A stretch of 51,066 nucleotides of DNA from positions 1-51,066 of the IMG/VR virus record IMGVR_UViG_3300032116_000298. One strand, written 5' to 3'. This document shows positions 1 through 51,066 of the stretch, in pieces. A model generated the notes under the pieces. That model did not search any database. It was not told the origin of the DNA and worked only from the letters and a program-made list of their open reading frames with translations. The position numbers and the translations under genes were made by a program. The first letter of the stretch is position 1. Each line of letters starts with the position of its first letter. This stretch comes from a virus.

Positions 1-1396
1 GCGGTGCCCACACTTTACCTGATGCAAACAAATCCGCAACTGAGTTAAGCCGCGATATCTTGTCCTGCCCTCTGCTGGGCGTGTACTCCTGAACGGGAAT
101 CCCCATCGCCCGAAACTCCTGCACAAGCGGAGCACCTGCGGCCTTCTTCTCCACGAGGAACGAATCTGGCTCCCACTCCTGCCAGTGCTCAAACGCTCTC
201 TTCTTGAGTTCAGGAAACTCAAGCCGCTCCTTGTACGAGTTCAGCAGGATGATGTTGGCGTTGCCCCTGTCCTCGTCGCTGTAGAACACACCCCATGTCG
301 AACACGCAGAGTAGTCGTTGACCTTCTTGACCTCGTGGGCCGTGTCCCATGCCTGAATGACAAACTCACACTGCGGAGGGCGTTCTGCCTCCCACCAGCG
401 CCACCACTCCCGCTTGACGATGGCGTTTGTGTCCGAGGTAGGCTGCTGCTGGTACTGCGCCATCCATTTGCCGGTGGGCAACTCCTCACGCAGGGCCAAC
501 AACTCTTTGAGGCTCCAGAACTCAGGCCACAGCGGCTTGTTGTCGTCAAACAGAGCCGGAAATTCGATGACTTTCCACTCCTCACCACCCCTCTGAGCGG
601 CTGCCTTGAGCACCTGAGCGGTCAAATCACGCAGTGACCACCGAGTCATCACGATCACGATGGCTCCACCCGGCTGAAGACGCTGCCGGGGACCGGATGT
701 GTACCACTCATACACCTTGTCGTACACCTCTGGGTTGTACGCGCCGATGGAAGCCTCTTGTTCTGAGTGCGGATCGTCGATGATGAGCAAGTCCGCGCCT
801 TTTCCGGTCACTGCGCCGCCCACACCGATGGCGAAATAGTCACCACCGAAGTTGGTGTTCCACCTTCCTGCCGCTGCGGAGTCCGTTTGCAGCCCCACAT
901 GGGGAAAAATCCGTGCATATGCCTCAGAATCGACCAGATTTCGCACTTTTCGACCGAAACCCACCGCCAACTCGGCTGTATGGCTGGTCTGAATGACCTT
1001 TTTGTGCGGAAATTTGCCCAAAAACCACGCCGGGAGCAGATATGAGGCAAATTCTGACTTGGTATGCCGGGGTGGCATGTTGATGATCAGGCGTTTGACC
1101 TCTCCACTGGCCACTTCTTCAAACGCTTTAGCCATTCTGGCATGGTGCCGACCCCCAATGAACGTCGGCCAAGCCTCTTTTACGAAGGCCATGAAGTCTT
1201 CTTGAGCCGTTTCACGCATTGTGCGGGTGCGTAGCTCCTCCAAAATCTCCGAAACTGCCTCCTGCTCGTCCCTTGGGAAGCGTTTGACCAGCGCCAACAA
1301 CTGCTCCGGAGTGAGCAACCGCACTCTTTCCCGCATCTGCGGGTTTTCAAACAACTGCTTGAGTGAATCAGATGCTGGCTTCATCCCCATCCTCAT
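1..1396 (-). CDS. terL: Terminase large subunit (partial, C-terminus outside window)
   Basis: ATP-driven DNA packaging motor and headful/end nuclease. About 465 codons are present and the frame is still open at the left edge. Visible motifs are a Walker A-like PPRHTKSE near residues 108-115, a Walker B LLIIDDPH near 203-210 and QAWDTAHE near 348-355, whose Asp fits the first acidic residue of the RuvC-like nuclease domain. Three in-frame ATGs lie at 1396, 1390 and 1384; 1396 is chosen because GGGGAG lies 4 nt upstream, but 1384 is possible. The start overlaps the upstream small-terminase gene, implying translational coupling. The gp17-like family assignment rests on motif pattern and neighbour. 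Confidence 0.95.
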   Translation of the reverse strand, partial: MRMGMKPASDSLKQLFENPQMRERVRLLTPEQLLALVKRFPRDEQEAVSEILEELRTRTMRETAQEDFMAFVKEAWPTFIGGRHHARMAKAFEEVASGEVKRLIINMPPRHTKSEFASYLLPAWFLGKFPHKKVIQTSHTAELAVGFGRKVRNLVDSEAYARIFPHVGLQTDSAAAGRWNTNFGGDYFAIGVGGAVTGKGADLLIIDDPHSEQEASIGAYNPEVYDKVYEWYTSGPRQRLQPGGAIVIVMTRWSLRDLTAQVLKAAAQRGGEEWKVIEFPALFDDNKPLWPEFWSLKELLALREELPTGKWMAQYQQQPTSDTNAIVKREWWRWWEAERPPQCEFVIQAWDTAHEVKKVNDYSACSTWGVFYSDEDRGNANIILLNSYKERLEFPELKKRAFEHWQEWEPDSFLVEKKAAGAPLVQEFRAMGIPVQEYTPSRGQDKISRLNSVADLFASGKVWAP

Positions 1397-2018
1397 CAAG
1401 CTCCCCACCTACAAGCCCCAACTCCTCGTCCACATTGATCACCTGCACCGCTGGTGCTGCTGGCAGTGGGTCGTAGTTAAGAGAGACCGCCTCCTTGGCG
1501 TCCACATCAATGATGTCAGACAGGTATGAAGAGAGCTTACTGGCCAGATCAGCCTCCAACTCCTCCGTGGTGCGGTGTGTGACGTTGATGTCGATGCGCT
1601 CTGTGAAGGCACCCACATCCGAGAGCTTGCCCAGCATCTCCAGTGCCTTGAGTTCGATCTTGGCATTGCCACTATTGGAGAGTTCCAAGTACTTGAGCTT
1701 GATGTAATTGCGTAGCTGCTGTGCGTTGCGCACCACATCAAAGTCGTACTCGTTGAGCAGAGCAGAAAGAATGAGGGCTTTGGCAGGTGTGTTGATTGCC
1801 TGCGGAGGCACGGCAGGGCTGTCCATGAATACAGCCCGGGCATCTTTGCGGTCAGCTTCTGTGACCTCTACATCATCGAGCCCGTTCGCCCGCAAAAACT
1901 CGACGGTATTGAACGCACGTTGCGCACGTTCACGGATGTCCATGATTTCATCTGCCGACCAATCAAACGGTGGTGGCACATCCAACTCTGGCGTAACGAG
2001 GATCATTTCATCAGTCAT
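1368..2018 (-). CDS. terS: Putative terminase small subunit
   Basis: 216 aa, predicted to recognise phage DNA for packaging. The assignment rests on position (immediately before and overlapping the large subunit), size, and a central helical segment LKALEMLGKLSDVGAF followed by an acidic C-terminus, a pattern I know from phage small terminases. The ATG at 2018 (MTDEMILVTPEL) is preferred. A TTG at 2057 would add 13 residues and neither start has a strong Shine-Dalgarno. No catalytic motif is expected. An unrelated DNA-binding protein in the same position cannot be excluded. Confidence 0.75.
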   Translation of the reverse strand: MTDEMILVTPELDVPPPFDWSADEIMDIRERAQRAFNTVEFLRANGLDDVEVTEADRKDARAVFMDSPAVPPQAINTPAKALILSALLNEYDFDVVRNAQQLRNYIKLKYLELSNSGNAKIELKALEMLGKLSDVGAFTERIDINVTHRTTEELEADLASKLSSYLSDIIDVDAKEAVSLNYDPLPAAPAVQVINVDEELGLVGGELDEDGDEASI

Positions 2019-2493
2019 AGCACCGCTGGATACGGGAATATGCGGAATGTAACACAAGGAGGTTGGGACTCCAATAGGGGGGGTGTTTCTGGATGGAAAT
2101 CTACGTGAGTAGTACAGGATAAATAAAGGGGGTACCCCCCATAAGATGTTTTTACGTAAACTTTTGTAGGTTTTGGTGGCAACGGTGGCTTATAGCTCCG
2201 TAACAACGTAAGATGTTTTGGTATGTGTTATCTACACCGTTAGAAGCTCGCTTTGTGTAGGTGAAGCAAGTGAGTCTTTGGAGTGGGGATGGGATGTGCA
2301 GAATAGAGTAGCACAAGCCACTGATGGTACCTAACCCATAAAGCGGGGGGTGGGGAGGGCTTACCCTTTCGTACGGTACGAAACAATGCTATCCCGTGCA
2401 AAGATGTTATAGATAGGGCATAATCCATCTCATGGATCGGGACTAGTGCAATCGGTTCATATTCCATTAACGCACTACTGAAAGGGTTCTATC
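2019..2493. other. Divergent non-coding control region
   Basis: No convincing gene on either strand. This separates the leftward terminase genes from a rightward gene. It holds a perfect 12-bp palindrome GGGGGTACCCCC (2128-2139), three copies of AAGATGTT (near 2143, 2209 and 2402) and one TTTCGTAC-type palindrome at 2367-2383. I looked for sigma70 promoters on both strands and found none near consensus; CATAAT at 2419-2424 is the best -10-like match for the rightward gene but lacks a -35. Confidence 0.6.
2367..2383. promoter_or_regulatory. 17-bp palindrome, copy 1 (centre G)
   Basis: TTTCGTACGGTACGAAA, perfectly symmetric around the central base. It lies 110 bp upstream of the gene at 2494. 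First of nine copies confined to 2367-9035; operator or RNA-hairpin function is inferred. Confidence 0.85.
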
Positions 2494-3009
2494 ATGTCCA
2501 AACAAATTGATCTGTCTCAAATTGCCAATGCTGTCGGTGTTGCATTGGGTGGTCTCAAGAAAGCAGAGACCACAGCGGGTTTGCTGAAAGAGACAATGAA
2601 TAAATACATTGCCCAACTGCACAGCGCCAAGGCCAAGGTCGGCATGTACAAGAAAGATAAAACGGGATGCGCGATTGCAACATCGTTTGTTGACGGTTGC
2701 ATCGAGGGCGGTCTGTCTCACGACACGGCACATAAAACGTATCTGCCAACCTTCAAGAAAGCGGTTGCAGACGGCAAGCCGATTGGCGATTGGAACGGTC
2801 AGCGATCCAAGGGCAATAGCAAAGCAAAAGGCAAAGGCAAGTCTGAATTGTCCGAATTACTGGTAAAGGCATTTAACCATGATGAGGGCAAATCATTCGA
2901 AGCACTTTGCCAGAGTGTCGAAAAGGGGTTCTATGCCGATGCGACATTCAAGACTATCTATGCAGGGTTTGTAGACTATCTGCAATCCGAAGGGTATGAA
3001 ATCAAGTAA
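2494..3009 (+). CDS. Hypothetical early protein with own terminator
   Basis: 171 aa, lysine-rich, no recognised domain. The N-terminal half (LSQIANAVGVALGGLKKAET onwards) looks helical, a basic Gly/Lys/Ser linker (GNSKAKGKGK) lies near residues 107-116, and the C-terminus is a second helical part. The basic linker suggests nucleic-acid contact, but that is inference. Start supported by AAAGGG about 9 nt upstream. It stands alone as a single-gene unit: control region and palindrome upstream, strong intrinsic terminator downstream. That suggests separate, perhaps immediate-early, expression. I have a vague memory of similar phage proteins of unknown function. Confidence 0.85.
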   Translation: MSKQIDLSQIANAVGVALGGLKKAETTAGLLKETMNKYIAQLHSAKAKVGMYKKDKTGCAIATSFVDGCIEGGLSHDTAHKTYLPTFKKAVADGKPIGDWNGQRSKGNSKAKGKGKSELSELLVKAFNHDEGKSFEALCQSVEKGFYADATFKTIYAGFVDYLQSEGYEIK

Positions 3010-3023
3010 TACCTAAGACCTCT

Positions 3024-3052
3024 AAGCCCCGCTTCGGCGGGGCTTTTTTTTT
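3024..3052 (+). terminator. Strong rho-independent terminator
   Basis: Stem GCCCCGC (3026-3032), UUCG tetraloop (3033-3036), GCGGGGC (3037-3043), then nine T (3044-3052). It starts about 15 nt after the stop of the 2494 gene and isolates that gene from the repeat region. Confidence 0.95.
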
Positions 3053-3118
3053 GCCCAAAATTTTTGATACCAGTTCCCTCCCCGTTGGCCGTGCTGTGTG
3101 GGCCGCAATACGTAGTAG

Positions 3119-3135
3119 TTTCGTACCGTACGAAA
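3119..3135. promoter_or_regulatory. 17-bp palindrome, copy 2 (centre C)
   Basis: TTTCGTACCGTACGAAA inside the repeat block, between the first family A repeat and the first family B repeat. Confidence 0.85.
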
Positions 3136-3147
3136 CCCCACCAAATT

Positions 3148-3340
3148 ATGCTACAGACCATACTACTTGACACTTTTGAGACCTGTTCCCTCCCCGTTGG
3201 CCGTCGATCAGAGCCGTTATCACTAGACATAACCAGCTTACGCTACAGAGTATACTACTATCACCATCTTATGCTACAGAGCATACTCCTTGTTTCGTAC
3301 AGTACGAAAGCGTACGTAGTTGCGCTACAGAGCATACTAG
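3148..3340. repeat. Four imperfect iteron-like repeats (family B)
   Basis: Core GCTACAGAGCATACTA at about 3148-3167, 3241-3259, 3271-3290 and 3323-3340, each with one or a few changes. The form ATGCT-ACAG-AGCAT is itself a short dyad. Unequal spacing (about 92, 31 and 51 bp) excludes a CRISPR array and is compatible with iterons or operator sites. Confidence 0.8.
3293..3309. promoter_or_regulatory. 17-bp palindrome, copy 3 (centre A)
   Basis: TTTCGTACAGTACGAAA between the third and fourth family B repeats, followed at once by another short GTAC-containing dyad (CGTACG). Confidence 0.85.
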
Positions 3341-3407
3341 TTATTCCACCCATCACTGAGTGGACAAAGATACCTGTTCCCTCCCCGTTGGCCGTGCTGG
3401 TTTTAAC

Positions 3408-3424
3408 TTTCGTACAGTACGAAA
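3408..3424. promoter_or_regulatory. 17-bp palindrome, copy 4 (centre A)
   Basis: TTTCGTACAGTACGAAA just after the third family A repeat, at the right end of the repeat block. Confidence 0.85.
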
Positions 3425-3701
3425 ATGCGTCAAGCTGATGCAAAGCAGTGTTTTATCCAAAACTGCTGCAACCTTCCCGTAATAAGAAGAATTCAAAACC
3501 CAATGAAATCAAGCACTTGCAGTGGGAAATCCTCCTTTCTTTCTTTTATTCTCTAAAAATAATATATACACCCCCTACATTCTTCACACTCTTACCCTTC
3601 ATAGGAAAAACATCTTTATGCGTGTGTAAAAACTCTGTTTTTTCTCGCTCTCTTGGGCTCTGGCGCAAATTCCCCAAAAATCCGGGAATAAAGGAACTTT
3701 A
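3425..3701. other. AT-rich non-coding stretch beside the repeats
   Basis: No supportable gene. It contains a dyad with arms AGCAG (3444-3448) and CTGCT (3463-3467) plus TTTT/AAAA inside. From about 3531 a pyrimidine-rich then AT-rich tract follows, including TAAAAATAATATATAC near 3555-3570. Iteron-like repeats next to AT-rich DNA resemble a replication origin; this is inference only. Confidence 0.5.
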
Positions 3702-3710
3702 TGGTATACT
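3702..3710 (+). promoter_or_regulatory. Extended -10 promoter candidate
   Basis: TGGTATACT gives an extended -10 (TGn plus TATACT). No good -35, as is usual for this class. Predicted start near 3717 would give a leader of about 75 nt to the TTG-started gene at 3792. Confidence 0.6.
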
Positions 3711-3717
3711 TACCCTC

Positions 3718-3766
3718 GCCAGCCCGCATGGTTGCTGGCTTCCAAATTATTCCCGTCGGTGGAATA
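3718..3766 (+). promoter_or_regulatory. Two hairpins in the 5' leader of the 3792 gene
   Basis: Stem GCCAGC (3718-3723) with GCTGGC (3734-3739), then TATTCC (3748-3753) with GGAATA (3761-3766). The first begins essentially at the predicted transcript start; the second ends 14 nt before the GGAGG ribosome-binding site. A role in mRNA stability or translation control is inferred. Confidence 0.5.
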
Positions 3767-3791
3767 TTGCAGCATAAAATGGAGGTTTCAC

Positions 3792-4316
3792 TTGTCTGTA
3801 TCCACTAAGCTCACACCGCGCCAACGCGCAATCGTCCTACTCTCCCTCGGAGTGACGAAAGCCAAGGGCATCAAGCCCTACGTATCCACACCCAAACGCA
3901 GTAAAGATAAGCCCGCACCCAAGGCAACCCGTGGCATTCCCATCCGCTGCATCACCACAGGCGAGATATTCCCATCCATCACCGCCGCCGCACATGCCCA
4001 CCGAGTTCACCCACCCCATCTGTCCGATCACCTCAAAGGCCGGGGATATTCGGTTGGGGGTCGAACCTACGAGCTCCTCAGCCCAGAAGAAGTACCACCC
4101 GGCCTTGTCCCCACTAAATTTCACAAGACCACTCCCCGGGCAGTACGGTGCATTGATGACGGGAAGGAGTTCCGCTCAATCGCAGCCTGTGCCAAACACT
4201 ACGGGATCGCCGTTGGCAATCTCAAGCTCCACCTTGACGGGTTGTACAGAGGCTTGAACAACCACAGGTTTGAATGGGTTGAACCCCCCAATAATCAACC
4301 TAAATCCAACCAGTAA
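3792..4316 (+). CDS. Putative DNA-binding protein with two NUMOD1/IENR1-like repeats
   Basis: 174 aa if started at TTG 3792, which is placed 6 nt after a full GGAGG (3781-3785); the longer upstream frame lacks an RBS. Two homologous modules are visible: IRCITTGEIFPSITAAAHAH and onward, and VRCIDDGKEFRSIAACAKHY and onward. Each has the pattern 'C-I-(T/D)-x-G-x-x-F-x-S-I-x-A-A-A' followed by a histidine-rich helix, as in helix-turn-helix repeats attached to homing endonucleases. No GIY-YIG or HNH nuclease motif is present, so it may have become a free DNA-binding regulator. The N-terminus (TPRQRAIVLLSLGVTKAKG) is helical, then basic. It lies directly before the main early promoter. Confidence 0.8.
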   Translation: MSVSTKLTPRQRAIVLLSLGVTKAKGIKPYVSTPKRSKDKPAPKATRGIPIRCITTGEIFPSITAAAHAHRVHPPHLSDHLKGRGYSVGGRTYELLSPEEVPPGLVPTKFHKTTPRAVRCIDDGKEFRSIAACAKHYGIAVGNLKLHLDGLYRGLNNHRFEWVEPPNNQPKSNQ

Positions 4317-4320
4317 CAAC

Positions 4321-4349
4321 TTGACAAGATGATATAAGTGTGTTACACT
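4321..4349 (+). promoter_or_regulatory. Consensus sigma70 promoter of the early operon
   Basis: TTGACA (4321-4326), 17-nt spacer, TACACT (4344-4349); predicted start about 4356. It begins 5 nt after the previous gene's stop codon and reads into the structured leader and the early operon. Confidence 0.85.
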
Positions 4350-4363
4350 AACCTCTGGTTAGT
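4347..4363. promoter_or_regulatory. Operator-like dyad over the transcription start
   Basis: ACTAACCTCTGGTTAGT: perfect 7-bp arms around TCT, covering the end of the -10 element and the predicted +1. This position suits a repressor site. The half-site GTTAGT also occurs twice, 9 bp apart, after the promoter at 6909. The binding protein is unknown. Confidence 0.65.
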
Positions 4364-4383
4364 TGAAATATGGAATGCGGGAC

Positions 4384-4400
4384 TTTCGTACAGTACGAAA
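4384..4400. promoter_or_regulatory. 17-bp palindrome, copy 5 (centre A)
   Basis: TTTCGTACAGTACGAAA, starting about 28 nt downstream of the predicted start of the 4321 promoter, just before the boxA and structured leader. Confidence 0.85.
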
Positions 4401-4427
4401 GCCGGGGAGATCGAACCCCACACCCGC

Positions 4428-4440
4428 TGCTCTTTAAAAA
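4428..4440 (+). promoter_or_regulatory. boxA-type antitermination element
   Basis: TGCTCTTTAAAAA closely matches the E. coli rrn boxA (TGCTCTTTAACAA), the NusB/S10 loading site. It lies about 75 nt after the predicted start of the 4321 promoter, the usual position for a rrn or lambda nut-type leader. It would let polymerase cross the structured leader and the roughly 23-kb operon. No phage N-like antiterminator was identified. Confidence 0.65.
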
Positions 4441-4974
4441 CACGCAAGGCAATCACACAGCCAACATCTTTACGGGTGTTGTGTGTGGCAACCACACCGC
4501 CGCTGCCTACATGGCAGAAGCCAGACAGATGACAGCACAGGACAAGAACAACAACGGCCAGTGCAGAGACTCTCCCTCGGTGAATAGGCGTCCCGTAGCC
4601 AGTCGGGTGCATGCATGGTGTAGTAAGTAGTGAACCCTGCGGTTCCGAACGCGATAGTGCAGGCAAAGTGCAATACATGGTGCATGGTGATAAACCACCT
4701 GCACCGACCCACCTAACTGCGTGGAGTGCTCTGCTGGGAGACCGGCAACAAACCTAACGGGGGGAAGTGTGCGAAGCCAAAGGCGACACCCTCCAAGACC
4801 ACTGAACCAGAACGAGCGCAAGTGAGTGCTGCCCGCAGCAATGCGGGGGAAACACCTGGGATATGCAGATGGTGACACACGCTATCGTGGGACAAGACCA
4901 AACAACAGTAGGAAACAACAACTTATAGGGGGCTGGGCGACCAGCCTTCTATGCGGTGCGGTGTCCTGCACTCA

Positions 4975-4991
4975 GTTCGTACGGTACGAAA
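4975..4991. promoter_or_regulatory. 17-bp palindrome, copy 6 (centre G, one mismatch)
   Basis: GTTCGTACGGTACGAAA: 15-bp perfect core, left outermost T replaced by G. It lies 26 nt upstream of the 5017 start codon. Confidence 0.8.
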
Positions 4992-5016
4992 CTGTTTTAT
5001 ATGAAAGGGAATTGAA

Positions 5017-5358
5017 ATGCCAAAGACAGCCAACTACAACTGCCGCAGCTACGTGGAGAAATGCCAACCGTTTGTGGCCTCACACATGTGGGGCGAGTGG
5101 TGCAATGGCCGATACATGGTGTTCAGTTACGGCACACACTGGCCGCTGTTCATCTACGAGCAGGCCACGGACACGTGGTACGCCAACCGGGACAAGTACA
5201 GCCAGTCCACCAGCAGGCACTACAGCCAAGCCAACCCGAGCACGTACAACCCAGAGATCAAACTCGTGCCGCTGTCCGTGCATGACATGAAAGCCGTGGT
5301 GCGTGGTGGCTCGGTCGGGCTGATCGAAGCAGCCAACGAGCGGATGGAGACTGTGTGA
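5017..5358 (+). CDS. Hypothetical protein, first gene of the early operon
   Basis: 113 aa, rich in aromatic residues and Asn/Ser/Tyr (WGEWCNGRYMVFSYGTHWPL near residues 25-44). This gives the look of a small compact beta domain; no known family recognised. AAAGGGA precedes the ATG by 7-8 nt. It follows the structured leader and palindrome copy 6, and copy 7 begins right after its stop, so it may be expressed differently from its downstream neighbours. Confidence 0.85.
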   Translation: MPKTANYNCRSYVEKCQPFVASHMWGEWCNGRYMVFSYGTHWPLFIYEQATDTWYANRDKYSQSTSRHYSQANPSTYNPEIKLVPLSVHDMKAVVRGGSVGLIEAANERMETV

Positions 5359-5359
5359 G

Positions 5360-5376
5360 TTTCGTACAGTACGAAA
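5360..5376. promoter_or_regulatory. 17-bp palindrome, copy 7 (centre A)
   Basis: TTTCGTACAGTACGAAA whose last bases run into the GGAG ribosome-binding site of the gene at 5387. As RNA it can fold as UUUCGU-ACAGU-ACGAAA directly against that site. Confidence 0.85.
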
Positions 5377-5386
5377 GGAGAAAGAT

Positions 5387-5617
5387 ATGAATGAGTGGTA
5401 CGAATGCGTACGCTGCGGTGATGACATACATGTCACCCGCTGGCGACTCGGGGAACGCTACCATGTGTGTCTGGCCTGCGGCGAGAAGGCCGCACGGGCC
5501 GAGCGCAAAGGCTGGACGGTGGTGCAGGAGTATCAAAAAGGCGGCTACATGTTCGTCACTGCTGCCTCTGCACTCAACACACTGAAACAAACTAATCAGA
5601 AGGCGGTGAGGACATGA
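5387..5617 (+). CDS. Small zinc-ribbon-like protein
   Basis: 76 aa. Two CxxC pairs (CVRC at residues 7-10 and CLAC near 28-31), separated by about 17 residues, suggest one structural zinc site. The rest (GYMFVTAASALNTLKQ) shows no known domain. GGAG of the RBS abuts palindrome copy 7. The stop overlaps the next start (ATGA). Possible regulator or adaptor of a host enzyme; function unknown. Confidence 0.85.
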   Translation: MNEWYECVRCGDDIHVTRWRLGERYHVCLACGEKAARAERKGWTVVQEYQKGGYMFVTAASALNTLKQTNQKAVRT

Positions 5618-5973
5618 AGATCAAGACAAGTGAACTGACAGGGGCCGCGCTTGATTGGGCGGTGGCTGAAGCCGATGGAACCCCCATCTACCGCAGTGGC
5701 AAGACGATGACCCGTATGGACATGGACGGGAATGTTTACTGGCAACCCTCAACCGACTGGGCACACGGTGGCCCGATCATTGAGCGGGAGGAAATCAGTA
5801 CAAGCCGTGAGTTTGCATCAAGCCGTGTTGAATGGGCGGCATGGACACCTGCGCCCATCCGTGACGACGCTGAAGCATTTGGCTACGGCCCCACACCCCT
5901 GATCGCAGCCATGCGCTGCTACGTTGCATCCAAACTGGGTGATGAAGTAGAGATTCCGGAGGAACTGAAATGA
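5614..5973 (+). CDS. DUF2591-like phage protein
   Basis: 119 aa. The sequence has the signature I associate with DUF2591: KTSELTGAALDWAVA at the start, STDWAHGGPIIERE in the middle, and YGPTPLIAAMRCYVASKLGD near the end. Members are common in phages and prophages of Proteobacteria; no function is established. It overlaps both neighbours by 4 nt, so it is translated in a coupled chain. Confidence 0.9.
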   Translation: MKIKTSELTGAALDWAVAEADGTPIYRSGKTMTRMDMDGNVYWQPSTDWAHGGPIIEREEISTSREFASSRVEWAAWTPAPIRDDAEAFGYGPTPLIAAMRCYVASKLGDEVEIPEELK

Positions 5974-6224
5974 CTGAGATGCACGAGAGCAATGAGATGT
6001 TCCAAGCGTTTGTGGGCAAGACCGTGGCCCGGGTGGACTACGTGGACGACTACGACGAGGGCATCACCGTGATCTTCACGGACGGATCAATCCTCAATGT
6101 GTCTGAGCGTATGCAGGCTGGGCAGATCGAAGTGTGTGCCGTTGTTACGGAGCAGGGCGACGACTGGGCCGAGCGCATGGCCGATGAGCACGACAAGGTG
6201 AAACAACTTAATGATGGAGAGTGA
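5970..6224 (+). CDS. Hypothetical acidic protein
   Basis: 84 aa, strongly acidic. The segment VGKTVARVDYVDDYDEGITV then IFTDGSILNVSE resembles a short beta sheet. No domain recognised. Starts inside the previous stop (ATGA). Confidence 0.8.
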   Translation: MTEMHESNEMFQAFVGKTVARVDYVDDYDEGITVIFTDGSILNVSERMQAGQIEVCAVVTEQGDDWAERMADEHDKVKQLNDGE

Positions 6225-6227
6225 ACT

Positions 6228-6428
6228 ATGAAACGACCCGACAACATCCATGACGCACTGCGGCACCTGCACGACCTGACGATGGCAATCGCCAACGACA
6301 TGAACAACTACATGGATAACCCACAAGACCACAAGCCTGAGTACTTTGAGGCTGTCCATGCGGCTGCGCTTGACGCACACCTGCTGGTGACTTGGATCAG
6401 AGACAACCTTGCGGAGATGCAGAAATGA
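6228..6428 (+). CDS. Hypothetical small helical protein
   Basis: 66 aa, predicted all-helical, histidine- and asparagine-rich (ALRHLHDLTMAIANDMNNYM). GGAG lies upstream across the previous stop. No family recognised. Its stop overlaps the next start. Confidence 0.8.
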   Translation: MKRPDNIHDALRHLHDLTMAIANDMNNYMDNPQDHKPEYFEAVHAAALDAHLLVTWIRDNLAEMQK

Positions 6429-6673
6429 AACAAAAGAGCGTGTGGTGCGTACGCGGCACCTTGATCAACTACGAGGATGAGAACGAAACAATTTTTGAGG
6501 CGTACTTCACCGACAGGGACACGGCTCACGCTGTGTATCACAAGGGTGAGCGTGAGTACGGGATGGCCGTTGGCTACACCAAGATGCGTTGGTCATTGGA
6601 GGGGTTCTACCTCGACGACGACCCGCATATCGACCAGATGTTTGAAGACGTACGCGAAGCAATGGAGGAATGA
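6425..6673 (+). CDS. Hypothetical protein
   Basis: 82 aa from the ATG that overlaps the previous stop. Contains GTLINYEDENETIFEAYFTD and an acidic C-terminus (DDDPHIDQMFEDVREAMEE). No known domain. It belongs to the same string of coupled small accessory genes. Confidence 0.8.
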   Translation: MKQKSVWCVRGTLINYEDENETIFEAYFTDRDTAHAVYHKGEREYGMAVGYTKMRWSLEGFYLDDDPHIDQMFEDVREAMEE

Positions 6674-6675
6674 CC

Positions 6676-6912
6676 ATGAAACAACCAGAGGACAACAAGA
6701 CCTTGGACATGTACGGCGATGTGAAAGATATTGTGGCGAAATGGCGCCCCACCCCTGCATCGAAACGCTACTGTTTCTACATCGCCCTGTCTGATGGCAC
6801 CGAGGTGCAGTGGACGGGCCTGTCCATCGCACAAGCCAAAGACATGAACGCCGCGACTCGCAAGAACACACCAGCCAACGTGGTGAGATATGGATGGGAG
6901 GCTATACCTTGA
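6676..6912 (+). CDS. Hypothetical protein
   Basis: 78 aa. The ATG at 6676 is chosen over 6670 because GGAGG (6664-6668) is 7 nt away. It contains KRYCFYIALSDGTEVQWTGL, beta-like, then a helix. Function unknown. The -35 of the next promoter overlaps its last codons. Confidence 0.75.
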   Translation: MKQPEDNKTLDMYGDVKDIVAKWRPTPASKRYCFYIALSDGTEVQWTGLSIAQAKDMNAATRKNTPANVVRYGWEAIP

Positions 6913-6937
6913 CCCAGTGAGTAATGTCTGTTACAAT
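6909..6937 (+). promoter_or_regulatory. Second strong sigma70 promoter
   Basis: TTGACC (6909-6914), 17-nt spacer, TACAAT (6932-6937), predicted start about 6944. Downstream lie two GTTAGT half-sites (6947-6952, 6956-6961) and palindrome copy 8, a layout parallel to the 4321 promoter. It would drive the AAA/VWA triad and later genes. Confidence 0.75.
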
Positions 6938-6975
6938 GTAGTTCGTGTTAGTAGTGTTAGTTAAGTTAAACGCTG

Positions 6976-6992
6976 TTTCGTACAGTACGAAA
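6976..6992. promoter_or_regulatory. 17-bp palindrome, copy 8 (centre A)
   Basis: TTTCGTACAGTACGAAA about 32 nt after the predicted start of the 6909 promoter, running straight into the GGAAA ribosome-binding site of the gene at 7002. Confidence 0.85.
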
Positions 6993-7001
6993 GGAAATCA
7001 A

Positions 7002-7883
7002 ATGTCTGCAATTGAAGTGAGCAAACTGTCGGGCTCTGCCCTCATCGTCAACCTGAACCTGTCCGTGTGGACGGCGCGTAAGCTGGACCGCCGGGTGTCT
7101 GAGGAGGTGGACCAAGCCAAGAGCACCAAGACCCGTGCCGGTAACTACCACAAGAACCTGCTGGCCGGTAGCGGCAAGCTGGAGCAGATCAACAAGCTGG
7201 CCGGGGCCATCCGCACGTGGCATTACACCTTTACACAACCTTGGTCTGACAGTGGCGACCGAGTGCTGCCTATGACTATGTTTGTGGATTACCGTGCCCG
7301 TCTCACGGACTACGAGACCCAGTTCGGCACTGCGGTCAATGACTTCCTCAATGAGTACGACACGCTGGTGGCCGCCGCTGCGTTCCAGTTGGGCGACCTG
7401 TTTAACCGTGAGGACTACCCGCTGCGTGAGGACATCGTTGGCAAGTTCGGGTTCCGGTACGCCTTCAGCCCACTGCCTGTATCGGGTGACTTCCGGGTGG
7501 ATATCAACGAGCAGGGCCTGACCGAGCTTCGTACCCACTACGAGGGTGTCATGGCCGAGCGCACCACCACCATGATGAAGGATGCATGGGACCGCCTGTA
7601 TGACGTACTGTCCCGTATGTCTGAGCGCCTGACCGATGACACGGACAGCAAGGGGGAGTCCAAGCGCCGCATCTTCCGTGACTCTCTGGTGGACAACGCA
7701 ATTGATGTGTGCAAACTGCTCAAGCACTTCAACACCACCGGGGACACGCGGCTTGAGGCCATGCGCCAGCAGCTTGAGGATGCCATGCGTGGTGTGGATG
7801 CCCAATCCCTGCGTGACAGCGATGTGCTGCGTGAGCAGACCAAGAACAAGGTGGACGCCTTGCTCGATAAGTTTTCGTTCTGA
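7002..7883 (+). CDS. DUF3150-like protein (triad member 1)
   Basis: 293 aa, mostly helical. The start (KLSGSALIVNLNLSVWTARK), the basic stretch after it and the helix-rich C-terminal half fit the phage DUF3150 family as I remember it. That family is regularly encoded next to a MoxR-type AAA ATPase and a VWA-metallopeptidase protein, which is the order here. No catalytic residues can be named. Start set by GGAAA after palindrome copy 8. It probably works with the next two products as a complex of unknown target. Confidence 0.8.
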   Translation: MSAIEVSKLSGSALIVNLNLSVWTARKLDRRVSEEVDQAKSTKTRAGNYHKNLLAGSGKLEQINKLAGAIRTWHYTFTQPWSDSGDRVLPMTMFVDYRARLTDYETQFGTAVNDFLNEYDTLVAAAAFQLGDLFNREDYPLREDIVGKFGFRYAFSPLPVSGDFRVDINEQGLTELRTHYEGVMAERTTTMMKDAWDRLYDVLSRMSERLTDDTDSKGESKRRIFRDSLVDNAIDVCKLLKHFNTTGDTRLEAMRQQLEDAMRGVDAQSLRDSDVLREQTKNKVDALLDKFSF

Positions 7884-7928
7884 TGTGTAAGTGTGTTTGT
7901 GTTTGTTATTAACTGAAAGGAAATCATC

Positions 7929-9014
7929 ATGTCTATGTTCAAAAATCTGTCCCTCCAGCAAACCGCTGACCTGATCGCCGCAGTGGGCGATGTGCAGACC
8001 ATCCTCGCGCAAGGTGAGATGGGTATTGGCAAGTCCTCCATCCTCAAGATGCTCAAGGACAAGCCCGAGTTCAAGGACCACAAGTTCTGTTATGTGGACA
8101 TCACCACCAAAGATGTTGGTGACTTCGTTGTGCCCAAGATCAGGACGGTCGATGGGGTCGAGGTGTGCAGCTTCATCCCCAATGAAGAGTTCGGCATGCA
8201 CTTCGTTGACCAGCCTGTGGTGATCATGCTCGATGAGTTGGGCAAGGCCAAGGGCGGTGTGATGAATGCCTGCCTGCGCCTGATGCAGGAGCGCCAGCTT
8301 GGCACGTACACGCTGCACTCCAAGTCGGTTGTGTTTGCGACCACTAACCTTGCGGTTGAGGGTATCGGTGACAACGTGCCGCCCCATGCACGTAACCGTG
8401 TGACCCAGGTGCGTGTGGCCAAGCCCAGCGCCGAGGAGTGGATGACCTATGCGATATCAAGGGGCGTCAACCATACCGTCATTGCCACGGTGCGTGAGTA
8501 CCCGGACATGCTGGCGTCCTTTGAGGACTACGAGACCCCGCAGCAGAACGCCTACATCTTCGACCCCAGGGATGTGCGGCTGTCGTTTGTCACGCCCCGT
8601 TCGCTGGAGAAGGCTGGTCATATCGTTGACCGCACGGCCATCTTGGGCAAGGATGTCATGGCCCATGCACTCAAGGGTACGGTCGGTGAGAAGGCAATGC
8701 TCAACATCTTGACGATGGTGGACCTTGACAGCCAGCTCGCTGACTGGGATGAGATCATCAAGTCCCCAACAACTGCGGTTGTGCCAAACAACGGCGCTGC
8801 CTCCTGCATGCTGGTGTCCAAGGCTGTGCAGCGTATCCGCAAGGAGACGGTCAGTGCGTGGATGGAGTTCCTGCCCCGCCTGTCCAAAGAGGCGCAGGGT
8901 TTGTTTGCCCGTAGCGTCATGATCCCGCAGTGCCCCACCCGTGAGGTGGCTGCGACGAACCCCAAGTTCGCGCAGTGGGCTGCCGCCAACAACTACATGT
9001 TTGCCCGTAAGTAA
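7929..9014 (+). CDS. MoxR/CobS-like AAA+ ATPase (triad member 2)
   Basis: 361 aa. Walker A GEMGIGKSS (residues 29-37), Walker B VVIMLDELGK (97-106, Asp102 and Glu103), sensor-1 VVFATTN (134-140) and an arginine-finger region HARNRV are all present. MoxR-type ATPases act as chaperones that remodel or load a metal centre in a partner carrying a VWA domain. The next gene encodes such a partner. It is likely an active hexameric ATPase; the phage-specific substrate is unknown. AAAGGAAA precedes the ATG. Confidence 0.93.
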   Translation: MSMFKNLSLQQTADLIAAVGDVQTILAQGEMGIGKSSILKMLKDKPEFKDHKFCYVDITTKDVGDFVVPKIRTVDGVEVCSFIPNEEFGMHFVDQPVVIMLDELGKAKGGVMNACLRLMQERQLGTYTLHSKSVVFATTNLAVEGIGDNVPPHARNRVTQVRVAKPSAEEWMTYAISRGVNHTVIATVREYPDMLASFEDYETPQQNAYIFDPRDVRLSFVTPRSLEKAGHIVDRTAILGKDVMAHALKGTVGEKAMLNILTMVDLDSQLADWDEIIKSPTTAVVPNNGAASCMLVSKAVQRIRKETVSAWMEFLPRLSKEAQGLFARSVMIPQCPTREVAATNPKFAQWAAANNYMFARK

Positions 9015-9018
9015 TCGG

Positions 9019-9035
9019 TTTCGTACAGTACGAAA
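9019..9035. promoter_or_regulatory. 17-bp palindrome, copy 9 (centre A)
   Basis: TTTCGTACAGTACGAAA in the 31-nt gap before the 9046 gene, fused to its GGAG ribosome-binding site exactly as in copy 7. No promoter is visible upstream, which favours a role at the RNA or translation level here. Confidence 0.85.
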
Positions 9036-9045
9036 GGAGATTGAG

Positions 9046-10236
9046 ATGTTTATCACACAGATGAATCAGATGACTGCGCTTCAGCGCATCGAGCGTGCTC
9101 ACGTTGAGTTGATGTCCCACAAAGATACGATGGAGTATGCGGGCGTCATCATGGTGGGCAAATACAAGGTGGATGCCTCGGTACCCACTGCCTGCACCAA
9201 CGGCATCGACTGTATCTACGGCAAGGCGTTCATTGAGTCGCTCAGTGAGTCTGACCTGCGTGGCCTGATCATGCACGAGAACCTGCACAAGGCGTTCCAG
9301 CATACGTTCTTGTGGAAGCATCTGTATGAGCAGAACCGCCGCGCTGCCAACATGGCATGCGACTACGTGATCAACCTGATCATTGCGGATATCAGCCGGG
9401 ACTCCGGTGGGTTCGTCACTCTGCCCAAGCAGGGCCTGCTGGACGAGCGGTTCCGTGGCATGGACTCTCAGGAGGTGTTCAACATCTTGATGGACGAGCA
9501 GGACGAGGACGATGGTGATGGGGACGGTGAGGGTGAGGGTGAAGGTGGTGGCCTTGATGACCACGACTGGACCAGCGGTGAGCAGTTGCCTGAGGAGGCG
9601 CAGGAGCAGATACGCAAGGAGATCGACCAAGCCCTGCGCCAGGGCCAGATACTGGCAGGCAAGATGGGCGGGCGTCAGACCCGTGAGTTGGGCGAGTTGC
9701 TGGAGCCCAAGGTGCGGTGGCAAGATCAGTTGCGTGAGTTCCTCTCAAGCCTTGCTGATGGTAAAGATATCTCCACGTGGCAGCGCGTCAATCGCCGGTG
9801 GTTGCAGCACGACATGTATATGCCCTCTACCCTGTCCGAGAGCATGGGACGTATCGTGGTGGGCGTGGACACATCGGGCTCCATCGGTGGGCGTGAGCTT
9901 CAGGAGTTCCTCTCCGAGGTCAAGGCCATCTGCGATAACGTCAAGCCCGAGATGCTCGACCTGATGTACTGGGACACCGATGTGGCAGCGCATGAGGTGT
10001 ATGGCCGTGATGATCTGGGCAAGATGATTGGCAGCACCAAGCCAGCAGGCGGTGGCGGCACGGACGCAGCGTGTGTACCTGACTACATCAAGGCACGTGG
10101 CATCAAGCCCGAGTGCGTGGTCATGCTCACCGATGGCTACGTGGCATCGTGGGGCAAGTGGCAGCAGCCTGTGCTGTGGTGTGTGGTGGGTGGCAATAAG
10201 AACAACGCGCCTGTGGGTCAGACCATCCACATCTGA
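9046..10236 (+). CDS. VWA-domain putative metallopeptidase (triad member 3)
   Basis: 396 aa. An HExxH zinc-binding motif HENLH occupies residues 77-81. A long acidic Gly/Asp/Glu linker follows near 150-170, then a von Willebrand A domain with the MIDAS motif DTSGS near residue 275 and GGGGT further on. This is the DUF2201-type architecture (metallopeptidase-like plus VWA), also comparable to CobT/CoxE partners of MoxR ATPases. The protein probably docks on the 7929 ATPase through the MIDAS. Whether it cleaves peptides or is a chelatase-like scaffold is not known. Confidence 0.92.
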   Translation: MFITQMNQMTALQRIERAHVELMSHKDTMEYAGVIMVGKYKVDASVPTACTNGIDCIYGKAFIESLSESDLRGLIMHENLHKAFQHTFLWKHLYEQNRRAANMACDYVINLIIADISRDSGGFVTLPKQGLLDERFRGMDSQEVFNILMDEQDEDDGDGDGEGEGEGGGLDDHDWTSGEQLPEEAQEQIRKEIDQALRQGQILAGKMGGRQTRELGELLEPKVRWQDQLREFLSSLADGKDISTWQRVNRRWLQHDMYMPSTLSESMGRIVVGVDTSGSIGGRELQEFLSEVKAICDNVKPEMLDLMYWDTDVAAHEVYGRDDLGKMIGSTKPAGGGGTDAACVPDYIKARGIKPECVVMLTDGYVASWGKWQQPVLWCVVGGNKNNAPVGQTIHI

Positions 10237-10269
10237 CGCCGGGTACAGGTATCAATGAGGAGGCAGGCA

Positions 10270-10377
10270 ATGAAATCACTTTGGAAAAAATTAACGCGGT
10301 ACGAGGTCGTCGAGCGTGTCGTGTTCTTCGTGGCAATCATCGTGTTGCTGTTAGACGTTTTTATCTGGAGGCCATAA
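10270..10377 (+). CDS. Small single-pass membrane protein
   Basis: 35 aa. A basic N-terminus (MKSLWKKLTRYEVVER) is followed by a hydrophobic stretch VVFFVAIIVLLLDVFIW, which is one transmembrane helix, N-in by the positive-inside rule. GAGGAGG lies 6-7 nt before the ATG, supporting translation. It sits between the VWA gene and an unknown gene. Host-membrane interference is possible; no homologue recognised. Confidence 0.7.
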   Translation: MKSLWKKLTRYEVVERVVFFVAIIVLLLDVFIWRP

Positions 10378-10380
10378 ATC

Positions 10381-11274
10381 ATGATTCACATCAAAGAAAA
10401 AATTCGCGGTATCGTCCTGTCACACGCAGCCGCTGCAAAACGGTGCGGTCACACCAGCTTCCTTGGGAGCGAGGGTGGGGATATGGTGGCTGTCCCGCCA
10501 GCACTCAAAAACTTCTTCATGGAGTATCAGTACAAGCACAAGAACGCGGTGGCGGTCATTGAGCGTCTCGCTGGGCATCACATTGACACAGAGCATGAGT
10601 CGTTTGTTGTGAATACCAAAATCACAATTGCCTTCGATTACGCGCTTGATCTTCCTGTGGGGATCATGAAGGTGTTTGAAGACGACAACGGCAAGACTGT
10701 CTACAGCGTCACATCCGACACCATCCAGAACGAGCGGTACAAACTCCACAACCCAAAGTACCGGACCAAAGAGTCCAGGGACTTCAAGACCGCAGTCAAG
10801 ACCGCACGGCAACATCTCAAGGCGTTTGATTTCACACGAGTCATGGAGGACTCAAAGTTTGCCTGCACCAACGCACGGGATGTGATTGCACAGGGAGGTT
10901 ACAACGCGATTTCTCAAGCAATGAGGTTCAACACTGGCGATCTGATGCAGGAGATCAGGGCTATGGTTATCTCAGGCTACACCCCTAAGACAGCAGCGTT
11001 TGCAGGCGCAGCCGCATTCATCAAGGAGAAGGGCGATGAGATGGAGCGGGTGAAAAATTACAGGCCAGACACTGTGTTCGTGTGGTTGCAGCCCCACTGC
11101 GCGGTGTATCAGTACAGTGGCAACGCCGAGGCGCACACGGCCCACACGGTGGATGAACTGCCTGAAGAGGTACGCAACAAGATCGCGGTGCTCAACATTG
11201 GTGAGAGGAACTCACCCATCATTGACGTTGGGGTGAAGGTCGATGACACCAAGTATTGGGTGTTCATGTCGTGA
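10381..11274 (+). CDS. Hypothetical protein
   Basis: 297 aa, mixed helix and sheet, soluble. It has basic central segments (KTARQHLKAFDFTRVMEDSK) and no nuclease, ATPase or HTH signature that I can name. GGAG lies 11-14 nt upstream. It ends with GTGA coupling to the next gene. Lying next to the AAA/VWA triad, it could be a cargo or cofactor of it, which is speculation. Confidence 0.85.
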   Translation: MIHIKEKIRGIVLSHAAAAKRCGHTSFLGSEGGDMVAVPPALKNFFMEYQYKHKNAVAVIERLAGHHIDTEHESFVVNTKITIAFDYALDLPVGIMKVFEDDNGKTVYSVTSDTIQNERYKLHNPKYRTKESRDFKTAVKTARQHLKAFDFTRVMEDSKFACTNARDVIAQGGYNAISQAMRFNTGDLMQEIRAMVISGYTPKTAAFAGAAAFIKEKGDEMERVKNYRPDTVFVWLQPHCAVYQYSGNAEAHTAHTVDELPEEVRNKIAVLNIGERNSPIIDVGVKVDDTKYWVFMS

Positions 11275-11549
11275 TCACTGAGACACGTGTGCTGCTTGAT
11301 GAGTCCACACTCAGGGTTTCCATCAACTCTGAAGGTAGATTTGACATTGTAGACTTTACAACCCCAAGACAAGGTGGTAGATTCCTACATAAAGATGCCC
11401 CACAAGAGGACATCCCGGCTTGGATCATTGAGGCCATCTCAATCCTGCGCATCACAGAGCCCCGCTCTGTAGTGGACGGTATTGGGTTCAAGGTACATGA
11501 CAGGCTGTATTACATCGTTGAAAAGAGAGGTAACCATGAAGAGAACTGA
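11271..11549 (+). CDS. Hypothetical protein, GTG start
   Basis: 92 aa from GTG 11271, which overlaps the previous stop. Beta-rich N-terminal half (LLDESTLRVSINSEGRFDIV); contains GIGFKVHDRLYYIVEKRG near the end. No family recognised. The 14-nt overlap with the next gene suggests coupling. Confidence 0.75.
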   Translation: MITETRVLLDESTLRVSINSEGRFDIVDFTTPRQGGRFLHKDAPQEDIPAWIIEAISILRITEPRSVVDGIGFKVHDRLYYIVEKRGNHEEN

Positions 11550-11712
11550 CCCGTGGATTCCCGTTGGACATCCCGATTTCAAATGGACAAGCGGCGCAGA
11601 TGTGCAAGCCACATGGCGCAGATACGGGTGGGTGCCGCCCAGTGAGACACGCCCCCCTGTTGTGGTGGAGAACAAAGAGCCAGCGTGGGTGGCGATGCGG
11701 AGGGTCAAATGA
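11536..11712 (+). CDS. Small hypothetical protein
   Basis: 58 aa, tryptophan- and proline-rich (DPWIPVGHPDFKWTSGADVQ). GAGAGG precedes the ATG. No domain. Its stop overlaps the next start (ATGA). Confidence 0.75.
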   Translation: MKRTDPWIPVGHPDFKWTSGADVQATWRRYGWVPPSETRPPVVVENKEPAWVAMRRVK

Positions 11713-11915
11713 AGGCCATCCTTGAGTTCACGTACCCAGACGACGAGGACAAGCTGCGTCATGCGATGCACGGCAGCACAGCGATCTACGCCCTCGACGA
11801 GATACGACAGATGATCCACTCATGGGAAAAGCACGATGGCACGAGCCCGGAGGCTATGGTCGAGCGGCTCAGGCTGCGGGTGTTTGATGCGTTAACAGCC
11901 TGTGGGGAGTTGTGA
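11709..11915 (+). CDS. Small conserved phage-type protein
   Basis: 68 aa. The opening KAILEFTYPDDEDKLRHAMH followed by YALDEIRQMI and a helical C-terminus is a pattern I recall from many small phage proteins of unknown function. Overlaps both neighbours by 1-4 nt. Confidence 0.8.
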   Translation: MKAILEFTYPDDEDKLRHAMHGSTAIYALDEIRQMIHSWEKHDGTSPEAMVERLRLRVFDALTACGEL

Positions 11916-12169
11916 TGAACGACCCGTTTGACTGGAAAAACTACAAGCCCCAGATCAGCATGCGGGACTTGGAGAAGGCACGGCGCAACGCATACCAGAT
12001 GACGCGCTACGTCAACGAGCAGCGCAAGAAGGGTATTGAGCCAAGCGCCCCGTACAGCGAACGCACAGCACCCTATCTGAGCGCAGCGCCAAAAGATATG
12101 GTAGTCGAGATGCCGGTGATGCCGGTACACAAGAAGACATTGGAGCGACACGCAAGGGAGAAGAAATGA
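11915..12169 (+). CDS. Hypothetical basic protein
   Basis: 84 aa, basic. The ATG at 11915 follows a GTG at 11912 in the same frame; GGGGAG is upstream and serves either. It has a helical, arginine-rich middle (LEKARRNAYQMTRYVNEQRK) and a lysine-rich tail. No domain recognised. Confidence 0.75.
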   Translation: MNDPFDWKNYKPQISMRDLEKARRNAYQMTRYVNEQRKKGIEPSAPYSERTAPYLSAAPKDMVVEMPVMPVHKKTLERHAREKK

Positions 12170-12435
12170 GCATCGAAGCAATGAAGCAGGCGCTGGAGGC
12201 GTTGGAAAACATACACCCAGGCAATATGACGCCGATGGCCGAAGAAGGATGGAACACTGCCATCCCCGCTCTCCGCACCGCCATTGAGCAGGCTGAGAAG
12301 CAGGAGCCGGCGGCGTGGCTGACAAAAGAACTGATGGCCGACTATCTGGACATGGTTGCAGAGGCTATCGAAGACAACAGTAGCGAGGCGCTGCGGCATA
12401 AAGCGCATTGGATGCGAGTTAGGGGTGAAGAATGA
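12166..12435 (+). CDS. Paralogous accessory protein A
   Basis: 89 aa. Starts SIEAMKQALEALE and contains AIEQAEKQEPAAW, a combination that recurs in many phage and prophage proteins of Burkholderiales. It is a close paralogue of the next gene: the first 13 residues differ at one site. No function known. Preceded by GGGAGAAGAAATG and coupled to both neighbours. Confidence 0.85.
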   Translation: MSIEAMKQALEALENIHPGNMTPMAEEGWNTAIPALRTAIEQAEKQEPAAWLTKELMADYLDMVAEAIEDNSSEALRHKAHWMRVRGEE

Positions 12436-12965
12436 GCATCGAAGTAATGAAACAGGCGCTGGAGGCGCTGGAGCGGGCGGTATCGACTTGTTTCGACAGA
12501 CGCGCCCACGAGGATGTGATGAGCCGCCCAGAGCATTTCATCAATCAGACCATCATCGCCCTGCGCCTCGCCATCGAGCAGGCTGAGAAGCAGGAGCCGG
12601 TGGCGTGGGCCAACATTAATAAGCACGGAGACATTACGCACACCAACAACAAAAGAATGCCTTGGTCTAAGACGCCCCTCTACATTACCCCACCCGCACA
12701 GCCAGCAAAGCAGGAGCCGGCGGCGTGGTTCGGCTTAGAACCAAGCGACATGCCTGATGGCGATAACCCCATGTATGACCATGATTTTTTTCTAAAGGGT
12801 ATGGCGTGGGCCGACGCCATTCTGCGTAAGAAGAACACCACCCCACCCGCAGCACAGTGGGCCGGGCTGACGGAAAAAGACTTCTCGGCGATTAACCAAT
12901 CCTGTTTGACCAAACTTCAGGCCGCGACAAGCGCCGAGTCAATCCTCAAGGAGAAAAACACATGA
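12432..12965 (+). CDS. Paralogous accessory protein B with repeated QEPxAW motif
   Basis: 177 aa. Begins SIEVMKQALEALE like its neighbour. It then repeats a KQEP(V/A)AW module twice (near residues 54-60 and 93-99), each time followed by a proline-rich spacer, and ends with WAGLTEKDF...ILKEKN, a tail also seen in the next protein. The architecture looks like mosaic growth from repeated cassettes. Function unknown. Confidence 0.85.
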   Translation: MSIEVMKQALEALERAVSTCFDRRAHEDVMSRPEHFINQTIIALRLAIEQAEKQEPVAWANINKHGDITHTNNKRMPWSKTPLYITPPAQPAKQEPAAWFGLEPSDMPDGDNPMYDHDFFLKGMAWADAILRKKNTTPPAAQWAGLTEKDFSAINQSCLTKLQAATSAESILKEKNT

Positions 12966-13324
12966 ACAGAACCGCTTGCCCCAAAGGTATGGTTGACACT
13001 TGCTGTGAAAACTATGACAACTGCTCCACTGACCACGAAAAGGACGCGGAGATTAAACGCTTGAATGAGAAGATAGAGTTTCTTGCAAGAACCAATATGC
13101 TGTACAGCGATTGGGAGCACCGCGAAACGCAAGTGACCAGTGATCTGATTCGAAAAGGCATTGAGGAGGCCAAGATCAACGCTGAGTTGCGGGCAGAAAT
13201 TGAGCGCCTAAAGAAGCGTGAATGGGTTGGGCTGACGGATGAGGACTGCAAGGGCATGAATGTTGGTGACATAGTGGTAGCAATGTGGGCTGACAGAATC
13301 TTGAAGGAGAAGAATCATGGATAA
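12962..13324 (+). CDS. Coiled-coil protein sharing the GLT-tail
   Basis: 120 aa. A cysteine-rich start (CPKGMVDTCCENYDNC) precedes a long coiled coil (about residues 30-88). The end WVGLTDEDC...ILKEKN matches the tail of the preceding protein. This shared tail may be a common binding determinant. Coupled to both neighbours. Confidence 0.8.
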   Translation: MNRTACPKGMVDTCCENYDNCSTDHEKDAEIKRLNEKIEFLARTNMLYSDWEHRETQVTSDLIRKGIEEAKINAELRAEIERLKKREWVGLTDEDCKGMNVGDIVVAMWADRILKEKNHG

Positions 13325-13514
13325 AGACACAGGTGGGCCAGCGTTTCCAAGTCAGAGGGAACACACAACCAAAGAAGGCATGACCCTGCGCGACTACTTT
13401 GCGGCTAAGGCGATGTATGGTTTTGTTGCCAACGGCAGCACGAACGTGCAAGAGATTGCTCAGGCTTCGTACATCGTGGCTGATGCCATGCTCAAGGCAA
13501 GGGGGCAAGCATGA
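13317..13514 (+). CDS. Small conserved phage-type protein (GMTLRDYFAAKAM)
   Basis: 65 aa. GGPAFP near the start and GMTLRDYFAAKAM in the middle are hallmarks of a widespread small phage/prophage protein of unknown role, ending with VADAMLKAR. Start overlaps the previous gene by 8 nt; GGAGAAG lies upstream. Confidence 0.85.
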   Translation: MDKDTGGPAFPSQREHTTKEGMTLRDYFAAKAMYGFVANGSTNVQEIAQASYIVADAMLKARGQA

Positions 13515-13681
13515 CCAAAGATGACGACGACACCCTGTGCTACCGCTCAGAGCTTGAGGCGGCGGTGAAAGCAGCCGTTGCTGCCGAGCGCGAGGCGTGT
13601 GCGAAGGTGTGTGATGACGTTGGTGATTTTATGCTGTCTCAAGACTATGCCGCCGCCATCCGAGCAAGGGGGCAAGCATGA
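13511..13681 (+). CDS. Small alanine-rich protein
   Basis: 56 aa from ATG 13511, coupled on both sides by ATGA overlaps. VAAEREACAKVCDDVGD followed by AAAIRARGQA is a recurrent phage motif of unknown function. The last five residues RARGQA-type end match the previous gene's end, and the DNA CAAGGGGGCAAGCATGA is repeated at both stops, so a small local duplication is likely. Confidence 0.75.
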   Translation: MTKDDDDTLCYRSELEAAVKAAVAAEREACAKVCDDVGDFMLSQDYAAAIRARGQA

Positions 13682-14061
13682 GCATGGAAGACTACAACTT
13701 CAACATGGCGCGTCAAGCATGGGGAACACGACCCGGACCAATCCCCGGATCAATCATTTACAAACAGGAGAAAGAAATGTACGCACCACAGACCGCAGGA
13801 ATGGACGCAAAACAAGACCAGCCCATCATCTCTGAGCTTAATCAGCTACAGCAAAACTTGGACTCTTTACAAGATCACATCATTCAACTTGAGTCACGCC
13901 TTGTATCGGTTTTCCGTCAAGAGCCAGAGGTTGAAAAAGAATATGTCACCAAAGAAATGCGCGGCTCATCCCCGGTGGTCAATTCTTTGCGTGAGTTCAA
14001 TGCGCATGTGTACAAGATGCGCAATCAAATTTCATTGATGCGCGACAGGTTGGAAGTATGA
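13678..14061 (+). CDS. Coiled-coil hypothetical protein
   Basis: 127 aa from ATG 13678. An internal ATG at 13777 (MYAPQTAGMD) has its own AGGAG 6 nt upstream and could yield a second, 94-aa product. The C-terminal two thirds are heptad-rich (LNQLQQNLDSLQDHIIQLES). No catalytic motif. Confidence 0.8.
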   Translation: MSMEDYNFNMARQAWGTRPGPIPGSIIYKQEKEMYAPQTAGMDAKQDQPIISELNQLQQNLDSLQDHIIQLESRLVSVFRQEPEVEKEYVTKEMRGSSPVVNSLREFNAHVYKMRNQISLMRDRLEV

Positions 14062-14285
14062 GCAAACTCAAAACCCTGACCATCCCTGACCACCACAAGG
14101 TTCAAGCCAAAGCGGTGCTGAACGAGGCTGCGGATGAGCAGCCCGACTCTGTGATCGTGCTGTGCTTCTGGAAAGACAGGGGCCAGTTCAAGATCAAGGT
14201 GTCCACTGTGCCAGACCGGCTCATGCTGATCGGTGCGCTGGAGGAGGCGAAGAACAAAGTCATTACGGATGGGTATGCAGTATGA
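14058..14285 (+). CDS. Hypothetical small protein
   Basis: 75 aa, alpha/beta pattern: SVIVLCFWKDRGQFKIKVST then a helix LIGALEEAKNKV. No family recognised. ATGA overlaps on both sides. Confidence 0.75.
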   Translation: MSKLKTLTIPDHHKVQAKAVLNEAADEQPDSVIVLCFWKDRGQFKIKVSTVPDRLMLIGALEEAKNKVITDGYAV

Positions 14286-14545
14286 GACTTTCCCCGGAAA
14301 CACTGAAGAAGGTAGAGGCACAAGATGTTTTACCCGGCAACATTTACCCGGCCAAAGGTGGTCGCAAAAATCCCGGCACTGAATGGTGGTTGGTGGTCAG
14401 CGTATCAGCAACAGGTGCTCACTGTATCGGCTTCGACAAGAATGGCAGTCCCTGCGGTGCCACAAGTTACCTTAAGGGTGCCATGCGCGAAAGGCCAATC
14501 GTCGGGCGGGTCGATCTGAGTAAATTGGTTTTGGAGGTTGCATGA
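14282..14545 (+). CDS. Hypothetical small protein
   Basis: 87 aa from ATG 14282. GGRKNPGTEWWLVVSVSATG and a beta-rich remainder suggest a small barrel-like fold. Function unknown. Coupled to both neighbours. Confidence 0.75.
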   Translation: MRLSPETLKKVEAQDVLPGNIYPAKGGRKNPGTEWWLVVSVSATGAHCIGFDKNGSPCGATSYLKGAMRERPIVGRVDLSKLVLEVA

Positions 14546-14784
14546 GAACACACAAAGACAAGCTACAGGCGCTGCTGCACTACCTTGAACTCAACACTTT
14601 GATTGCGACGTACCGCTTACGGGCCGAACAGTTCTGTGACATGGATGACGAGGTAACAAGCTGGGAATATCTGTTCCGCTGGGTCAAGGCAAAGGACCAA
14701 CGCGCTCAGATGTGGACATGGTTTCAGGACGAATATCCAGACGCCGTGATACTCAAGGAGGGATACTATGAAACACACAAATGA
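14542..14784 (+). CDS. Hypothetical helical protein
   Basis: 80 aa, helical and aromatic-rich (SWEYLFRWVKAKDQRAQMWT). No domain. Its end overlaps the next gene by 17 nt. Confidence 0.75.
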   Translation: MRTHKDKLQALLHYLELNTLIATYRLRAEQFCDMDDEVTSWEYLFRWVKAKDQRAQMWTWFQDEYPDAVILKEGYYETHK

Positions 14785-14995
14785 CATCATCCGCATGGCG
14801 CGGGAGGCTGGGTTCACGAACCCAGAACGGTTTGAGACTGACGACGAAAACCTTCGCGGAATTCTTGAGGACTTCTGGGTCAATCTTGAACGCTTCGCCG
14901 CCCTTGTCGCTGCACGTTGCGCCGAAATCGCATACGAAGCCGAGCCGTTTCATTCTGCGGACCTGATCCGCGAAGCATTTGGAGTGAAGAAATGA
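14768..14995 (+). CDS. Small conserved phage-type protein
   Basis: 75 aa. DIIRMAREAGF at the start, then RFAALVAARCAEIAYEAE, is a pattern I recall from numerous short phage proteins; role unknown. AAGGAGG precedes the ATG. Confidence 0.8.
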   Translation: MKHTNDIIRMAREAGFTNPERFETDDENLRGILEDFWVNLERFAALVAARCAEIAYEAEPFHSADLIREAFGVKK

Positions 14996-15174
14996 ACATT
15001 GGACCTGACGGCGCTGAGATTGACGGCGCAAAAGACTTTGAGGTCTACGGCGAGTGGATCAAATTCACAGACGGTGAAGGCTCAACAGTGAAGATCACGC
15101 CGAGTGTGGTTGCGGCCCTCATGGTTTTTGCAGTCAAGCACGTTAACGACTTTGAAGAAGGAGCATGGGAATGA
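14992..15174 (+). CDS. Small hypothetical protein
   Basis: 60 aa, acidic. DFEVYGEWIKFTDGEGSTVK followed by a hydrophobic helix VVAALMVFAVKHVND, probably too polar to be a membrane helix. Coupled starts and stops. Confidence 0.7.
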   Translation: MNIGPDGAEIDGAKDFEVYGEWIKFTDGEGSTVKITPSVVAALMVFAVKHVNDFEEGAWE

Positions 15175-15548
15175 AATTCCGCAAGAAGCCCGTGGTCATT
15201 GAGGCCGTGCAATGGTTCAAAAACGGCGATCACCCGATGGATTACGCCAGCCCTCAAGATGGATTTCAAAACGGTCGCTTGGTGAACATCCCCGGCGAAC
15301 ATCGCAGGGCACATGGCTGGGAGGGAGAGGTGGTTCGTTACTTCCGTCACCCGGACAAAGCGTATGCAGGCGAGCGGCATTGCGACAAGTGCGGCGAAAT
15401 CATGCACAAGCACGGATGGATCGACACGCTGGAAGGGGGTCACATTGTCTGCCCCGGCGATTGGATCATCACCGGCGTCAAGGGTGAGCACTACCCGTGC
15501 AAGCCCGACATTTTTGAAGCCACGTATGAAAGAGTGGAGAACAAATGA
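15171..15548 (+). CDS. Phage PGDWI-motif protein
   Basis: 125 aa. Begins with FRKKPVVIEAVQW and ends with PGDWIITGVKGE, then CKPDIFEATYE, signature of a common phage family sometimes called PGDYG-like. HCDKCG in the middle adds a possible zinc ligand pair. Function not established. Overlaps both neighbours. Confidence 0.85.
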   Translation: MKFRKKPVVIEAVQWFKNGDHPMDYASPQDGFQNGRLVNIPGEHRRAHGWEGEVVRYFRHPDKAYAGERHCDKCGEIMHKHGWIDTLEGGHIVCPGDWIITGVKGEHYPCKPDIFEATYERVENK

Positions 15549-15715
15549 CCCGCAAGTACCCGCCCTTCACTGCACAAGAGTGGTGGTTGCAAGAACGTGA
15601 GAACCAGCTTGCGCTGGCCCATATGTACCACGACCGGCTGCACCCTGAACACCCCAGAGTATGGGAGTGCTTGTTTTTGTGGGCAACGCCCGACCTATGG
15701 AGAGACCCAGAATGA
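15545..15715 (+). CDS. Small tryptophan-rich protein
   Basis: 56 aa from ATG 15545. QEWWLQERENQLALAHMYH then WECLFLWATPDLW. Start and stop overlap both neighbours, which is the main support. Function unknown. Confidence 0.7.
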   Translation: MTRKYPPFTAQEWWLQERENQLALAHMYHDRLHPEHPRVWECLFLWATPDLWRDPE

Positions 15716-15900
15716 TTGACCCAAACAAACTTCAGTACTTCACCACTGCTTCATGGCTGCGCGGCTACGCACAAGGGCTTGATGAGTACCAGCACAAAGC
15801 ACTAATCCACATGCTCAACCAAGCCGCTGGCCTTTTGGATCACGTGTGGGGACGTTATGTCGAGGAACAAGAAGATGAGAAGTTTGGAGGTACAGATTGA
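15712..15900 (+). CDS. Small hypothetical helical protein
   Basis: 62 aa, helical (ALIHMLNQAAGLLDHVWGRY) with an acidic tail. Overlaps the previous stop; its own stop overlaps the TTG start of the next gene. Confidence 0.75.
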   Translation: MIDPNKLQYFTTASWLRGYAQGLDEYQHKALIHMLNQAAGLLDHVWGRYVEEQEDEKFGGTD

Positions 15901-16091
15901 AGTGCCCACTGTGCAAAGCACCGACTGAAGTCAAGCACACCAAGGATGACGATGGAACACCGATCAGACGCCGACACTGCTACAACGAGCACAGCTTCAA
16001 CACCAAAGAAGTTGCGATCAGCGAACCCAAACCAAAGCGTCGAATACGCAAAGTGCTGGCCGTTTCAGAGAGTGGACGGAAAGCTGCTTGA
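15897..16091 (+). CDS. NrdR-like zinc-ribbon protein, TTG start
   Basis: 64 aa. TTG 15897 is fixed by GGAGG 6 nt upstream and by overlap with the previous stop. CPLC (residues 3-6), then RRRHCYNEHSF and a basic tail, resembles the N-terminal zinc ribbon of NrdR-type regulators, with His/Cys as the second ligand pair. The ATP-cone domain of NrdR is absent. A DNA-binding role is inferred. Confidence 0.75.
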   Translation: MKCPLCKAPTEVKHTKDDDGTPIRRRHCYNEHSFNTKEVAISEPKPKRRIRKVLAVSESGRKAA

Positions 16092-16148
16092 GAGAGCCCA
16101 CAGGCAACTGAGCAAGCAACACCCACAAACATTTGAGGAGGCACCGTT

Positions 16149-16460
16149 TTGACCCCCGAAGCGAAAGTTAAGGCCAAGGTGGTTGCCACCCTCAAGGCCA
16201 ACGAGGTGTACTACTTCTACCCGGTCATGGGTGGGTATGGCACCAGCGGCATACCAGATATTGTGGTGTGCTGTAACAGCAGGTTCCTGGCCATCGAGTG
16301 CAAGGCAGGTAAGAACAAACCAACCGCGCTGCAAGAGCGCAACATGCAGAAGATCAGAGACAGCGGTGGCGTTGCCATCGTGGTCAATGAGGAGAACCTG
16401 AACACCGTTCAGGATGTTTTATCGCAACTACTGGAGATTGAAAATGGGAAACATGAGTGA
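16149..16460 (+). CDS. VRR-NUC domain nuclease, TTG start
   Basis: 103 aa. GIPDIVVCC (Asp37) and FLAIECKAGKNKPTALQ (Glu50, Lys52) are the catalytic pattern of VRR-NUC PD-(D/E)XK nucleases, which process structured DNA. The protein is only the nuclease domain, the usual size in phages. Start TTG with GAGGAGG about 8 nt upstream. It lies just before the replication genes, so a repair or replication role is likely. Confidence 0.9.
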   Translation: MTPEAKVKAKVVATLKANEVYYFYPVMGGYGTSGIPDIVVCCNSRFLAIECKAGKNKPTALQERNMQKIRDSGGVAIVVNEENLNTVQDVLSQLLEIENGKHE

Positions 16461-17073
16461 CGAGATGCAGAAGATTTTGAACGAGTGGCAAGACAGTGAG
16501 AGCGCCTCCGTGCAGCAACAGCCCGCTCCACGGCAAACTTACCGCAGCATCATCCACAACTACATCAAAGACAACCCTGGGACCACCACAGGGCAGGTGC
16601 TGAAGGCCATGCAGAACAAAGGACTTGCACAGACCCACAGTTCTGTGTCCTCACAGATGACGACCATGTTCCAAGAGTTCATGGTCAGGCGGGAAGAGGG
16701 AGCGATTGATAAGGCGACCGGGCGCAAGATTTACACGTACTACTACGTGCCACCACTGGAATCCGTCAAGCTCAAGGCCGAGCATCTCCGCAAGAAAGCG
16801 CAGGCGCAGGCACGTGCTGAAAAGGCGCGGCAAGCCAAGGCCCTGAAGGCTGAAGCCAAGCAGCGGGCACAGAATATGTTGCATGAACAGTTGGCGTTGC
16901 CCTTGGCGCTCCCGGTGCCCGAGGTTCGCCCTGTGGAGGACGCTGCACCAGCGCCAGCACCCCAAGCCGCCCCTAACCTGCGTGACATGAGCGCGATGGA
17001 CATCCTCCACGCCATCAACTTTGCACAGGCCAAGGAGTTGTACAAAGAACTCAAAGAAGCATTCGGAGGTTGA
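16444..17073 (+). CDS. Winged-helix-like DNA-binding protein
   Basis: 209 aa from ATG 16444 (16453 also possible). Residues about 33-100 form a winged-helix pattern: YRSIIHNYIKDNPGTTTGQV, then SSVSSQMTTMFQEFMVRREE and a beta wing. An Ala/Lys-rich helix (about 115-150) and a Pro/Ala linker follow, then a C-terminal helix (AKELYKELKEAF). Probably a replication accessory or regulatory factor. GGAG lies upstream. Confidence 0.8.
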   Translation: MGNMSDEMQKILNEWQDSESASVQQQPAPRQTYRSIIHNYIKDNPGTTTGQVLKAMQNKGLAQTHSSVSSQMTTMFQEFMVRREEGAIDKATGRKIYTYYYVPPLESVKLKAEHLRKKAQAQARAEKARQAKALKAEAKQRAQNMLHEQLALPLALPVPEVRPVEDAAPAPAPQAAPNLRDMSAMDILHAINFAQAKELYKELKEAFGG

Positions 17074-17074
17074 G

Positions 17075-17353
17075 ATGGCGATCACAACACCCCCAGGGGG
17101 GTATCAAGAGGTTTGGAGTGATCCACGAGGGCAGTACAACATGCCCCAAGACAACACCAGCACCATCCTGCGTAACGTACAGGGCGACATACAGAAGATG
17201 CGCAATGAGATGATCATGCTCAGAGGCTTCTACGAGTGGATGATCCATGCGTACCCAGAGACCATAGCGCAGTACAAGGCGCTGATGGATTTGCAGCGGG
17301 CGGCCAGTAACAACGAGGCAGGAGAGCAACGTGTCGAATCAGCTTCTTACTGA
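17075..17353 (+). CDS. Hypothetical coiled-coil protein
   Basis: 92 aa. N-terminal PPGGYQEVWSDPRGQYNMP, then helices with heptads. GGAGG is 5 nt before the ATG, across the previous stop. No domain recognised. Confidence 0.75.
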   Translation: MAITTPPGGYQEVWSDPRGQYNMPQDNTSTILRNVQGDIQKMRNEMIMLRGFYEWMIHAYPETIAQYKALMDLQRAASNNEAGEQRVESASY

Positions 17354-17531
17354 ACACAGCAAGATCATGGGAGTGCCAACAATCCGAATCAAGGTCGGGG
17401 ACTATGAGTTGTTCGACTGGAAGGATGACACCCACATCGGCATTGCGCGTGCCAATGGTGAGGCTGGCTTGTTCCGCAAGAACGAGTTTGAGGCGCATGT
17501 GGCTGCCTTTTTTGGATTGAACTTCTCATGA
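17331..17531 (+). CDS. Small hypothetical protein, GTG start
   Basis: 66 aa. GTG 17331 is preceded by GGAGAG. TIRIKVGDYELFDWKDDTHI looks like a small beta sheet. The stop overlaps the DNA polymerase start, so it may couple its translation. Confidence 0.75.
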   Translation: MSNQLLTEHSKIMGVPTIRIKVGDYELFDWKDDTHIGIARANGEAGLFRKNEFEAHVAAFFGLNFS

Positions 17532-19393
17532 ACATCCTTACGGTCGATTTTGAGACCTACTACACCAGCACCGATCTGGGCTTCAAGAAACAGACCACGG
17601 AGGAGTACGTCCGTGATCCACGCTTTGAAGTGATCGGTGTGTCGGTGCAGGTAGATGGTGGCTGGCCCGAGTGGTTTAGCGGCACAAAGGAAGCCACCAA
17701 AGAGTGGCTGCTGCAATTCGACTGGGCCAACAGCATGGCGCTGGCACACAACGCCCTGTTCGATATGGCAATCCTTAACTGGCACTACGGCATTCGCCCC
17801 AAGGCGATTGCTGATACGTTGAGCATGGCACGGGCCATACACGGCACTGAGGTTGGCAACAGCCTCGCCAAGCTGGCCGATTACTACAAGCTGGGGGTCA
17901 AGGGCACAGAGGTGGTGAGCGCGATTGACCTGAAGCGGGAAGATTTTCCTCCCGCAAAGCTGAGAGCGTACGCCGAGTATTGCCGCAATGACGTAGCGCT
18001 GACCTATGACTTGTTCCTGCACCTACTGCCCAAGCTCACACGCGGTGAGCTCAAGCTCATCGACCTGACCATCAGGATGTTTACAGAGCCTGTGTTGACG
18101 CTGGACAAGCCGTTGCTGCAAGCGCATCTTGCTGATGTACGTGAGCGCAAGGCCAAGCTGATGGAGGCTGCCGGGGCCAACCTTGATGACCTCATGTCCA
18201 ACCAGAAGTTTGCAGAACTGCTGCGCGGGTTTGGCGTCGAGCCACCAACAAAGATCAGCCCGACAACGGGCGAGTTAACGTTGGCGATGGCCAAGAGCGA
18301 TGAAGGGTTCAAGGCGCTGGCCGAGCACCCTGATGAGCGGGTGCAGGTGCTTGTGGCTGCGCGTCTGGGCAACAAGACCACACTGGAGGAGACCCGGACC
18401 GAGCGGCTGCTGGGTATCGCGGATCGAGGAGTGATACCTGTTCCTCTCTCCTACTACGCCGCCCACACGGGACGGTGGGGTGGGGCCGACAAGCTCAACT
18501 TCCAGAACTTCCCCAGCCGGGGTGAGAACGCAGGCAAGCTCAAACGGGCCATCCTTGCGCCTGAGGGTCACGTGATGATCGACTGTGATTCGTCGCAGAT
18601 TGAGGCCCGGGTGCTAGCATGGTTTGCGGGGCAGGATGATCTGGTGGAGGTGTTTGAGAACAACAACGCTGAGATTGCCGCAGGGGTCAAGAAGAAGGAC
18701 ATGAAGTATGACCCGTACAAGCTCATGGCCTCAGCCATCTACGGCAAGGGCGTGGAGAACATCACTGACCCCGAGCGGTTCGTGGGCAAGACCACCATTC
18801 TGGGCAGCGGGTACGGCATGGGCAGCGCCAAGTTCAAGGCGCAGCTTAAGACGTTTGAGGTTGAGATTTCGGACGACGAGTCCGCCCGCATCATCAACAC
18901 ATACCGTGAAACATATCCGTGGATACCGGCGCTATGGAAGGCGGGCTCCGCCGCCATTGAAGCCATGTCCAAGGGCAAGACCGCCAAGTGGGGACGCAAG
19001 GGCATCATTGACATCCAGAAGGAAGGCATCCTCATGCCCAACGGGCTGCACCAGCGGTACCCCAACCTGCGAAAAGTCAAAGACAAAGACGGCAAAGAGC
19101 AGTATATTTATGACTCCCGCAAAGGGCCGGTCAAGCTCTACGGGGGCAAGTTGACAGAGAACATCTGTCAGGGATTGGCACGTTGCATCATCGGTGAGCA
19201 GATGCTGCGCATTGCCAAACGGTACAAGGTGGTGCTCACCGTTCACGATGCCGTGGCGTGTATTGCACCCGAGGCAGAGGTTGAAGAGGCGATGGCGTAT
19301 GTCATGGAGTGCATGCGCTTTGTGCCCGAGTGGGCGCAGGGCATACCACTGAACTGTGAGGCTGGATACGGGAGGAGTTATGGCGACTGCTGA
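17528..19393 (+). CDS. polA: Family A DNA polymerase with 3'-5' exonuclease
   Basis: 621 aa replicative polymerase. The exonuclease domain shows ExoI DFET (residues 7-10), ExoII HNALFD and ExoIII YCRNDVALTYD. The polymerase domain shows motif A DSSQIEARVLAW, motif B R-x3-K-x7-YG (RFVGKTTILGSGYG, about 18776-18817) and motif C VLTVHDAV. Aligned to E. coli Pol I, the residue at position 762 is Leu rather than Phe or Tyr, and motif C has HDA instead of HDE. There is no 5'-3' exonuclease domain. Start overlaps the previous stop. Confidence 0.96.
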   Translation: MNILTVDFETYYTSTDLGFKKQTTEEYVRDPRFEVIGVSVQVDGGWPEWFSGTKEATKEWLLQFDWANSMALAHNALFDMAILNWHYGIRPKAIADTLSMARAIHGTEVGNSLAKLADYYKLGVKGTEVVSAIDLKREDFPPAKLRAYAEYCRNDVALTYDLFLHLLPKLTRGELKLIDLTIRMFTEPVLTLDKPLLQAHLADVRERKAKLMEAAGANLDDLMSNQKFAELLRGFGVEPPTKISPTTGELTLAMAKSDEGFKALAEHPDERVQVLVAARLGNKTTLEETRTERLLGIADRGVIPVPLSYYAAHTGRWGGADKLNFQNFPSRGENAGKLKRAILAPEGHVMIDCDSSQIEARVLAWFAGQDDLVEVFENNNAEIAAGVKKKDMKYDPYKLMASAIYGKGVENITDPERFVGKTTILGSGYGMGSAKFKAQLKTFEVEISDDESARIINTYRETYPWIPALWKAGSAAIEAMSKGKTAKWGRKGIIDIQKEGILMPNGLHQRYPNLRKVKDKDGKEQYIYDSRKGPVKLYGGKLTENICQGLARCIIGEQMLRIAKRYKVVLTVHDAVACIAPEAEVEEAMAYVMECMRFVPEWAQGIPLNCEAGYGRSYGDC

Positions 19394-20111
19394 CCCCCGA
19401 AGGGGCAAGGTGTTGAAGGGAAAGACACTCCCCTACGGTACGCTCACCATGAGCGAAGGAGACAGTGTGATCAGGCACGCCTATTACTATTACGGCTACC
19501 GCCACGACGAAGACATGCCCCCACTGCCACACATTGAGCCTGATGAGCAGGTGGTGGACCCAGAAGAAGAGTTGTGGGAGAAAGAAAAACAGGCATACAT
19601 TAAAGACCTGCTGGATGGGTTGACCCCCCGGGAGGCCAAGATACTGCGTATGCGGTTCGGGATTGAGTTAGATCATGATATGTCTCTTGAAGAAGTAGGC
19701 AGCACGTTTGATGTATCCCGTGAGCGCATACGACAGATTGAAGCCAAGGCGATCCGCAAACTCAAGCACCCGGACCGAAAACTGCGAGAGGTTATTTACC
19801 CAGAGATCAGCTTCTACTGGAAGAAGCAAAGCGAAGCCAGACTGCGTGAACGCATGTTTGAGATTGAGATGACACAGATGGGGTGGGCTTGGTACCAGCG
19901 GCAGTTAGATGGGCGTATCTCCTTCATCAAACACCCCAAAGCCAATTCATGGATTGAGCACATCAAATTAACTAACCCAAACCTTCACAGGCGAATTGAA
20001 TATGAAGTCAACCGATACCTCAATGACATCTTCACTAATCGACTACGCACACCCGTGCATGATGGCCGAGAACGCTCTGAAAGAGGCGCACAAGCACATG
20101 CTAAACCGTGA
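19380..20111 (+). CDS. Stand-alone sigma70 region-4 protein
   Basis: 243 aa. Residues about 74-133 reproduce sigma70 region 4: GLTPREAKILRMRFGI, then SLEEVGSTFDVSRERIRQIE (HTH, 102-121) and AKAIRKLKHPDR. I see no region 2 or 3, so it cannot melt a promoter alone. It might bind the beta flap and redirect or block host RNA polymerase at -35 elements. The C-terminal 110 residues are charged and unrecognised. GGAGGAG lies just before the ATG; the start overlaps the polymerase gene. Confidence 0.9.
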   Translation: MATADPRRGKVLKGKTLPYGTLTMSEGDSVIRHAYYYYGYRHDEDMPPLPHIEPDEQVVDPEEELWEKEKQAYIKDLLDGLTPREAKILRMRFGIELDHDMSLEEVGSTFDVSRERIRQIEAKAIRKLKHPDRKLREVIYPEISFYWKKQSEARLRERMFEIEMTQMGWAWYQRQLDGRISFIKHPKANSWIEHIKLTNPNLHRRIEYEVNRYLNDIFTNRLRTPVHDGRERSERGAQAHAKP

Positions 20112-20202
20112 TTACGATGAAGCCATCGAGCAGGCCCTCGACGCAATTGTCGAAACAAGGCTGATGATCAACGCCATCAGGCACATGAAGGGCGACCAGT
20201 GA
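20002..20202 (+). CDS. Small conserved phage-type helical protein
   Basis: 66 aa, overlapping the sigma4 gene by 110 nt in another frame. DYAHPCMMAENALKEAHKHM and LDAIVETRLMINAIRHMK match a small phage protein pattern I remember. The overlap length is unusual, and a later start (ATG 20063 or 20066) would still retain this conserved core. Confidence 0.75.
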   Translation: MKSTDTSMTSSLIDYAHPCMMAENALKEAHKHMLNRDYDEAIEQALDAIVETRLMINAIRHMKGDQ

Positions 20203-20885
20203 AAAACCCCCCTGCATGGAGTTACTCCAGCATCACGCTGTTTGAGCAGTGCCCCAAGAAGTACTACCACCTGCGGGTGGCCAAAGACATCAAGGAGCCT
20301 GACAGTGAGGCCATGATGTACGGCAAGGACGTACACACGGCAGCGGAGAAATTCATGCGGGACGGCACCCCATTGCCTGAGAAGTATGCGTTCATGCGTC
20401 CGATGCTGGAGAAGCTCCAAGCCATACCCGGTGACAAACACTGTGAACTCAAGATGGGCCTCAAGAAGGTGGACGGGCGGCTTATGCCGTGCGGCTTCTT
20501 TGACAAGGAGGTGTGGTTCAGGGGAGTGGCTGACCTGTTGATCATCAACAAGGACAAGGGTGAGGGGCGCGTCATTGACTACAAGACTGGCAAGAGCGCC
20601 AAGTACGCGGATACCAAGCAGCTTGCCCTGATGGCGGCATGTGTGTTTGCGCACTTCCCAGAGGTGAAGGTGGTCAAGTCAGGGCTGCTGTTCGTGGTGA
20701 GCGAAGAGTTTGTAAAGGCGCAGTTCAAGGCTGAGACTGGCTACAGTATCTTTTCAGAACTCGATGACACACTGACCGCCAGAGAGGCCGCGTATGAGTC
20801 CGAGGTGTTCAACCCCAAGCGTAATTTCAGTTGCAAGGCGTGGTGCCCTGTGCTAATCTGTCCGCATAATGGAAGGAGCGAATGA
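20199..20885 (+). CDS. PD-(D/E)XK exonuclease (RecB/Cas4-like)
   Basis: 228 aa, GTG start overlapping the previous stop. SYSSITLFEQCPKKYYHLR near the N-terminus, His46 (GKDVHTAAE), Glu83, Asp112 (GVADLL) and Asp127/Lys129 (VIDYKTGK) form the PDDEXK_1 active site. A C-terminal CKAWCPVLICPHNGR cluster offers three cysteines, which together with the earlier CP could hold an Fe-S cluster as in Cas4/AddB-type nucleases. Likely acts in phage recombination or DNA end processing. Confidence 0.92.
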   Translation: MKNPPAWSYSSITLFEQCPKKYYHLRVAKDIKEPDSEAMMYGKDVHTAAEKFMRDGTPLPEKYAFMRPMLEKLQAIPGDKHCELKMGLKKVDGRLMPCGFFDKEVWFRGVADLLIINKDKGEGRVIDYKTGKSAKYADTKQLALMAACVFAHFPEVKVVKSGLLFVVSEEFVKAQFKAETGYSIFSELDDTLTAREAAYESEVFNPKRNFSCKAWCPVLICPHNGRSE

Positions 20886-21202
20886 TGCCCTACAAAAACA
20901 AAGCTGATCGTGACCCCAAGCACGAATGGCAGCTTGAGAAGAAGCGCGATGGTGCCCATGAGGCACGGATGGAGCGTCAACGCGCCCGTCGAGCCATCGA
21001 CAAAAAACACCCCGACCGCAACGGTAACGGCACTGCCGACATCCGTGAGGGCAAAGACGTTGCCCACCGCGTAGCCCTGAGCAAGGGTGGCAGTAACAAA
21101 CACGGTGTGCAGATCGAGCCGTCCTCAAAGAACCGTTCATTCAAACGCGCTTCCAACCACAAGGTGGTGTCGGAAGTCAGCACCCGAGAGCGCAAGAAAT
21201 AA
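20882..21202 (+). CDS. HNH-like conserved phage protein
   Basis: 106 aa, very basic. DRNGNGTADIREGKDVAHRV, then ALSKGGSNKHGVQIE and NRSFKR fit a degenerate HNH-type arrangement (H...GG...N) seen in a family common in podoviruses. I cannot confirm catalysis. GGAAGGAG precedes tandem ATGs at 20882 and 20885. Confidence 0.8.
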   Translation: MMPYKNKADRDPKHEWQLEKKRDGAHEARMERQRARRAIDKKHPDRNGNGTADIREGKDVAHRVALSKGGSNKHGVQIEPSSKNRSFKRASNHKVVSEVSTRERKK

Positions 21203-21391
21203 AGTTTGGGGCGTCACCCAAGTAAGGTGTGGGTGATAAGTGACGCCAGGGTTGCAGAGCCCTCCATAGTGAATAACTACACCAGTCAGCACGGTTGCTC
21301 CCCTTTCTCAGCCGGGAACTGACGGACACTCCGGAAAGACGGAGATTTCCTTCAAACGTCATGTTTGGAGTGCAACGATATTGGAGCGTAC
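21203..21391 (+). ncRNA. Structured leader of the helicase gene (candidate)
   Basis: Non-coding gap within an otherwise gapless operon, with four successive stems: GGCGTCAC (21210-21217) with GTGACGCC (21240-21247), AGGGTT with AGCCCT around a GCAG loop (21248-21263), GTCAG (21285-21289) with CTGAC (21319-21323), and CTCCG (21329-21333) with CGGAG (21340-21344). A 14-codon ORF (21361-21405) overlaps the helicase start. Cis-regulation of the helicase, or RNA processing, is inferred. Confidence 0.55.
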
Positions 21392-22939
21392 ATGGAGATC
21401 ATTGAGAACAAGGCACTGCTGCTGACAGTGCGCAACCCGGATCGGATCACAACCGTGATTCCGAAGAGCAAGGTACTGGAGCATGGTGACGGTATCGCCA
21501 GAGTGCTGGTCAACTGGGGGCTTGAAGAGTCCATCATCCTCAAGAACTTAAAGATCAACGCACCCTCACCCATCACCGGCCGTTACAAATGGCCCGGGCT
21601 CAACAAACCGTTTGAGCACCAGAAGACCACTGCATCTTTCCTCACCCTCCACCGCAGGGCGTTCTGCTTCAACGAGCAGGGGACGGGTAAGACTGCCTCC
21701 GTCATCTGGGCATCGGACTACCTGATGAACCTTGGCATCGTCAAGCGGGTGCTGGTCATCTGCCCGCTGTCCATTATGGATGCTGCCTGGAGGGGTGACC
21801 TCTTCCGGTTCGCCATGCACCGCAGGGTTGATGTTGCCCACGGCAAGCCCGAGAAGCGCAAAGAGATCGTGCTCGGAGATGCGGAGTTTGTAGTCATCAA
21901 CTACGACGGTGTTGAGATCGTCGCTGATGAGATTAAGAAAGGTGGCTTTGACCTTGTGGTCGTGGATGAGGCCAACGCATACAAGAACCCGCAGACCAAA
22001 CGCTGGAAGGTGCTGAACTCTCTGCTCACACCCAACACATGGCTGTGGATGCTCACTGGCACCCCGGCATCTCAATCGCCTGTGGATGCCTATGGTCTGG
22101 CCAAGCTGGTCAGCCCGAACAACGTGCCACGCTTTGGTGGTGCGTTCAAGGACTTGGTGATGAACAAGGTCACGCAGTTCAAGTGGGTGCCCAAACCCAA
22201 CGCGCAGACCACGGTGCATAAGGTCTTGCAGCCTGCCATCCGGTTCACCAAAGAGCAGTGCCTGGACCTGCCTGAAATGTCTTACACGTTCAGGGATGTA
22301 CCGCTTACCGCCCAGCAGATCAAGTACTACGAGCTACTGCGCAAACAACTGATCGTACAGGCCGCAGGAGAAGAGATCACCACGGTCAACGCAGCGGCCA
22401 ACCTCAACAAGCTGCTGCAACTCTCAGGCGGTGCGGTGTATTCCGACACTGGAGAGATTGTGCAGTTCGACGCCAGCAACCGCTTGGCGGTGTTGCGTGA
22501 AGTCGTTGAGGAGTCAAGCCATAAGGTGTTGGTGTTTGTGCCATACAGACACGCCATCGAGTTGGTGTCCGAAGACCTAAAGAAGCACGGGTACAGCACC
22601 GCCGTGATTCACGGGGGCATATCCGCAACCAATCGGGCCGACATCTTCCAGCGGTTCCAGACCCAGCCAGACCCACAGGTGCTGGTCATCCAGCCGCAAG
22701 CCGCATCACACGGCGTCACCCTCCATGCCGCAAACACAATCGTGTACTGGAGCCCCGTGATGTCCGTGGAAACGTACCTGCAATGCAACGCACGTGTGCA
22801 TCGCGCAGGGCAGAAGAACCCCTCGGTGGTCGTCCACCTGCAAGGCAGTGGGGTGGAGAAGAGGATGTACGCCATGCTCAAAAACAAGATGGACATCCAC
22901 ATCAAGATCGTGGACCTCTACGGGGAACTACTGAGTTGA
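21392..22939 (+). CDS. SNF2/DEAD-like helicase
   Basis: 515 aa. Motif I GTGKT near residue 98 (NEQGTGKTAS), motif II DEAN (VVVDEANAYKN, near 191), motif III LTGTP and motif VI QCNARVHRAGQK place it in SF2, SNF2 type. It probably remodels DNA or strips proteins during replication or recombination. ATG 21392 chosen because GGAG is 5 nt upstream; a TTG at 21365 would add nine residues. It lies next to the PDDEXK nuclease, a common phage recombination pairing. Confidence 0.93.
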   Translation: MEIIENKALLLTVRNPDRITTVIPKSKVLEHGDGIARVLVNWGLEESIILKNLKINAPSPITGRYKWPGLNKPFEHQKTTASFLTLHRRAFCFNEQGTGKTASVIWASDYLMNLGIVKRVLVICPLSIMDAAWRGDLFRFAMHRRVDVAHGKPEKRKEIVLGDAEFVVINYDGVEIVADEIKKGGFDLVVVDEANAYKNPQTKRWKVLNSLLTPNTWLWMLTGTPASQSPVDAYGLAKLVSPNNVPRFGGAFKDLVMNKVTQFKWVPKPNAQTTVHKVLQPAIRFTKEQCLDLPEMSYTFRDVPLTAQQIKYYELLRKQLIVQAAGEEITTVNAAANLNKLLQLSGGAVYSDTGEIVQFDASNRLAVLREVVEESSHKVLVFVPYRHAIELVSEDLKKHGYSTAVIHGGISATNRADIFQRFQTQPDPQVLVIQPQAASHGVTLHAANTIVYWSPVMSVETYLQCNARVHRAGQKNPSVVVHLQGSGVEKRMYAMLKNKMDIHIKIVDLYGELLS

Positions 22940-22956
22940 GGAGGAGAAAAAAACTA

Positions 22957-22984
22957 TTGACAATGACACTCTGTCAATTATACT
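22957..22984 (+). promoter_or_regulatory. Promoter with dyad upstream of the HNH gene
   Basis: TTGACA (22957-22962), 16-nt spacer, TATACT (22979-22984). The -35 is one arm of an inverted repeat TTGACA-N9-TGTCAA (22957-22977). The predicted start (about 22991) lies at the ATG 22993, so the mRNA would be leaderless. Confidence 0.6.
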
Positions 22985-22992
22985 GGGCCCCC

Positions 22993-23385
22993 ATGAAAAC
23001 CAGACTACCGCTGCCTCCTGCTGCGCACTTGCATGAGTTGTTTGTCTACAAAGATGGCCTGCTTATATGGCGGGAGAGCAGAAAACACGGCAAGGTAAAG
23101 GCAGGTGCAGTTGCTGGATGGAAGTCCAAAACGGATGGATATGTTCGGATATGTATAGAAGGGATGCAGTACGCCGCGCATCGCTTGGTATGGCGCATGC
23201 ACAACCCTCGCGGGGCAATCCCATTCATTCTTGACCACATTGACGGAGACCGTTCAAACAATCGAATCGAAAATTTAAGGAAAGTAACACCCACTGAAAA
23301 CAGACACAACAGAAGACCCCGGAAACAAGGGGTTGTTGGATCAGGTAAGTTGCAGCAGCTTTTACAAGAAAGGAGATCACAATGA
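22993..23385 (+). CDS. Free-standing HNH (homing-type) endonuclease
   Basis: 130 aa from ATG 22993; ATG 22963 is in frame but its GGAGGAG is 16 nt away. The beta region with GYVRICIEG and YAAHRLVW leads into DHIDGDRSNNRIENLR, then TPTENRHN: the HNH_3 active-site pattern. The C-terminus lacks the AP2-like DNA-binding part I expect after N-R-H-N, so the protein may be truncated. It sits between replication genes, typical of a mobile homing gene, with its own promoter. Confidence 0.85.
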   Translation: MKTRLPLPPAAHLHELFVYKDGLLIWRESRKHGKVKAGAVAGWKSKTDGYVRICIEGMQYAAHRLVWRMHNPRGAIPFILDHIDGDRSNNRIENLRKVTPTENRHNRRPRKQGVVGSGKLQQLLQERRSQ

Positions 23386-23777
23386 CCGAAGACATATCGG
23401 TAGACAAACTTGTCAGCGTCTACATCAAGATGCGCGACAAACGCAGCGCCCTCTTACGCGAGTATGAGGAACAAGATGGGGAGATCAAGGAGCAGATGGA
23501 AACACTGGAGAGCAAGCTGCTCGACCTGTGCAAGTCCATCGGCGCTGATAGCCTCAAGACCCAACATGGAACCGTCATTCGCACAGTGAAGACCCGTTAC
23601 TGGACGAGCGATTGGAACTCCATGCACAAGTTCATCATGCAGCACAACATGCCTGATCTGCTGGAAAAGCGCATCAGCCAGACTGTCATGAAGCAACTGA
23701 TCGAAGAGAACCCCGACATGATGCCACCCAACCTGAATGTCGATAGCCGGTACGCAGTTACCATAAGGAGAAGCTAA
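23382..23777 (+). CDS. Coiled-coil early protein
   Basis: 131 aa. A coiled-coil N-terminal half (KLVSVYIKMRDKRSALLREY onward) precedes GADSLKTQHGTVIRTVKTRY, then LLEKRISQTVMKQLIEENPD and an end in VTIRRS. I recall this pattern from phage replication regions; no function is assigned. AAAGGAG lies upstream. Confidence 0.85.
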   Translation: MTEDISVDKLVSVYIKMRDKRSALLREYEEQDGEIKEQMETLESKLLDLCKSIGADSLKTQHGTVIRTVKTRYWTSDWNSMHKFIMQHNMPDLLEKRISQTVMKQLIEENPDMMPPNLNVDSRYAVTIRRS

Positions 23778-23978
23778 GTGCAAAACCAAAACATGACGGT
23801 CAAGGAGGTTGCAGATTTTCTGCGCGTCTCCCGCCAGACCGTGTACACGATGGTCAAAGAGGGAAGGCTTCCGCATTTCCGAATTGGCAACAAGGTCCGC
23901 TTCAAACAGAGCGACATTGAGGCCCTGACCTCGACCGCAAAAACCAACCCCGCAACTACTGGAGTAAATGATGAGTGA
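23778..23978 (+). CDS. Excisionase/MerR-type HTH protein
   Basis: 66 aa with GTG start (ATG 23793 is an alternative). TVKEVADFLRVSRQTVYTMV then GRLPHFRIGNKVRFKQSDIE is the classic HTH_17 single domain. In temperate phages this would be an excisionase, but no integrase is visible, so a transcription regulator is more likely. It is a candidate reader of the operator sites in this genome. Confidence 0.88.
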   Translation: MQNQNMTVKEVADFLRVSRQTVYTMVKEGRLPHFRIGNKVRFKQSDIEALTSTAKTNPATTGVNDE

Positions 23979-24891
23979 ACTGACCCTGTTTTCCAAAGGC
24001 GGCAACACCCTGCCCGCGCACCTGCGCAACATCGAACTTGATGAGACCACGAAAGCCCTGATGGGCGGCAGTGGCGGTGGCAGCGGCAAACGTATTTCTA
24101 TCCGTGGCGGCGTGTTCCGCATGCTCGTGGATGGCAAGGAAGTTGCCCAGAACGAAGACCGCTCGATGAACATTGTGATCGTGGCTGCAAACGCCAACGT
24201 GTCACGCAGCTTCTACGCTGGAGATTATGAAGAAGGCAAAAACATTTCCCCCGACTGCTGGTCCAATGACGGCATCTCCCCCGATGTCAAGGTCTCAGAA
24301 CCGCAGGCATCCAAGTGCGCCTCATGCCCGCAGAATGTCGCAGGCTCTGCGAAACAGGGCGGCGGTCGTGCTTGCCGTTTCAGCCAACGCATGGCTGTGA
24401 TGCTGGAGAACGATCTGCAAGGTGACATCTACCAACTGACCCTGCCCGCGCAATCCATCTTTGGAAACGTGGAGAACGGCAAGATGCCCATGCAGGCATA
24501 CGCTAAGTTCTTGGGTGGTCATGGCCTCCCGATCACCGCAGTGGTCACCGAGATGCGGTTCGATACCGCCAGTGCCACTCCCAAACTGACCTTCAAGGCA
24601 GTGCGTCCGCTGGAGGCCGATGAGATGGCCAACTGCCAAGAGAAGGGCCGCAGCACTGAGGCCAAGGCAGCAATCAGCCAGACCCCTGCGGCGCTTGATG
24701 GAGCCAAGCCCAAGGCTGTTGCAGCCGCTCCCGCCGTGAGCACCGACGATGGGGATGATGAGGACGAGGCACCCGCACCGGCCAAGGTCAAAGTCAAGGC
24801 CGAAGAAGTGCCTGCTGAGGAGCCGACCAAGCGCCCCAAGAAAGCCGCACCGAAAGATGTGAGCGCCATCTTGGACGACTGGGCTGAGTAA
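23971..24891 (+). CDS. Putative single-stranded DNA-binding protein
   Basis: 306 aa. A beta-rich core (KRISIRGGVFRMLVDGKEVA, then MNIVIVAANANVSRSFYAGD) carries a CASC...C cysteine cluster (near 107-130). A long Ala/Pro/Lys and acidic linker leads to an acidic hydrophobic tip ending in ILDDWAE. The tip resembles SSB C-termini that recruit replication partners. Position between helicase and primase fits. The core family is not one I can name, so SSB is inferred. Confidence 0.6.
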   Translation: MSELTLFSKGGNTLPAHLRNIELDETTKALMGGSGGGSGKRISIRGGVFRMLVDGKEVAQNEDRSMNIVIVAANANVSRSFYAGDYEEGKNISPDCWSNDGISPDVKVSEPQASKCASCPQNVAGSAKQGGGRACRFSQRMAVMLENDLQGDIYQLTLPAQSIFGNVENGKMPMQAYAKFLGGHGLPITAVVTEMRFDTASATPKLTFKAVRPLEADEMANCQEKGRSTEAKAAISQTPAALDGAKPKAVAAAPAVSTDDGDDEDEAPAPAKVKVKAEEVPAEEPTKRPKKAAPKDVSAILDDWAE

Positions 24892-24937
24892 GGAGCCTGG
24901 GGGGAAAGCGGATACAGCGAGTACCCCCACCCACACT

Positions 24938-25177
24938 ATGAACAACAGAGGCTACTCACGCAAATTTGCAGCCGCCAACAAGAAGGCAGACTCATCCCAT
25001 GTGGGTGTGCGGCTTGGGCGTATCTGCATAGCCGAGGACATCCCGGTTCCTGATGTGGCTGAGTACCTTGGTGTGTCCCGTCAGGCCGTGTACCTGTGGT
25101 TCTTAGGCAAGTCCACCCCGCATCCCAAGATGCGCGAGACGCTGAACGAACTGATCACAAGGTTCAAGGCTAAATAA
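24938..25177 (+). CDS. Small HTH (Cro/XRE-like) protein
   Basis: 79 aa. ICIAEDIPVPDVAEYLGVSR then QAVYLWFLGKSTPHPKMRE is a helix-turn-helix. No clear Shine-Dalgarno: the upstream GGGGGGAAAG and CCCCCACCC tracts can pair with each other, so translation may be controlled by structure. Possible repressor for the early operators. Confidence 0.8.
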   Translation: MNNRGYSRKFAAANKKADSSHVGVRLGRICIAEDIPVPDVAEYLGVSRQAVYLWFLGKSTPHPKMRETLNELITRFKAK

Positions 25178-25190
25178 CCCAACAATTTCG

Positions 25191-25211
25191 CCCACTGCCG
25201 CCAGTAGTGGG
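25191..25211 (+). promoter_or_regulatory. Hairpin before the primase-helicase gene
   Basis: CCCACT (25191-25196) pairs with AGTGGG (25206-25211) over a 9-nt loop, ending 18 nt before the ATG at 25230. No T-run follows, so it is not a terminator. A modest translational element at most. Confidence 0.4.
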
Positions 25212-25229
25212 TTGCTGAGAGAGCGAACG

Positions 25230-28103
25230 ATGACCTCACGGATTCCCTTTCTCTCTTCTGTTTTGGCAGAAGAGGGACTGTACTGTGTGGTTGGGTTGAA
25301 GAAAGGTGCTCCGAGACAGACGTTTGTAGAGTCAATTGAAGAGATCGACGGTGTAGTGGATGGCTTGATCGCGCAAGGGTATGACGCATATTTTGGATGT
25401 GCCAAGTACTTGAACGCGGCAGAAGGACGCACAGCGCAGAACGCCAAATGGTTCAAAGCCTTTTGGATTGATCTGGACTGCGGCGAGGAAAAGCCATACG
25501 AAACACAGGCCGATGCGCTTGAGGCTCTCAAAGGTTTTGTCAAGGTCACTGGACTACCAAGGCCAACCATAATCAACTCAGGCAGAGGTGTTCACGCATA
25601 CTGGACACTGACAGCGCCGATCTTCTACAACGACTGGAAGCCCACAGCCGAAGCCTTCAAGAAGTTCTGCGCGGTATACAACCTCAAGGCCGACCCTGCG
25701 GTGACTGCTGATGCAGCCCGCATCCTGCGCGTCCCAGAGACGCTGAACTACAAAGACAGCCCACCAAAGCCGGTTGATGTCATGCTGGTGTCCCCAGCGA
25801 TCACACTGAGCCGGTTCCAAGAGATCGTTGGGATCGGAGCAGAAGAGGGTGAGCCTGATCTGCCGTTTGCCAAGAACGTGCCCCGCAAGGTACTGGATGC
25901 CACGACCCGCGCATTGATGGGTAACAGCGTCTCAAAGTTTGGCACCATCATGCGCAAGAGCGCCCACGGCAAAGGCTGTGCCCAGCTTGTCCACATCTAC
26001 CGCAACCAAGAAGAAACAGAAGAACCACTGTGGAGGGCGGGGCTGTCAATCGCGGTCAACTGCGAAGATGGTGAACTGGCAATCCACAAGATATCCCACG
26101 GTCATCCAGAGTACGACCCGACGGAGACGCAGACCAAAGCCGATACGCTGATTGGCAAGCCATACAAGTGCGCCACCTTCCAGGGGCTGAACCCGGGCGG
26201 GTGCGATGAGTGCCCCAATCGCGGCAAGATCACTTCCCCCATCCAGATTGGCGCATCCATTGCAGAGGCCAAGGCCGAGGACAACATTGTTGTCATGCGC
26301 AACGCGGTGCTGGAGGAGGAAGTCACTGTTGAGATTCCCGAGTACCCGTTTCCATATTTCCGTGGCAAGAACGGTGGTGTGTATCGGCGGGAGTTGCCCG
26401 GTGAGCGAAAGCGCAAGAAGGACGACGATGACGATGATGAGCCACAAGACAAGCTCGTCTATGAGTACGACCTGTATGTGGTCAAGAGGCTGGACGACCC
26501 AGATGTTGGGGAGTCGCTGTGGATGCGGCTGCACATGCCCAAGGACGGCATCAAAGAGTTTTCGTGCCCACTCTCAAGCGTCATGTCACGCGACAAGCTC
26601 AGAGATGTGCTGTCGTTTCAGGGTGTGGCGGCATACAACGCAAAACTGGATGGAATCATGGCTTACGTAACAAGATGGGTCAATGAACTGCAACAGCTTA
26701 CTGAGGCTGAGAAGGCCCGCCAGCAGTTTGGCTGGCATGAGAACGACACCAAGTTCGTGGTTGGCAACCGGGAGATATCGGCGTCCGGGGTTGTGTACAG
26801 CCCCTCATCAAACGCCACCGCAGAAGTCGCCGCTGCCTACGGCAAGAAAGGCACCGTGGCCGAGTGGGCGCGTGTTGCCAACATCTATGCTGCACCGGGC
26901 AATGAGGTGCGGGCGTTCACCCTGTTTTCTGGGTTCGGCTCAACGCTCTTCAAGTTCACCAAGCTCAGTGGTGCCATCATTCACCTGACCAACAACGGCT
27001 CTGGTGTTGGTAAGACCACCATACAACATATGGTCAACAGCATCTGGGGACGGCCAGTGGAAACACTGCTGAACCAAGAGGACAAGTACCTTGCCCGTAT
27101 GCACAGGATTGCAGTGCTGGGCAGCATCCCCGCTACGATTGATGAGTTGACCAATATGCTGGATGAAGAAGTCAGCAACATGGCGTACAGCATCACGCAC
27201 GGGCGGGGGCGTAACCGGATGCAATCCCAGACCAACGCGGAGCGGAGCAACTCTTTGCGCTGGGCACTGATCGCCATCACCTCGGGTAACAAGAGCCTGT
27301 ACGACCAGTTGTACAACCTCAAGGATTTCCCAGAGGGCGAACTGATGCGGATACTGGAGTTCTCAGTGTCCAAGAACGACCGGATGAGCAAGGCCGAGTC
27401 CGATGAGGCGTTCAACCCCATGCACGAGAACTACGGCGTGGCCGGTGAAGTGTTCATGCGGTATGTGATTGCCAACCTGCCAGAGGTCAAGAAGCTGCTC
27501 CTCAAGGTGCAGCGCAAGCTGGACAAGGCCGCAGGGTTTACGCAGCGGGAGCGGTTCTGGTCTGCCACCGCAGCATGCGCCATCACCTCGGGCATCATCA
27601 CCAAGAAGCTGGGCCTGCACAACATTGATGTGGCTGCGGTCTACACATGGGCGGTGCAGGAGCTAGGCAGGATGCGGGTTGAGGTGCGCCCTGGAGTCGT
27701 TGGGCCTCTCGCCCATCTGGGTCTGTTCCTCAACGCCCATAACAACAATATGCTCATCGTCAACAGCACTGTGGATAAGCGTTCGGGGTTGAATGCGGTA
27801 CCAGTACGCGAACCAAGGGGTGAGTTGATCACACGCTATGAGCCGGACACCAAGCTCCTGTTCATAACCACCAAAGTTCTTCGTGAGTGGTGCAGTGAAA
27901 ACCAAGTGTCCTACAAAGCTCTTGTGGATGACCTGCACCGGCTTGGCGCATGCCAAGGGTCCATCAAGAAGGCGATGTCCCGAGGCTCTGACATGTCCAC
28001 CCCTCCTGTGAACGCGCTGGTGGTCGATTGCAACAAGGCTACGGCGCTGGACCCGGAGGACAAGACCCCGTTGCCCTCTCCAGCAGATGACGATAACGAA
28101 TAG
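25230..28103 (+). CDS. Primase-helicase (RepB-type AEP primase plus DUF927-like helicase)
   Basis: 957 aa. The N-terminal primase part has WIDLDCG (Asp81, Asp83) and SGRGVHAYW (117-125), the metal and nucleotide motifs of archaeo-eukaryotic-type RepB primases. A middle region holds a CDECPNRG cysteine pair and an Asp/Lys-rich linker. The C-terminal half has Walker A NNGSGVGKTT (588-597) and resembles DUF927/plasmid replication helicases. One polypeptide thus provides primer synthesis and unwinding. ATG 25230 chosen; TTG 25212 is possible. Confidence 0.9.
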   Translation: MTSRIPFLSSVLAEEGLYCVVGLKKGAPRQTFVESIEEIDGVVDGLIAQGYDAYFGCAKYLNAAEGRTAQNAKWFKAFWIDLDCGEEKPYETQADALEALKGFVKVTGLPRPTIINSGRGVHAYWTLTAPIFYNDWKPTAEAFKKFCAVYNLKADPAVTADAARILRVPETLNYKDSPPKPVDVMLVSPAITLSRFQEIVGIGAEEGEPDLPFAKNVPRKVLDATTRALMGNSVSKFGTIMRKSAHGKGCAQLVHIYRNQEETEEPLWRAGLSIAVNCEDGELAIHKISHGHPEYDPTETQTKADTLIGKPYKCATFQGLNPGGCDECPNRGKITSPIQIGASIAEAKAEDNIVVMRNAVLEEEVTVEIPEYPFPYFRGKNGGVYRRELPGERKRKKDDDDDDEPQDKLVYEYDLYVVKRLDDPDVGESLWMRLHMPKDGIKEFSCPLSSVMSRDKLRDVLSFQGVAAYNAKLDGIMAYVTRWVNELQQLTEAEKARQQFGWHENDTKFVVGNREISASGVVYSPSSNATAEVAAAYGKKGTVAEWARVANIYAAPGNEVRAFTLFSGFGSTLFKFTKLSGAIIHLTNNGSGVGKTTIQHMVNSIWGRPVETLLNQEDKYLARMHRIAVLGSIPATIDELTNMLDEEVSNMAYSITHGRGRNRMQSQTNAERSNSLRWALIAITSGNKSLYDQLYNLKDFPEGELMRILEFSVSKNDRMSKAESDEAFNPMHENYGVAGEVFMRYVIANLPEVKKLLLKVQRKLDKAAGFTQRERFWSATAACAITSGIITKKLGLHNIDVAAVYTWAVQELGRMRVEVRPGVVGPLAHLGLFLNAHNNNMLIVNSTVDKRSGLNAVPVREPRGELITRYEPDTKLLFITTKVLREWCSENQVSYKALVDDLHRLGACQGSIKKAMSRGSDMSTPPVNALVVDCNKATALDPEDKTPLPSPADDDNE

Positions 28104-28290
28104 CGGAGTGCCAGTCGTAATAGAATGGCACAAATTCGCAGTTGGCAGTTCGTTTTACATACCTACGCTGACGCCTGATACGCTGGCAGGGGATGTGGAA
28201 CAAGCTGCTAAAGAGCGAGGGATGGTTGTGAAGTACCGTTTCTCCAAAGAAGGGGGCACTTACGGGATTAGGTTCTGGCGGATTAAATGA
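28087..28290 (+). CDS. Small hypothetical protein, last gene of the operon
   Basis: 67 aa, overlapping the primase-helicase end by 17 nt. VIEWHKFAVGSSFYIPTL then GMVVKYRFSKEGGTYGIRFW is a compact alpha/beta pattern that I have seen as a short terminal gene in phages. Function unknown. Confidence 0.8.
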   Translation: MTITNSGVPVVIEWHKFAVGSSFYIPTLTPDTLAGDVEQAAKERGMVVKYRFSKEGGTYGIRFWRIK

Positions 28291-28356
28291 CCATGTGCTA
28301 CAGTTCGCTCGGCAACATGGTCTCCTTCTCTCTGTAGTTGCCTTACCTCCATTACA

Positions 28357-28385
28357 CCCCGGGTACCCCCCGGGGATTTTTTTAT
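28357..28385 (+). terminator. Rho-independent terminator of the early operon
   Basis: CCCCGGG (28357-28363), loop TACCC, CCCGGGG (28369-28375), then ATTTTTTTATT. It lies between the convergent early and late operons. The opposite strand has no T-run after the stem, so it mainly stops rightward transcription. Confidence 0.9.
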
Positions 28386-31300
28386 TCAAAAAAGTTCTTC
28401 AGCCGCGCTGATCAGTTCTTCGCGCATCCGCTTGTTGATCTCGATGCCCTGGTACATATCCCGGGAGATGGCGTCACGTGCCTTGACGGACTTGGTGATG
28501 GTCGAACCGGAGATACCCAGGTCAGGGTACTTGTCCCCCAGAGCGAACAACTTATCCTCGATGGCGTCCATGCGCTCTTGGTCACCCATGTTCAGGGCAA
28601 TGTAATACTGCTTGAGAAGCCTCTTGGCCTGACCAGCGGTGGCGTCTTCCTTACCCTTGATGTAGGCGTTCTCTTCGTACTTGGTCAACAGATCGGCAGG
28701 GGCGAAACCCAGCACTTGCATGGCGGCGTTGGCACCATTGACCTCACCGACAAGATCACCCCGCAGCGTCAGCGCACCCTCGTCTGCGTAGCGGTACGCC
28801 TTCATGGGGTTCTTCAGCGCCACAGGCAGCATGGTCTCCACTCCGCGCCAGAATTGCCCTTCAGCAATCAACTCCTGACCCCGGAAGACGTTGTTGACCA
28901 CCGCGTATGGAGCGCCAAGGATGTTCTCAAGGAACTGAGACAGCGCCGAGGCGTCTGCCTTGTCACCCTTCTGATCGCGGTAGATCAAGTCCGTCCAGCC
29001 CACACGGTCTGCGATACCAAGGTTGGTGATGTAATTCACTGGCCCTTTGAACCAGAACTCGTTCAAGTAGCGGCGCAACATCTCATCAAAGGTATCCTCG
29101 TCGTCATCGGCAAATGCGTTGTAGACAGTCTCGGGAATCCAATACAGTGGGATGCCTTTGGCACCAGCAAAGAGCGCGGACATGGCGTAGATGCCAAACA
29201 ACTGGCGACGAGCGGCGCTGACCAATTCCTTTTGCTCGGGTGTGGCGTCAGGTGGTACGGGCAATGACCTGCGGATGGTGTCAAACAGCATGTAGTACAT
29301 GGTGAAGGCAAACCGCTTGAACACGGTCAGCACTTTGCCAAGACCTTGCTGGGTAATACTCGGAGCAGATTCTGCATGCCCTGCACCGTGCGTGAACTCC
29401 ACCATGCGGATGGCTTTGTCGATGGCCTGAGCCTGAGCGGCCTCTCCCCTTACACCCTTTTTAGCCAACCGCTGCATCTCAAGATCATAGGCAGCAATTG
29501 CCGTGACCTCACGGTTCATACGCTCGGCATGGTGGAACATGAACGAGGAATACAGCGCGGTCTTCTCCCCCAACGTCTTCATCACACTGGGGTCCCCGCT
29601 GGGATCATTCGCCAACCCCAAGGCGTCACGGGCCGTCGACGTTTGCAAGAAGCCAAGGTCTTTGAGACGCTGCACCAGCGCCTTGTACTGCGGGGCTTTA
29701 CCTGCGTTGACCAGATTCTCAACGGACAGCATGGCGTTTTCAGTCACCTTCTGCCCGTTGATGTCCGTCACCGTGCGGCTAAAGCTAGATGTTGAGTACA
29801 GCTTAGTCGCTGCTATCAAAGCCCTGCCAGCAGCAGCAAAACCATATGTACCACCCAACTGCGGGAAGGTGACCATCGGTGTCTGCAACAAGTTAATCGT
29901 TGCGGAGGAGACGTTACCTGCAAGGTTGAAATAAAACGCGGCACCGCTGGCCCACCGTGCCCACCGTTCAACAGTCGGGTCCATCGCAAACTGAAGCCGG
30001 GACTCCAGTTCTTGCAGAATCTCAGCGCCCCGCTGCTGGTCAATACCGCGTAACTTCTGAGCCGTCTGGCCCATGTTATCTATAAGACCTTGCAGCTTGT
30101 CCGAGTACCGCATGCGTGAAAGCTGGCCCACCAAATTGTTGGTGACGTTGCTGAAGGCCGTGGCGGCGTTCTCCTCATAGCCCAACGTGCCTTTACGCGC
30201 CGTGAACGATTTGAGGATGCTGGTCTCTGGCATGGCACTGACGATCAGGGCCAAGAACTTATCAACCGCAGCATCCTCCGCACCGCCCTCTTTCATGATC
30301 TTGATGATCTGGGCAGCGATGGTGCCGCTGGGTGCCCTGCGGGCTCTCTCCCCCTCGACCTTCATGTACTCATCAAAGTCGGTGGCTCCCTCTTGCTCAA
30401 GGGCGTTACGGGCAGTGGTCCGCTCAATCTGGCTGTTGTAGAGCTTGCGCTCCATCTCGCCATCTCTGTTCTTGAACTCCAGCCAGTAGGTACCCTGACG
30501 GTACAGTGGCGCGTAGTGGTCGATGCCCTTGGCGATGATCATGCCGATCACCTTCTCGTAGGCACCCAATGCCTGCTTACGCTCTGGGGTGCCCTCACCA
30601 TGCACACCCACTAGGTTGGCATAGAGCGAGTCCTGCAACTCCTTGAAGAGTTGTTTGTATGAGCCGAACAGATCACGGTAGAGCTTCTGACCTTCAGGCG
30701 TGAGAGTCTTGAAGTCCTTGCTGAACTGTGCATGCAGTGCGGCCTTCTCCGTGTTGGCGTACTTGCTGACAGGAGCCTCAGGGTTGATGTCCTCCCGAGT
30801 GTGGTCATGGACCATCTTGGTCCACTTGTTGAACTCAGGGTTCTGGACGTACTTTTGCAGCCGGGTGTTCAACGGGGCAAGTTTCTCAATCAGGCTTTCA
30901 CGGTACCCGGCCATCTCGTTGACGGTATCGGCAAACGTAACAGCATCACGCCCAAGGATGCGCTCCCCCACCTCCCCCACGGCAGAGAGGTTCAAGAACT
31001 TCTGCAAGCCTTGGCGCAGAGTCAGCCCTCCCACCTCCACAGCCGAGAGGAACCGTGAAGCCTGCTCAGGCGTCATCCGGGTGTGCTTCTGGGTCAACTC
31101 ACTGGTCTTGTTCAGCACCTTCTGGAACGTGCCAGGGTTGTGAATAGTCTGCGCAAACAGCGTATCGCCCGTGCGGGAGTCCGGTGGCGGCCCCACGATG
31201 CTGTCGAGCAGCCGGTCAATCTGATCGAGCGTAGGCTCAGTGCGTTCTGGCAGTCTGAAGGCGCGGCGCATCAGGCGCATGAGCTTGTCCCACATTGACA

Positions 31301-34058
31301 GAGCGGGTACTTCAGATCGCTTCTCTTTCAACTGAGTGCGGAAGGCATCGTTGCTCCAAATCTCAGCCACAAACTCTTGCAGGTTCTTCGCCCCATAGGC
31401 CCCGTCGATATCCGCTTTGACTTGCTGGAATATCTTGTCCAGTTGCCGGGTGACAGGGTGCGACGGGTTTGCAATGATGTGGGACAACCCCGCATGAGAC
31501 GCCTCATGGATGAGGTCGTAATCGGTCGCATCTTCGGGCAGGTAGATGGTGTTGGTCGCAGGGTCATACATCGCCTGCTCCGCCCCGTACACAACCTTCA
31601 CATCTCCCAGGATGTTGGAGAGTGTTTCAGCAAGGCGTGTCAGACGCGGCTGATCCGCAGATTCAGCAAAGAGCTTCAATGCTCTGGAGAGATCACCCCG
31701 ACGAAGCGCAGCCTCAACCGTAGGGTGGAGTGAAGTGGAGAGTTGAGCAACCTCAGGCGAGGACAGCAGTGCATCCAGATCGGAGTCAAGGATGGGTATG
31801 TAATCCTCATCAACCTGCTCCATCTCACGGATGGCCTTGCGGGCATACTTCCGGGCTTCTGATTTGGTACGGCTCTTCTGTTTGATGCCGTAGTTCTTCA
31901 GTTCCTGTTCGGTCGTCAGTTCTGCTGGAGCCGCCTCCACCTCTTGCCGAATAGCCGCCTTTTGTTCCTGCTGCTTCTCAAGTTTCTTGCGGAACTTGGT
32001 GGAGCGTTGCTGCTCCTTGGTGTACTGGTTGATCCACTGATCCAGATACGCAACCTGCTCAGGGCTCAGATTGGCGCGTGCCCACTTATCGGCATTCTTG
32101 GCGTGAACGCCCCCCTGACCACGGAACATCGTGGCTTCTCTCTCGCTGGCAAAATACGCCTCATCGGGCAACGCCTTCATCTTGGCGTTACGGTACGCCG
32201 TGGGCTGGTACACCAGATCATTGGCAATGTTGCGCAGTGCCGTTTCAGTATCTGCACGGCCAAAGTACGCCTTGGCGTCTTTCTCCTCTGGAGTCAGCGC
32301 CTTCTTGTCCAGCCCCTGGACTTTGGTGATGTCGGCGGCGGTCTTAGGCGGGGCCTTCTTGCGCGTCCGCTTGGGCTTTGTTTCACGTGAAACAGTGGGT
32401 GCCGGGGCCTCGGGTTCAGCAGTGGTTACTGCACCGGGCTGTCCTGCTTCTCTAGCAGGAGGCTGTCCAACATCCGATGCAGCAGGAACCACTCCATCTG
32501 GTTGAGGTGCTCCAACTCCTGCGGGGGCGGCTCCAGCAACGGGCTCGCCAGCCACGCCAACGCCTGCTCCACTTGTTGGTTCGATAGGTTCTGTAACACT
32601 GGGGGCTCCTTCCTCCAGGGGCTTGGCCTGAATCTGCTCCAGTGCGCCTGGGGTTATGGTGGGTACGCTTGTGGCGTCTACCGGCGCTTGCACAGACGGG
32701 GCTTCAGGGGCAGGACGGATCATGCCCTGCTCATCTGGAGTCGCTGTAGCGAAGGCACTCATCTCCGCTTTCTTGGCATCCAGAGTAGCCAACGCGCCTT
32801 GTTTCTCCTTGATGGCGGCATCCAACTCGGCATACGCTTCAGACCCCGGGCGCGACTCATCCATACGCGCCTGAAGGGCGTTTATCTCATCGCGGGTGTA
32901 CCTGAAAGCCGTCTCAAGTTCTTCTTGGGAGATGGGGGTATCCATCTTCCCAGAGACCAACGCATCAATACGCCCCTGCAAGGGGGAGGCGCCTACCTTC
33001 GCCGCAGCCTCTTGCTCGGCCAACGCCTGCTGGGCTTCTTGGGTGTTGGTGAAATCCTTCTTCTCCGTGAAGTACCGGGACACCCCAATCGGCGCACCAA
33101 ACAGGCCACCACCCACCGCACCTTTGACGAACGCCTCTTTATACTGCTGGATGTTCTCGGGGGAGAGCAACTCCTGGGTACTACCCGCAAGCTGCTGCGC
33201 GTAGACCTTAATGGCCTCTTGGGCCGATTCGGTCAGACCTTCAGACCCTGCGGTTTTGACCGCCTCTTTGCCGATGGTTTTCCATGCGACAGGAGCAGCA
33301 CCGGACTTCTTGGCAAGCTCCTCAATAAGTTTCAGCTTGCCGTATCCACCGAGGGTATCAAGCACTTTGGCAGGCAACACAGAATCCAGAGCGGCGCTCA
33401 GGCCACCCGTCAAGGCAGCGATACCCGACTCAAAGTTGCCAGTCTCTTGATAAATGCCCTCAAAAATCTCAGGCGTGTTCTGCGCGTATGAGCCAAGGAA
33501 CACACCACCATACATGCCACGGCGGGCCCCAACCTCAGCGGCTTTCTCCACACCAGCCAAGGCTACGCGAGAGGCGGGGCCAGCAGCCTGCGCACTACGA
33601 AGCGCAGCCTGACCAGCCAGACGCCCACCAAGAACACCACCCCCAACACCGGGGATGAGTGCAGTGGCAACAGATGGCAACAACTCACCACCTGTCTCAA
33701 CCACATACTCCAGCGCCTCGAACGGGCTGCTGACTTCCGTGTATGACTTGTATCTGGTGGGATACTTCTTCTCAAGCTCTGCGCGGCTGGCTTCGGCCTC
33801 ACCCATCTGACGGCGGGCGTAGTCCTCAAAGCCCAAGGCGCTGCCAACCATAGCAGGCAGCACATCTCCACCAGCGATACCCAAGTTCCCCATAGAGCGC
33901 ATGAAGGCGCGCTTGCCAATTGTGCTGAGACTGGCCTCAGGCTTTGGGAGTTTGAAATCGTACTTCGCTGCCAGTCGCCCAACCAGATCGTCGTACTGCT
34001 CAGATGTGAGGTTATCTGGGAACTCGACCGGCCCCAGCTTTGGCAGGTTGACAATCAT
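28386..34058 (-). CDS. Giant polyvalent internal virion protein with zincin motif
   Basis: 1,890 aa. The start (VNLPKLGPVEFPDNLTSEQY) is typical of podovirus internal virion proteins. Next come Gly/Ala-rich hydrophobic stretches (about 120-340), coiled coil, a Pro/Ala linker and basic segments. A metallopeptidase motif HEASH lies near residues 848-852, and the long C-terminal part contains KRFAFTMYYMLFDTIRRSL, resembling large polyvalent protein domains (LPD38-like). By position it is an ejection protein delivered with the DNA. AGGGG precedes the ATG. Protease activity is predicted from one motif only. Confidence 0.85.
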   Translation of the reverse strand: MIVNLPKLGPVEFPDNLTSEQYDDLVGRLAAKYDFKLPKPEASLSTIGKRAFMRSMGNLGIAGGDVLPAMVGSALGFEDYARRQMGEAEASRAELEKKYPTRYKSYTEVSSPFEALEYVVETGGELLPSVATALIPGVGGGVLGGRLAGQAALRSAQAAGPASRVALAGVEKAAEVGARRGMYGGVFLGSYAQNTPEIFEGIYQETGNFESGIAALTGGLSAALDSVLPAKVLDTLGGYGKLKLIEELAKKSGAAPVAWKTIGKEAVKTAGSEGLTESAQEAIKVYAQQLAGSTQELLSPENIQQYKEAFVKGAVGGGLFGAPIGVSRYFTEKKDFTNTQEAQQALAEQEAAAKVGASPLQGRIDALVSGKMDTPISQEELETAFRYTRDEINALQARMDESRPGSEAYAELDAAIKEKQGALATLDAKKAEMSAFATATPDEQGMIRPAPEAPSVQAPVDATSVPTITPGALEQIQAKPLEEGAPSVTEPIEPTSGAGVGVAGEPVAGAAPAGVGAPQPDGVVPAASDVGQPPAREAGQPGAVTTAEPEAPAPTVSRETKPKRTRKKAPPKTAADITKVQGLDKKALTPEEKDAKAYFGRADTETALRNIANDLVYQPTAYRNAKMKALPDEAYFASEREATMFRGQGGVHAKNADKWARANLSPEQVAYLDQWINQYTKEQQRSTKFRKKLEKQQEQKAAIRQEVEAAPAELTTEQELKNYGIKQKSRTKSEARKYARKAIREMEQVDEDYIPILDSDLDALLSSPEVAQLSTSLHPTVEAALRRGDLSRALKLFAESADQPRLTRLAETLSNILGDVKVVYGAEQAMYDPATNTIYLPEDATDYDLIHEASHAGLSHIIANPSHPVTRQLDKIFQQVKADIDGAYGAKNLQEFVAEIWSNDAFRTQLKEKRSEVPALSMWDKLMRLMRRAFRLPERTEPTLDQIDRLLDSIVGPPPDSRTGDTLFAQTIHNPGTFQKVLNKTSELTQKHTRMTPEQASRFLSAVEVGGLTLRQGLQKFLNLSAVGEVGERILGRDAVTFADTVNEMAGYRESLIEKLAPLNTRLQKYVQNPEFNKWTKMVHDHTREDINPEAPVSKYANTEKAALHAQFSKDFKTLTPEGQKLYRDLFGSYKQLFKELQDSLYANLVGVHGEGTPERKQALGAYEKVIGMIIAKGIDHYAPLYRQGTYWLEFKNRDGEMERKLYNSQIERTTARNALEQEGATDFDEYMKVEGERARRAPSGTIAAQIIKIMKEGGAEDAAVDKFLALIVSAMPETSILKSFTARKGTLGYEENAATAFSNVTNNLVGQLSRMRYSDKLQGLIDNMGQTAQKLRGIDQQRGAEILQELESRLQFAMDPTVERWARWASGAAFYFNLAGNVSSATINLLQTPMVTFPQLGGTYGFAAAGRALIAATKLYSTSSFSRTVTDINGQKVTENAMLSVENLVNAGKAPQYKALVQRLKDLGFLQTSTARDALGLANDPSGDPSVMKTLGEKTALYSSFMFHHAERMNREVTAIAAYDLEMQRLAKKGVRGEAAQAQAIDKAIRMVEFTHGAGHAESAPSITQQGLGKVLTVFKRFAFTMYYMLFDTIRRSLPVPPDATPEQKELVSAARRQLFGIYAMSALFAGAKGIPLYWIPETVYNAFADDDEDTFDEMLRRYLNEFWFKGPVNYITNLGIADRVGWTDLIYRDQKGDKADASALSQFLENILGAPYAVVNNVFRGQELIAEGQFWRGVETMLPVALKNPMKAYRYADEGALTLRGDLVGEVNGANAAMQVLGFAPADLLTKYEENAYIKGKEDATAGQAKRLLKQYYIALNMGDQERMDAIEDKLFALGDKYPDLGISGSTITKSVKARDAISRDMYQGIEINKRMREELISAAEELF

Positions 34059-34061
34059 GGA

Positions 34062-36047
34062 TTACCCCTGACTGAGAAGGTCAAACACGTTACGCGCTTG
34101 TACGTCACTTTCTGCCTGAGCCCGAGCCCCTTGAGTGGCTTCATTAATATACGCACGGCGCTCCTGTGCATAAAAATATTTGGCTTTATCAGCCCCATGC
34201 TGTTCAGTAAGTCGCTTCATCAAGTCTCGTGCGGCGCGGGAGTTGTCAAAGTCCAGACCAGCTTTGCGCCCCACCTCAAGGATACTGGCTTGAGCACGTT
34301 GCAGGTTTGCAGCAGCACTGAGCCCCCGCAGCCTATCGCTCTCAGCCCCCCGTGCAATTTGGGCACGTTGATTGGCCAAGCTGCCTTGCTGATATGCGCC
34401 CGTCTGCGCCAACTCCTGACGCTTCAGGACCAGCATCTCCTGCTGACGCTCAAGCTGCTCAATCTGGTTTGCAAACATGCTGGCTTCTTTACGGTTGTCG
34501 GCACGACGGGACAACTCAAACTGTCTCTGAGCCGTCCGCAGCTTCATGTCGTTCTGGTCCATCTCACGGGCCAGTTTGGCGCTTTCAGCCATAGACGCGG
34601 AGAGAGTCGGTGCAGCCCCAGAAAAACTACCAAGAAGCGTAGCCCCCGGTTTTGAGGCTTCACGAGCCACCTGAAAACCATATTCGGCAAGCGCCCGACC
34701 CAGTGCGCCCTCCTTCACTTCACGGGAACCACCAGTGGATTTCTCCACCATATCTTGGATGGCTTTGATGTCTCCAGCGTCTTTACTCTCAATATCTTTG
34801 AGGATGCGGGCGTACCTATCCTCTACAGCTTCTCTGGGTAAACCGGCTTGCTCGGCTATCTGGTTGATGCCTTGATGAACCGCAGGGCTCACTTGGCGTT
34901 GCGGTGCAGAACGTGCCCTTGTCGGAGGACGCGGTTGAGCAAGGCGTTTTCGTTCCAGTGTGTCATAACTGCTGTCGCCACCATTAGCAAACGCCACGAT
35001 GCCACCGTCGGCAGCGGTAAACACACGCTCTTGATCTTCTGCCGGGAGCGAATCGAACGCATTACCAAGACCTACACGGAGCGACGCCCGCTCGGCAATC
35101 ACATCGTCAATCATTGCGACCTGTTGGCGGTCACCCCGACTCAAGGCAGCCAACTTGGACTGCTCCAACTGAGCATCACTGAGCTTATCCAGAGCGTCAT
35201 CAACAAAGTAATCGCTGGTTACGCTGCCACCGTCGGCATACTCATCGACCTGACCACCTTCAGCAAACCCCCTGCCAAAACCTGTCATCGCACCCAAGCC
35301 AACACCAAGACCGGCCAATTGACCAAGGACGTTTGGAGGCGGCTGATACAACGTCTGAACACTACCCATCGGGGTGCCGCGCAGGATGTTGGACATGAAC
35401 TCCAACTGCTGGTACGGGTACTTCTGCTGGTTGAGAAAGTCTTGATAGCCTTGGGTGAGCTTTTGCTGCTCCAGCCCCTGACGCATCGCGCCGTACTGCA
35501 TTTGTAAGCCCTGCGCCCGCCGAGCCTCTTCAGAGCCTTGCTCAAACGCCCGCTGAGAACCCATAGCTTGGATGTCGCCCATCTGGCGCATGAGGTTGCG
35601 GTTGTCTTCTGCCCTCTGGATACCTTCACGATACCCGCCAAATGCCCCCGCACCTGTAGCCCTTGCCTGCTGCTGCGCACCAAGAATACCGGCGCTGCGC
35701 ATGGCTTCGCGCTTTTGAACGTCCACCACGTTCTGCATGTAGGGCGACATGTAGCCCTGAACCTGTTTGCCAAACTCCTCTGGGCTTGAAGCAGTGCGCA
35801 TGGCCTGCTCTTGCATGGGATCAAACCCGGCAATTCGGTCTTTTGAATATACCTGATACGGGTTTTGGCTGATGTCTGTCAGCGCAGCAGCTTTGCCAAG
35901 CGTCTCTTTGGCATACGGTTTGGCCCACTCTGGGAGGTCTGCAATCTGAGTTTGAGAGGCAGGGGCCGAAGAACCGCCACCGCCACCTCCGCCAAGGTGT
36001 AGAGTAAACCAGTCCGGGTTGAACAACCACTTCCAAAGCTTAAACAT
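34062..36047 (-). CDS. Internal virion / ejection protein
   Basis: 661 aa. The N-terminus has an amphipathic aromatic stretch (KLWKWLFNPDWF), then seven glycines. The middle is Gln/Arg/Ala-rich helix (GILGAQQQARATGAGAFGGY). Then come repeated short motifs FAEGG, YADGG, TAADGG and FANGG (about 255-355), known from phage virion proteins, and a long C-terminal coiled coil. Probably one of three stacked ejection proteins. AAGGAG lies 8 nt upstream of the ATG. Confidence 0.8.
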   Translation of the reverse strand: MFKLWKWLFNPDWFTLHLGGGGGGGSSAPASQTQIADLPEWAKPYAKETLGKAAALTDISQNPYQVYSKDRIAGFDPMQEQAMRTASSPEEFGKQVQGYMSPYMQNVVDVQKREAMRSAGILGAQQQARATGAGAFGGYREGIQRAEDNRNLMRQMGDIQAMGSQRAFEQGSEEARRAQGLQMQYGAMRQGLEQQKLTQGYQDFLNQQKYPYQQLEFMSNILRGTPMGSVQTLYQPPPNVLGQLAGLGVGLGAMTGFGRGFAEGGQVDEYADGGSVTSDYFVDDALDKLSDAQLEQSKLAALSRGDRQQVAMIDDVIAERASLRVGLGNAFDSLPAEDQERVFTAADGGIVAFANGGDSSYDTLERKRLAQPRPPTRARSAPQRQVSPAVHQGINQIAEQAGLPREAVEDRYARILKDIESKDAGDIKAIQDMVEKSTGGSREVKEGALGRALAEYGFQVAREASKPGATLLGSFSGAAPTLSASMAESAKLAREMDQNDMKLRTAQRQFELSRRADNRKEASMFANQIEQLERQQEMLVLKRQELAQTGAYQQGSLANQRAQIARGAESDRLRGLSAAANLQRAQASILEVGRKAGLDFDNSRAARDLMKRLTEQHGADKAKYFYAQERRAYINEATQGARAQAESDVQARNVFDLLSQG

Positions 36048-36489
36048 TTAGATGCTCCTTGCGGTAGTCGTCAAACCGCTCATAAAACACAGATTTCCAG
36101 ACATCTGGAAGAATCTCTTTGGCTTTCTCTGGGCCAACACAAACATGTACGGCATAAGCCAGGATATTGCCAGCAGCGTACCGCAGACTATGCGCAATCT
36201 CAATCCCGTGCGGGTCTTTGTTTCGTTCAAAAGTATTTGCCGTCTCAAACGAAGACACCACAACCAGCCACATCGGCAAGATGTCGTCTTGGATGCTGCG
36301 GTAAAACGGGTTGGCCGGAAGATAAACAAGAGCGGTCAGGAAGGCTTGGTTGATGGTGTCGTCAGATACATCCTTGTCCTTGTCCACCATGTCATCCCAA
36401 GCATGGGACAAAAACACAAACGCCCGAAACATGTTCAGGGCGTCTTGGTTCCCTCCAAACCACTCAAGTTTGCCTTCGTTGATGTTCAT
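36040..36489 (-). CDS. Hypothetical protein in the virion operon
   Basis: 149 aa, helical with aromatic residues: FLSHAWDDMVDKDKDVSDDT, then PANPFYRSIQDDILPMWLVV and YAAGNILAYAVHVCVG. I recall similar proteins in phage structural clusters; function unknown, perhaps an assembly factor. Starts within the previous stop (ATGA) and ends inside the next gene. Confidence 0.8.
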   Translation of the reverse strand: MNINEGKLEWFGGNQDALNMFRAFVFLSHAWDDMVDKDKDVSDDTINQAFLTALVYLPANPFYRSIQDDILPMWLVVVSSFETANTFERNKDPHGIEIAHSLRYAAGNILAYAVHVCVGPEKAKEILPDVWKSVFYERFDDYRKEHLNV

Positions 36490-38078
36490 GCTGGCAGGTA
36501 TTTATCAGCGCGGGTGTTTTTGGCGACTCGGCCTTTACCAGTCGTTTGACCACGGGCTGCCTGTACACGGTTCATCATGGCGTACAGCTTACGCGCACCC
36601 GCCTCGGTCGAGCCGTTGCCCAATTCAGAGACGATGCGGGCCGGGATCACAAACTCACCGTCTGCAAGACGAGCAGGGCGCTTGTTGCCAATTGTGGCTG
36701 GGATAGAGTCAGATACCCCATCACCAGGGCCGCGCAGCAGCCTGCCGCCGTCAGAGTAGTCGCCAAGGTGGGAGTATCCGCCGCGAGCCATAGCTGCAAG
36801 ACCGCCATATGCAAGTCCATCCCCAGCACCAATACCACCACCGCCATCTCCGGCACCAATTGCGCCAGAATCAGAAGTAGAGTCTGCGTTGCCAAAAGCG
36901 GCTCCGATGCCCGCTGCATTTGCCGCCGAGTCTGCGGCATGATCAGACACGCCTTGTGCAGCCGCCGCTTCTGCTGCGCCAAGCGCATTAATTCCGGGCC
37001 CCGCAATAGCATTACCCAAGCCGGTTAAACCCAGATCAGCCAAGCCTTGTCCAAACCCAATCGCCCCCATCCCAAAATCATTGGAACTGGGGCCCGCAGC
37101 CGCCAAATCACCACCCGCGCCGCCAGAATCCATTGTGCGGTCAGAACCCATTCCAGTAGCTGTTGTCGGCTTCGGCGGCTCAACCTTTTTATATGACTGC
37201 GTCAGCGGGTCGTAGGTGTACTTGTAATCTTCGGGGATGGACTCTTCGCCTTTCATGCCGGGAAAAAAGCCGGAAAGAAGACCACCCTCAGCTGCCAGAC
37301 GGGTATATTGAGGCTGGAAATTCATGCGTTCCCCGCGATAGTCCGCAGGGTAAAGAGACTCAGGGTTCTTGACCCGGCCAGGGTTAAACGCAAAAAGCGC
37401 TCTCTGTGAGTCTGATTGAGGGGGTGCTGATTCCGACTCTCCTGCCATGAGCATAGGAGCGGCAGCACCTGCGGCATATTTGAGCAGTCCTTTGCCGCCA
37501 CCAATACTTTTCATGAAGGCTTCTCTGCCACCAGTTTCTGTTAAGCCAGTTAGCCCTTTGGCCGCCGTTGAAAATGGGCTCTCTAATGCTGTTTTTGTGG
37601 CTTGGGCAGCGACTTCGTTCATGGCGGCCTGTGATGCACCTTGACCAAGACCAGCAACGGCACCTTGCTGTGCTGCCGCTGTACCCGCACCAAACAAACC
37701 GCCCCCAAGTCCAGCACCACCATATGCGCCTAGACCGGCCATAAGCCCCTTACCCAAGTCTCCGGTACGCGCCGTTTGAAGTGCGCCAACGCCAAGGCCG
37801 ATGGTGGCTGGCATGCCCATCCCGAACAATCCTGCACCTGCGGCAGCGCCAAGTCCCCCGGTGGCAAACATCAAGCCGCCACCAATAATCGCCGGAAGAA
37901 GACTGTCCAAGAACCCAGCCTCAGGCAACCCGGTCTCAGGGTTAATACTTAGGGACCCACCATGTGCCTTGGCAAGCTCTTGGAGGCTGTATAACTCGCC
38001 CAGCGACATGTGGACAAGCTGAGTGTCTGGGCCTCGGCCTTTGGCGGCAAGGTGCTTGGCGGCGATTTCAAGGCTCAT
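36486..38078 (-). CDS. Internal virion protein with Gly/Ala-rich hydrophobic core
   Basis: 530 aa. LVHMSLGELYSLQELAKAHGG near the start, then about 130 residues of Gly/Ala-rich, membrane-active-looking sequence. A disordered Gly/Ser/Asp stretch follows. The conserved-looking end SIPATIGNKRPARLADGEFV, then KLYAMMNRVQAARG, is a signature I associate with short-tailed phage virion proteins. It could line a DNA-delivery channel. GAGG precedes the ATG. Confidence 0.8.
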   Translation of the reverse strand: MSLEIAAKHLAAKGRGPDTQLVHMSLGELYSLQELAKAHGGSLSINPETGLPEAGFLDSLLPAIIGGGLMFATGGLGAAAGAGLFGMGMPATIGLGVGALQTARTGDLGKGLMAGLGAYGGAGLGGGLFGAGTAAAQQGAVAGLGQGASQAAMNEVAAQATKTALESPFSTAAKGLTGLTETGGREAFMKSIGGGKGLLKYAAGAAAPMLMAGESESAPPQSDSQRALFAFNPGRVKNPESLYPADYRGERMNFQPQYTRLAAEGGLLSGFFPGMKGEESIPEDYKYTYDPLTQSYKKVEPPKPTTATGMGSDRTMDSGGAGGDLAAAGPSSNDFGMGAIGFGQGLADLGLTGLGNAIAGPGINALGAAEAAAAQGVSDHAADSAANAAGIGAAFGNADSTSDSGAIGAGDGGGGIGAGDGLAYGGLAAMARGGYSHLGDYSDGGRLLRGPGDGVSDSIPATIGNKRPARLADGEFVIPARIVSELGNGSTEAGARKLYAMMNRVQAARGQTTGKGRVAKNTRADKYLPA

Positions 38079-38135
38079 ATTTGCCTCGCGGAAAAGGGGT
38101 TGATCAAGTCTATCATGGAGGGTTTATTTGTTCAA

Positions 38136-39521
38136 TTACCGGCTGATCTCTTCCCAGTCCATAGAACCGAGAACCTGATCACCGTTGGATGCAGCCGTAC
38201 AGGCCAGCGTCAACTCATAAGCGGTCGGAGTAAAAGGGTCGCGCTCAAGCTGCGAGGCAAACAAAGCCTCTTTCAAAATGTCCACGCTGTTGGACCCTTG
38301 GTTTGAGCCTTGGAAAAAACCCGTTGCCAAGATGCGTCCGGTGCCGACAGTAAACGCCGTGCCAGTAATGTTGTACTCAACCCCTGAGTTCGTTCCGGCG
38401 CTGACCCAGGTGCCCCCGGTCGTGGTGCCAGACGCCACAACTTCCCATTTGTAATTGGCGTTGTTGGTGATGCCCAAGATTGACACCGCTGTCAGAATAG
38501 CGATTGCATCCAGGCGGGTCGTCTTCAGGCGAAGGGACACAATGGGGTAGAACGTCCCGGCTGTTGTCAGTGTGGTAGGGGCTGTGATTGTGTTCCCGGC
38601 TGATAGCTGTGCGCCGCGCAGTTCATATCCACCCTCAGAGATCACCGTCGAGCAAACCTGTTTAAGGGTGCTGGCCCCGGTCGTTGCAGCCACGTTGGTC
38701 ATCTCGTACCGCAGCGGAAGTGAAGCGGTGGTAATGTAGGTCGTGTTGACCAGATTGGCGTGGTCAAAGTTGTGGCACGGAACAAATACACCGTTGATGA
38801 TGAATCCTGTACGAACAGTACCAAGGCCCAGCCACTCAACGTCGAGGTACAGAATCTGCGCCTTAGAGGAGTCAAGCGTCAGACCAGACGGCCCGGTTCC
38901 ATCCATCGGGTCTTGGTTCCAATCTGCCTGAGCCACACGGGTGTTGACCACCGCTCCCGTCACGCTGCTGCGCTCGACCATGTAGTTAATCGAGCCTTCA
39001 CGCTCAAAGTAAATGCCGTTGGCCGCACCGTAGTAGCCAGCCCGCTGGCGAAGCCCGGTTTTGGCTTCCCCAAACACAAAGGTGTTCATCACCAAAAGGC
39101 TCTTACCCGGCTGGTAGGAAAAGACTTTGATGGTCTCGCGGATGATCTGATCCCCGTTGGCCGAGCCAACCGTCATGTTGATCAAGCCCTCGTCCGCGCT
39201 GAATGTGGAAGCTGCGGTGCCGGTGAGGCTGTTGACCCACAGGTTGTTGTCGGCGTAGCGGTGGGATGAGTCAAACAAGGTCAGGGGGTTGCTGACCCGC
39301 AGCCGCCCAAAGGCGTCAAGGTTGGTGCCGCCAATTGATACCGGGATTGTTTCCATAGAAGCCACCAATTGACCCAGAATGCCATCGAGTCGGTTGAAAT
39401 ACAGACGCAGAACATCCGCAAATTGATCGTGATACCGCTTCTCGTAGTCGTTTGGCGCGTCTGGCAGCCTGGGTGCGGCAACCCGATTTAATTCGTAGGT
39501 GGAGGTAACGATGAACGTCAT
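38136..39521 (-). CDS. Virion structural protein
   Basis: 461 aa, beta-rich. The segment GGTNLDAFGRLRVSNPLTLF recurs in phage structural proteins annotated as tail or capsid decoration. No enzymatic motif. GGAGG-like sequence is weak; its ATG shares one base with the stop of the gp10-like gene (TAATG), implying coupling. It may be a fibre or tail-associated protein. Confidence 0.8.
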   Translation of the reverse strand: MTFIVTSTYELNRVAAPRLPDAPNDYEKRYHDQFADVLRLYFNRLDGILGQLVASMETIPVSIGGTNLDAFGRLRVSNPLTLFDSSHRYADNNLWVNSLTGTAASTFSADEGLINMTVGSANGDQIIRETIKVFSYQPGKSLLVMNTFVFGEAKTGLRQRAGYYGAANGIYFEREGSINYMVERSSVTGAVVNTRVAQADWNQDPMDGTGPSGLTLDSSKAQILYLDVEWLGLGTVRTGFIINGVFVPCHNFDHANLVNTTYITTASLPLRYEMTNVAATTGASTLKQVCSTVISEGGYELRGAQLSAGNTITAPTTLTTAGTFYPIVSLRLKTTRLDAIAILTAVSILGITNNANYKWEVVASGTTTGGTWVSAGTNSGVEYNITGTAFTVGTGRILATGFFQGSNQGSNSVDILKEALFASQLERDPFTPTAYELTLACTAASNGDQVLGSMDWEEISR

Positions 39522-42109
39522 TACGTGTTGCCCCTGCGGCCATCGGGCTTGATGTCAATACGCGGAGCGCCAAGCTGCCACTGCACTCCAAGATTGGCAG
39601 ACTCGACCTTGAACTCCATCTGCCGACCACGAACCCGGATCAGCACCTGCCCGGTAAATTGCTCGACCGGAACCGATGCGCTGCGCACCACAGGGGCGTT
39701 GTTTGTGCCGCCGACAGACTCAGGGTTGTTAAATCCCGAGCCAGAGTTTTGCAGCGGCTTGAGCGTCATGGTCACCTGCGGGTTTGCAGCAGACGAACCC
39801 CTGAACGTGATGTCAGGCAACAACCTCCAGATAAACCCAAAAGCATGGCCATCACCAATATCAAACTGCGACGAGGTGATGTAGGCGTTGATAGGGGCCG
39901 GGGTGCCAGAGACGTTGTCGTCAACACCAAACTCATGGAAGACCAAGTTGTTGGAGTACGTGGCAGCAATCGGGTAGTTGTTCAGGCTGGAGTCATTCCA
40001 TGCCGTGCGGCCCATCGAGCCATAGAACCACACATCCTCTTGGTAGTTGTAGATGACGTACTTGTCCACCACCGTTGAGTTGGCAGAGCAGTAAAACCAC
40101 CAGATTTCGTTGAAGCCCTCGTTCGTGCCGCAGCAGATTTGATCCGTCTGGTCGAGGTTGATGTCCTGATAGATGTACTGCCGCAGGTCACAGCGCAAAG
40201 TCAACACCCGGCCATCGTAGCGGTAGAACTTGTCAATACCCATCCAGTAGATGACACCCGAGGCAATGACCGCCGCGTTGGGTCCGATGATGGATATGTT
40301 GTCACCAAGAAGCTGGAAGCCCCAAACGTATGGCGGCCCAAGGTACTGCATGGAGTACAGCGCCGTGTCGCTGAACACAACGATCTCTTGCCGGGACTGA
40401 ACCGCCGCAACGATTCTTGAGCCGTGAGACAGGCGCTGCCCGCCTGCTTGGTTGGTTGCCTCTGGCGTCCAGTTCACCACCGACTCTTGGTCCGTCCAGC
40501 GAACCAGCATGGGGTCAATTTCACTCTCCCCAATCGGGTTGCAACCAAATGCAATTGTGAACCGGCTGATGTCAGACACCATCGCCAAGTTAACAGCCGT
40601 CGGAACATCCGATGCGTACGCCAACGACGATACCGGGATGCCGTTTGAGATCGTGTAAACAGTGCCCGTTGCCGCAGCCGTGCAAACAATTGGGTCACCC
40701 TGCGGGGTTGTTGAGATGTAAAAGTTGCTGCCCCCTGCGCTGTATACGTAGTAGACGGTACCTATGGTCATGCCAGTCGGGACGGTGCCCGTGCTGGTGA
40801 ACCGAATCGCGGTGTCATCTGAAAGCGTTACGCCAACATTAAACTGGGTTGGCCCGAACAGGGTGATGGTTCCCGATCCTGCCGTGGTCAGGTCAATGGC
40901 CGTCCCGCCAACAGTTGCAGAGACTTGCAGCGTTCCTGCGCCTGCGCCATCTTTGTTAATGACGTAGTACACCGTGCCTGCCACCAGAGGAGACGGCAGA
41001 GAAGTCGTTGAAGTGAACTTGACCGGGTCACCGTTGGACAGGGTTGTGGTCGAAGCAGACAGGTACTCGGTTGAGGTGTTTACAGACGTTACAACACGCG
41101 AGTTCAAGGTCGGCGTGACCTCAAGCGGGAGCGCGTTTAACTGCGCGTCCCAGTAGTACAGGGGGCTGCCCTCGTACCCAAAGATCAGATTCTGGCCAAA
41201 GTTTGCCTGATACCACAGGCGCAGATTCAGGAAGCTGGGTTCACCAATACCCCAAGGACCGCTGCCCCACGGGCCAGCACCCCAGCCAGCCAGCGGTTGC
41301 GCCAGTTCAAACCCAACGGGAATCTGGTACTGCGCGTTGACTGTGGTGCCGCCACCGCCCACATCGTATGAAGTGGCGTTGACCGATGCGGTGATGGTGT
41401 AAGTGTTTATATCAACAATTGTGACTTGGAACGACTGATTGAGGACATCAGCCGTGATGCCGTTGTTGACGTACAGCGAAAACGTGCCCGATCCAGCCGT
41501 GGTCGTAGAGATTGGAGCACCGTCAATCACGTTGGCAAACTGAATCGTCGTGCCAGAAACAAGCTGTGCAAAGTACTGCACACCCTCAATCAGTCCAGCC
41601 GGAAGAGCGCCGCCAGCAGACACAGACAAAACCACGGGGGTGTTGTCGGCCAGGGCAGAAGACACAACAAAGTCGGTTGCACTTGAACGGGTGAAGGTCT
41701 GGGTGCTCAGGGCAACCGCACCAATAAAACTGGCGTAATCGCCATCTGCCAGCCCATGCGCGGTGTCGGCCACAGTAATAACCGCTGATCCAGGCGTTGC
41801 AGTGAAAGGGTTTGAGAGAGTGGCAAACTCACGGATGGGCGTAATGTCGTTGTATGAGCCACCCTCTTCAATGTAGAACTTCAGGTTGGTGCCAACGCCG
41901 TTTAGCACGATCCCGTTGAGCGTGGCCCAAGTCCACAGTGACCGGCAGACGCCCTCATACGTGTTGGGCGAAATCTGTGACCAGCCGCCAATCTTCTCGG
42001 GCGTGCCTTGACGGAAGCGAACCTTGTCGCAGTCGTACCAGCCCCCCTCGGTGGTGTACCGCGTGTTTTCCCGGTTGACCCCCGGTTTAAACAAAATTTT
42101 TTGGAGTGG
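39521..42109 (-). CDS. P22 gp10-like tail hub / DNA stabilisation protein
   Basis: 862 aa from ATG 42109. The opening LFKPGVNRENTRYTTEGGWY, then VRFRQGTPEKIGGW, and the later FSDTALYSMQYLGPPYVWGF with YWMGIDKFYRYDG match the Phage_stabilise family, which plugs the portal and bridges to the tail needle in P22. P22 gp10 is about 470 aa. The extra length is at least three related beta modules (about residues 115-480) sharing 'G-x-x-Y(Y/F)' and TTAGSGT(F/I)(S/T)L. Confirms a short-tailed virion. Confidence 0.85.
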   Translation of the reverse strand, partial: PLQKILFKPGVNRENTRYTTEGGWYDCDKVRFRQGTPEKIGGWSQISPNTYEGVCRSLWTWATLNGIVLNGVGTNLKFYIEEGGSYNDITPIREFATLSNPFTATPGSAVITVADTAHGLADGDYASFIGAVALSTQTFTRSSATDFVVSSALADNTPVVLSVSAGGALPAGLIEGVQYFAQLVSGTTIQFANVIDGAPISTTTAGSGTFSLYVNNGITADVLNQSFQVTIVDINTYTITASVNATSYDVGGGGTTVNAQYQIPVGFELAQPLAGWGAGPWGSGPWGIGEPSFLNLRLWYQANFGQNLIFGYEGSPLYYWDAQLNALPLEVTPTLNSRVVTSVNTSTEYLSASTTTLSNGDPVKFTSTTSLPSPLVAGTVYYVINKDGAGAGTLQVSATVGGTAIDLTTAGSGTITLFGPTQFNVGVTLSDDTAIRFTSTGTVPTGMTIGTVYYVYSAGGSNFYISTTPQGDPIVCTAAATGTVYTISNGIPVSSLAYASDVPTAVNLAMVSDISRFTIAFGCNPIGESEIDPMLVRWTDQESVVNWTPEATNQAGGQRLSHGSRIVAAVQSRQEIVVFSDTALYSMQYLGPPYVWGFQLLGDNISIIGPNAAVIASGVIYWMGIDKFYRYDGRVLTLRCDLRQYIYQDINLDQTDQICCGTNEGFNEIWWFYCSANSTVVDKYVIYNYQEDVWFYGSMGRTAWNDSSLNNYPIAATYSNNLVFHEFGVDDNVSGTPAPINAYITSSQFDIGDGHAFGFIWRLLPDITFRGSSAANPQVTMTLKPLQNSGSGFNNPESVGGTNNAPVVRSASVPVEQFTGQVLIRVRGRQMEFKVESANLGVQWQLGAPRIDIKPDGRRGNT

Positions 42110-42119
42110 CATGGTCGTC

Positions 42120-42635
42120 CTACGACAAGAAGAGGGCGCGTTCGTCTCTGCGGCGCTTATCCAGCCCTGCCAGCACTTTACCCCCACCCTTGTTCCAAAG
42201 CAAGAAAGCGTCTGCTGCGCCTTCCCAATCGCCCCGGTTTGCTTTGATGCGGATGCTGCTGCGCTGGAGGTTGCCTAACCCGAAATTAAAGGAAATACTG
42301 ACCAGAGCGTCAAAGCGGCCTTGACTGCCAACACTGCCGGGCACAAGTCGAAGAACACCACGTTCAAAACTTGCGACATCCGAGTCGAAGAGATCATTAA
42401 TTTCCTGCTTGGACCAGACACGGTTGTCCTCCGGTTTCAATGGGTACTCCCTGCGGATCATGGGAATGTCGGCCTGGGTCTTGCCTTCTGGCCGCATCAT
42501 CGGCAGGCGAATCTGTTCTTGATACAGCACATGGCCATATCCAATTGTCCAGATGTGCGCCGGACATAGATACGGGCGGTTTCTGAAACCCTCGTACTTA
42601 TGCATCAAGTCAGCGCCAACCTTACTTAGTTTCAC
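42120..42635 (-). CDS. Endolysin, GH24 lysozyme
   Basis: 171 aa from GTG 42635, whose GTGA overlaps the holin stop. YEGFRNRPYLCPAHIWTIGYGH carries Glu15, Cys24 and Thr30 in the spacing of the T4 lysozyme triad (Glu-8-Asp-5-Thr), with Cys at the Asp position, a known GH24 variant. No signal sequence or SAR helix is seen, so it depends on the holin for release. Degrades peptidoglycan at lysis. Confidence 0.92.
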   Translation of the reverse strand: MKLSKVGADLMHKYEGFRNRPYLCPAHIWTIGYGHVLYQEQIRLPMMRPEGKTQADIPMIRREYPLKPEDNRVWSKQEINDLFDSDVASFERGVLRLVPGSVGSQGRFDALVSISFNFGLGNLQRSSIRIKANRGDWEGAADAFLLWNKGGGKVLAGLDKRRRDERALFLS

Positions 42636-43135
42636 TTCCGGCCCCAGGTGCGCGTCCCAAACCAAAATCCAATAATCCCGCCCAACATGGCCATTTCGTC
42701 GGGACTAAAAATAATATCCGAGTACCGCAGCACATCGTCCATACTCTTAATCATTCCAGGGTTTGTATACAGGTAGTAGCACAGGAACAAGTTGATCAGC
42801 ACCAACTCCAGCACGAAGATGTACGTCACCGTCGGACGCACGGTGCCGACGTAGTTGGCGACCCACTGGCTGGCCCTGTCCAGCACCTTTTCATCGTGTT
42901 TAAGCGCGGCTTCCGTCATCTGCGCCTCGGTCTGCATCATCACTTGGTCGGTGCGGATTTCTTCAATCTTCTGCTGGGCGGCATACCCCTGGGCAGCCAG
43001 AGCCAACTCACGCTCATTTTGCATCCGGGCCAAAGCCAACTCATGCTTTTGGTCGGCCTTGTTCTGGAAGTAGTCCAGCAGTTTTGGCAAGCCGGAAATC
43101 AGCAAGCCGCCGAGGGTAGAGATAAGGGACAACAT
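42632..43135 (-). CDS. Holin of the GTA 3-TM type
   Basis: 167 aa from ATG 43135. Hydrophobic segments lie at residues 1-20 (amphipathic), 103-124 and 148-160, around a charged coiled coil (25-90). SGLPKLLDYFQNKADQKHEL and the end IIGFWFGTRTWGRK fit the GTA_holin_3TM family. It would open the inner membrane for the endolysin encoded next. AAGGAAA lies upstream. Confidence 0.85.
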   Translation of the reverse strand: MLSLISTLGGLLISGLPKLLDYFQNKADQKHELALARMQNERELALAAQGYAAQQKIEEIRTDQVMMQTEAQMTEAALKHDEKVLDRASQWVANYVGTVRPTVTYIFVLELVLINLFLCYYLYTNPGMIKSMDDVLRYSDIIFSPDEMAMLGGIIGFWFGTRTWGRK

Positions 43136-43136
43136 A

Positions 43137-43616
43137 CTATTTTCCTTGTGCCGTGGCTTCCACGATGAACCAAACAGTTGCGCCGATAACGACAAACACC
43201 ACCAACGCGCCGATCAAAATAATGAACAACTCATCCAACTCTTGCTGCCGTTTCTTTGCGGCTTCTTTTTTACGCCTTGCCGCATGGGCTGCGTCTGCTT
43301 CCATCCGCTGCGCCCGAGCCGCAATCCGCATCCAGACATCCATCTTGTTTGCCTGGAAAAACAGCATCTTGATCTGTTCCTCAAACTGCTTGGCCTGCTC
43401 AATGGCCATTTCCAACTCAAGCGCCTTACCTAACGCGGACCCCTTAAACCCACCCTCTTGCGACTTTTGGACAACCTCGATGGCGTCGGCTTTGGCATCA
43501 AAATATTTCCCCAGCACCGGCCCGAGCGAAGTGACATCATCAACCGTCGCGGCGACCTTTTTAACAAGCTCAACCGCTGACGATATCGCAGCAAGGGCGC
43601 TTATCGGGTCGATCAT
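43137..43616 (-). CDS. Coiled-coil protein with C-terminal membrane anchor
   Basis: 159 aa. Helical N-terminus (DPISALAAISSAVELVKKVA), a basic coiled coil (about 85-125) and one strong transmembrane segment FIILIGALVVFVVIGATVWF near the end. Being next to the holin and lysozyme suggests a lysis or membrane-tether role. It is the reverse of a usual i-spanin topology, so spanin is not claimed. Start abuts the previous stop. Confidence 0.8.
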   Translation of the reverse strand: MIDPISALAAISSAVELVKKVAATVDDVTSLGPVLGKYFDAKADAIEVVQKSQEGGFKGSALGKALELEMAIEQAKQFEEQIKMLFFQANKMDVWMRIAARAQRMEADAAHAARRKKEAAKKRQQELDELFIILIGALVVFVVIGATVWFIVEATAQGK

Positions 43617-43898
43617 TTATATTTTGTTTGCTGCAAACACGTTGATGAACACCGTGCCGTCTTCCAAGGCTTCGATCTCGTGCCATTGGCTGGCAATCAA
43701 ATTGACAGGCTTTGTGGCTTTTGTCATCACCAACTCTTTGCCCTCTTTGCGCACAACACATGACCCGGCAGCGCACAGCGTGGCGTGAGCGTACATATGC
43801 TCATGGCGCGGCAACCCCTCACCCTTGTTGGCGTGATACACATAGAGCGCCGCACCGTCATAAGTGAAGGAGTGGGCCGGGGTGAGGGCGACTACCAT
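43617..43898 (-). CDS. Small cupin-fold protein
   Basis: 93 aa. GEGLPRHEHMYAHATLCAAG (metal-binding histidines H-x-H-x3-H), then VNLIASQWHEIEALEDGTVF give the two cupin motifs. Such single cupins occur near phage lysis genes without known substrate. Possibly a minor sugar-binding or enzymatic accessory. Confidence 0.85.
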   Translation of the reverse strand: MVVALTPAHSFTYDGAALYVYHANKGEGLPRHEHMYAHATLCAAGSCVVRKEGKELVMTKATKPVNLIASQWHEIEALEDGTVFINVFAANKI

Positions 43899-43906
43899 GA
43901 AGCGTT

Positions 43907-44143
43907 TTACTTGGTTGGCATCAGCGCCTTGAGTTCGTCTGGCGTCTGCGCTGCGTCCATCTGGGTCTGGAGGGCGGCGTATTTGTCACGGATTGCCTGA
44001 CGAGCGGCCTCGGCTGCGGCTGCATCCACACCCGGAATCTGTTTCATGATGATTGCGTCATGCGGCTCAAACTCTTTGGCACGGGCAGCGCGACGGGCAT
44101 CATGGGCGATAGCCTTCGCCTTTGTCATGTTGATCTGGATCAT
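43907..44143 (-). CDS. Small conserved phage protein
   Basis: 78 aa from ATG 44143. KAIAHDARRAARAKEFEPHD, then IPGVDAAAAEAARQAIRDKY and TPDELKALMP is a pattern common near tail fibre genes. May be a fibre-assembly helper; inferred from position. Coupled to the preceding gene (ATGA). Confidence 0.8.
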   Translation of the reverse strand: MIQINMTKAKAIAHDARRAARAKEFEPHDAIIMKQIPGVDAAAAEAARQAIRDKYAALQTQMDAAQTPDELKALMPTK

Positions 44144-44328
44144 GCATACTCCCATGCGTTGCGGAAGGCGCGGTCAGATGGGATGTCAGCGACATCCACA
44201 ATCTTGTAGGGCTTGCCCTGCGGCACATCTTTGGCCGCGATCTCTTCAATCGTCAGGCCGCACTCGGCAGCAGGCACGATGACGGACACGCCGCCATCGT
44301 CGTTGGGGTAAATGATGCGAGAGTTCAT
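44140..44328 (-). CDS. Small conserved phage protein
   Basis: 62 aa. IIYPNDDGGVSVIVPAAECG, then DVPQGKPYKIVDVADIPSDR and FRNAWEY form a well-known small phage protein found after tail genes, usually paired with the gene that follows here. Function unknown. AGGAGAT lies upstream of the ATG. Confidence 0.85.
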   Translation of the reverse strand: MNSRIIYPNDDGGVSVIVPAAECGLTIEEIAAKDVPQGKPYKIVDVADIPSDRAFRNAWEYA

Positions 44329-44340
44329 GATATCTCCTGA

Positions 44341-44856
44341 CTAACGGAAAACGGAAAAACAGACAATTGTTGGGTCGTATTCACCTGTTGCCCGTTGGTC
44401 TGTAACCATACGAAAATTTGTTGTTGATAGGGTCGTACCAAAAGCAATAACCGCTACGCCGCCGTCATTATTCGACGCTTGTGCGGACAGGGTTTGCGAT
44501 ATTGCATAATTCGCATCCGGCATCGCCGTCGTGAAGTTGATCGTGTAGTCACCCGTGCCGTTATCCGTGATGCTCGTCACGTTGCCCGAGGCGCGGATCG
44601 CAACAGTGCCGGTGCCGTTGAAGTTCACCCATGCGCGGCAACCATAGGCAGTAGCAACAGAGCCGTAGCCTGAATTCATCAGGAAGTTGCCAGAGGCGTC
44701 AAACTCACCACACTGCACACCGCCCTCGGCAAAGCCAATCCTGTCATTGCCTGGGAAATAAATGCCGGTGTTGGCGTCAGTCCCCCTGATGGCAGGAGTA
44801 GCAGCAGAACCGTCGATGTCAGACAGGCCGTCGGTGCCAGACAAAATTAGTGTCAT
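44341..44856 (-). CDS. Tail fibre-like protein
   Basis: 171 aa. TPAIRGTDANTGIYFPGNDR at the N-terminus is a typical fibre motif. CRAWVNFNGTGTVAIRASGN, then DNGTGDYTINFTTAMPDANY form a beta-rich C-terminal head seen in many phage fibres. Likely receptor-facing. GGAG precedes the ATG. Confidence 0.85.
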   Translation of the reverse strand: MTLILSGTDGLSDIDGSAATPAIRGTDANTGIYFPGNDRIGFAEGGVQCGEFDASGNFLMNSGYGSVATAYGCRAWVNFNGTGTVAIRASGNVTSITDNGTGDYTINFTTAMPDANYAISQTLSAQASNNDGGVAVIAFGTTLSTTNFRMVTDQRATGEYDPTIVCFSVFR

Positions 44857-44866
44857 GTGTTACTCC

Positions 44867-45670
44867 TCACTCATAAAGAATGTTGATTGATCCGGCGTCG
44901 AAGGTGTCAGTGCCATTAAAACTTGTAATACGCACTCTATCAAGCGCCCCGGAAAGAGATAAATTGCCCGCGCCGGTAACACTCCAGCCAGAACGATTAA
45001 ACAAATGGTCAGAAATCCAAACATTTCCAGAAATATTTGTTATAACCATTCTGCCAATTGTGTTTTCTGATGCAGTCCCAGATTGAATACCAAAGCCGTT
45101 TGTGGTTGAAAAAGAAGTAACTGTATTTGTTGATGTTGCAGAAACAGTTACAGATGTATAGCCGGAAGTCACAATTGAGCCGGCACCAATTTGAACTAAC
45201 ATGCCAGAACTGCCGTTCATACTCACCCCGTTGAACATCACCGTGATGCGGCGCACCCAAGACGGGATGCCGGTGAAATCAATGCTGGTGCCGGAGGTGG
45301 AGTTCTGAGCGGTGCCGGGGACAATCTGGCTGTTTGTCGCGCCAGCAAACGGGTACCACGTTGTGTCGGTCAAGCGATAAATGAACGACTCGGGCTGGTT
45401 GGCCCGCATGGTTATCGTGCCCCCAACCAAGGACTGGCCGGTGTTGCCCTGCACAGTCAGAGCGGTGATCTGCTGCGTGGACTCGATGGTGATGATCATG
45501 CCGTCTGCCGGAGAGGCAGGCATTGTGATCGTGCCGGTGGCCAGCGTACCCGCTGGGTTGGCGATCAGGGTTGTGGTACCCGCTGCAAAAGTGTACGAAA
45601 AGCCCGTCGTCAGGACTTGGAAGTCATACGACTGTAAGACGCCGTTGGTGCCGCTGATTGCTGTTGGCAT
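44867..45670 (-). CDS. Tail fibre-like protein
   Basis: 267 aa, Thr/Ser/Gly-rich beta protein: LIANPAGTLATGTITMPASP, then ITALTVQGNTGQSLVGG. The region 45000-45250 is more AT-rich than its flanks, hinting that the C-terminal half was exchanged. Probably a fibre subunit. Confidence 0.8.
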   Translation of the reverse strand: MPTAISGTNGVLQSYDFQVLTTGFSYTFAAGTTTLIANPAGTLATGTITMPASPADGMIITIESTQQITALTVQGNTGQSLVGGTITMRANQPESFIYRLTDTTWYPFAGATNSQIVPGTAQNSTSGTSIDFTGIPSWVRRITVMFNGVSMNGSSGMLVQIGAGSIVTSGYTSVTVSATSTNTVTSFSTTNGFGIQSGTASENTIGRMVITNISGNVWISDHLFNRSGWSVTGAGNLSLSGALDRVRITSFNGTDTFDAGSINILYE

Positions 45671-45679
45671 GGTTGTTCC

Positions 45680-45937
45680 TTAAAGGTCTTGGGTGCCTTG
45701 AGACACAGGCTGGTCAGGTGGGACAACAGGCTCAGGGGTTGGTTTCACCTTAATGGTACTGTCGGCATTGTCGTAATACCACTGATCAGCCTCTACCGCA
45801 TCATCACAGTCCACCCAAAAAAGAGTCTTGTAGACCGGAAATTCTTGGGCGGCAGTTTCAACAATACGCCAGCCAATAACTTCTTGCGTGTTTGGGTTGA
45901 GCACATTTTCTGTTGAAGAAACCAATGCTTTTTTCAT
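45680..45937 (-). CDS. Small acidic protein among fibre genes
   Basis: 85 aa from ATG 45937. It contains VIGWRIVETAAQEFPVYKTL and WVDCDDAVEADQWYYD, then a proline-rich acidic tail. I recall such proteins as small fibre-cluster companions; possible assembly chaperone, not proven. Confidence 0.75.
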   Translation of the reverse strand: MKKALVSSTENVLNPNTQEVIGWRIVETAAQEFPVYKTLFWVDCDDAVEADQWYYDNADSTIKVKPTPEPVVPPDQPVSQGTQDL

Positions 45938-45938
45938 C

Positions 45939-46760
45939 TCAATACTCCACCAAAACAAATCCCGGAGCGCCAGCGCCGCCTGTTTGGGAGCCTGCGCCGC
46001 TAACTCTATTACCACCGCTGCCACCCGCGCCGTATCCAGAGCCCGCTACACCGTTACTGTTGGCATTGTTGTCTGCACGATTACCGCCACGACCAAATTC
46101 TGATACCCCGAAAGTGTCTGTTATAAGGACATTAGCACAGCCAGAAATATAGAAAAATTGCTGCGCCGCAGCATAATTTGTTGCACCACCGGAGCCCGAG
46201 GAAACGCCCGAGTTAGCACTAATTCCAGCCGAGCCAGCCCCGCCTGGAATGTTAAAGTTGCCGCCCGTTGCAGTCCCGGCAGCCCCCCCTCCTCCGAAAA
46301 CGTTACCGCCGACCCCGCCTGCGCCGCCTGTTGCGGAACAAAATGCGCCAAACGATGACGTTCCACCAGTCCCACCAGTAGCGCCAGCCGAAACCGTACC
46401 ACCGGCTCCAACAGTCACAGTTACGGTGCCTCCCGGAGTAAGCCCCGTAACCCATTCAATTGCAGTGCCACCGCCACCGCCACCACCGCCAGCGCGGCCT
46501 AGTGCGCTTGGGCCGCCCCCGCCACCACCACCGGCAACCACTGTGACCTTAACTGCGGTAACGCCTGCCGGGACTGTAAAGGTGGAAGTGCCTGTGGTTG
46601 TAAACAGTTCTGCCCGCGCCCCGCCAGTAATATCGCTTGTCAGAGCGACAGTGCCAGTTGAATCAGGCAGCGTGAGGGTTTGGTTGTTGTTGGAGTTTGG
46701 CGATGCAACCGTAAATATTCCGGTGCCGCCGACATTCCCAGAAAGACGTACTGAACTCAT
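45939..46760 (-). CDS. Polyglycine-rich tail adhesin
   Basis: 273 aa. A fibre-type N-terminus (NQTLTLPDSTGTVALTSDI) precedes a domain made of glycine runs (up to eight in a row) broken by short variable loops, and an end in PGFVLVEY. This matches polyglycine-helix adhesins such as those at the tips of some T-even tail fibres, where the loops bind the receptor. Likely a host-range determinant. Confidence 0.85.
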   Translation of the reverse strand: MSSVRLSGNVGGTGIFTVASPNSNNNQTLTLPDSTGTVALTSDITGGARAELFTTTGTSTFTVPAGVTAVKVTVVAGGGGGGGPSALGRAGGGGGGGGTAIEWVTGLTPGGTVTVTVGAGGTVSAGATGGTGGTSSFGAFCSATGGAGGVGGNVFGGGGAAGTATGGNFNIPGGAGSAGISANSGVSSGSGGATNYAAAQQFFYISGCANVLITDTFGVSEFGRGGNRADNNANSNGVAGSGYGAGGSGGNRVSGAGSQTGGAGAPGFVLVEY

Positions 46761-46769
46761 GTTCGCTCC

Positions 46770-47360
46770 TTAAACCACTACCCAGCTTGAGCCGGTGGTT
46801 ACAGTTACCGATATACCGCTGTCAATTGTGACGGGGCCAAATGTACCGGCGTTGGTTGCTGCCGGGATGGTGTAGTTTGAGGTCACGTTCTGACCGTTTT
46901 CAAAGAATATCTGATCCGTGCCACCACCCGTTGCGCCGCCAGAGCCGCCAGCAACTTTGACAAAATCCCCAACCCCTGAGTCCCATGCCATCAGGGCTGC
47001 CTGCCCAGCAGAGACAAATGCGCCCGCCGTGGGGCTGCTCGGGCCGCCGCGCAAATACACCAGGGAATCTGAGTTGTTGATCACCACATACATTTTGCTC
47101 TGCTTGGGAGCGTTGATGTAGCGCGTAGCACCCGGTGTCCCGGTGGCAATCAGGATGGCGTTTCTGGCCTCGTTTGGAGCGCCCCCTGCGGTGGTGGTCA
47201 GGGTCCAGTCGCCAGCCGTCACACTGGCGGTTGAAAATTGAGCAATCGCATCCTCAACCAGTTGTGTAAGCTGGCTGTTTACGGCGGTTCCCCATGTATT
47301 TACAAGGCTGCCCGTTACGGGCTGGATCAGCCCGAGTAGCGAAGTGTATGCGGATGGCAT
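46770..47360 (-). CDS. Tail fibre protein with shared C-terminal cassette
   Basis: 196 aa. TSLLGLIQPVTGSLVNTWGT at the start, then a small beta domain (INAPKQSKMYVVINNSDSLV). The C-terminus GPVTIDSGISVTVTTGSSW matches the end of the 48446 gene product. Likely a fibre or baseplate component. Confidence 0.85.
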   Translation of the reverse strand: MPSAYTSLLGLIQPVTGSLVNTWGTAVNSQLTQLVEDAIAQFSTASVTAGDWTLTTTAGGAPNEARNAILIATGTPGATRYINAPKQSKMYVVINNSDSLVYLRGGPSSPTAGAFVSAGQAALMAWDSGVGDFVKVAGGSGGATGGGTDQIFFENGQNVTSNYTIPAATNAGTFGPVTIDSGISVTVTTGSSWVVV

Positions 47361-48446
47361 TTAAGGCTCCTTTGTGTCGATATTGCGCCAGCCAGCGTCA
47401 GCCGAGGTTGAAACATTTTGCCACGAGGAAGGTCCCGTGTCATCAATGACTACCCACCCAGCGCTTTGGGTATCGACGATCAATTCCCATTTCAAACGAA
47501 CCATGATCTGGTCCGCCGCGTTTACGTTCTCTTGGATCAGGGAAACAAACGCCACAATGACCGCAAGTACTTCTTCTGCTGTGGCTGACTCATCAACACT
47601 TACAGCAAACCCGGCATTAGCAACTACCGTTTCCGCGCCAACAGCCGACTCCGAGACCGAGGCACCAAAAGTCAGACTTGTTGCCACTGCGTCATCTGCC
47701 TGAGCACTTTCGAGCACCGCACCAAAAAAGGTGAAGCTGGATGCCGTTTCGTCCAACCCAGCCGCAGACTCAGCGATTTGAGTGGAATACACCGGCACAG
47801 AGGACACAGTCTCCGACCCCGTCGCGTTCTCAGAAATCTGGGTGGAGTACGTCGGAACGCTGCTGATGGTGTCGGTTCCAGTCACAGTTTCCGTGACGCT
47901 TGCTGGGAACGTGGCCGCACTTGCCACTGTGTCCGTACCAGACGCACCCTCATCCACTACCCCGAACAGGGCATGTTGGGTGAACGCGAAGTCCGCACCT
48001 TGAGCGGTCTCGTCAATTGACGAGGTCAAAACTGCACCCGCAACTACAGCGTCAGTGCCTGTCGCGCTCTCAGAAATGCTGGTCGAGTAGATGGGAACAG
48101 ACGAAACGATGTCTGTGCCGGTTGCGGTCTCATCAAGAGAAACAAGAAAAGTTGCTGCCGCAGAGACCGTATCCGTGCCTACCGCAGACTCAGAAACCGC
48201 TGCAAGAAACGAGGCGCTGGCAGCTTGAGAATCTGACCCAGTCGCGGTCTCAGAGACAGACGACAAAAATGTAACGCCGCCAACTACGGTGTCATTACCA
48301 GTCGCGGACTCGGAAACGGAAGCAGGTAAAGTTAAAGCCGCTGAGACGGCGTCAGTCCCGGTAGCGGACTCAATGACTACAGCGGCAAATACGTTCCCCG
48401 CCAGCGCGGAAATCGCTGTTGTTGAGAACGCATGGAAGCCAAACAT
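47361..48446 (-). CDS. Virion protein built of 20-residue repeats
   Basis: 361 aa. About 14 tandem repeats (residues about 23-310) with consensus (V/I)-S-E-S-A-x-G-x-D-x-V, then a hydrophobic strand and A-S. The C-terminal domain carries SAGWVVIDDTGPSSW and GWRNIDT. The even 20-residue period suggests a stacked beta structure such as a solenoid or fibrous stalk. It sits in the fibre cluster. Repeat copies differ by several residues, so the array is old or under diversifying selection. Confidence 0.85.
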   Translation of the reverse strand: MFGFHAFSTTAISALAGNVFAAVVIESATGTDAVSAALTLPASVSESATGNDTVVGGVTFLSSVSETATGSDSQAASASFLAAVSESAVGTDTVSAAATFLVSLDETATGTDIVSSVPIYSTSISESATGTDAVVAGAVLTSSIDETAQGADFAFTQHALFGVVDEGASGTDTVASAATFPASVTETVTGTDTISSVPTYSTQISENATGSETVSSVPVYSTQIAESAAGLDETASSFTFFGAVLESAQADDAVATSLTFGASVSESAVGAETVVANAGFAVSVDESATAEEVLAVIVAFVSLIQENVNAADQIMVRLKWELIVDTQSAGWVVIDDTGPSSWQNVSTSADAGWRNIDTKEP

Positions 48447-48904
48447 CAGACAACCGTCCAGTTTGAACCGGAAGGCACCGTCACCGTCACACCACTTGCA
48501 ATCGTGACCGGCCCGCCGCTGATGGCATTGTGTCCATCATTGACCGTTGAGGACTGCGTTATGACGGCTTCGTTCTCGATATACCCCATGCCGCCGATGA
48601 CGGCCCTTCCTGCGGGGTAGTCACAAAACACATCCTTGGTACCAGATGAGAAGTTGACCTTCGCCCCAGAGGCGCTGGAGGCAAGCACCGTGTCCCGAGA
48701 CAACGTTGTGCCCGAGGCTGTGTATGTGCCTATCCCCACCTCCCACTCAGAGGTGCCCTGGCCCGCGATGGTGTAGTACGTGGTGTTGGCGTTGCCGATG
48801 GCAGCAAAGGTCTGAAAACCCGTAACTGCCCCCGCCAGTGTCACCGATACGGTGCCGGTCGTTGTTGTAGTCTCACGGACTCGATCCGCAAGGACGAAGG
48901 GCAT
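48446..48904 (-). CDS. Tail fibre protein with shared C-terminal cassette
   Basis: 152 aa. ADRVRETTTTTGTVSVTLAG, then WEVGIGTYTASGTTLSRDTV is a recurrent phage tail-protein N-terminal domain. The end GGPVTIASGVTVTVPSGSNW is paralogous to the 46770 product. Overlaps the repeat-protein gene by 1 nt. Confidence 0.85.
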   Translation of the reverse strand: MPFVLADRVRETTTTTGTVSVTLAGAVTGFQTFAAIGNANTTYYTIAGQGTSEWEVGIGTYTASGTTLSRDTVLASSASGAKVNFSSGTKDVFCDYPAGRAVIGGMGYIENEAVITQSSTVNDGHNAISGGPVTIASGVTVTVPSGSNWTVV

Positions 48905-48905
48905 G

Positions 48906-49085
48906 TCAAGCCCCCGTCAGTTGGTCTTCATCAAACCAGCGTTGCTGAGTCACACCGTTTGTGTCCGTCCACTCGACGAGATACTGGATCACGCCGCTGT
49001 CGTCCATTCGCAGTGCCAACACTGGGCCTTGCGGCATGACGTTGGTGAGCTTTACAACATCACCCTTTTTGAATGCGGTGGCCAT
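48906..49085 (-). CDS. Small DUF2158/YodC-like protein
   Basis: 59 aa. FKKGDVVKLTNVMPQGPVLA, then VEWTDTNGVTQQRWFDEDQL is like the small SH3-like YodC/DUF2158 proteins. GGAGAG precedes the ATG; the stop ends 1 nt before the next ATG. Placed among structural genes. Role unknown. Confidence 0.75.
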   Translation of the reverse strand: MATAFKKGDVVKLTNVMPQGPVLALRMDDSGVIQYLVEWTDTNGVTQQRWFDEDQLTGA

Positions 49086-49094
49086 GTGCTCTCC

Positions 49095-49616
49095 TTATGC
49101 GGCATCGAGACTGAAAGTGTAAGTGACGGTCAGCGTATCGCCGTTGACCACCGAGCGATCCCCAGGCGACTGGAAATCAGAGGCCGAGAACAAAATGCCA
49201 GTGGTGCCGCCCTTGGTATTGTTGCTAGTCAGAAACGCGCCGCCAACGGTTGTGGTGCCGTTGATGCTGAAAGTGGCGGGAGAAGCCGAGTTGGTGATTA
49301 CCGACGGGTCCGCCGTGGTGGCGGTGCCAAACGTCACAGCCGGACGAGTGGCTTGGCTGTAGGCTGTCACTTCAGTCCAACCAATATGGGACGCCATCGT
49401 GTCACCGGCAGCAGGGCTGTTGGTAGCGCCAGAGCCGTACAGGCCAATGTACCAAACGGCTGTGTAACCAGAGCCAGAAAAGTACTTGGTGTTCATGTCT
49501 TGCAGGCCCTCGTTGACCACAAGGTTGTGGTTTTCCTCGGCCCACTTCAAATTCCCATCCTTGTCAAAGCACTGAACGGTGAACACGCCACCGGCTTTAA
49601 GTTTTTCGTTGAACAT
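49095..49616 (-). CDS. Virion structural protein
   Basis: 173 aa, beta-rich. NHNLVVNEGLQDMNTKYFSG, then TAVWYIGLYGSGA is a motif common in phage structural operons, always without assigned role in my memory. AAGGAGC lies upstream. Possibly an adaptor or decoration protein. Confidence 0.8.
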   Translation of the reverse strand: MFNEKLKAGGVFTVQCFDKDGNLKWAEENHNLVVNEGLQDMNTKYFSGSGYTAVWYIGLYGSGATNSPAAGDTMASHIGWTEVTAYSQATRPAVTFGTATTADPSVITNSASPATFSINGTTTVGGAFLTSNNTKGGTTGILFSASDFQSPGDRSVVNGDTLTVTYTFSLDAA

Positions 49617-49625
49617 GGTTGCTCC

Positions 49626-50048
49626 TTAAATGAGGCGGATTAAAGCAGATGTGCTGGTGTTGGCGGGCATCTGCACGGTGAAAGTGGTGGTCGATGTTTT
49701 GTCAGACCCAAAGTCCAGCACGCACACAGCGCCGTTGGCCCCCGGCGTGTAGATCAAGGCACCACGGGCCGTGATTGCTCCCGTCCACGCTGGAGACGAA
49801 AAGTTGATGTACGTAGTACTGCCGCTTGCGGTGTCTTGGCTTGAGACTGTGGCCGTGACAATCTCTCCACCAGCAACGTAATTGCCACCAGAGGCTTCAC
49901 CAGTCGAGGTGTACTCGGTGGTGGTCTGGTCCAGCGTGGCTGAGTTGGTGTACAGCGCCAGATAGAACGTGTCCGAGGCGAAGTTGATCGTGCCGTTGGC
50001 CAGACCCGACCGCAGCGTGTTGCAGGAGTAGTTACCGGTAAAGGCCAC
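49626..50048 (-). CDS. Virion structural protein
   Basis: 140 aa, Thr/Ser-rich beta protein. FASDTFYLALYTNSATLDQT, then a small-fold ending TTFTVQMPANTSTSALIRLI. Pairs with the 49095 gene, as commonly seen in related operons. No catalytic motif. Confidence 0.8.
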   Translation of the reverse strand: MAFTGNYSCNTLRSGLANGTINFASDTFYLALYTNSATLDQTTTEYTSTGEASGGNYVAGGEIVTATVSSQDTASGSTTYINFSSPAWTGAITARGALIYTPGANGAVCVLDFGSDKTSTTTFTVQMPANTSTSALIRLI

Positions 50049-50675
50049 TCAGATCACCTCAAAACTGTTTGCTTTGCGCACATTGTCTATCCAAGGTATC
50101 ACTTGAATATTGTTTGGCACGTGCAAGCCAGAGACCATCTCACCTTGTAGCGGGATGATGTGGTCTACATGCCACGGAAACCCAAACATTTTGGTGCGCA
50201 ACACGGCCAAATTGTACGCCTCTTTCAGCAACCATTTGTCGTCTTCCGTAAGCCAAGCGGGTGTACGGCGAATTTTTGCCAGCCTACGCGCAACGGTATC
50301 CGAATTGACCCTACCCCTGTTTTTTTCTTTAGTCTTTTTTGCGTATTGTTTTACTTTTTCAGGATTCTTTTTGCTCCAAGCAGCGATGCCAGCAAGAAAC
50401 TTTTCTCGGTTGTTTTTTCTGTACTCCGCGTCGGATGCACGTTTTTTTGCAATTAACTCTGGCTTCTGGCGCGCCTTTTCTGCGTCTTTACGCGCCTGAG
50501 CCTTGGTGCGCTCTGGATTTGAACGTCGGCTACGGCGCAGTATTTCTTTGGCACACTCCGCGCAAGCACCAGACACCCTGCGAAGACCTTCAAGCTGCGG
50601 ATGTTTTTTACAAACACTGCCGTAGCACGTTGGCAAGTCCAGGGCTTTGGCTTCCTGTCGTGTGTGCCTGGGCAT
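50049..50675 (-). CDS. HNH endonuclease inserted in the virion operon
   Basis: 208 aa from ATG 50675. N-terminal cysteine pairs (CYGSVC, CAEC) suggest a zinc finger, followed by a basic coiled region. The HNH core reads HVDHIIPLQGE, then HVPNNIQVIPW and NVRKANSF. It separates structural genes and fits a free-standing homing endonuclease. The region around 50300-50450 is AT-richer than its neighbours, consistent with transfer. Confidence 0.88.
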   Translation of the reverse strand: MPRHTRQEAKALDLPTCYGSVCKKHPQLEGLRRVSGACAECAKEILRRSRRSNPERTKAQARKDAEKARQKPELIAKKRASDAEYRKNNREKFLAGIAAWSKKNPEKVKQYAKKTKEKNRGRVNSDTVARRLAKIRRTPAWLTEDDKWLLKEAYNLAVLRTKMFGFPWHVDHIIPLQGEMVSGLHVPNNIQVIPWIDNVRKANSFEVI

Positions 50676-51066
50676 CATGCTACACCGTTGTTTTGGGGGA
50701 GCGGCGACAACCTGTACTGGCCGGACCTATAACTGTCCGATCTCTCAAGTCCATCACCCAGACGTTTAGCCAGAGCCAGGGCTTCTTTGTACTTACCGTC
50801 GTACAAGGCCATCATGTCGGCCTCACCCTTCATGTAGGTGTAAGCCTCAACCAGAGTGCCGTAGAGCAACACGCTGTCAAAGTTGTCGCCCAGCCAAGAA
50901 GTGCCCTCAGCGTTGAGCACGGACAGCACCGGGGCAGAGAAGCCCGATCCCGTACCACCAATAGAAGATGCCGCCGCAGACATGGTGTTGCCAACCACAT
51001 ACTTGCTGCCGTACTCAGAAATGGTGACCGAGAACACAGAACCCCCAGCGACCACAATCGTGGCCT
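50675..51066 (-). CDS. Partial virion adaptor-like protein
   Basis: About 130 C-terminal residues; the frame is open to the right edge, so the N-terminus is missing. LLYGTLVEAYTYMKGEADMM, then YKEALALAKRLGDGLERSDSYRSG-type ending matches a phage structural protein often found between capsid and tail genes (DUF6682-like, from memory). It anchors the right edge to the head-tail junction part of the genome. Confidence 0.75.
   Translation of the reverse strand, partial: ATIVVAGGSVFSVTISEYGSKYVVGNTMSAAASSIGGTGSGFSAPVLSVLNAEGTSWLGDNFDSVLLYGTLVEAYTYMKGEADMMALYDGKYKEALALAKRLGDGLERSDSYRSGQYRLSPLPQNNGVA

Follow-up and report, generated by a model that had tools for sequence, protein, structure and literature searches.

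A repeated palindrome in the early region

The window, by which we mean the whole stretch of viral DNA analysed here (51,066 bases), carries nine copies of a 17-bp palindrome (Table 1). Our rescan recovered them exactly where an initial annotation had placed them: eight have the sequence TTTCGTACNGTACGAAA, the copy at 4975 has one outer mismatch, and no further copy occurs in the 51,066 bases even at up to three mismatches. The comparison with shuffled sequence that had been suggested gave a mean of 0.06 copies, and at most one, in 100 dinucleotide shuffles of the window, against nine observed. On the plus strand the central base is A in six copies, G in two and C in one, the three bases reported earlier. 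The copies at 5360, 6976 and 9019 indeed merge with Shine-Dalgarno-like GAAAGGAG or GAAAGGAA, and the two copies said to follow sigma70 promoters, at 4384 and 6976, do so at the spacings given in Table 1.

Two further claims stood for the window and less fully for its relatives. The sites are intergenic in the window, where genes were read by eye and not with a gene caller, but some conserved copies in relatives seem, on a rough test, to lie within frames: 210 of 266 sites fell outside supported reading frames, which make up 73% of the site-bearing stretch, and this test took the longest start and so overstates coding sites, flagging 4384, 6976 and 9019 of the window. Confinement to the early region holds in the window, where none of the nine core sites lies beyond 9040 (the right side), but in two relatives an extra copy is found near polA-side genes (G003 at 66348, G004 at 39702).

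Table 1. Candidate operator copies and neighbouring features in the window.
Feature	Position	Strand	Description
Candidate operator copy 1	2367..2383	.	gap between leftward gene 1368-2057 and first rightward gene
Putative promoter of gene 2494	2396..2424	+	GTGCAA - 17 nt - CATAAT; weak -35, good -10
Gene 2494	2494..3009	+	first rightward gene, 171 aa; proposed operator-binding repressor
Type-determining segment (proposed)	2713..2811	+	codons 74-106 (T82, Q103, R104); overlaps predicted helix-turn-helix
Terminator-like site after gene 2494	3024..3055	+	intrinsic; 9-pair stem, T run
Candidate operator copy 2	3119..3135	.	motif scan
Candidate operator copy 3	3293..3309	.	motif scan
Candidate operator copy 4	3408..3424	.	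motif scan
Early promoter (putative)	4321..4349	+	sigma-70-like, TTGACA-17-TACACT, 10/12 matches
Candidate operator copy 5	4384..4400	.	centre ~+36 from start of 4321 promoter
Candidate operator copy 6	4975..4991	.	one outer mismatch; 25 nt before ATG of gene 5017
Candidate operator copy 7	5360..5376	.	between genes 5017 and 5387; overlaps ribosome-binding site
Early promoter (putative)	6909..6937	+	sigma-70-like, TTGACC-17-TACAAT, 10/12 matches
Candidate operator copy 8	6976..6992	.	centre ~+40 from 6909 promoter; directly before gene 7002
ATPase gene	7929-9014		5' of operator copy 9
Candidate operator copy 9	9019..9035	.	between ATPase gene and DUF2201/VWA-like gene; overlaps ribosome-binding site
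DUF2201/VWA-like gene	9046-10236		3' of operator copy 9

The putative promoter of gene 2494 was read by eye and missed by the promoter scan; the upstream regions listed share a recurring C-T-A-T-n-n-C-G-T-G-C-like block and a -10-like box. A confident structure model of the product contains helices at residues 60-71 and 76-93, and residues 60-93 are predicted to form a helix-turn-helix-like unit. We found no convincing relative of the family in Pfam, NCBIfam, PHROGs or PDB. The best single-member profile matches among 27 members (0.0012 PHROG, 0.0013 NCBIfam, 0.024 Pfam) were to unrelated or unnamed families and occurred in one to three of the 27; fold searches using either the full-length protein or residues 43-108 found nothing at E ≤ 0.001, and second fold comparisons reached best Z values of 5.0 and 3.5. 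In tblastn searches of 50,697 phage records, neither the window protein nor one type C homolog matched anything at E ≤ 1, and profile searches found no homolog in Pseudomonas phage Rollin or in Rhizobium phage RHph_TM3_14A, of whose 60.9 kb the first 50 kb were covered. Among the matches listed from the open-licence literature, no paper treats the motif or the family, although publication elsewhere is possible; in the portion of one phage genome paper that was available, the string is present only inside a table of CRISPR-like repeats (PMC5968390). We propose that the 2494 product represents an undescribed protein family. As no DNA-binding relative is known by sequence or fold, the case for DNA binding is built on the covariation described below and on the predicted bihelical unit.

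Records and loci compared

Records G011, L024 and L036, each with a single site and sharing no protein with the window, were dropped as probable chance matches, and the untyped records G031, G032, G033, G036, G040 and G045 were excluded from counts; in one search 10 of 27 records matched, and G044, G046 and G047, which had no match, were left out. The near-copies G002, G008, G012, G020 and L018 were omitted from the tree of the 1368-2057 protein and from the frame, promoter-spacing and position-conservation tests; the search for columns separating type G from type A omitted G002, G012, G020 and L018 and kept G008, which does not differ from the window in that comparison. The column search, the own-type counts and the frame, promoter-spacing and position tests also exclude G024, a record with a single site and the type 'G?', whose locus L290 was included in the upstream-palindrome count. 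This count covers 66 of 68 loci (near-copies L284 and L294 omitted) and includes near-identical ones, 55 proteins being non-identical. For column ranking and triplet typing, L304 (a partial protein) was dropped, and L316, L319 and L346 were typed by sites in the locus rather than by an upstream site. G037 was typed C in the helix-turn-helix (HTH) comparison, the column search and the 1368-2057 tree, though the homolog found was the ATAT one. For the 24938 product, 80 of 93 relatives were taken in.

Proposed operator types in related phages

The type G core, TTCGTAC-N-GTACGAA, is invariant in 139 copies from 20 records (near-duplicates included), with no one-mismatch core copy among them, and other lineages have the half-sites TTCATAC, TTCCCAC, TTCATAT or TTCCTAC. 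The 42 typed records hold 302 exact own-type sites, with up to 16 copies per record, and when all five types are counted only G037 has two types in one contig. In that contig an ATAT site precedes one 2494 homolog and a CC site precedes another with a different code (three ATAT and six CC copies). We withdrew this striking case: the two ends of the contig show a single neighbourhood in two versions, so that it may derive from two strains and is probably a composite.

Where tested, different types (G, A, C and one ATAT) occupy homologous places. The best conserved of these is the position before gene 7002, where every one of the 29 oriented records (11 G, 13 A, 4 C and the ATAT type in G037) has a site no more than 130 nt ahead of the p7002 homolog. 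For gene 5017 a site precedes the homolog in 18 of 23 records; the figures for the VWA-like gene and for p5387 are 19 of 26 and 7 of 22. The initial annotation had named absence upstream of homologous early genes, and equal density in host genomes, as observations that would speak against its reading. The motif is instead kept at such genes, less often elsewhere than before gene 7002, and is no commoner than chance in hosts: a survey of one genome from each of 84,980 species found it in 13 contigs, against about 60 expected from base counts alone, 12 of them with a single site and the remaining one a 9-kb, phage-like contig with seven. A host regulator is disfavoured by this distribution. The palindrome most likely represents a family of operators with at least five matched protein and site types among related uncultured phages.

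The 2494 product and the site type vary together

A cognate palindrome lies within 400 nt upstream in 63 of 66 loci with a 2494 homolog (none within this distance in L316, L319 and L346), and its distance to the ATG, measured for 62 homolog loci, is 123-152 nt in 55 of them. Among contigs with at least two distinct exact 17-bp sites, a homolog is present in 13 of 14 of type G and 14 of 15 of type A; the exceptions, G005 and G028, are fragments whose start or end falls within the early region. We searched 26 frames conserved in at least five G and five A records (p185 and p767 are probably shadow frames) for columns that separate these types. Residue 82 of the 2494 product is T in 15/15 G and V or N in 13/13 A, and among well-sampled columns T82 alone never varies in G and never occurs in A. 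Separating columns exist in nine other frames too, but these are highly variable.

Residues 82, 103 and 104, picked after ranking the alignment columns, form a triplet of which each variant occurs with one type only in 55 of 55 non-identical proteins, so that all five types are separated: T-Q-R goes with GTAC, N-T-K with CCAC, N-A-Q with ATAT, N-A-R with CTAC and nine other variants with ATAC. K104 occurs with the CCAC type even though base 7 is C, as in the R104 types, which leaves no simple one-residue-one-base code. The types are scattered phylogenetically. On a tree of the family built without columns 74-106 they need 13 changes (minimum 4), and a single clade is rejected for both G (p-AU 2.2e-4) and A (p-AU 4.5e-5); on the tree of the 1368-2057 protein they need 9 (minimum 2). 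When nearest neighbours were restricted to proteins less than 60% identical elsewhere, segment 74-106 typed 51.3 of 55 correctly, compared with 29.0 of 55 for the rest of the protein; the segment still errs or ties for three of 55 when no neighbour is excluded.

That another phage or host protein reads the sites, gene 2494 being a hitchhiker or cofactor, seems quite unlikely to us. The initial annotation had proposed the HTH products 24938, 23778 and 3792 as binders, and the first two are conserved in the same phages, the 24938 product with weak HTH_3/Cro matches. Neither has a column separating G from A genomes, however, and their recognition helices are the same in G, A and C, the 24938 products of G035 (A) and G037 (C/ATAT) being nearly identical; the 3732/3792 product has a homolog in only two of 22 other records (G002, a near-copy, and G016). 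All three were rejected as the specificity factor for this lack of type tracking or for rarity. The six untyped records with a 24938 homolog (22-27 kb) contain neither a repeated palindrome nor a 2494 homolog. Column 94 of p11256 likewise separates the types (H in 5/5 G and never in 6 A, thinly sampled), but among the genes examined only 2494 combines a cognate site at a fixed upstream place with a segment that follows five types, and the repeated motif is absent from host genomes. It is the 2494 product, absent from the binders named in the initial annotation, that tracks the motif, and it is the likely partner of the palindrome.

Promoter spacing and the proposed mode of action

Relative to sigma-70-like promoters on the early strand, site centres show a peak at +30 to +59: 203 non-redundant sites gave 37 such pairs, where random positions would give 2.0. 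A lesser excess stands at +105 (8 pairs against 1.1), and there are opposite-strand excesses of 8 at -75 and 8 at +135. Within the window alone the scan found 8 promoter-like sites, compared with 6.3 in shuffles. The downstream peak leads us to read the 2494 product as an early-gene roadblock repressor. It is unlikely that the product binds the sites and instead activates early or middle transcription or prevents termination. Antitermination sites too lie just after promoters, and the own-gene site is centred some 56 bp before the putative start, an activator-like place that suits activation as well as it does repression. Most promoter-linked sites, though, are downstream of promoter-like sequences, 15 of which match 12/12 consensus positions and so should need no activator, and a DNA palindrome inside a transcribed stretch fits a roadblock.

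The RNA hairpin that the initial annotation had offered besides a DNA operator, acting in early mRNAs through translation control or as a nut-like site, we hold to be very unlikely. Three copies overlap ribosome-binding sites, a hairpin forms in three of the four stretches folded, and from type to type both arms change in step, like those of a stem; across all types the outermost pair is C-G seven times (five in G039) against fewer than one under independence, and two of five one-mismatch type A copies would be wobble pairs (G035 52005, L214 1226). Folding was nevertheless no better than in shuffles (z 0.43, -0.81, -0.66 and -1.55), and compensatory changes are few: 15 of the 93 G-set sites have an outermost pair other than T-A, in no case another Watson-Crick pair (two are G-T), and of the 62 such departures across the types, 9 are Watson-Crick, 2 are G-T and 51 are neither. 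Flanks at -2 to -13 do not covary in the G set (p 0.18-0.97), the type G core offers no one-mismatch copy, and the own-gene copy precedes its putative promoter. The whole-genome switch of both arms, including the G039 outer pair, is equally expected of a symmetric dimer with changed specificity.

A role in replication, partition or packaging rather than transcription appears extremely unlikely. The present sites, multi-copy palindromes that hardly vary and lie in one part of the genome, recall parS sites and the RK2 OB sites. A ParA-type ATPase (PF13614) was, however, found in none of 13 long records and no ParB family at E ≤ 0.1 among 27 members of the 2494 family searched against Pfam-A, so the ParB/KorB idea was set aside; site placement is also linked to promoters and genes.

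A DNA operator is the reading supported. From these comparisons we consider it probable that the palindrome is a double-stranded DNA operator bound by the 2494 product, which would repress early genes as a roadblock. The product would bind probably as a dimer, reading the half-site TTC-nn-A[C/T] through residues around 76-104, and would be expected to shift a TTTCGTACAGTACGAAA duplex, and TTTCATACAGTATGAAA less well. Once made, it would sit on the copies between early genes and on those 30-59 bp beyond strong host-type promoters, stopping transcription there and shutting off the early region; the copy upstream of gene 2494 suggests autoregulation. When lineages changed specificity, protein and sites would have done so jointly, which yields at least five matched types.

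An anonymous repeat would in this way become a matched protein-operator system without a described family. Different types at the same position across genomes, with the sites of one contig in agreement, amount to a natural series of specificity switches, in which residues 82, 103 and 104 and half-site bases 4, 5 and 7 are the proposed determinants. How a multi-site regulator changes specificity without passing through a broken state becomes a testable question, and the family is a possible source of several orthogonal repressor-operator pairs. More tentatively, and with rather less confidence than an even chance, we suggest that this repressor family forms 'immunity groups' in seemingly non-lysogenizing phages (PF00589, PF00239 and PF13614 each occur in 0/13 long records, possibly incomplete, and no integrase or ParA gene was found) and that this drives operator-set rewriting. 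If so, a resident infection would silence the early region of a superinfecting phage of its own type, and selection for escape would cause the entire operator set to be rewritten in place, again and again, along with a few recognition residues.

Comparison with known systems

The operators of lambda CI and Cro are 17 bp long, with two half-sites around one central base, an architecture that the present sites share. Lambda, however, has few graded sites, whereas here up to 16 copies have an invariant core, and no HTH_3/Cro domain was matched by the 27 members of the 2494 family searched against Pfam-A. The OB operators of KorB are likewise a multi-copy palindrome with a free centre base. KorB of plasmid RK2 is described as a repressor with OB operators near several target promoters (PMC11790492); it is a ParB-family CTPase clamp, whereas the 2494 family matches no ParB family. 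The SPBRE repeats of prophage SPbeta, 15 bp long and intergenic, were, according to one report, found in silico long before their repressor MrpR (YopR) (PMC10516654), and resemble our sites as a repeated short element at intergenic places. In contrast to MrpR, which has a tyrosine-recombinase fold, exceeds 300 residues and belongs to a temperate prophage, the 2494 product is 171 residues long; Foldseek gave no match for it at E ≤ 0.001, although a missing match excludes nothing.

In the cluster A mycobacteriophages L5, Bxb1 and Trixie, many short sites are dispersed, some at promoters and most not, their motifs differ between relatives and follow the repressor, and these stoperators have been proposed to stop elongation, according to two reports (PMC6550527, PMC9283540). 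No sequence relation of the 2494 product to the L5 system, whose repressor is gp71, was found by tblastn against 50,697 phage records (E ≤ 1). L5-type sites are 13 bp, asymmetric and oriented with transcription, and their binder is a monomer with two DNA-binding domains, whereas the present sites are symmetric palindromes with a 15-bp core and any centre base, and the 2494 product is proposed to act as a dimer. Like those of L5, the sites are numerous and dispersed, nine in the window, with a promoter-linked peak; unlike them, they are confined to the early part.

Palindromic sites in the early region

The window is a single 51-kb virus record, and all nine copies of TTTCGTACNGTACGAAA reported in the initial annotation were recovered at their positions (see table), one of them with an outer mismatch. 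The confinement claimed for this repeat also holds, as there are no copies in the window outside 2367-9035, and shuffled sequences gave 0.06 copies at identical tolerance. The site at 2367 lies in the divergent gap between a conserved leftward frame and the rightward gene 2494, while the other eight sit among the first rightward genes, which are presumably early. The rightward set that starts at 2494 also encodes, among others, DNA polymerase, exonuclease, and helicase, together with small helix-turn-helix (HTH) proteins and one DUF927 primase/helicase-like protein. The virion genes are leftward, and the conserved leftward frame and its left neighbour were taken for terminase genes by position only.

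Features of the window
Feature	Position	Direction	Basis or remark
Conserved frame	1368-2057	leftward	product without family match
Copies of TTTCGTACNGTACGAAA (start positions)	2367, 3119, 3293, 3408, 4384, 4975, 5360, 6976, 9019
Gene 2494	2494-3009	rightward	171 aa
GATACC-GTTCCCTCCCCGTTGGCCGTG repeats, 3 copies	3066-3096, 3178-3208, 3369-3399		between gene 2494 and next early promoter
TTATGCTACAGA-CATACT repeats, 4 copies	3139-3169, 3231-3261, 3262-3292, 3313-3343		same gap after gene 2494
Weakly DUF3150-like protein (p7002)	7002	rightward	family search
ATPase	7929	rightward	family search
DUF2201/VWA-like protein	9046-10236	rightward	Pfam: DUF2201 metallopeptidase and VWA-like domain; adjoins ATPase gene
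Sigma-70 region 4 protein	19356-20111		251 aa; Pfam E 4e-19

The DUF2201/VWA-like protein carries an HNH endonuclease label in PHROG 1314, at odds with its Pfam matches, and many phage records carry this label. In the first record set, homologs of the sigma-70 region 4 protein occurred only in the related records G006 and G007, besides the near-copy G008. The sequence GCTACAGA is present in up to five copies in some relatives and absent in others.

Distribution and types of the sites

An exact scan of viral contigs returned 32 stretches from 21 records, 18 of which are related to the window through shared proteins; among the distinct ones that encode them, the polymerase is 70-79% and the helicase 80-82% identical. 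Three records (G011, L024, and L036) carry one site each and have no protein in common with the window. A scan of 84,980 species, with one genome each, returned 13 contigs, compared to about 60 expected by arithmetic from base counts alone; 12 held a single site, and seven sites were on a phage-like contig of 9 kb that had been binned with an alphaproteobacterium. Given that most of the viral records are kin to the window and that the host scan is at or below chance, the repeated motif belongs to this phage group. A distant relative, Rhizobium phage RHph_TM3_14A (L349), in which no 2494 homolog was detected, has a different dispersed palindrome, GTTACC-N6-GGTAAC, with 15 copies in 50 kb (positions include 5843, 8332, 20130, 20436, and 22551), perhaps another operator system.

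Following the homologs of gene 2494 revealed phages with other versions of the palindrome: first TTTCATACNGTATGAAA (type A, half-site TTCATAC, compared to TTCGTAC in type G), then TTCCCAC-N-GTGGGAA (type C) and two more types, TTCATAT-N-ATATGAA (ATAT) and TTCCTAC-N-GTAGGAA (CT); the frame common to all is TTCnnA[C/T]-N-[G/A]TnnGAA. In total, 302 exact own-type sites occur in the 42 records assigned to type G, A, or C, and one-mismatch copies were found only in type A (five; none in G or C). For type G, the 15-bp core has 139 exact copies in 20 records, near-duplicates included, and no single-mismatch copies. In the 93 type-G sites left after removal of near-copies, outer bases symmetrically favour R-S before and S-Y after the site, with left and right flanks varying independently, as would be expected if each half-site were read by its own protein subunit.

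Counting all five types, two occurred together only in record G037, and among 65 typed homolog loci only in L298 and L311, both from G037, a contig that looks composite. Its ends (59095-60129 and 1-1200) show one neighbourhood in two versions with differing operator types and 2494 homologs, reflecting either composite assembly or tandem duplication. Record G039 has six type-A sites (107-3713), and in five of them the outermost pair is a symmetric C...G rather than T...A, perhaps a sixth specificity. A site was present upstream of the p7002 homolog in 29 of 29 records tested (11 G, 13 A, 4 C, and ATAT in G037); since the type at this one position varies from phage to phage, the sites have been rewritten in place.

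Within window 2340-2401, a G-rich block (e.g. GGGGGGTGGGG) precedes the 2367 site and one resembling CTATCCCGTGCAA follows it; both recur upstream of gene 2494 in the types compared, perhaps with a promoter or packaging role.

Covariation of the sites with the 2494 product

A protein that recognises the sites in trans would be expected to vary at its recognition residues according to type. We compared columns in 26 frames conserved in at least five G and at least five A records, two of them probably shadow frames. Ten had columns without shared residues between G and A, nearly all at very variable positions; p11256 had one separating column, thinly sampled (5 G, 6 A). Residue 82 of the 2494 product stands out, being T in all 15 G records and either V or N in all 13 A records. 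The small HTH proteins encoded at 24938 and 23778, previously put forward as binders, showed no separating columns, and their recognition helices are identical in all types compared, which argues against that proposal.

We found 68 loci with 2494 homologs and examined 66, of which 63 have the cognate palindrome within 400 nt upstream. Among 55 non-identical proteins of the family, the most type-informative positions were R104, Q103, D77, A24, and T82, and the triplet 82/103/104, picked from this ranking, never occurred in two types. A tree of the family built without columns 74-106, the proposed type-determining segment, required 13 type changes compared to a minimum of 4 and rejected a single origin of G and of A, so the recognition segment and the sites changed together many times, by either substitution or segment exchange. 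The tree of the 1368-2057 protein required 9 changes (minimum 2).

C:G at half-site base 7 accompanies R104 and T:A accompanies Q104, a simple residue-base code that is broken by K104 of the CCAC type; residue 82 is V or N in place of T wherever base 4 is other than G. The residue-base chemistry that we infer at 82 and 104 is only suggestive. Under it, T82V would move the preference of the window's 2494 product to TTTCATAC, and Q104R in an ATAT homolog would shift it from TTCATAT to TTCATAC. The earlier operator reading of the palindrome is supported, and the 2494 product, newly identified by the covariation of its residues with site type, is likely the partner protein of the sites.

An AlphaFold model of this protein built from 27 sequences, with a mean pLDDT of 85 (block means of 94-98 for the ten-residue blocks covering residues 11-100) and a pTM of 0.56, predicts a long helix at 7-44 and a pair of helices at 60-71 and 76-93 joined by a turn of four residues; its C-terminal part is less certain. 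The latter two helices, also obtained when the segment was modelled alone, may be called HTH-like. Sequence and fold libraries yielded no convincing relative, and two family members had no match at E ≤ 1 among 50,697 phage records.

Proposed mode of action

Both promoters seen initially in the window were recovered. For the 203 non-redundant sites, we examined the placement of promoter-like sequences with at least 9 of 12 matches, and on the early strand this gave one main peak. In it, the site centre follows the predicted start by 30-59 bp (37 pairs, compared to 2.0 expected from random positions), and 15 promoters of these pairs match 12 of 12 consensus positions. Smaller excesses occur at +105, with 8 pairs of which at least some involve a second site of one promoter, and, for promoters facing the other way, at -75 and +135 (8 each). 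Sites precede homologs of p5017 in 18 of 23 cases, the ATPase in 18 of 28, the VWA-like gene in 19 of 26, and p5387 in only 7 of 22. Gene 2494 has a site about 56 bp upstream of its putative promoter and ends in a terminator-like site; it may be transcribed alone.

A protein bound just downstream of a promoter would act as a roadblock, and the 2494 product would shut off the early region and regulate itself. The mode of action we infer is thus early shut-off with autoregulation, most likely through blocked elongation, with the sign of regulation its weakest step. Tyrosine integrase, serine recombinase, and ParA-type ATPase were detected in none of 13 long, possibly incomplete records. If these phages are virulent, the boldest reading of the sequences is that the types could be mutual-exclusion groups during superinfection.

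Comparison with known systems

The functionally nearest systems are L5-type stoperators, in which the specificity of sites likewise follows the repressors (PMC6550527, PMC9283540), and SPBRE/MrpR (PMC10516654). Here the palindromes are symmetric, and the searches that were run showed no relationship of the protein to these systems. The one feature that KorB/OB has in common with it is a repressor acting at more than one operator (PMC11790492). We regard the palindromes as probably belonging to a phage repressor with dispersed operators, in which the record of specificity switching is unusually clear.
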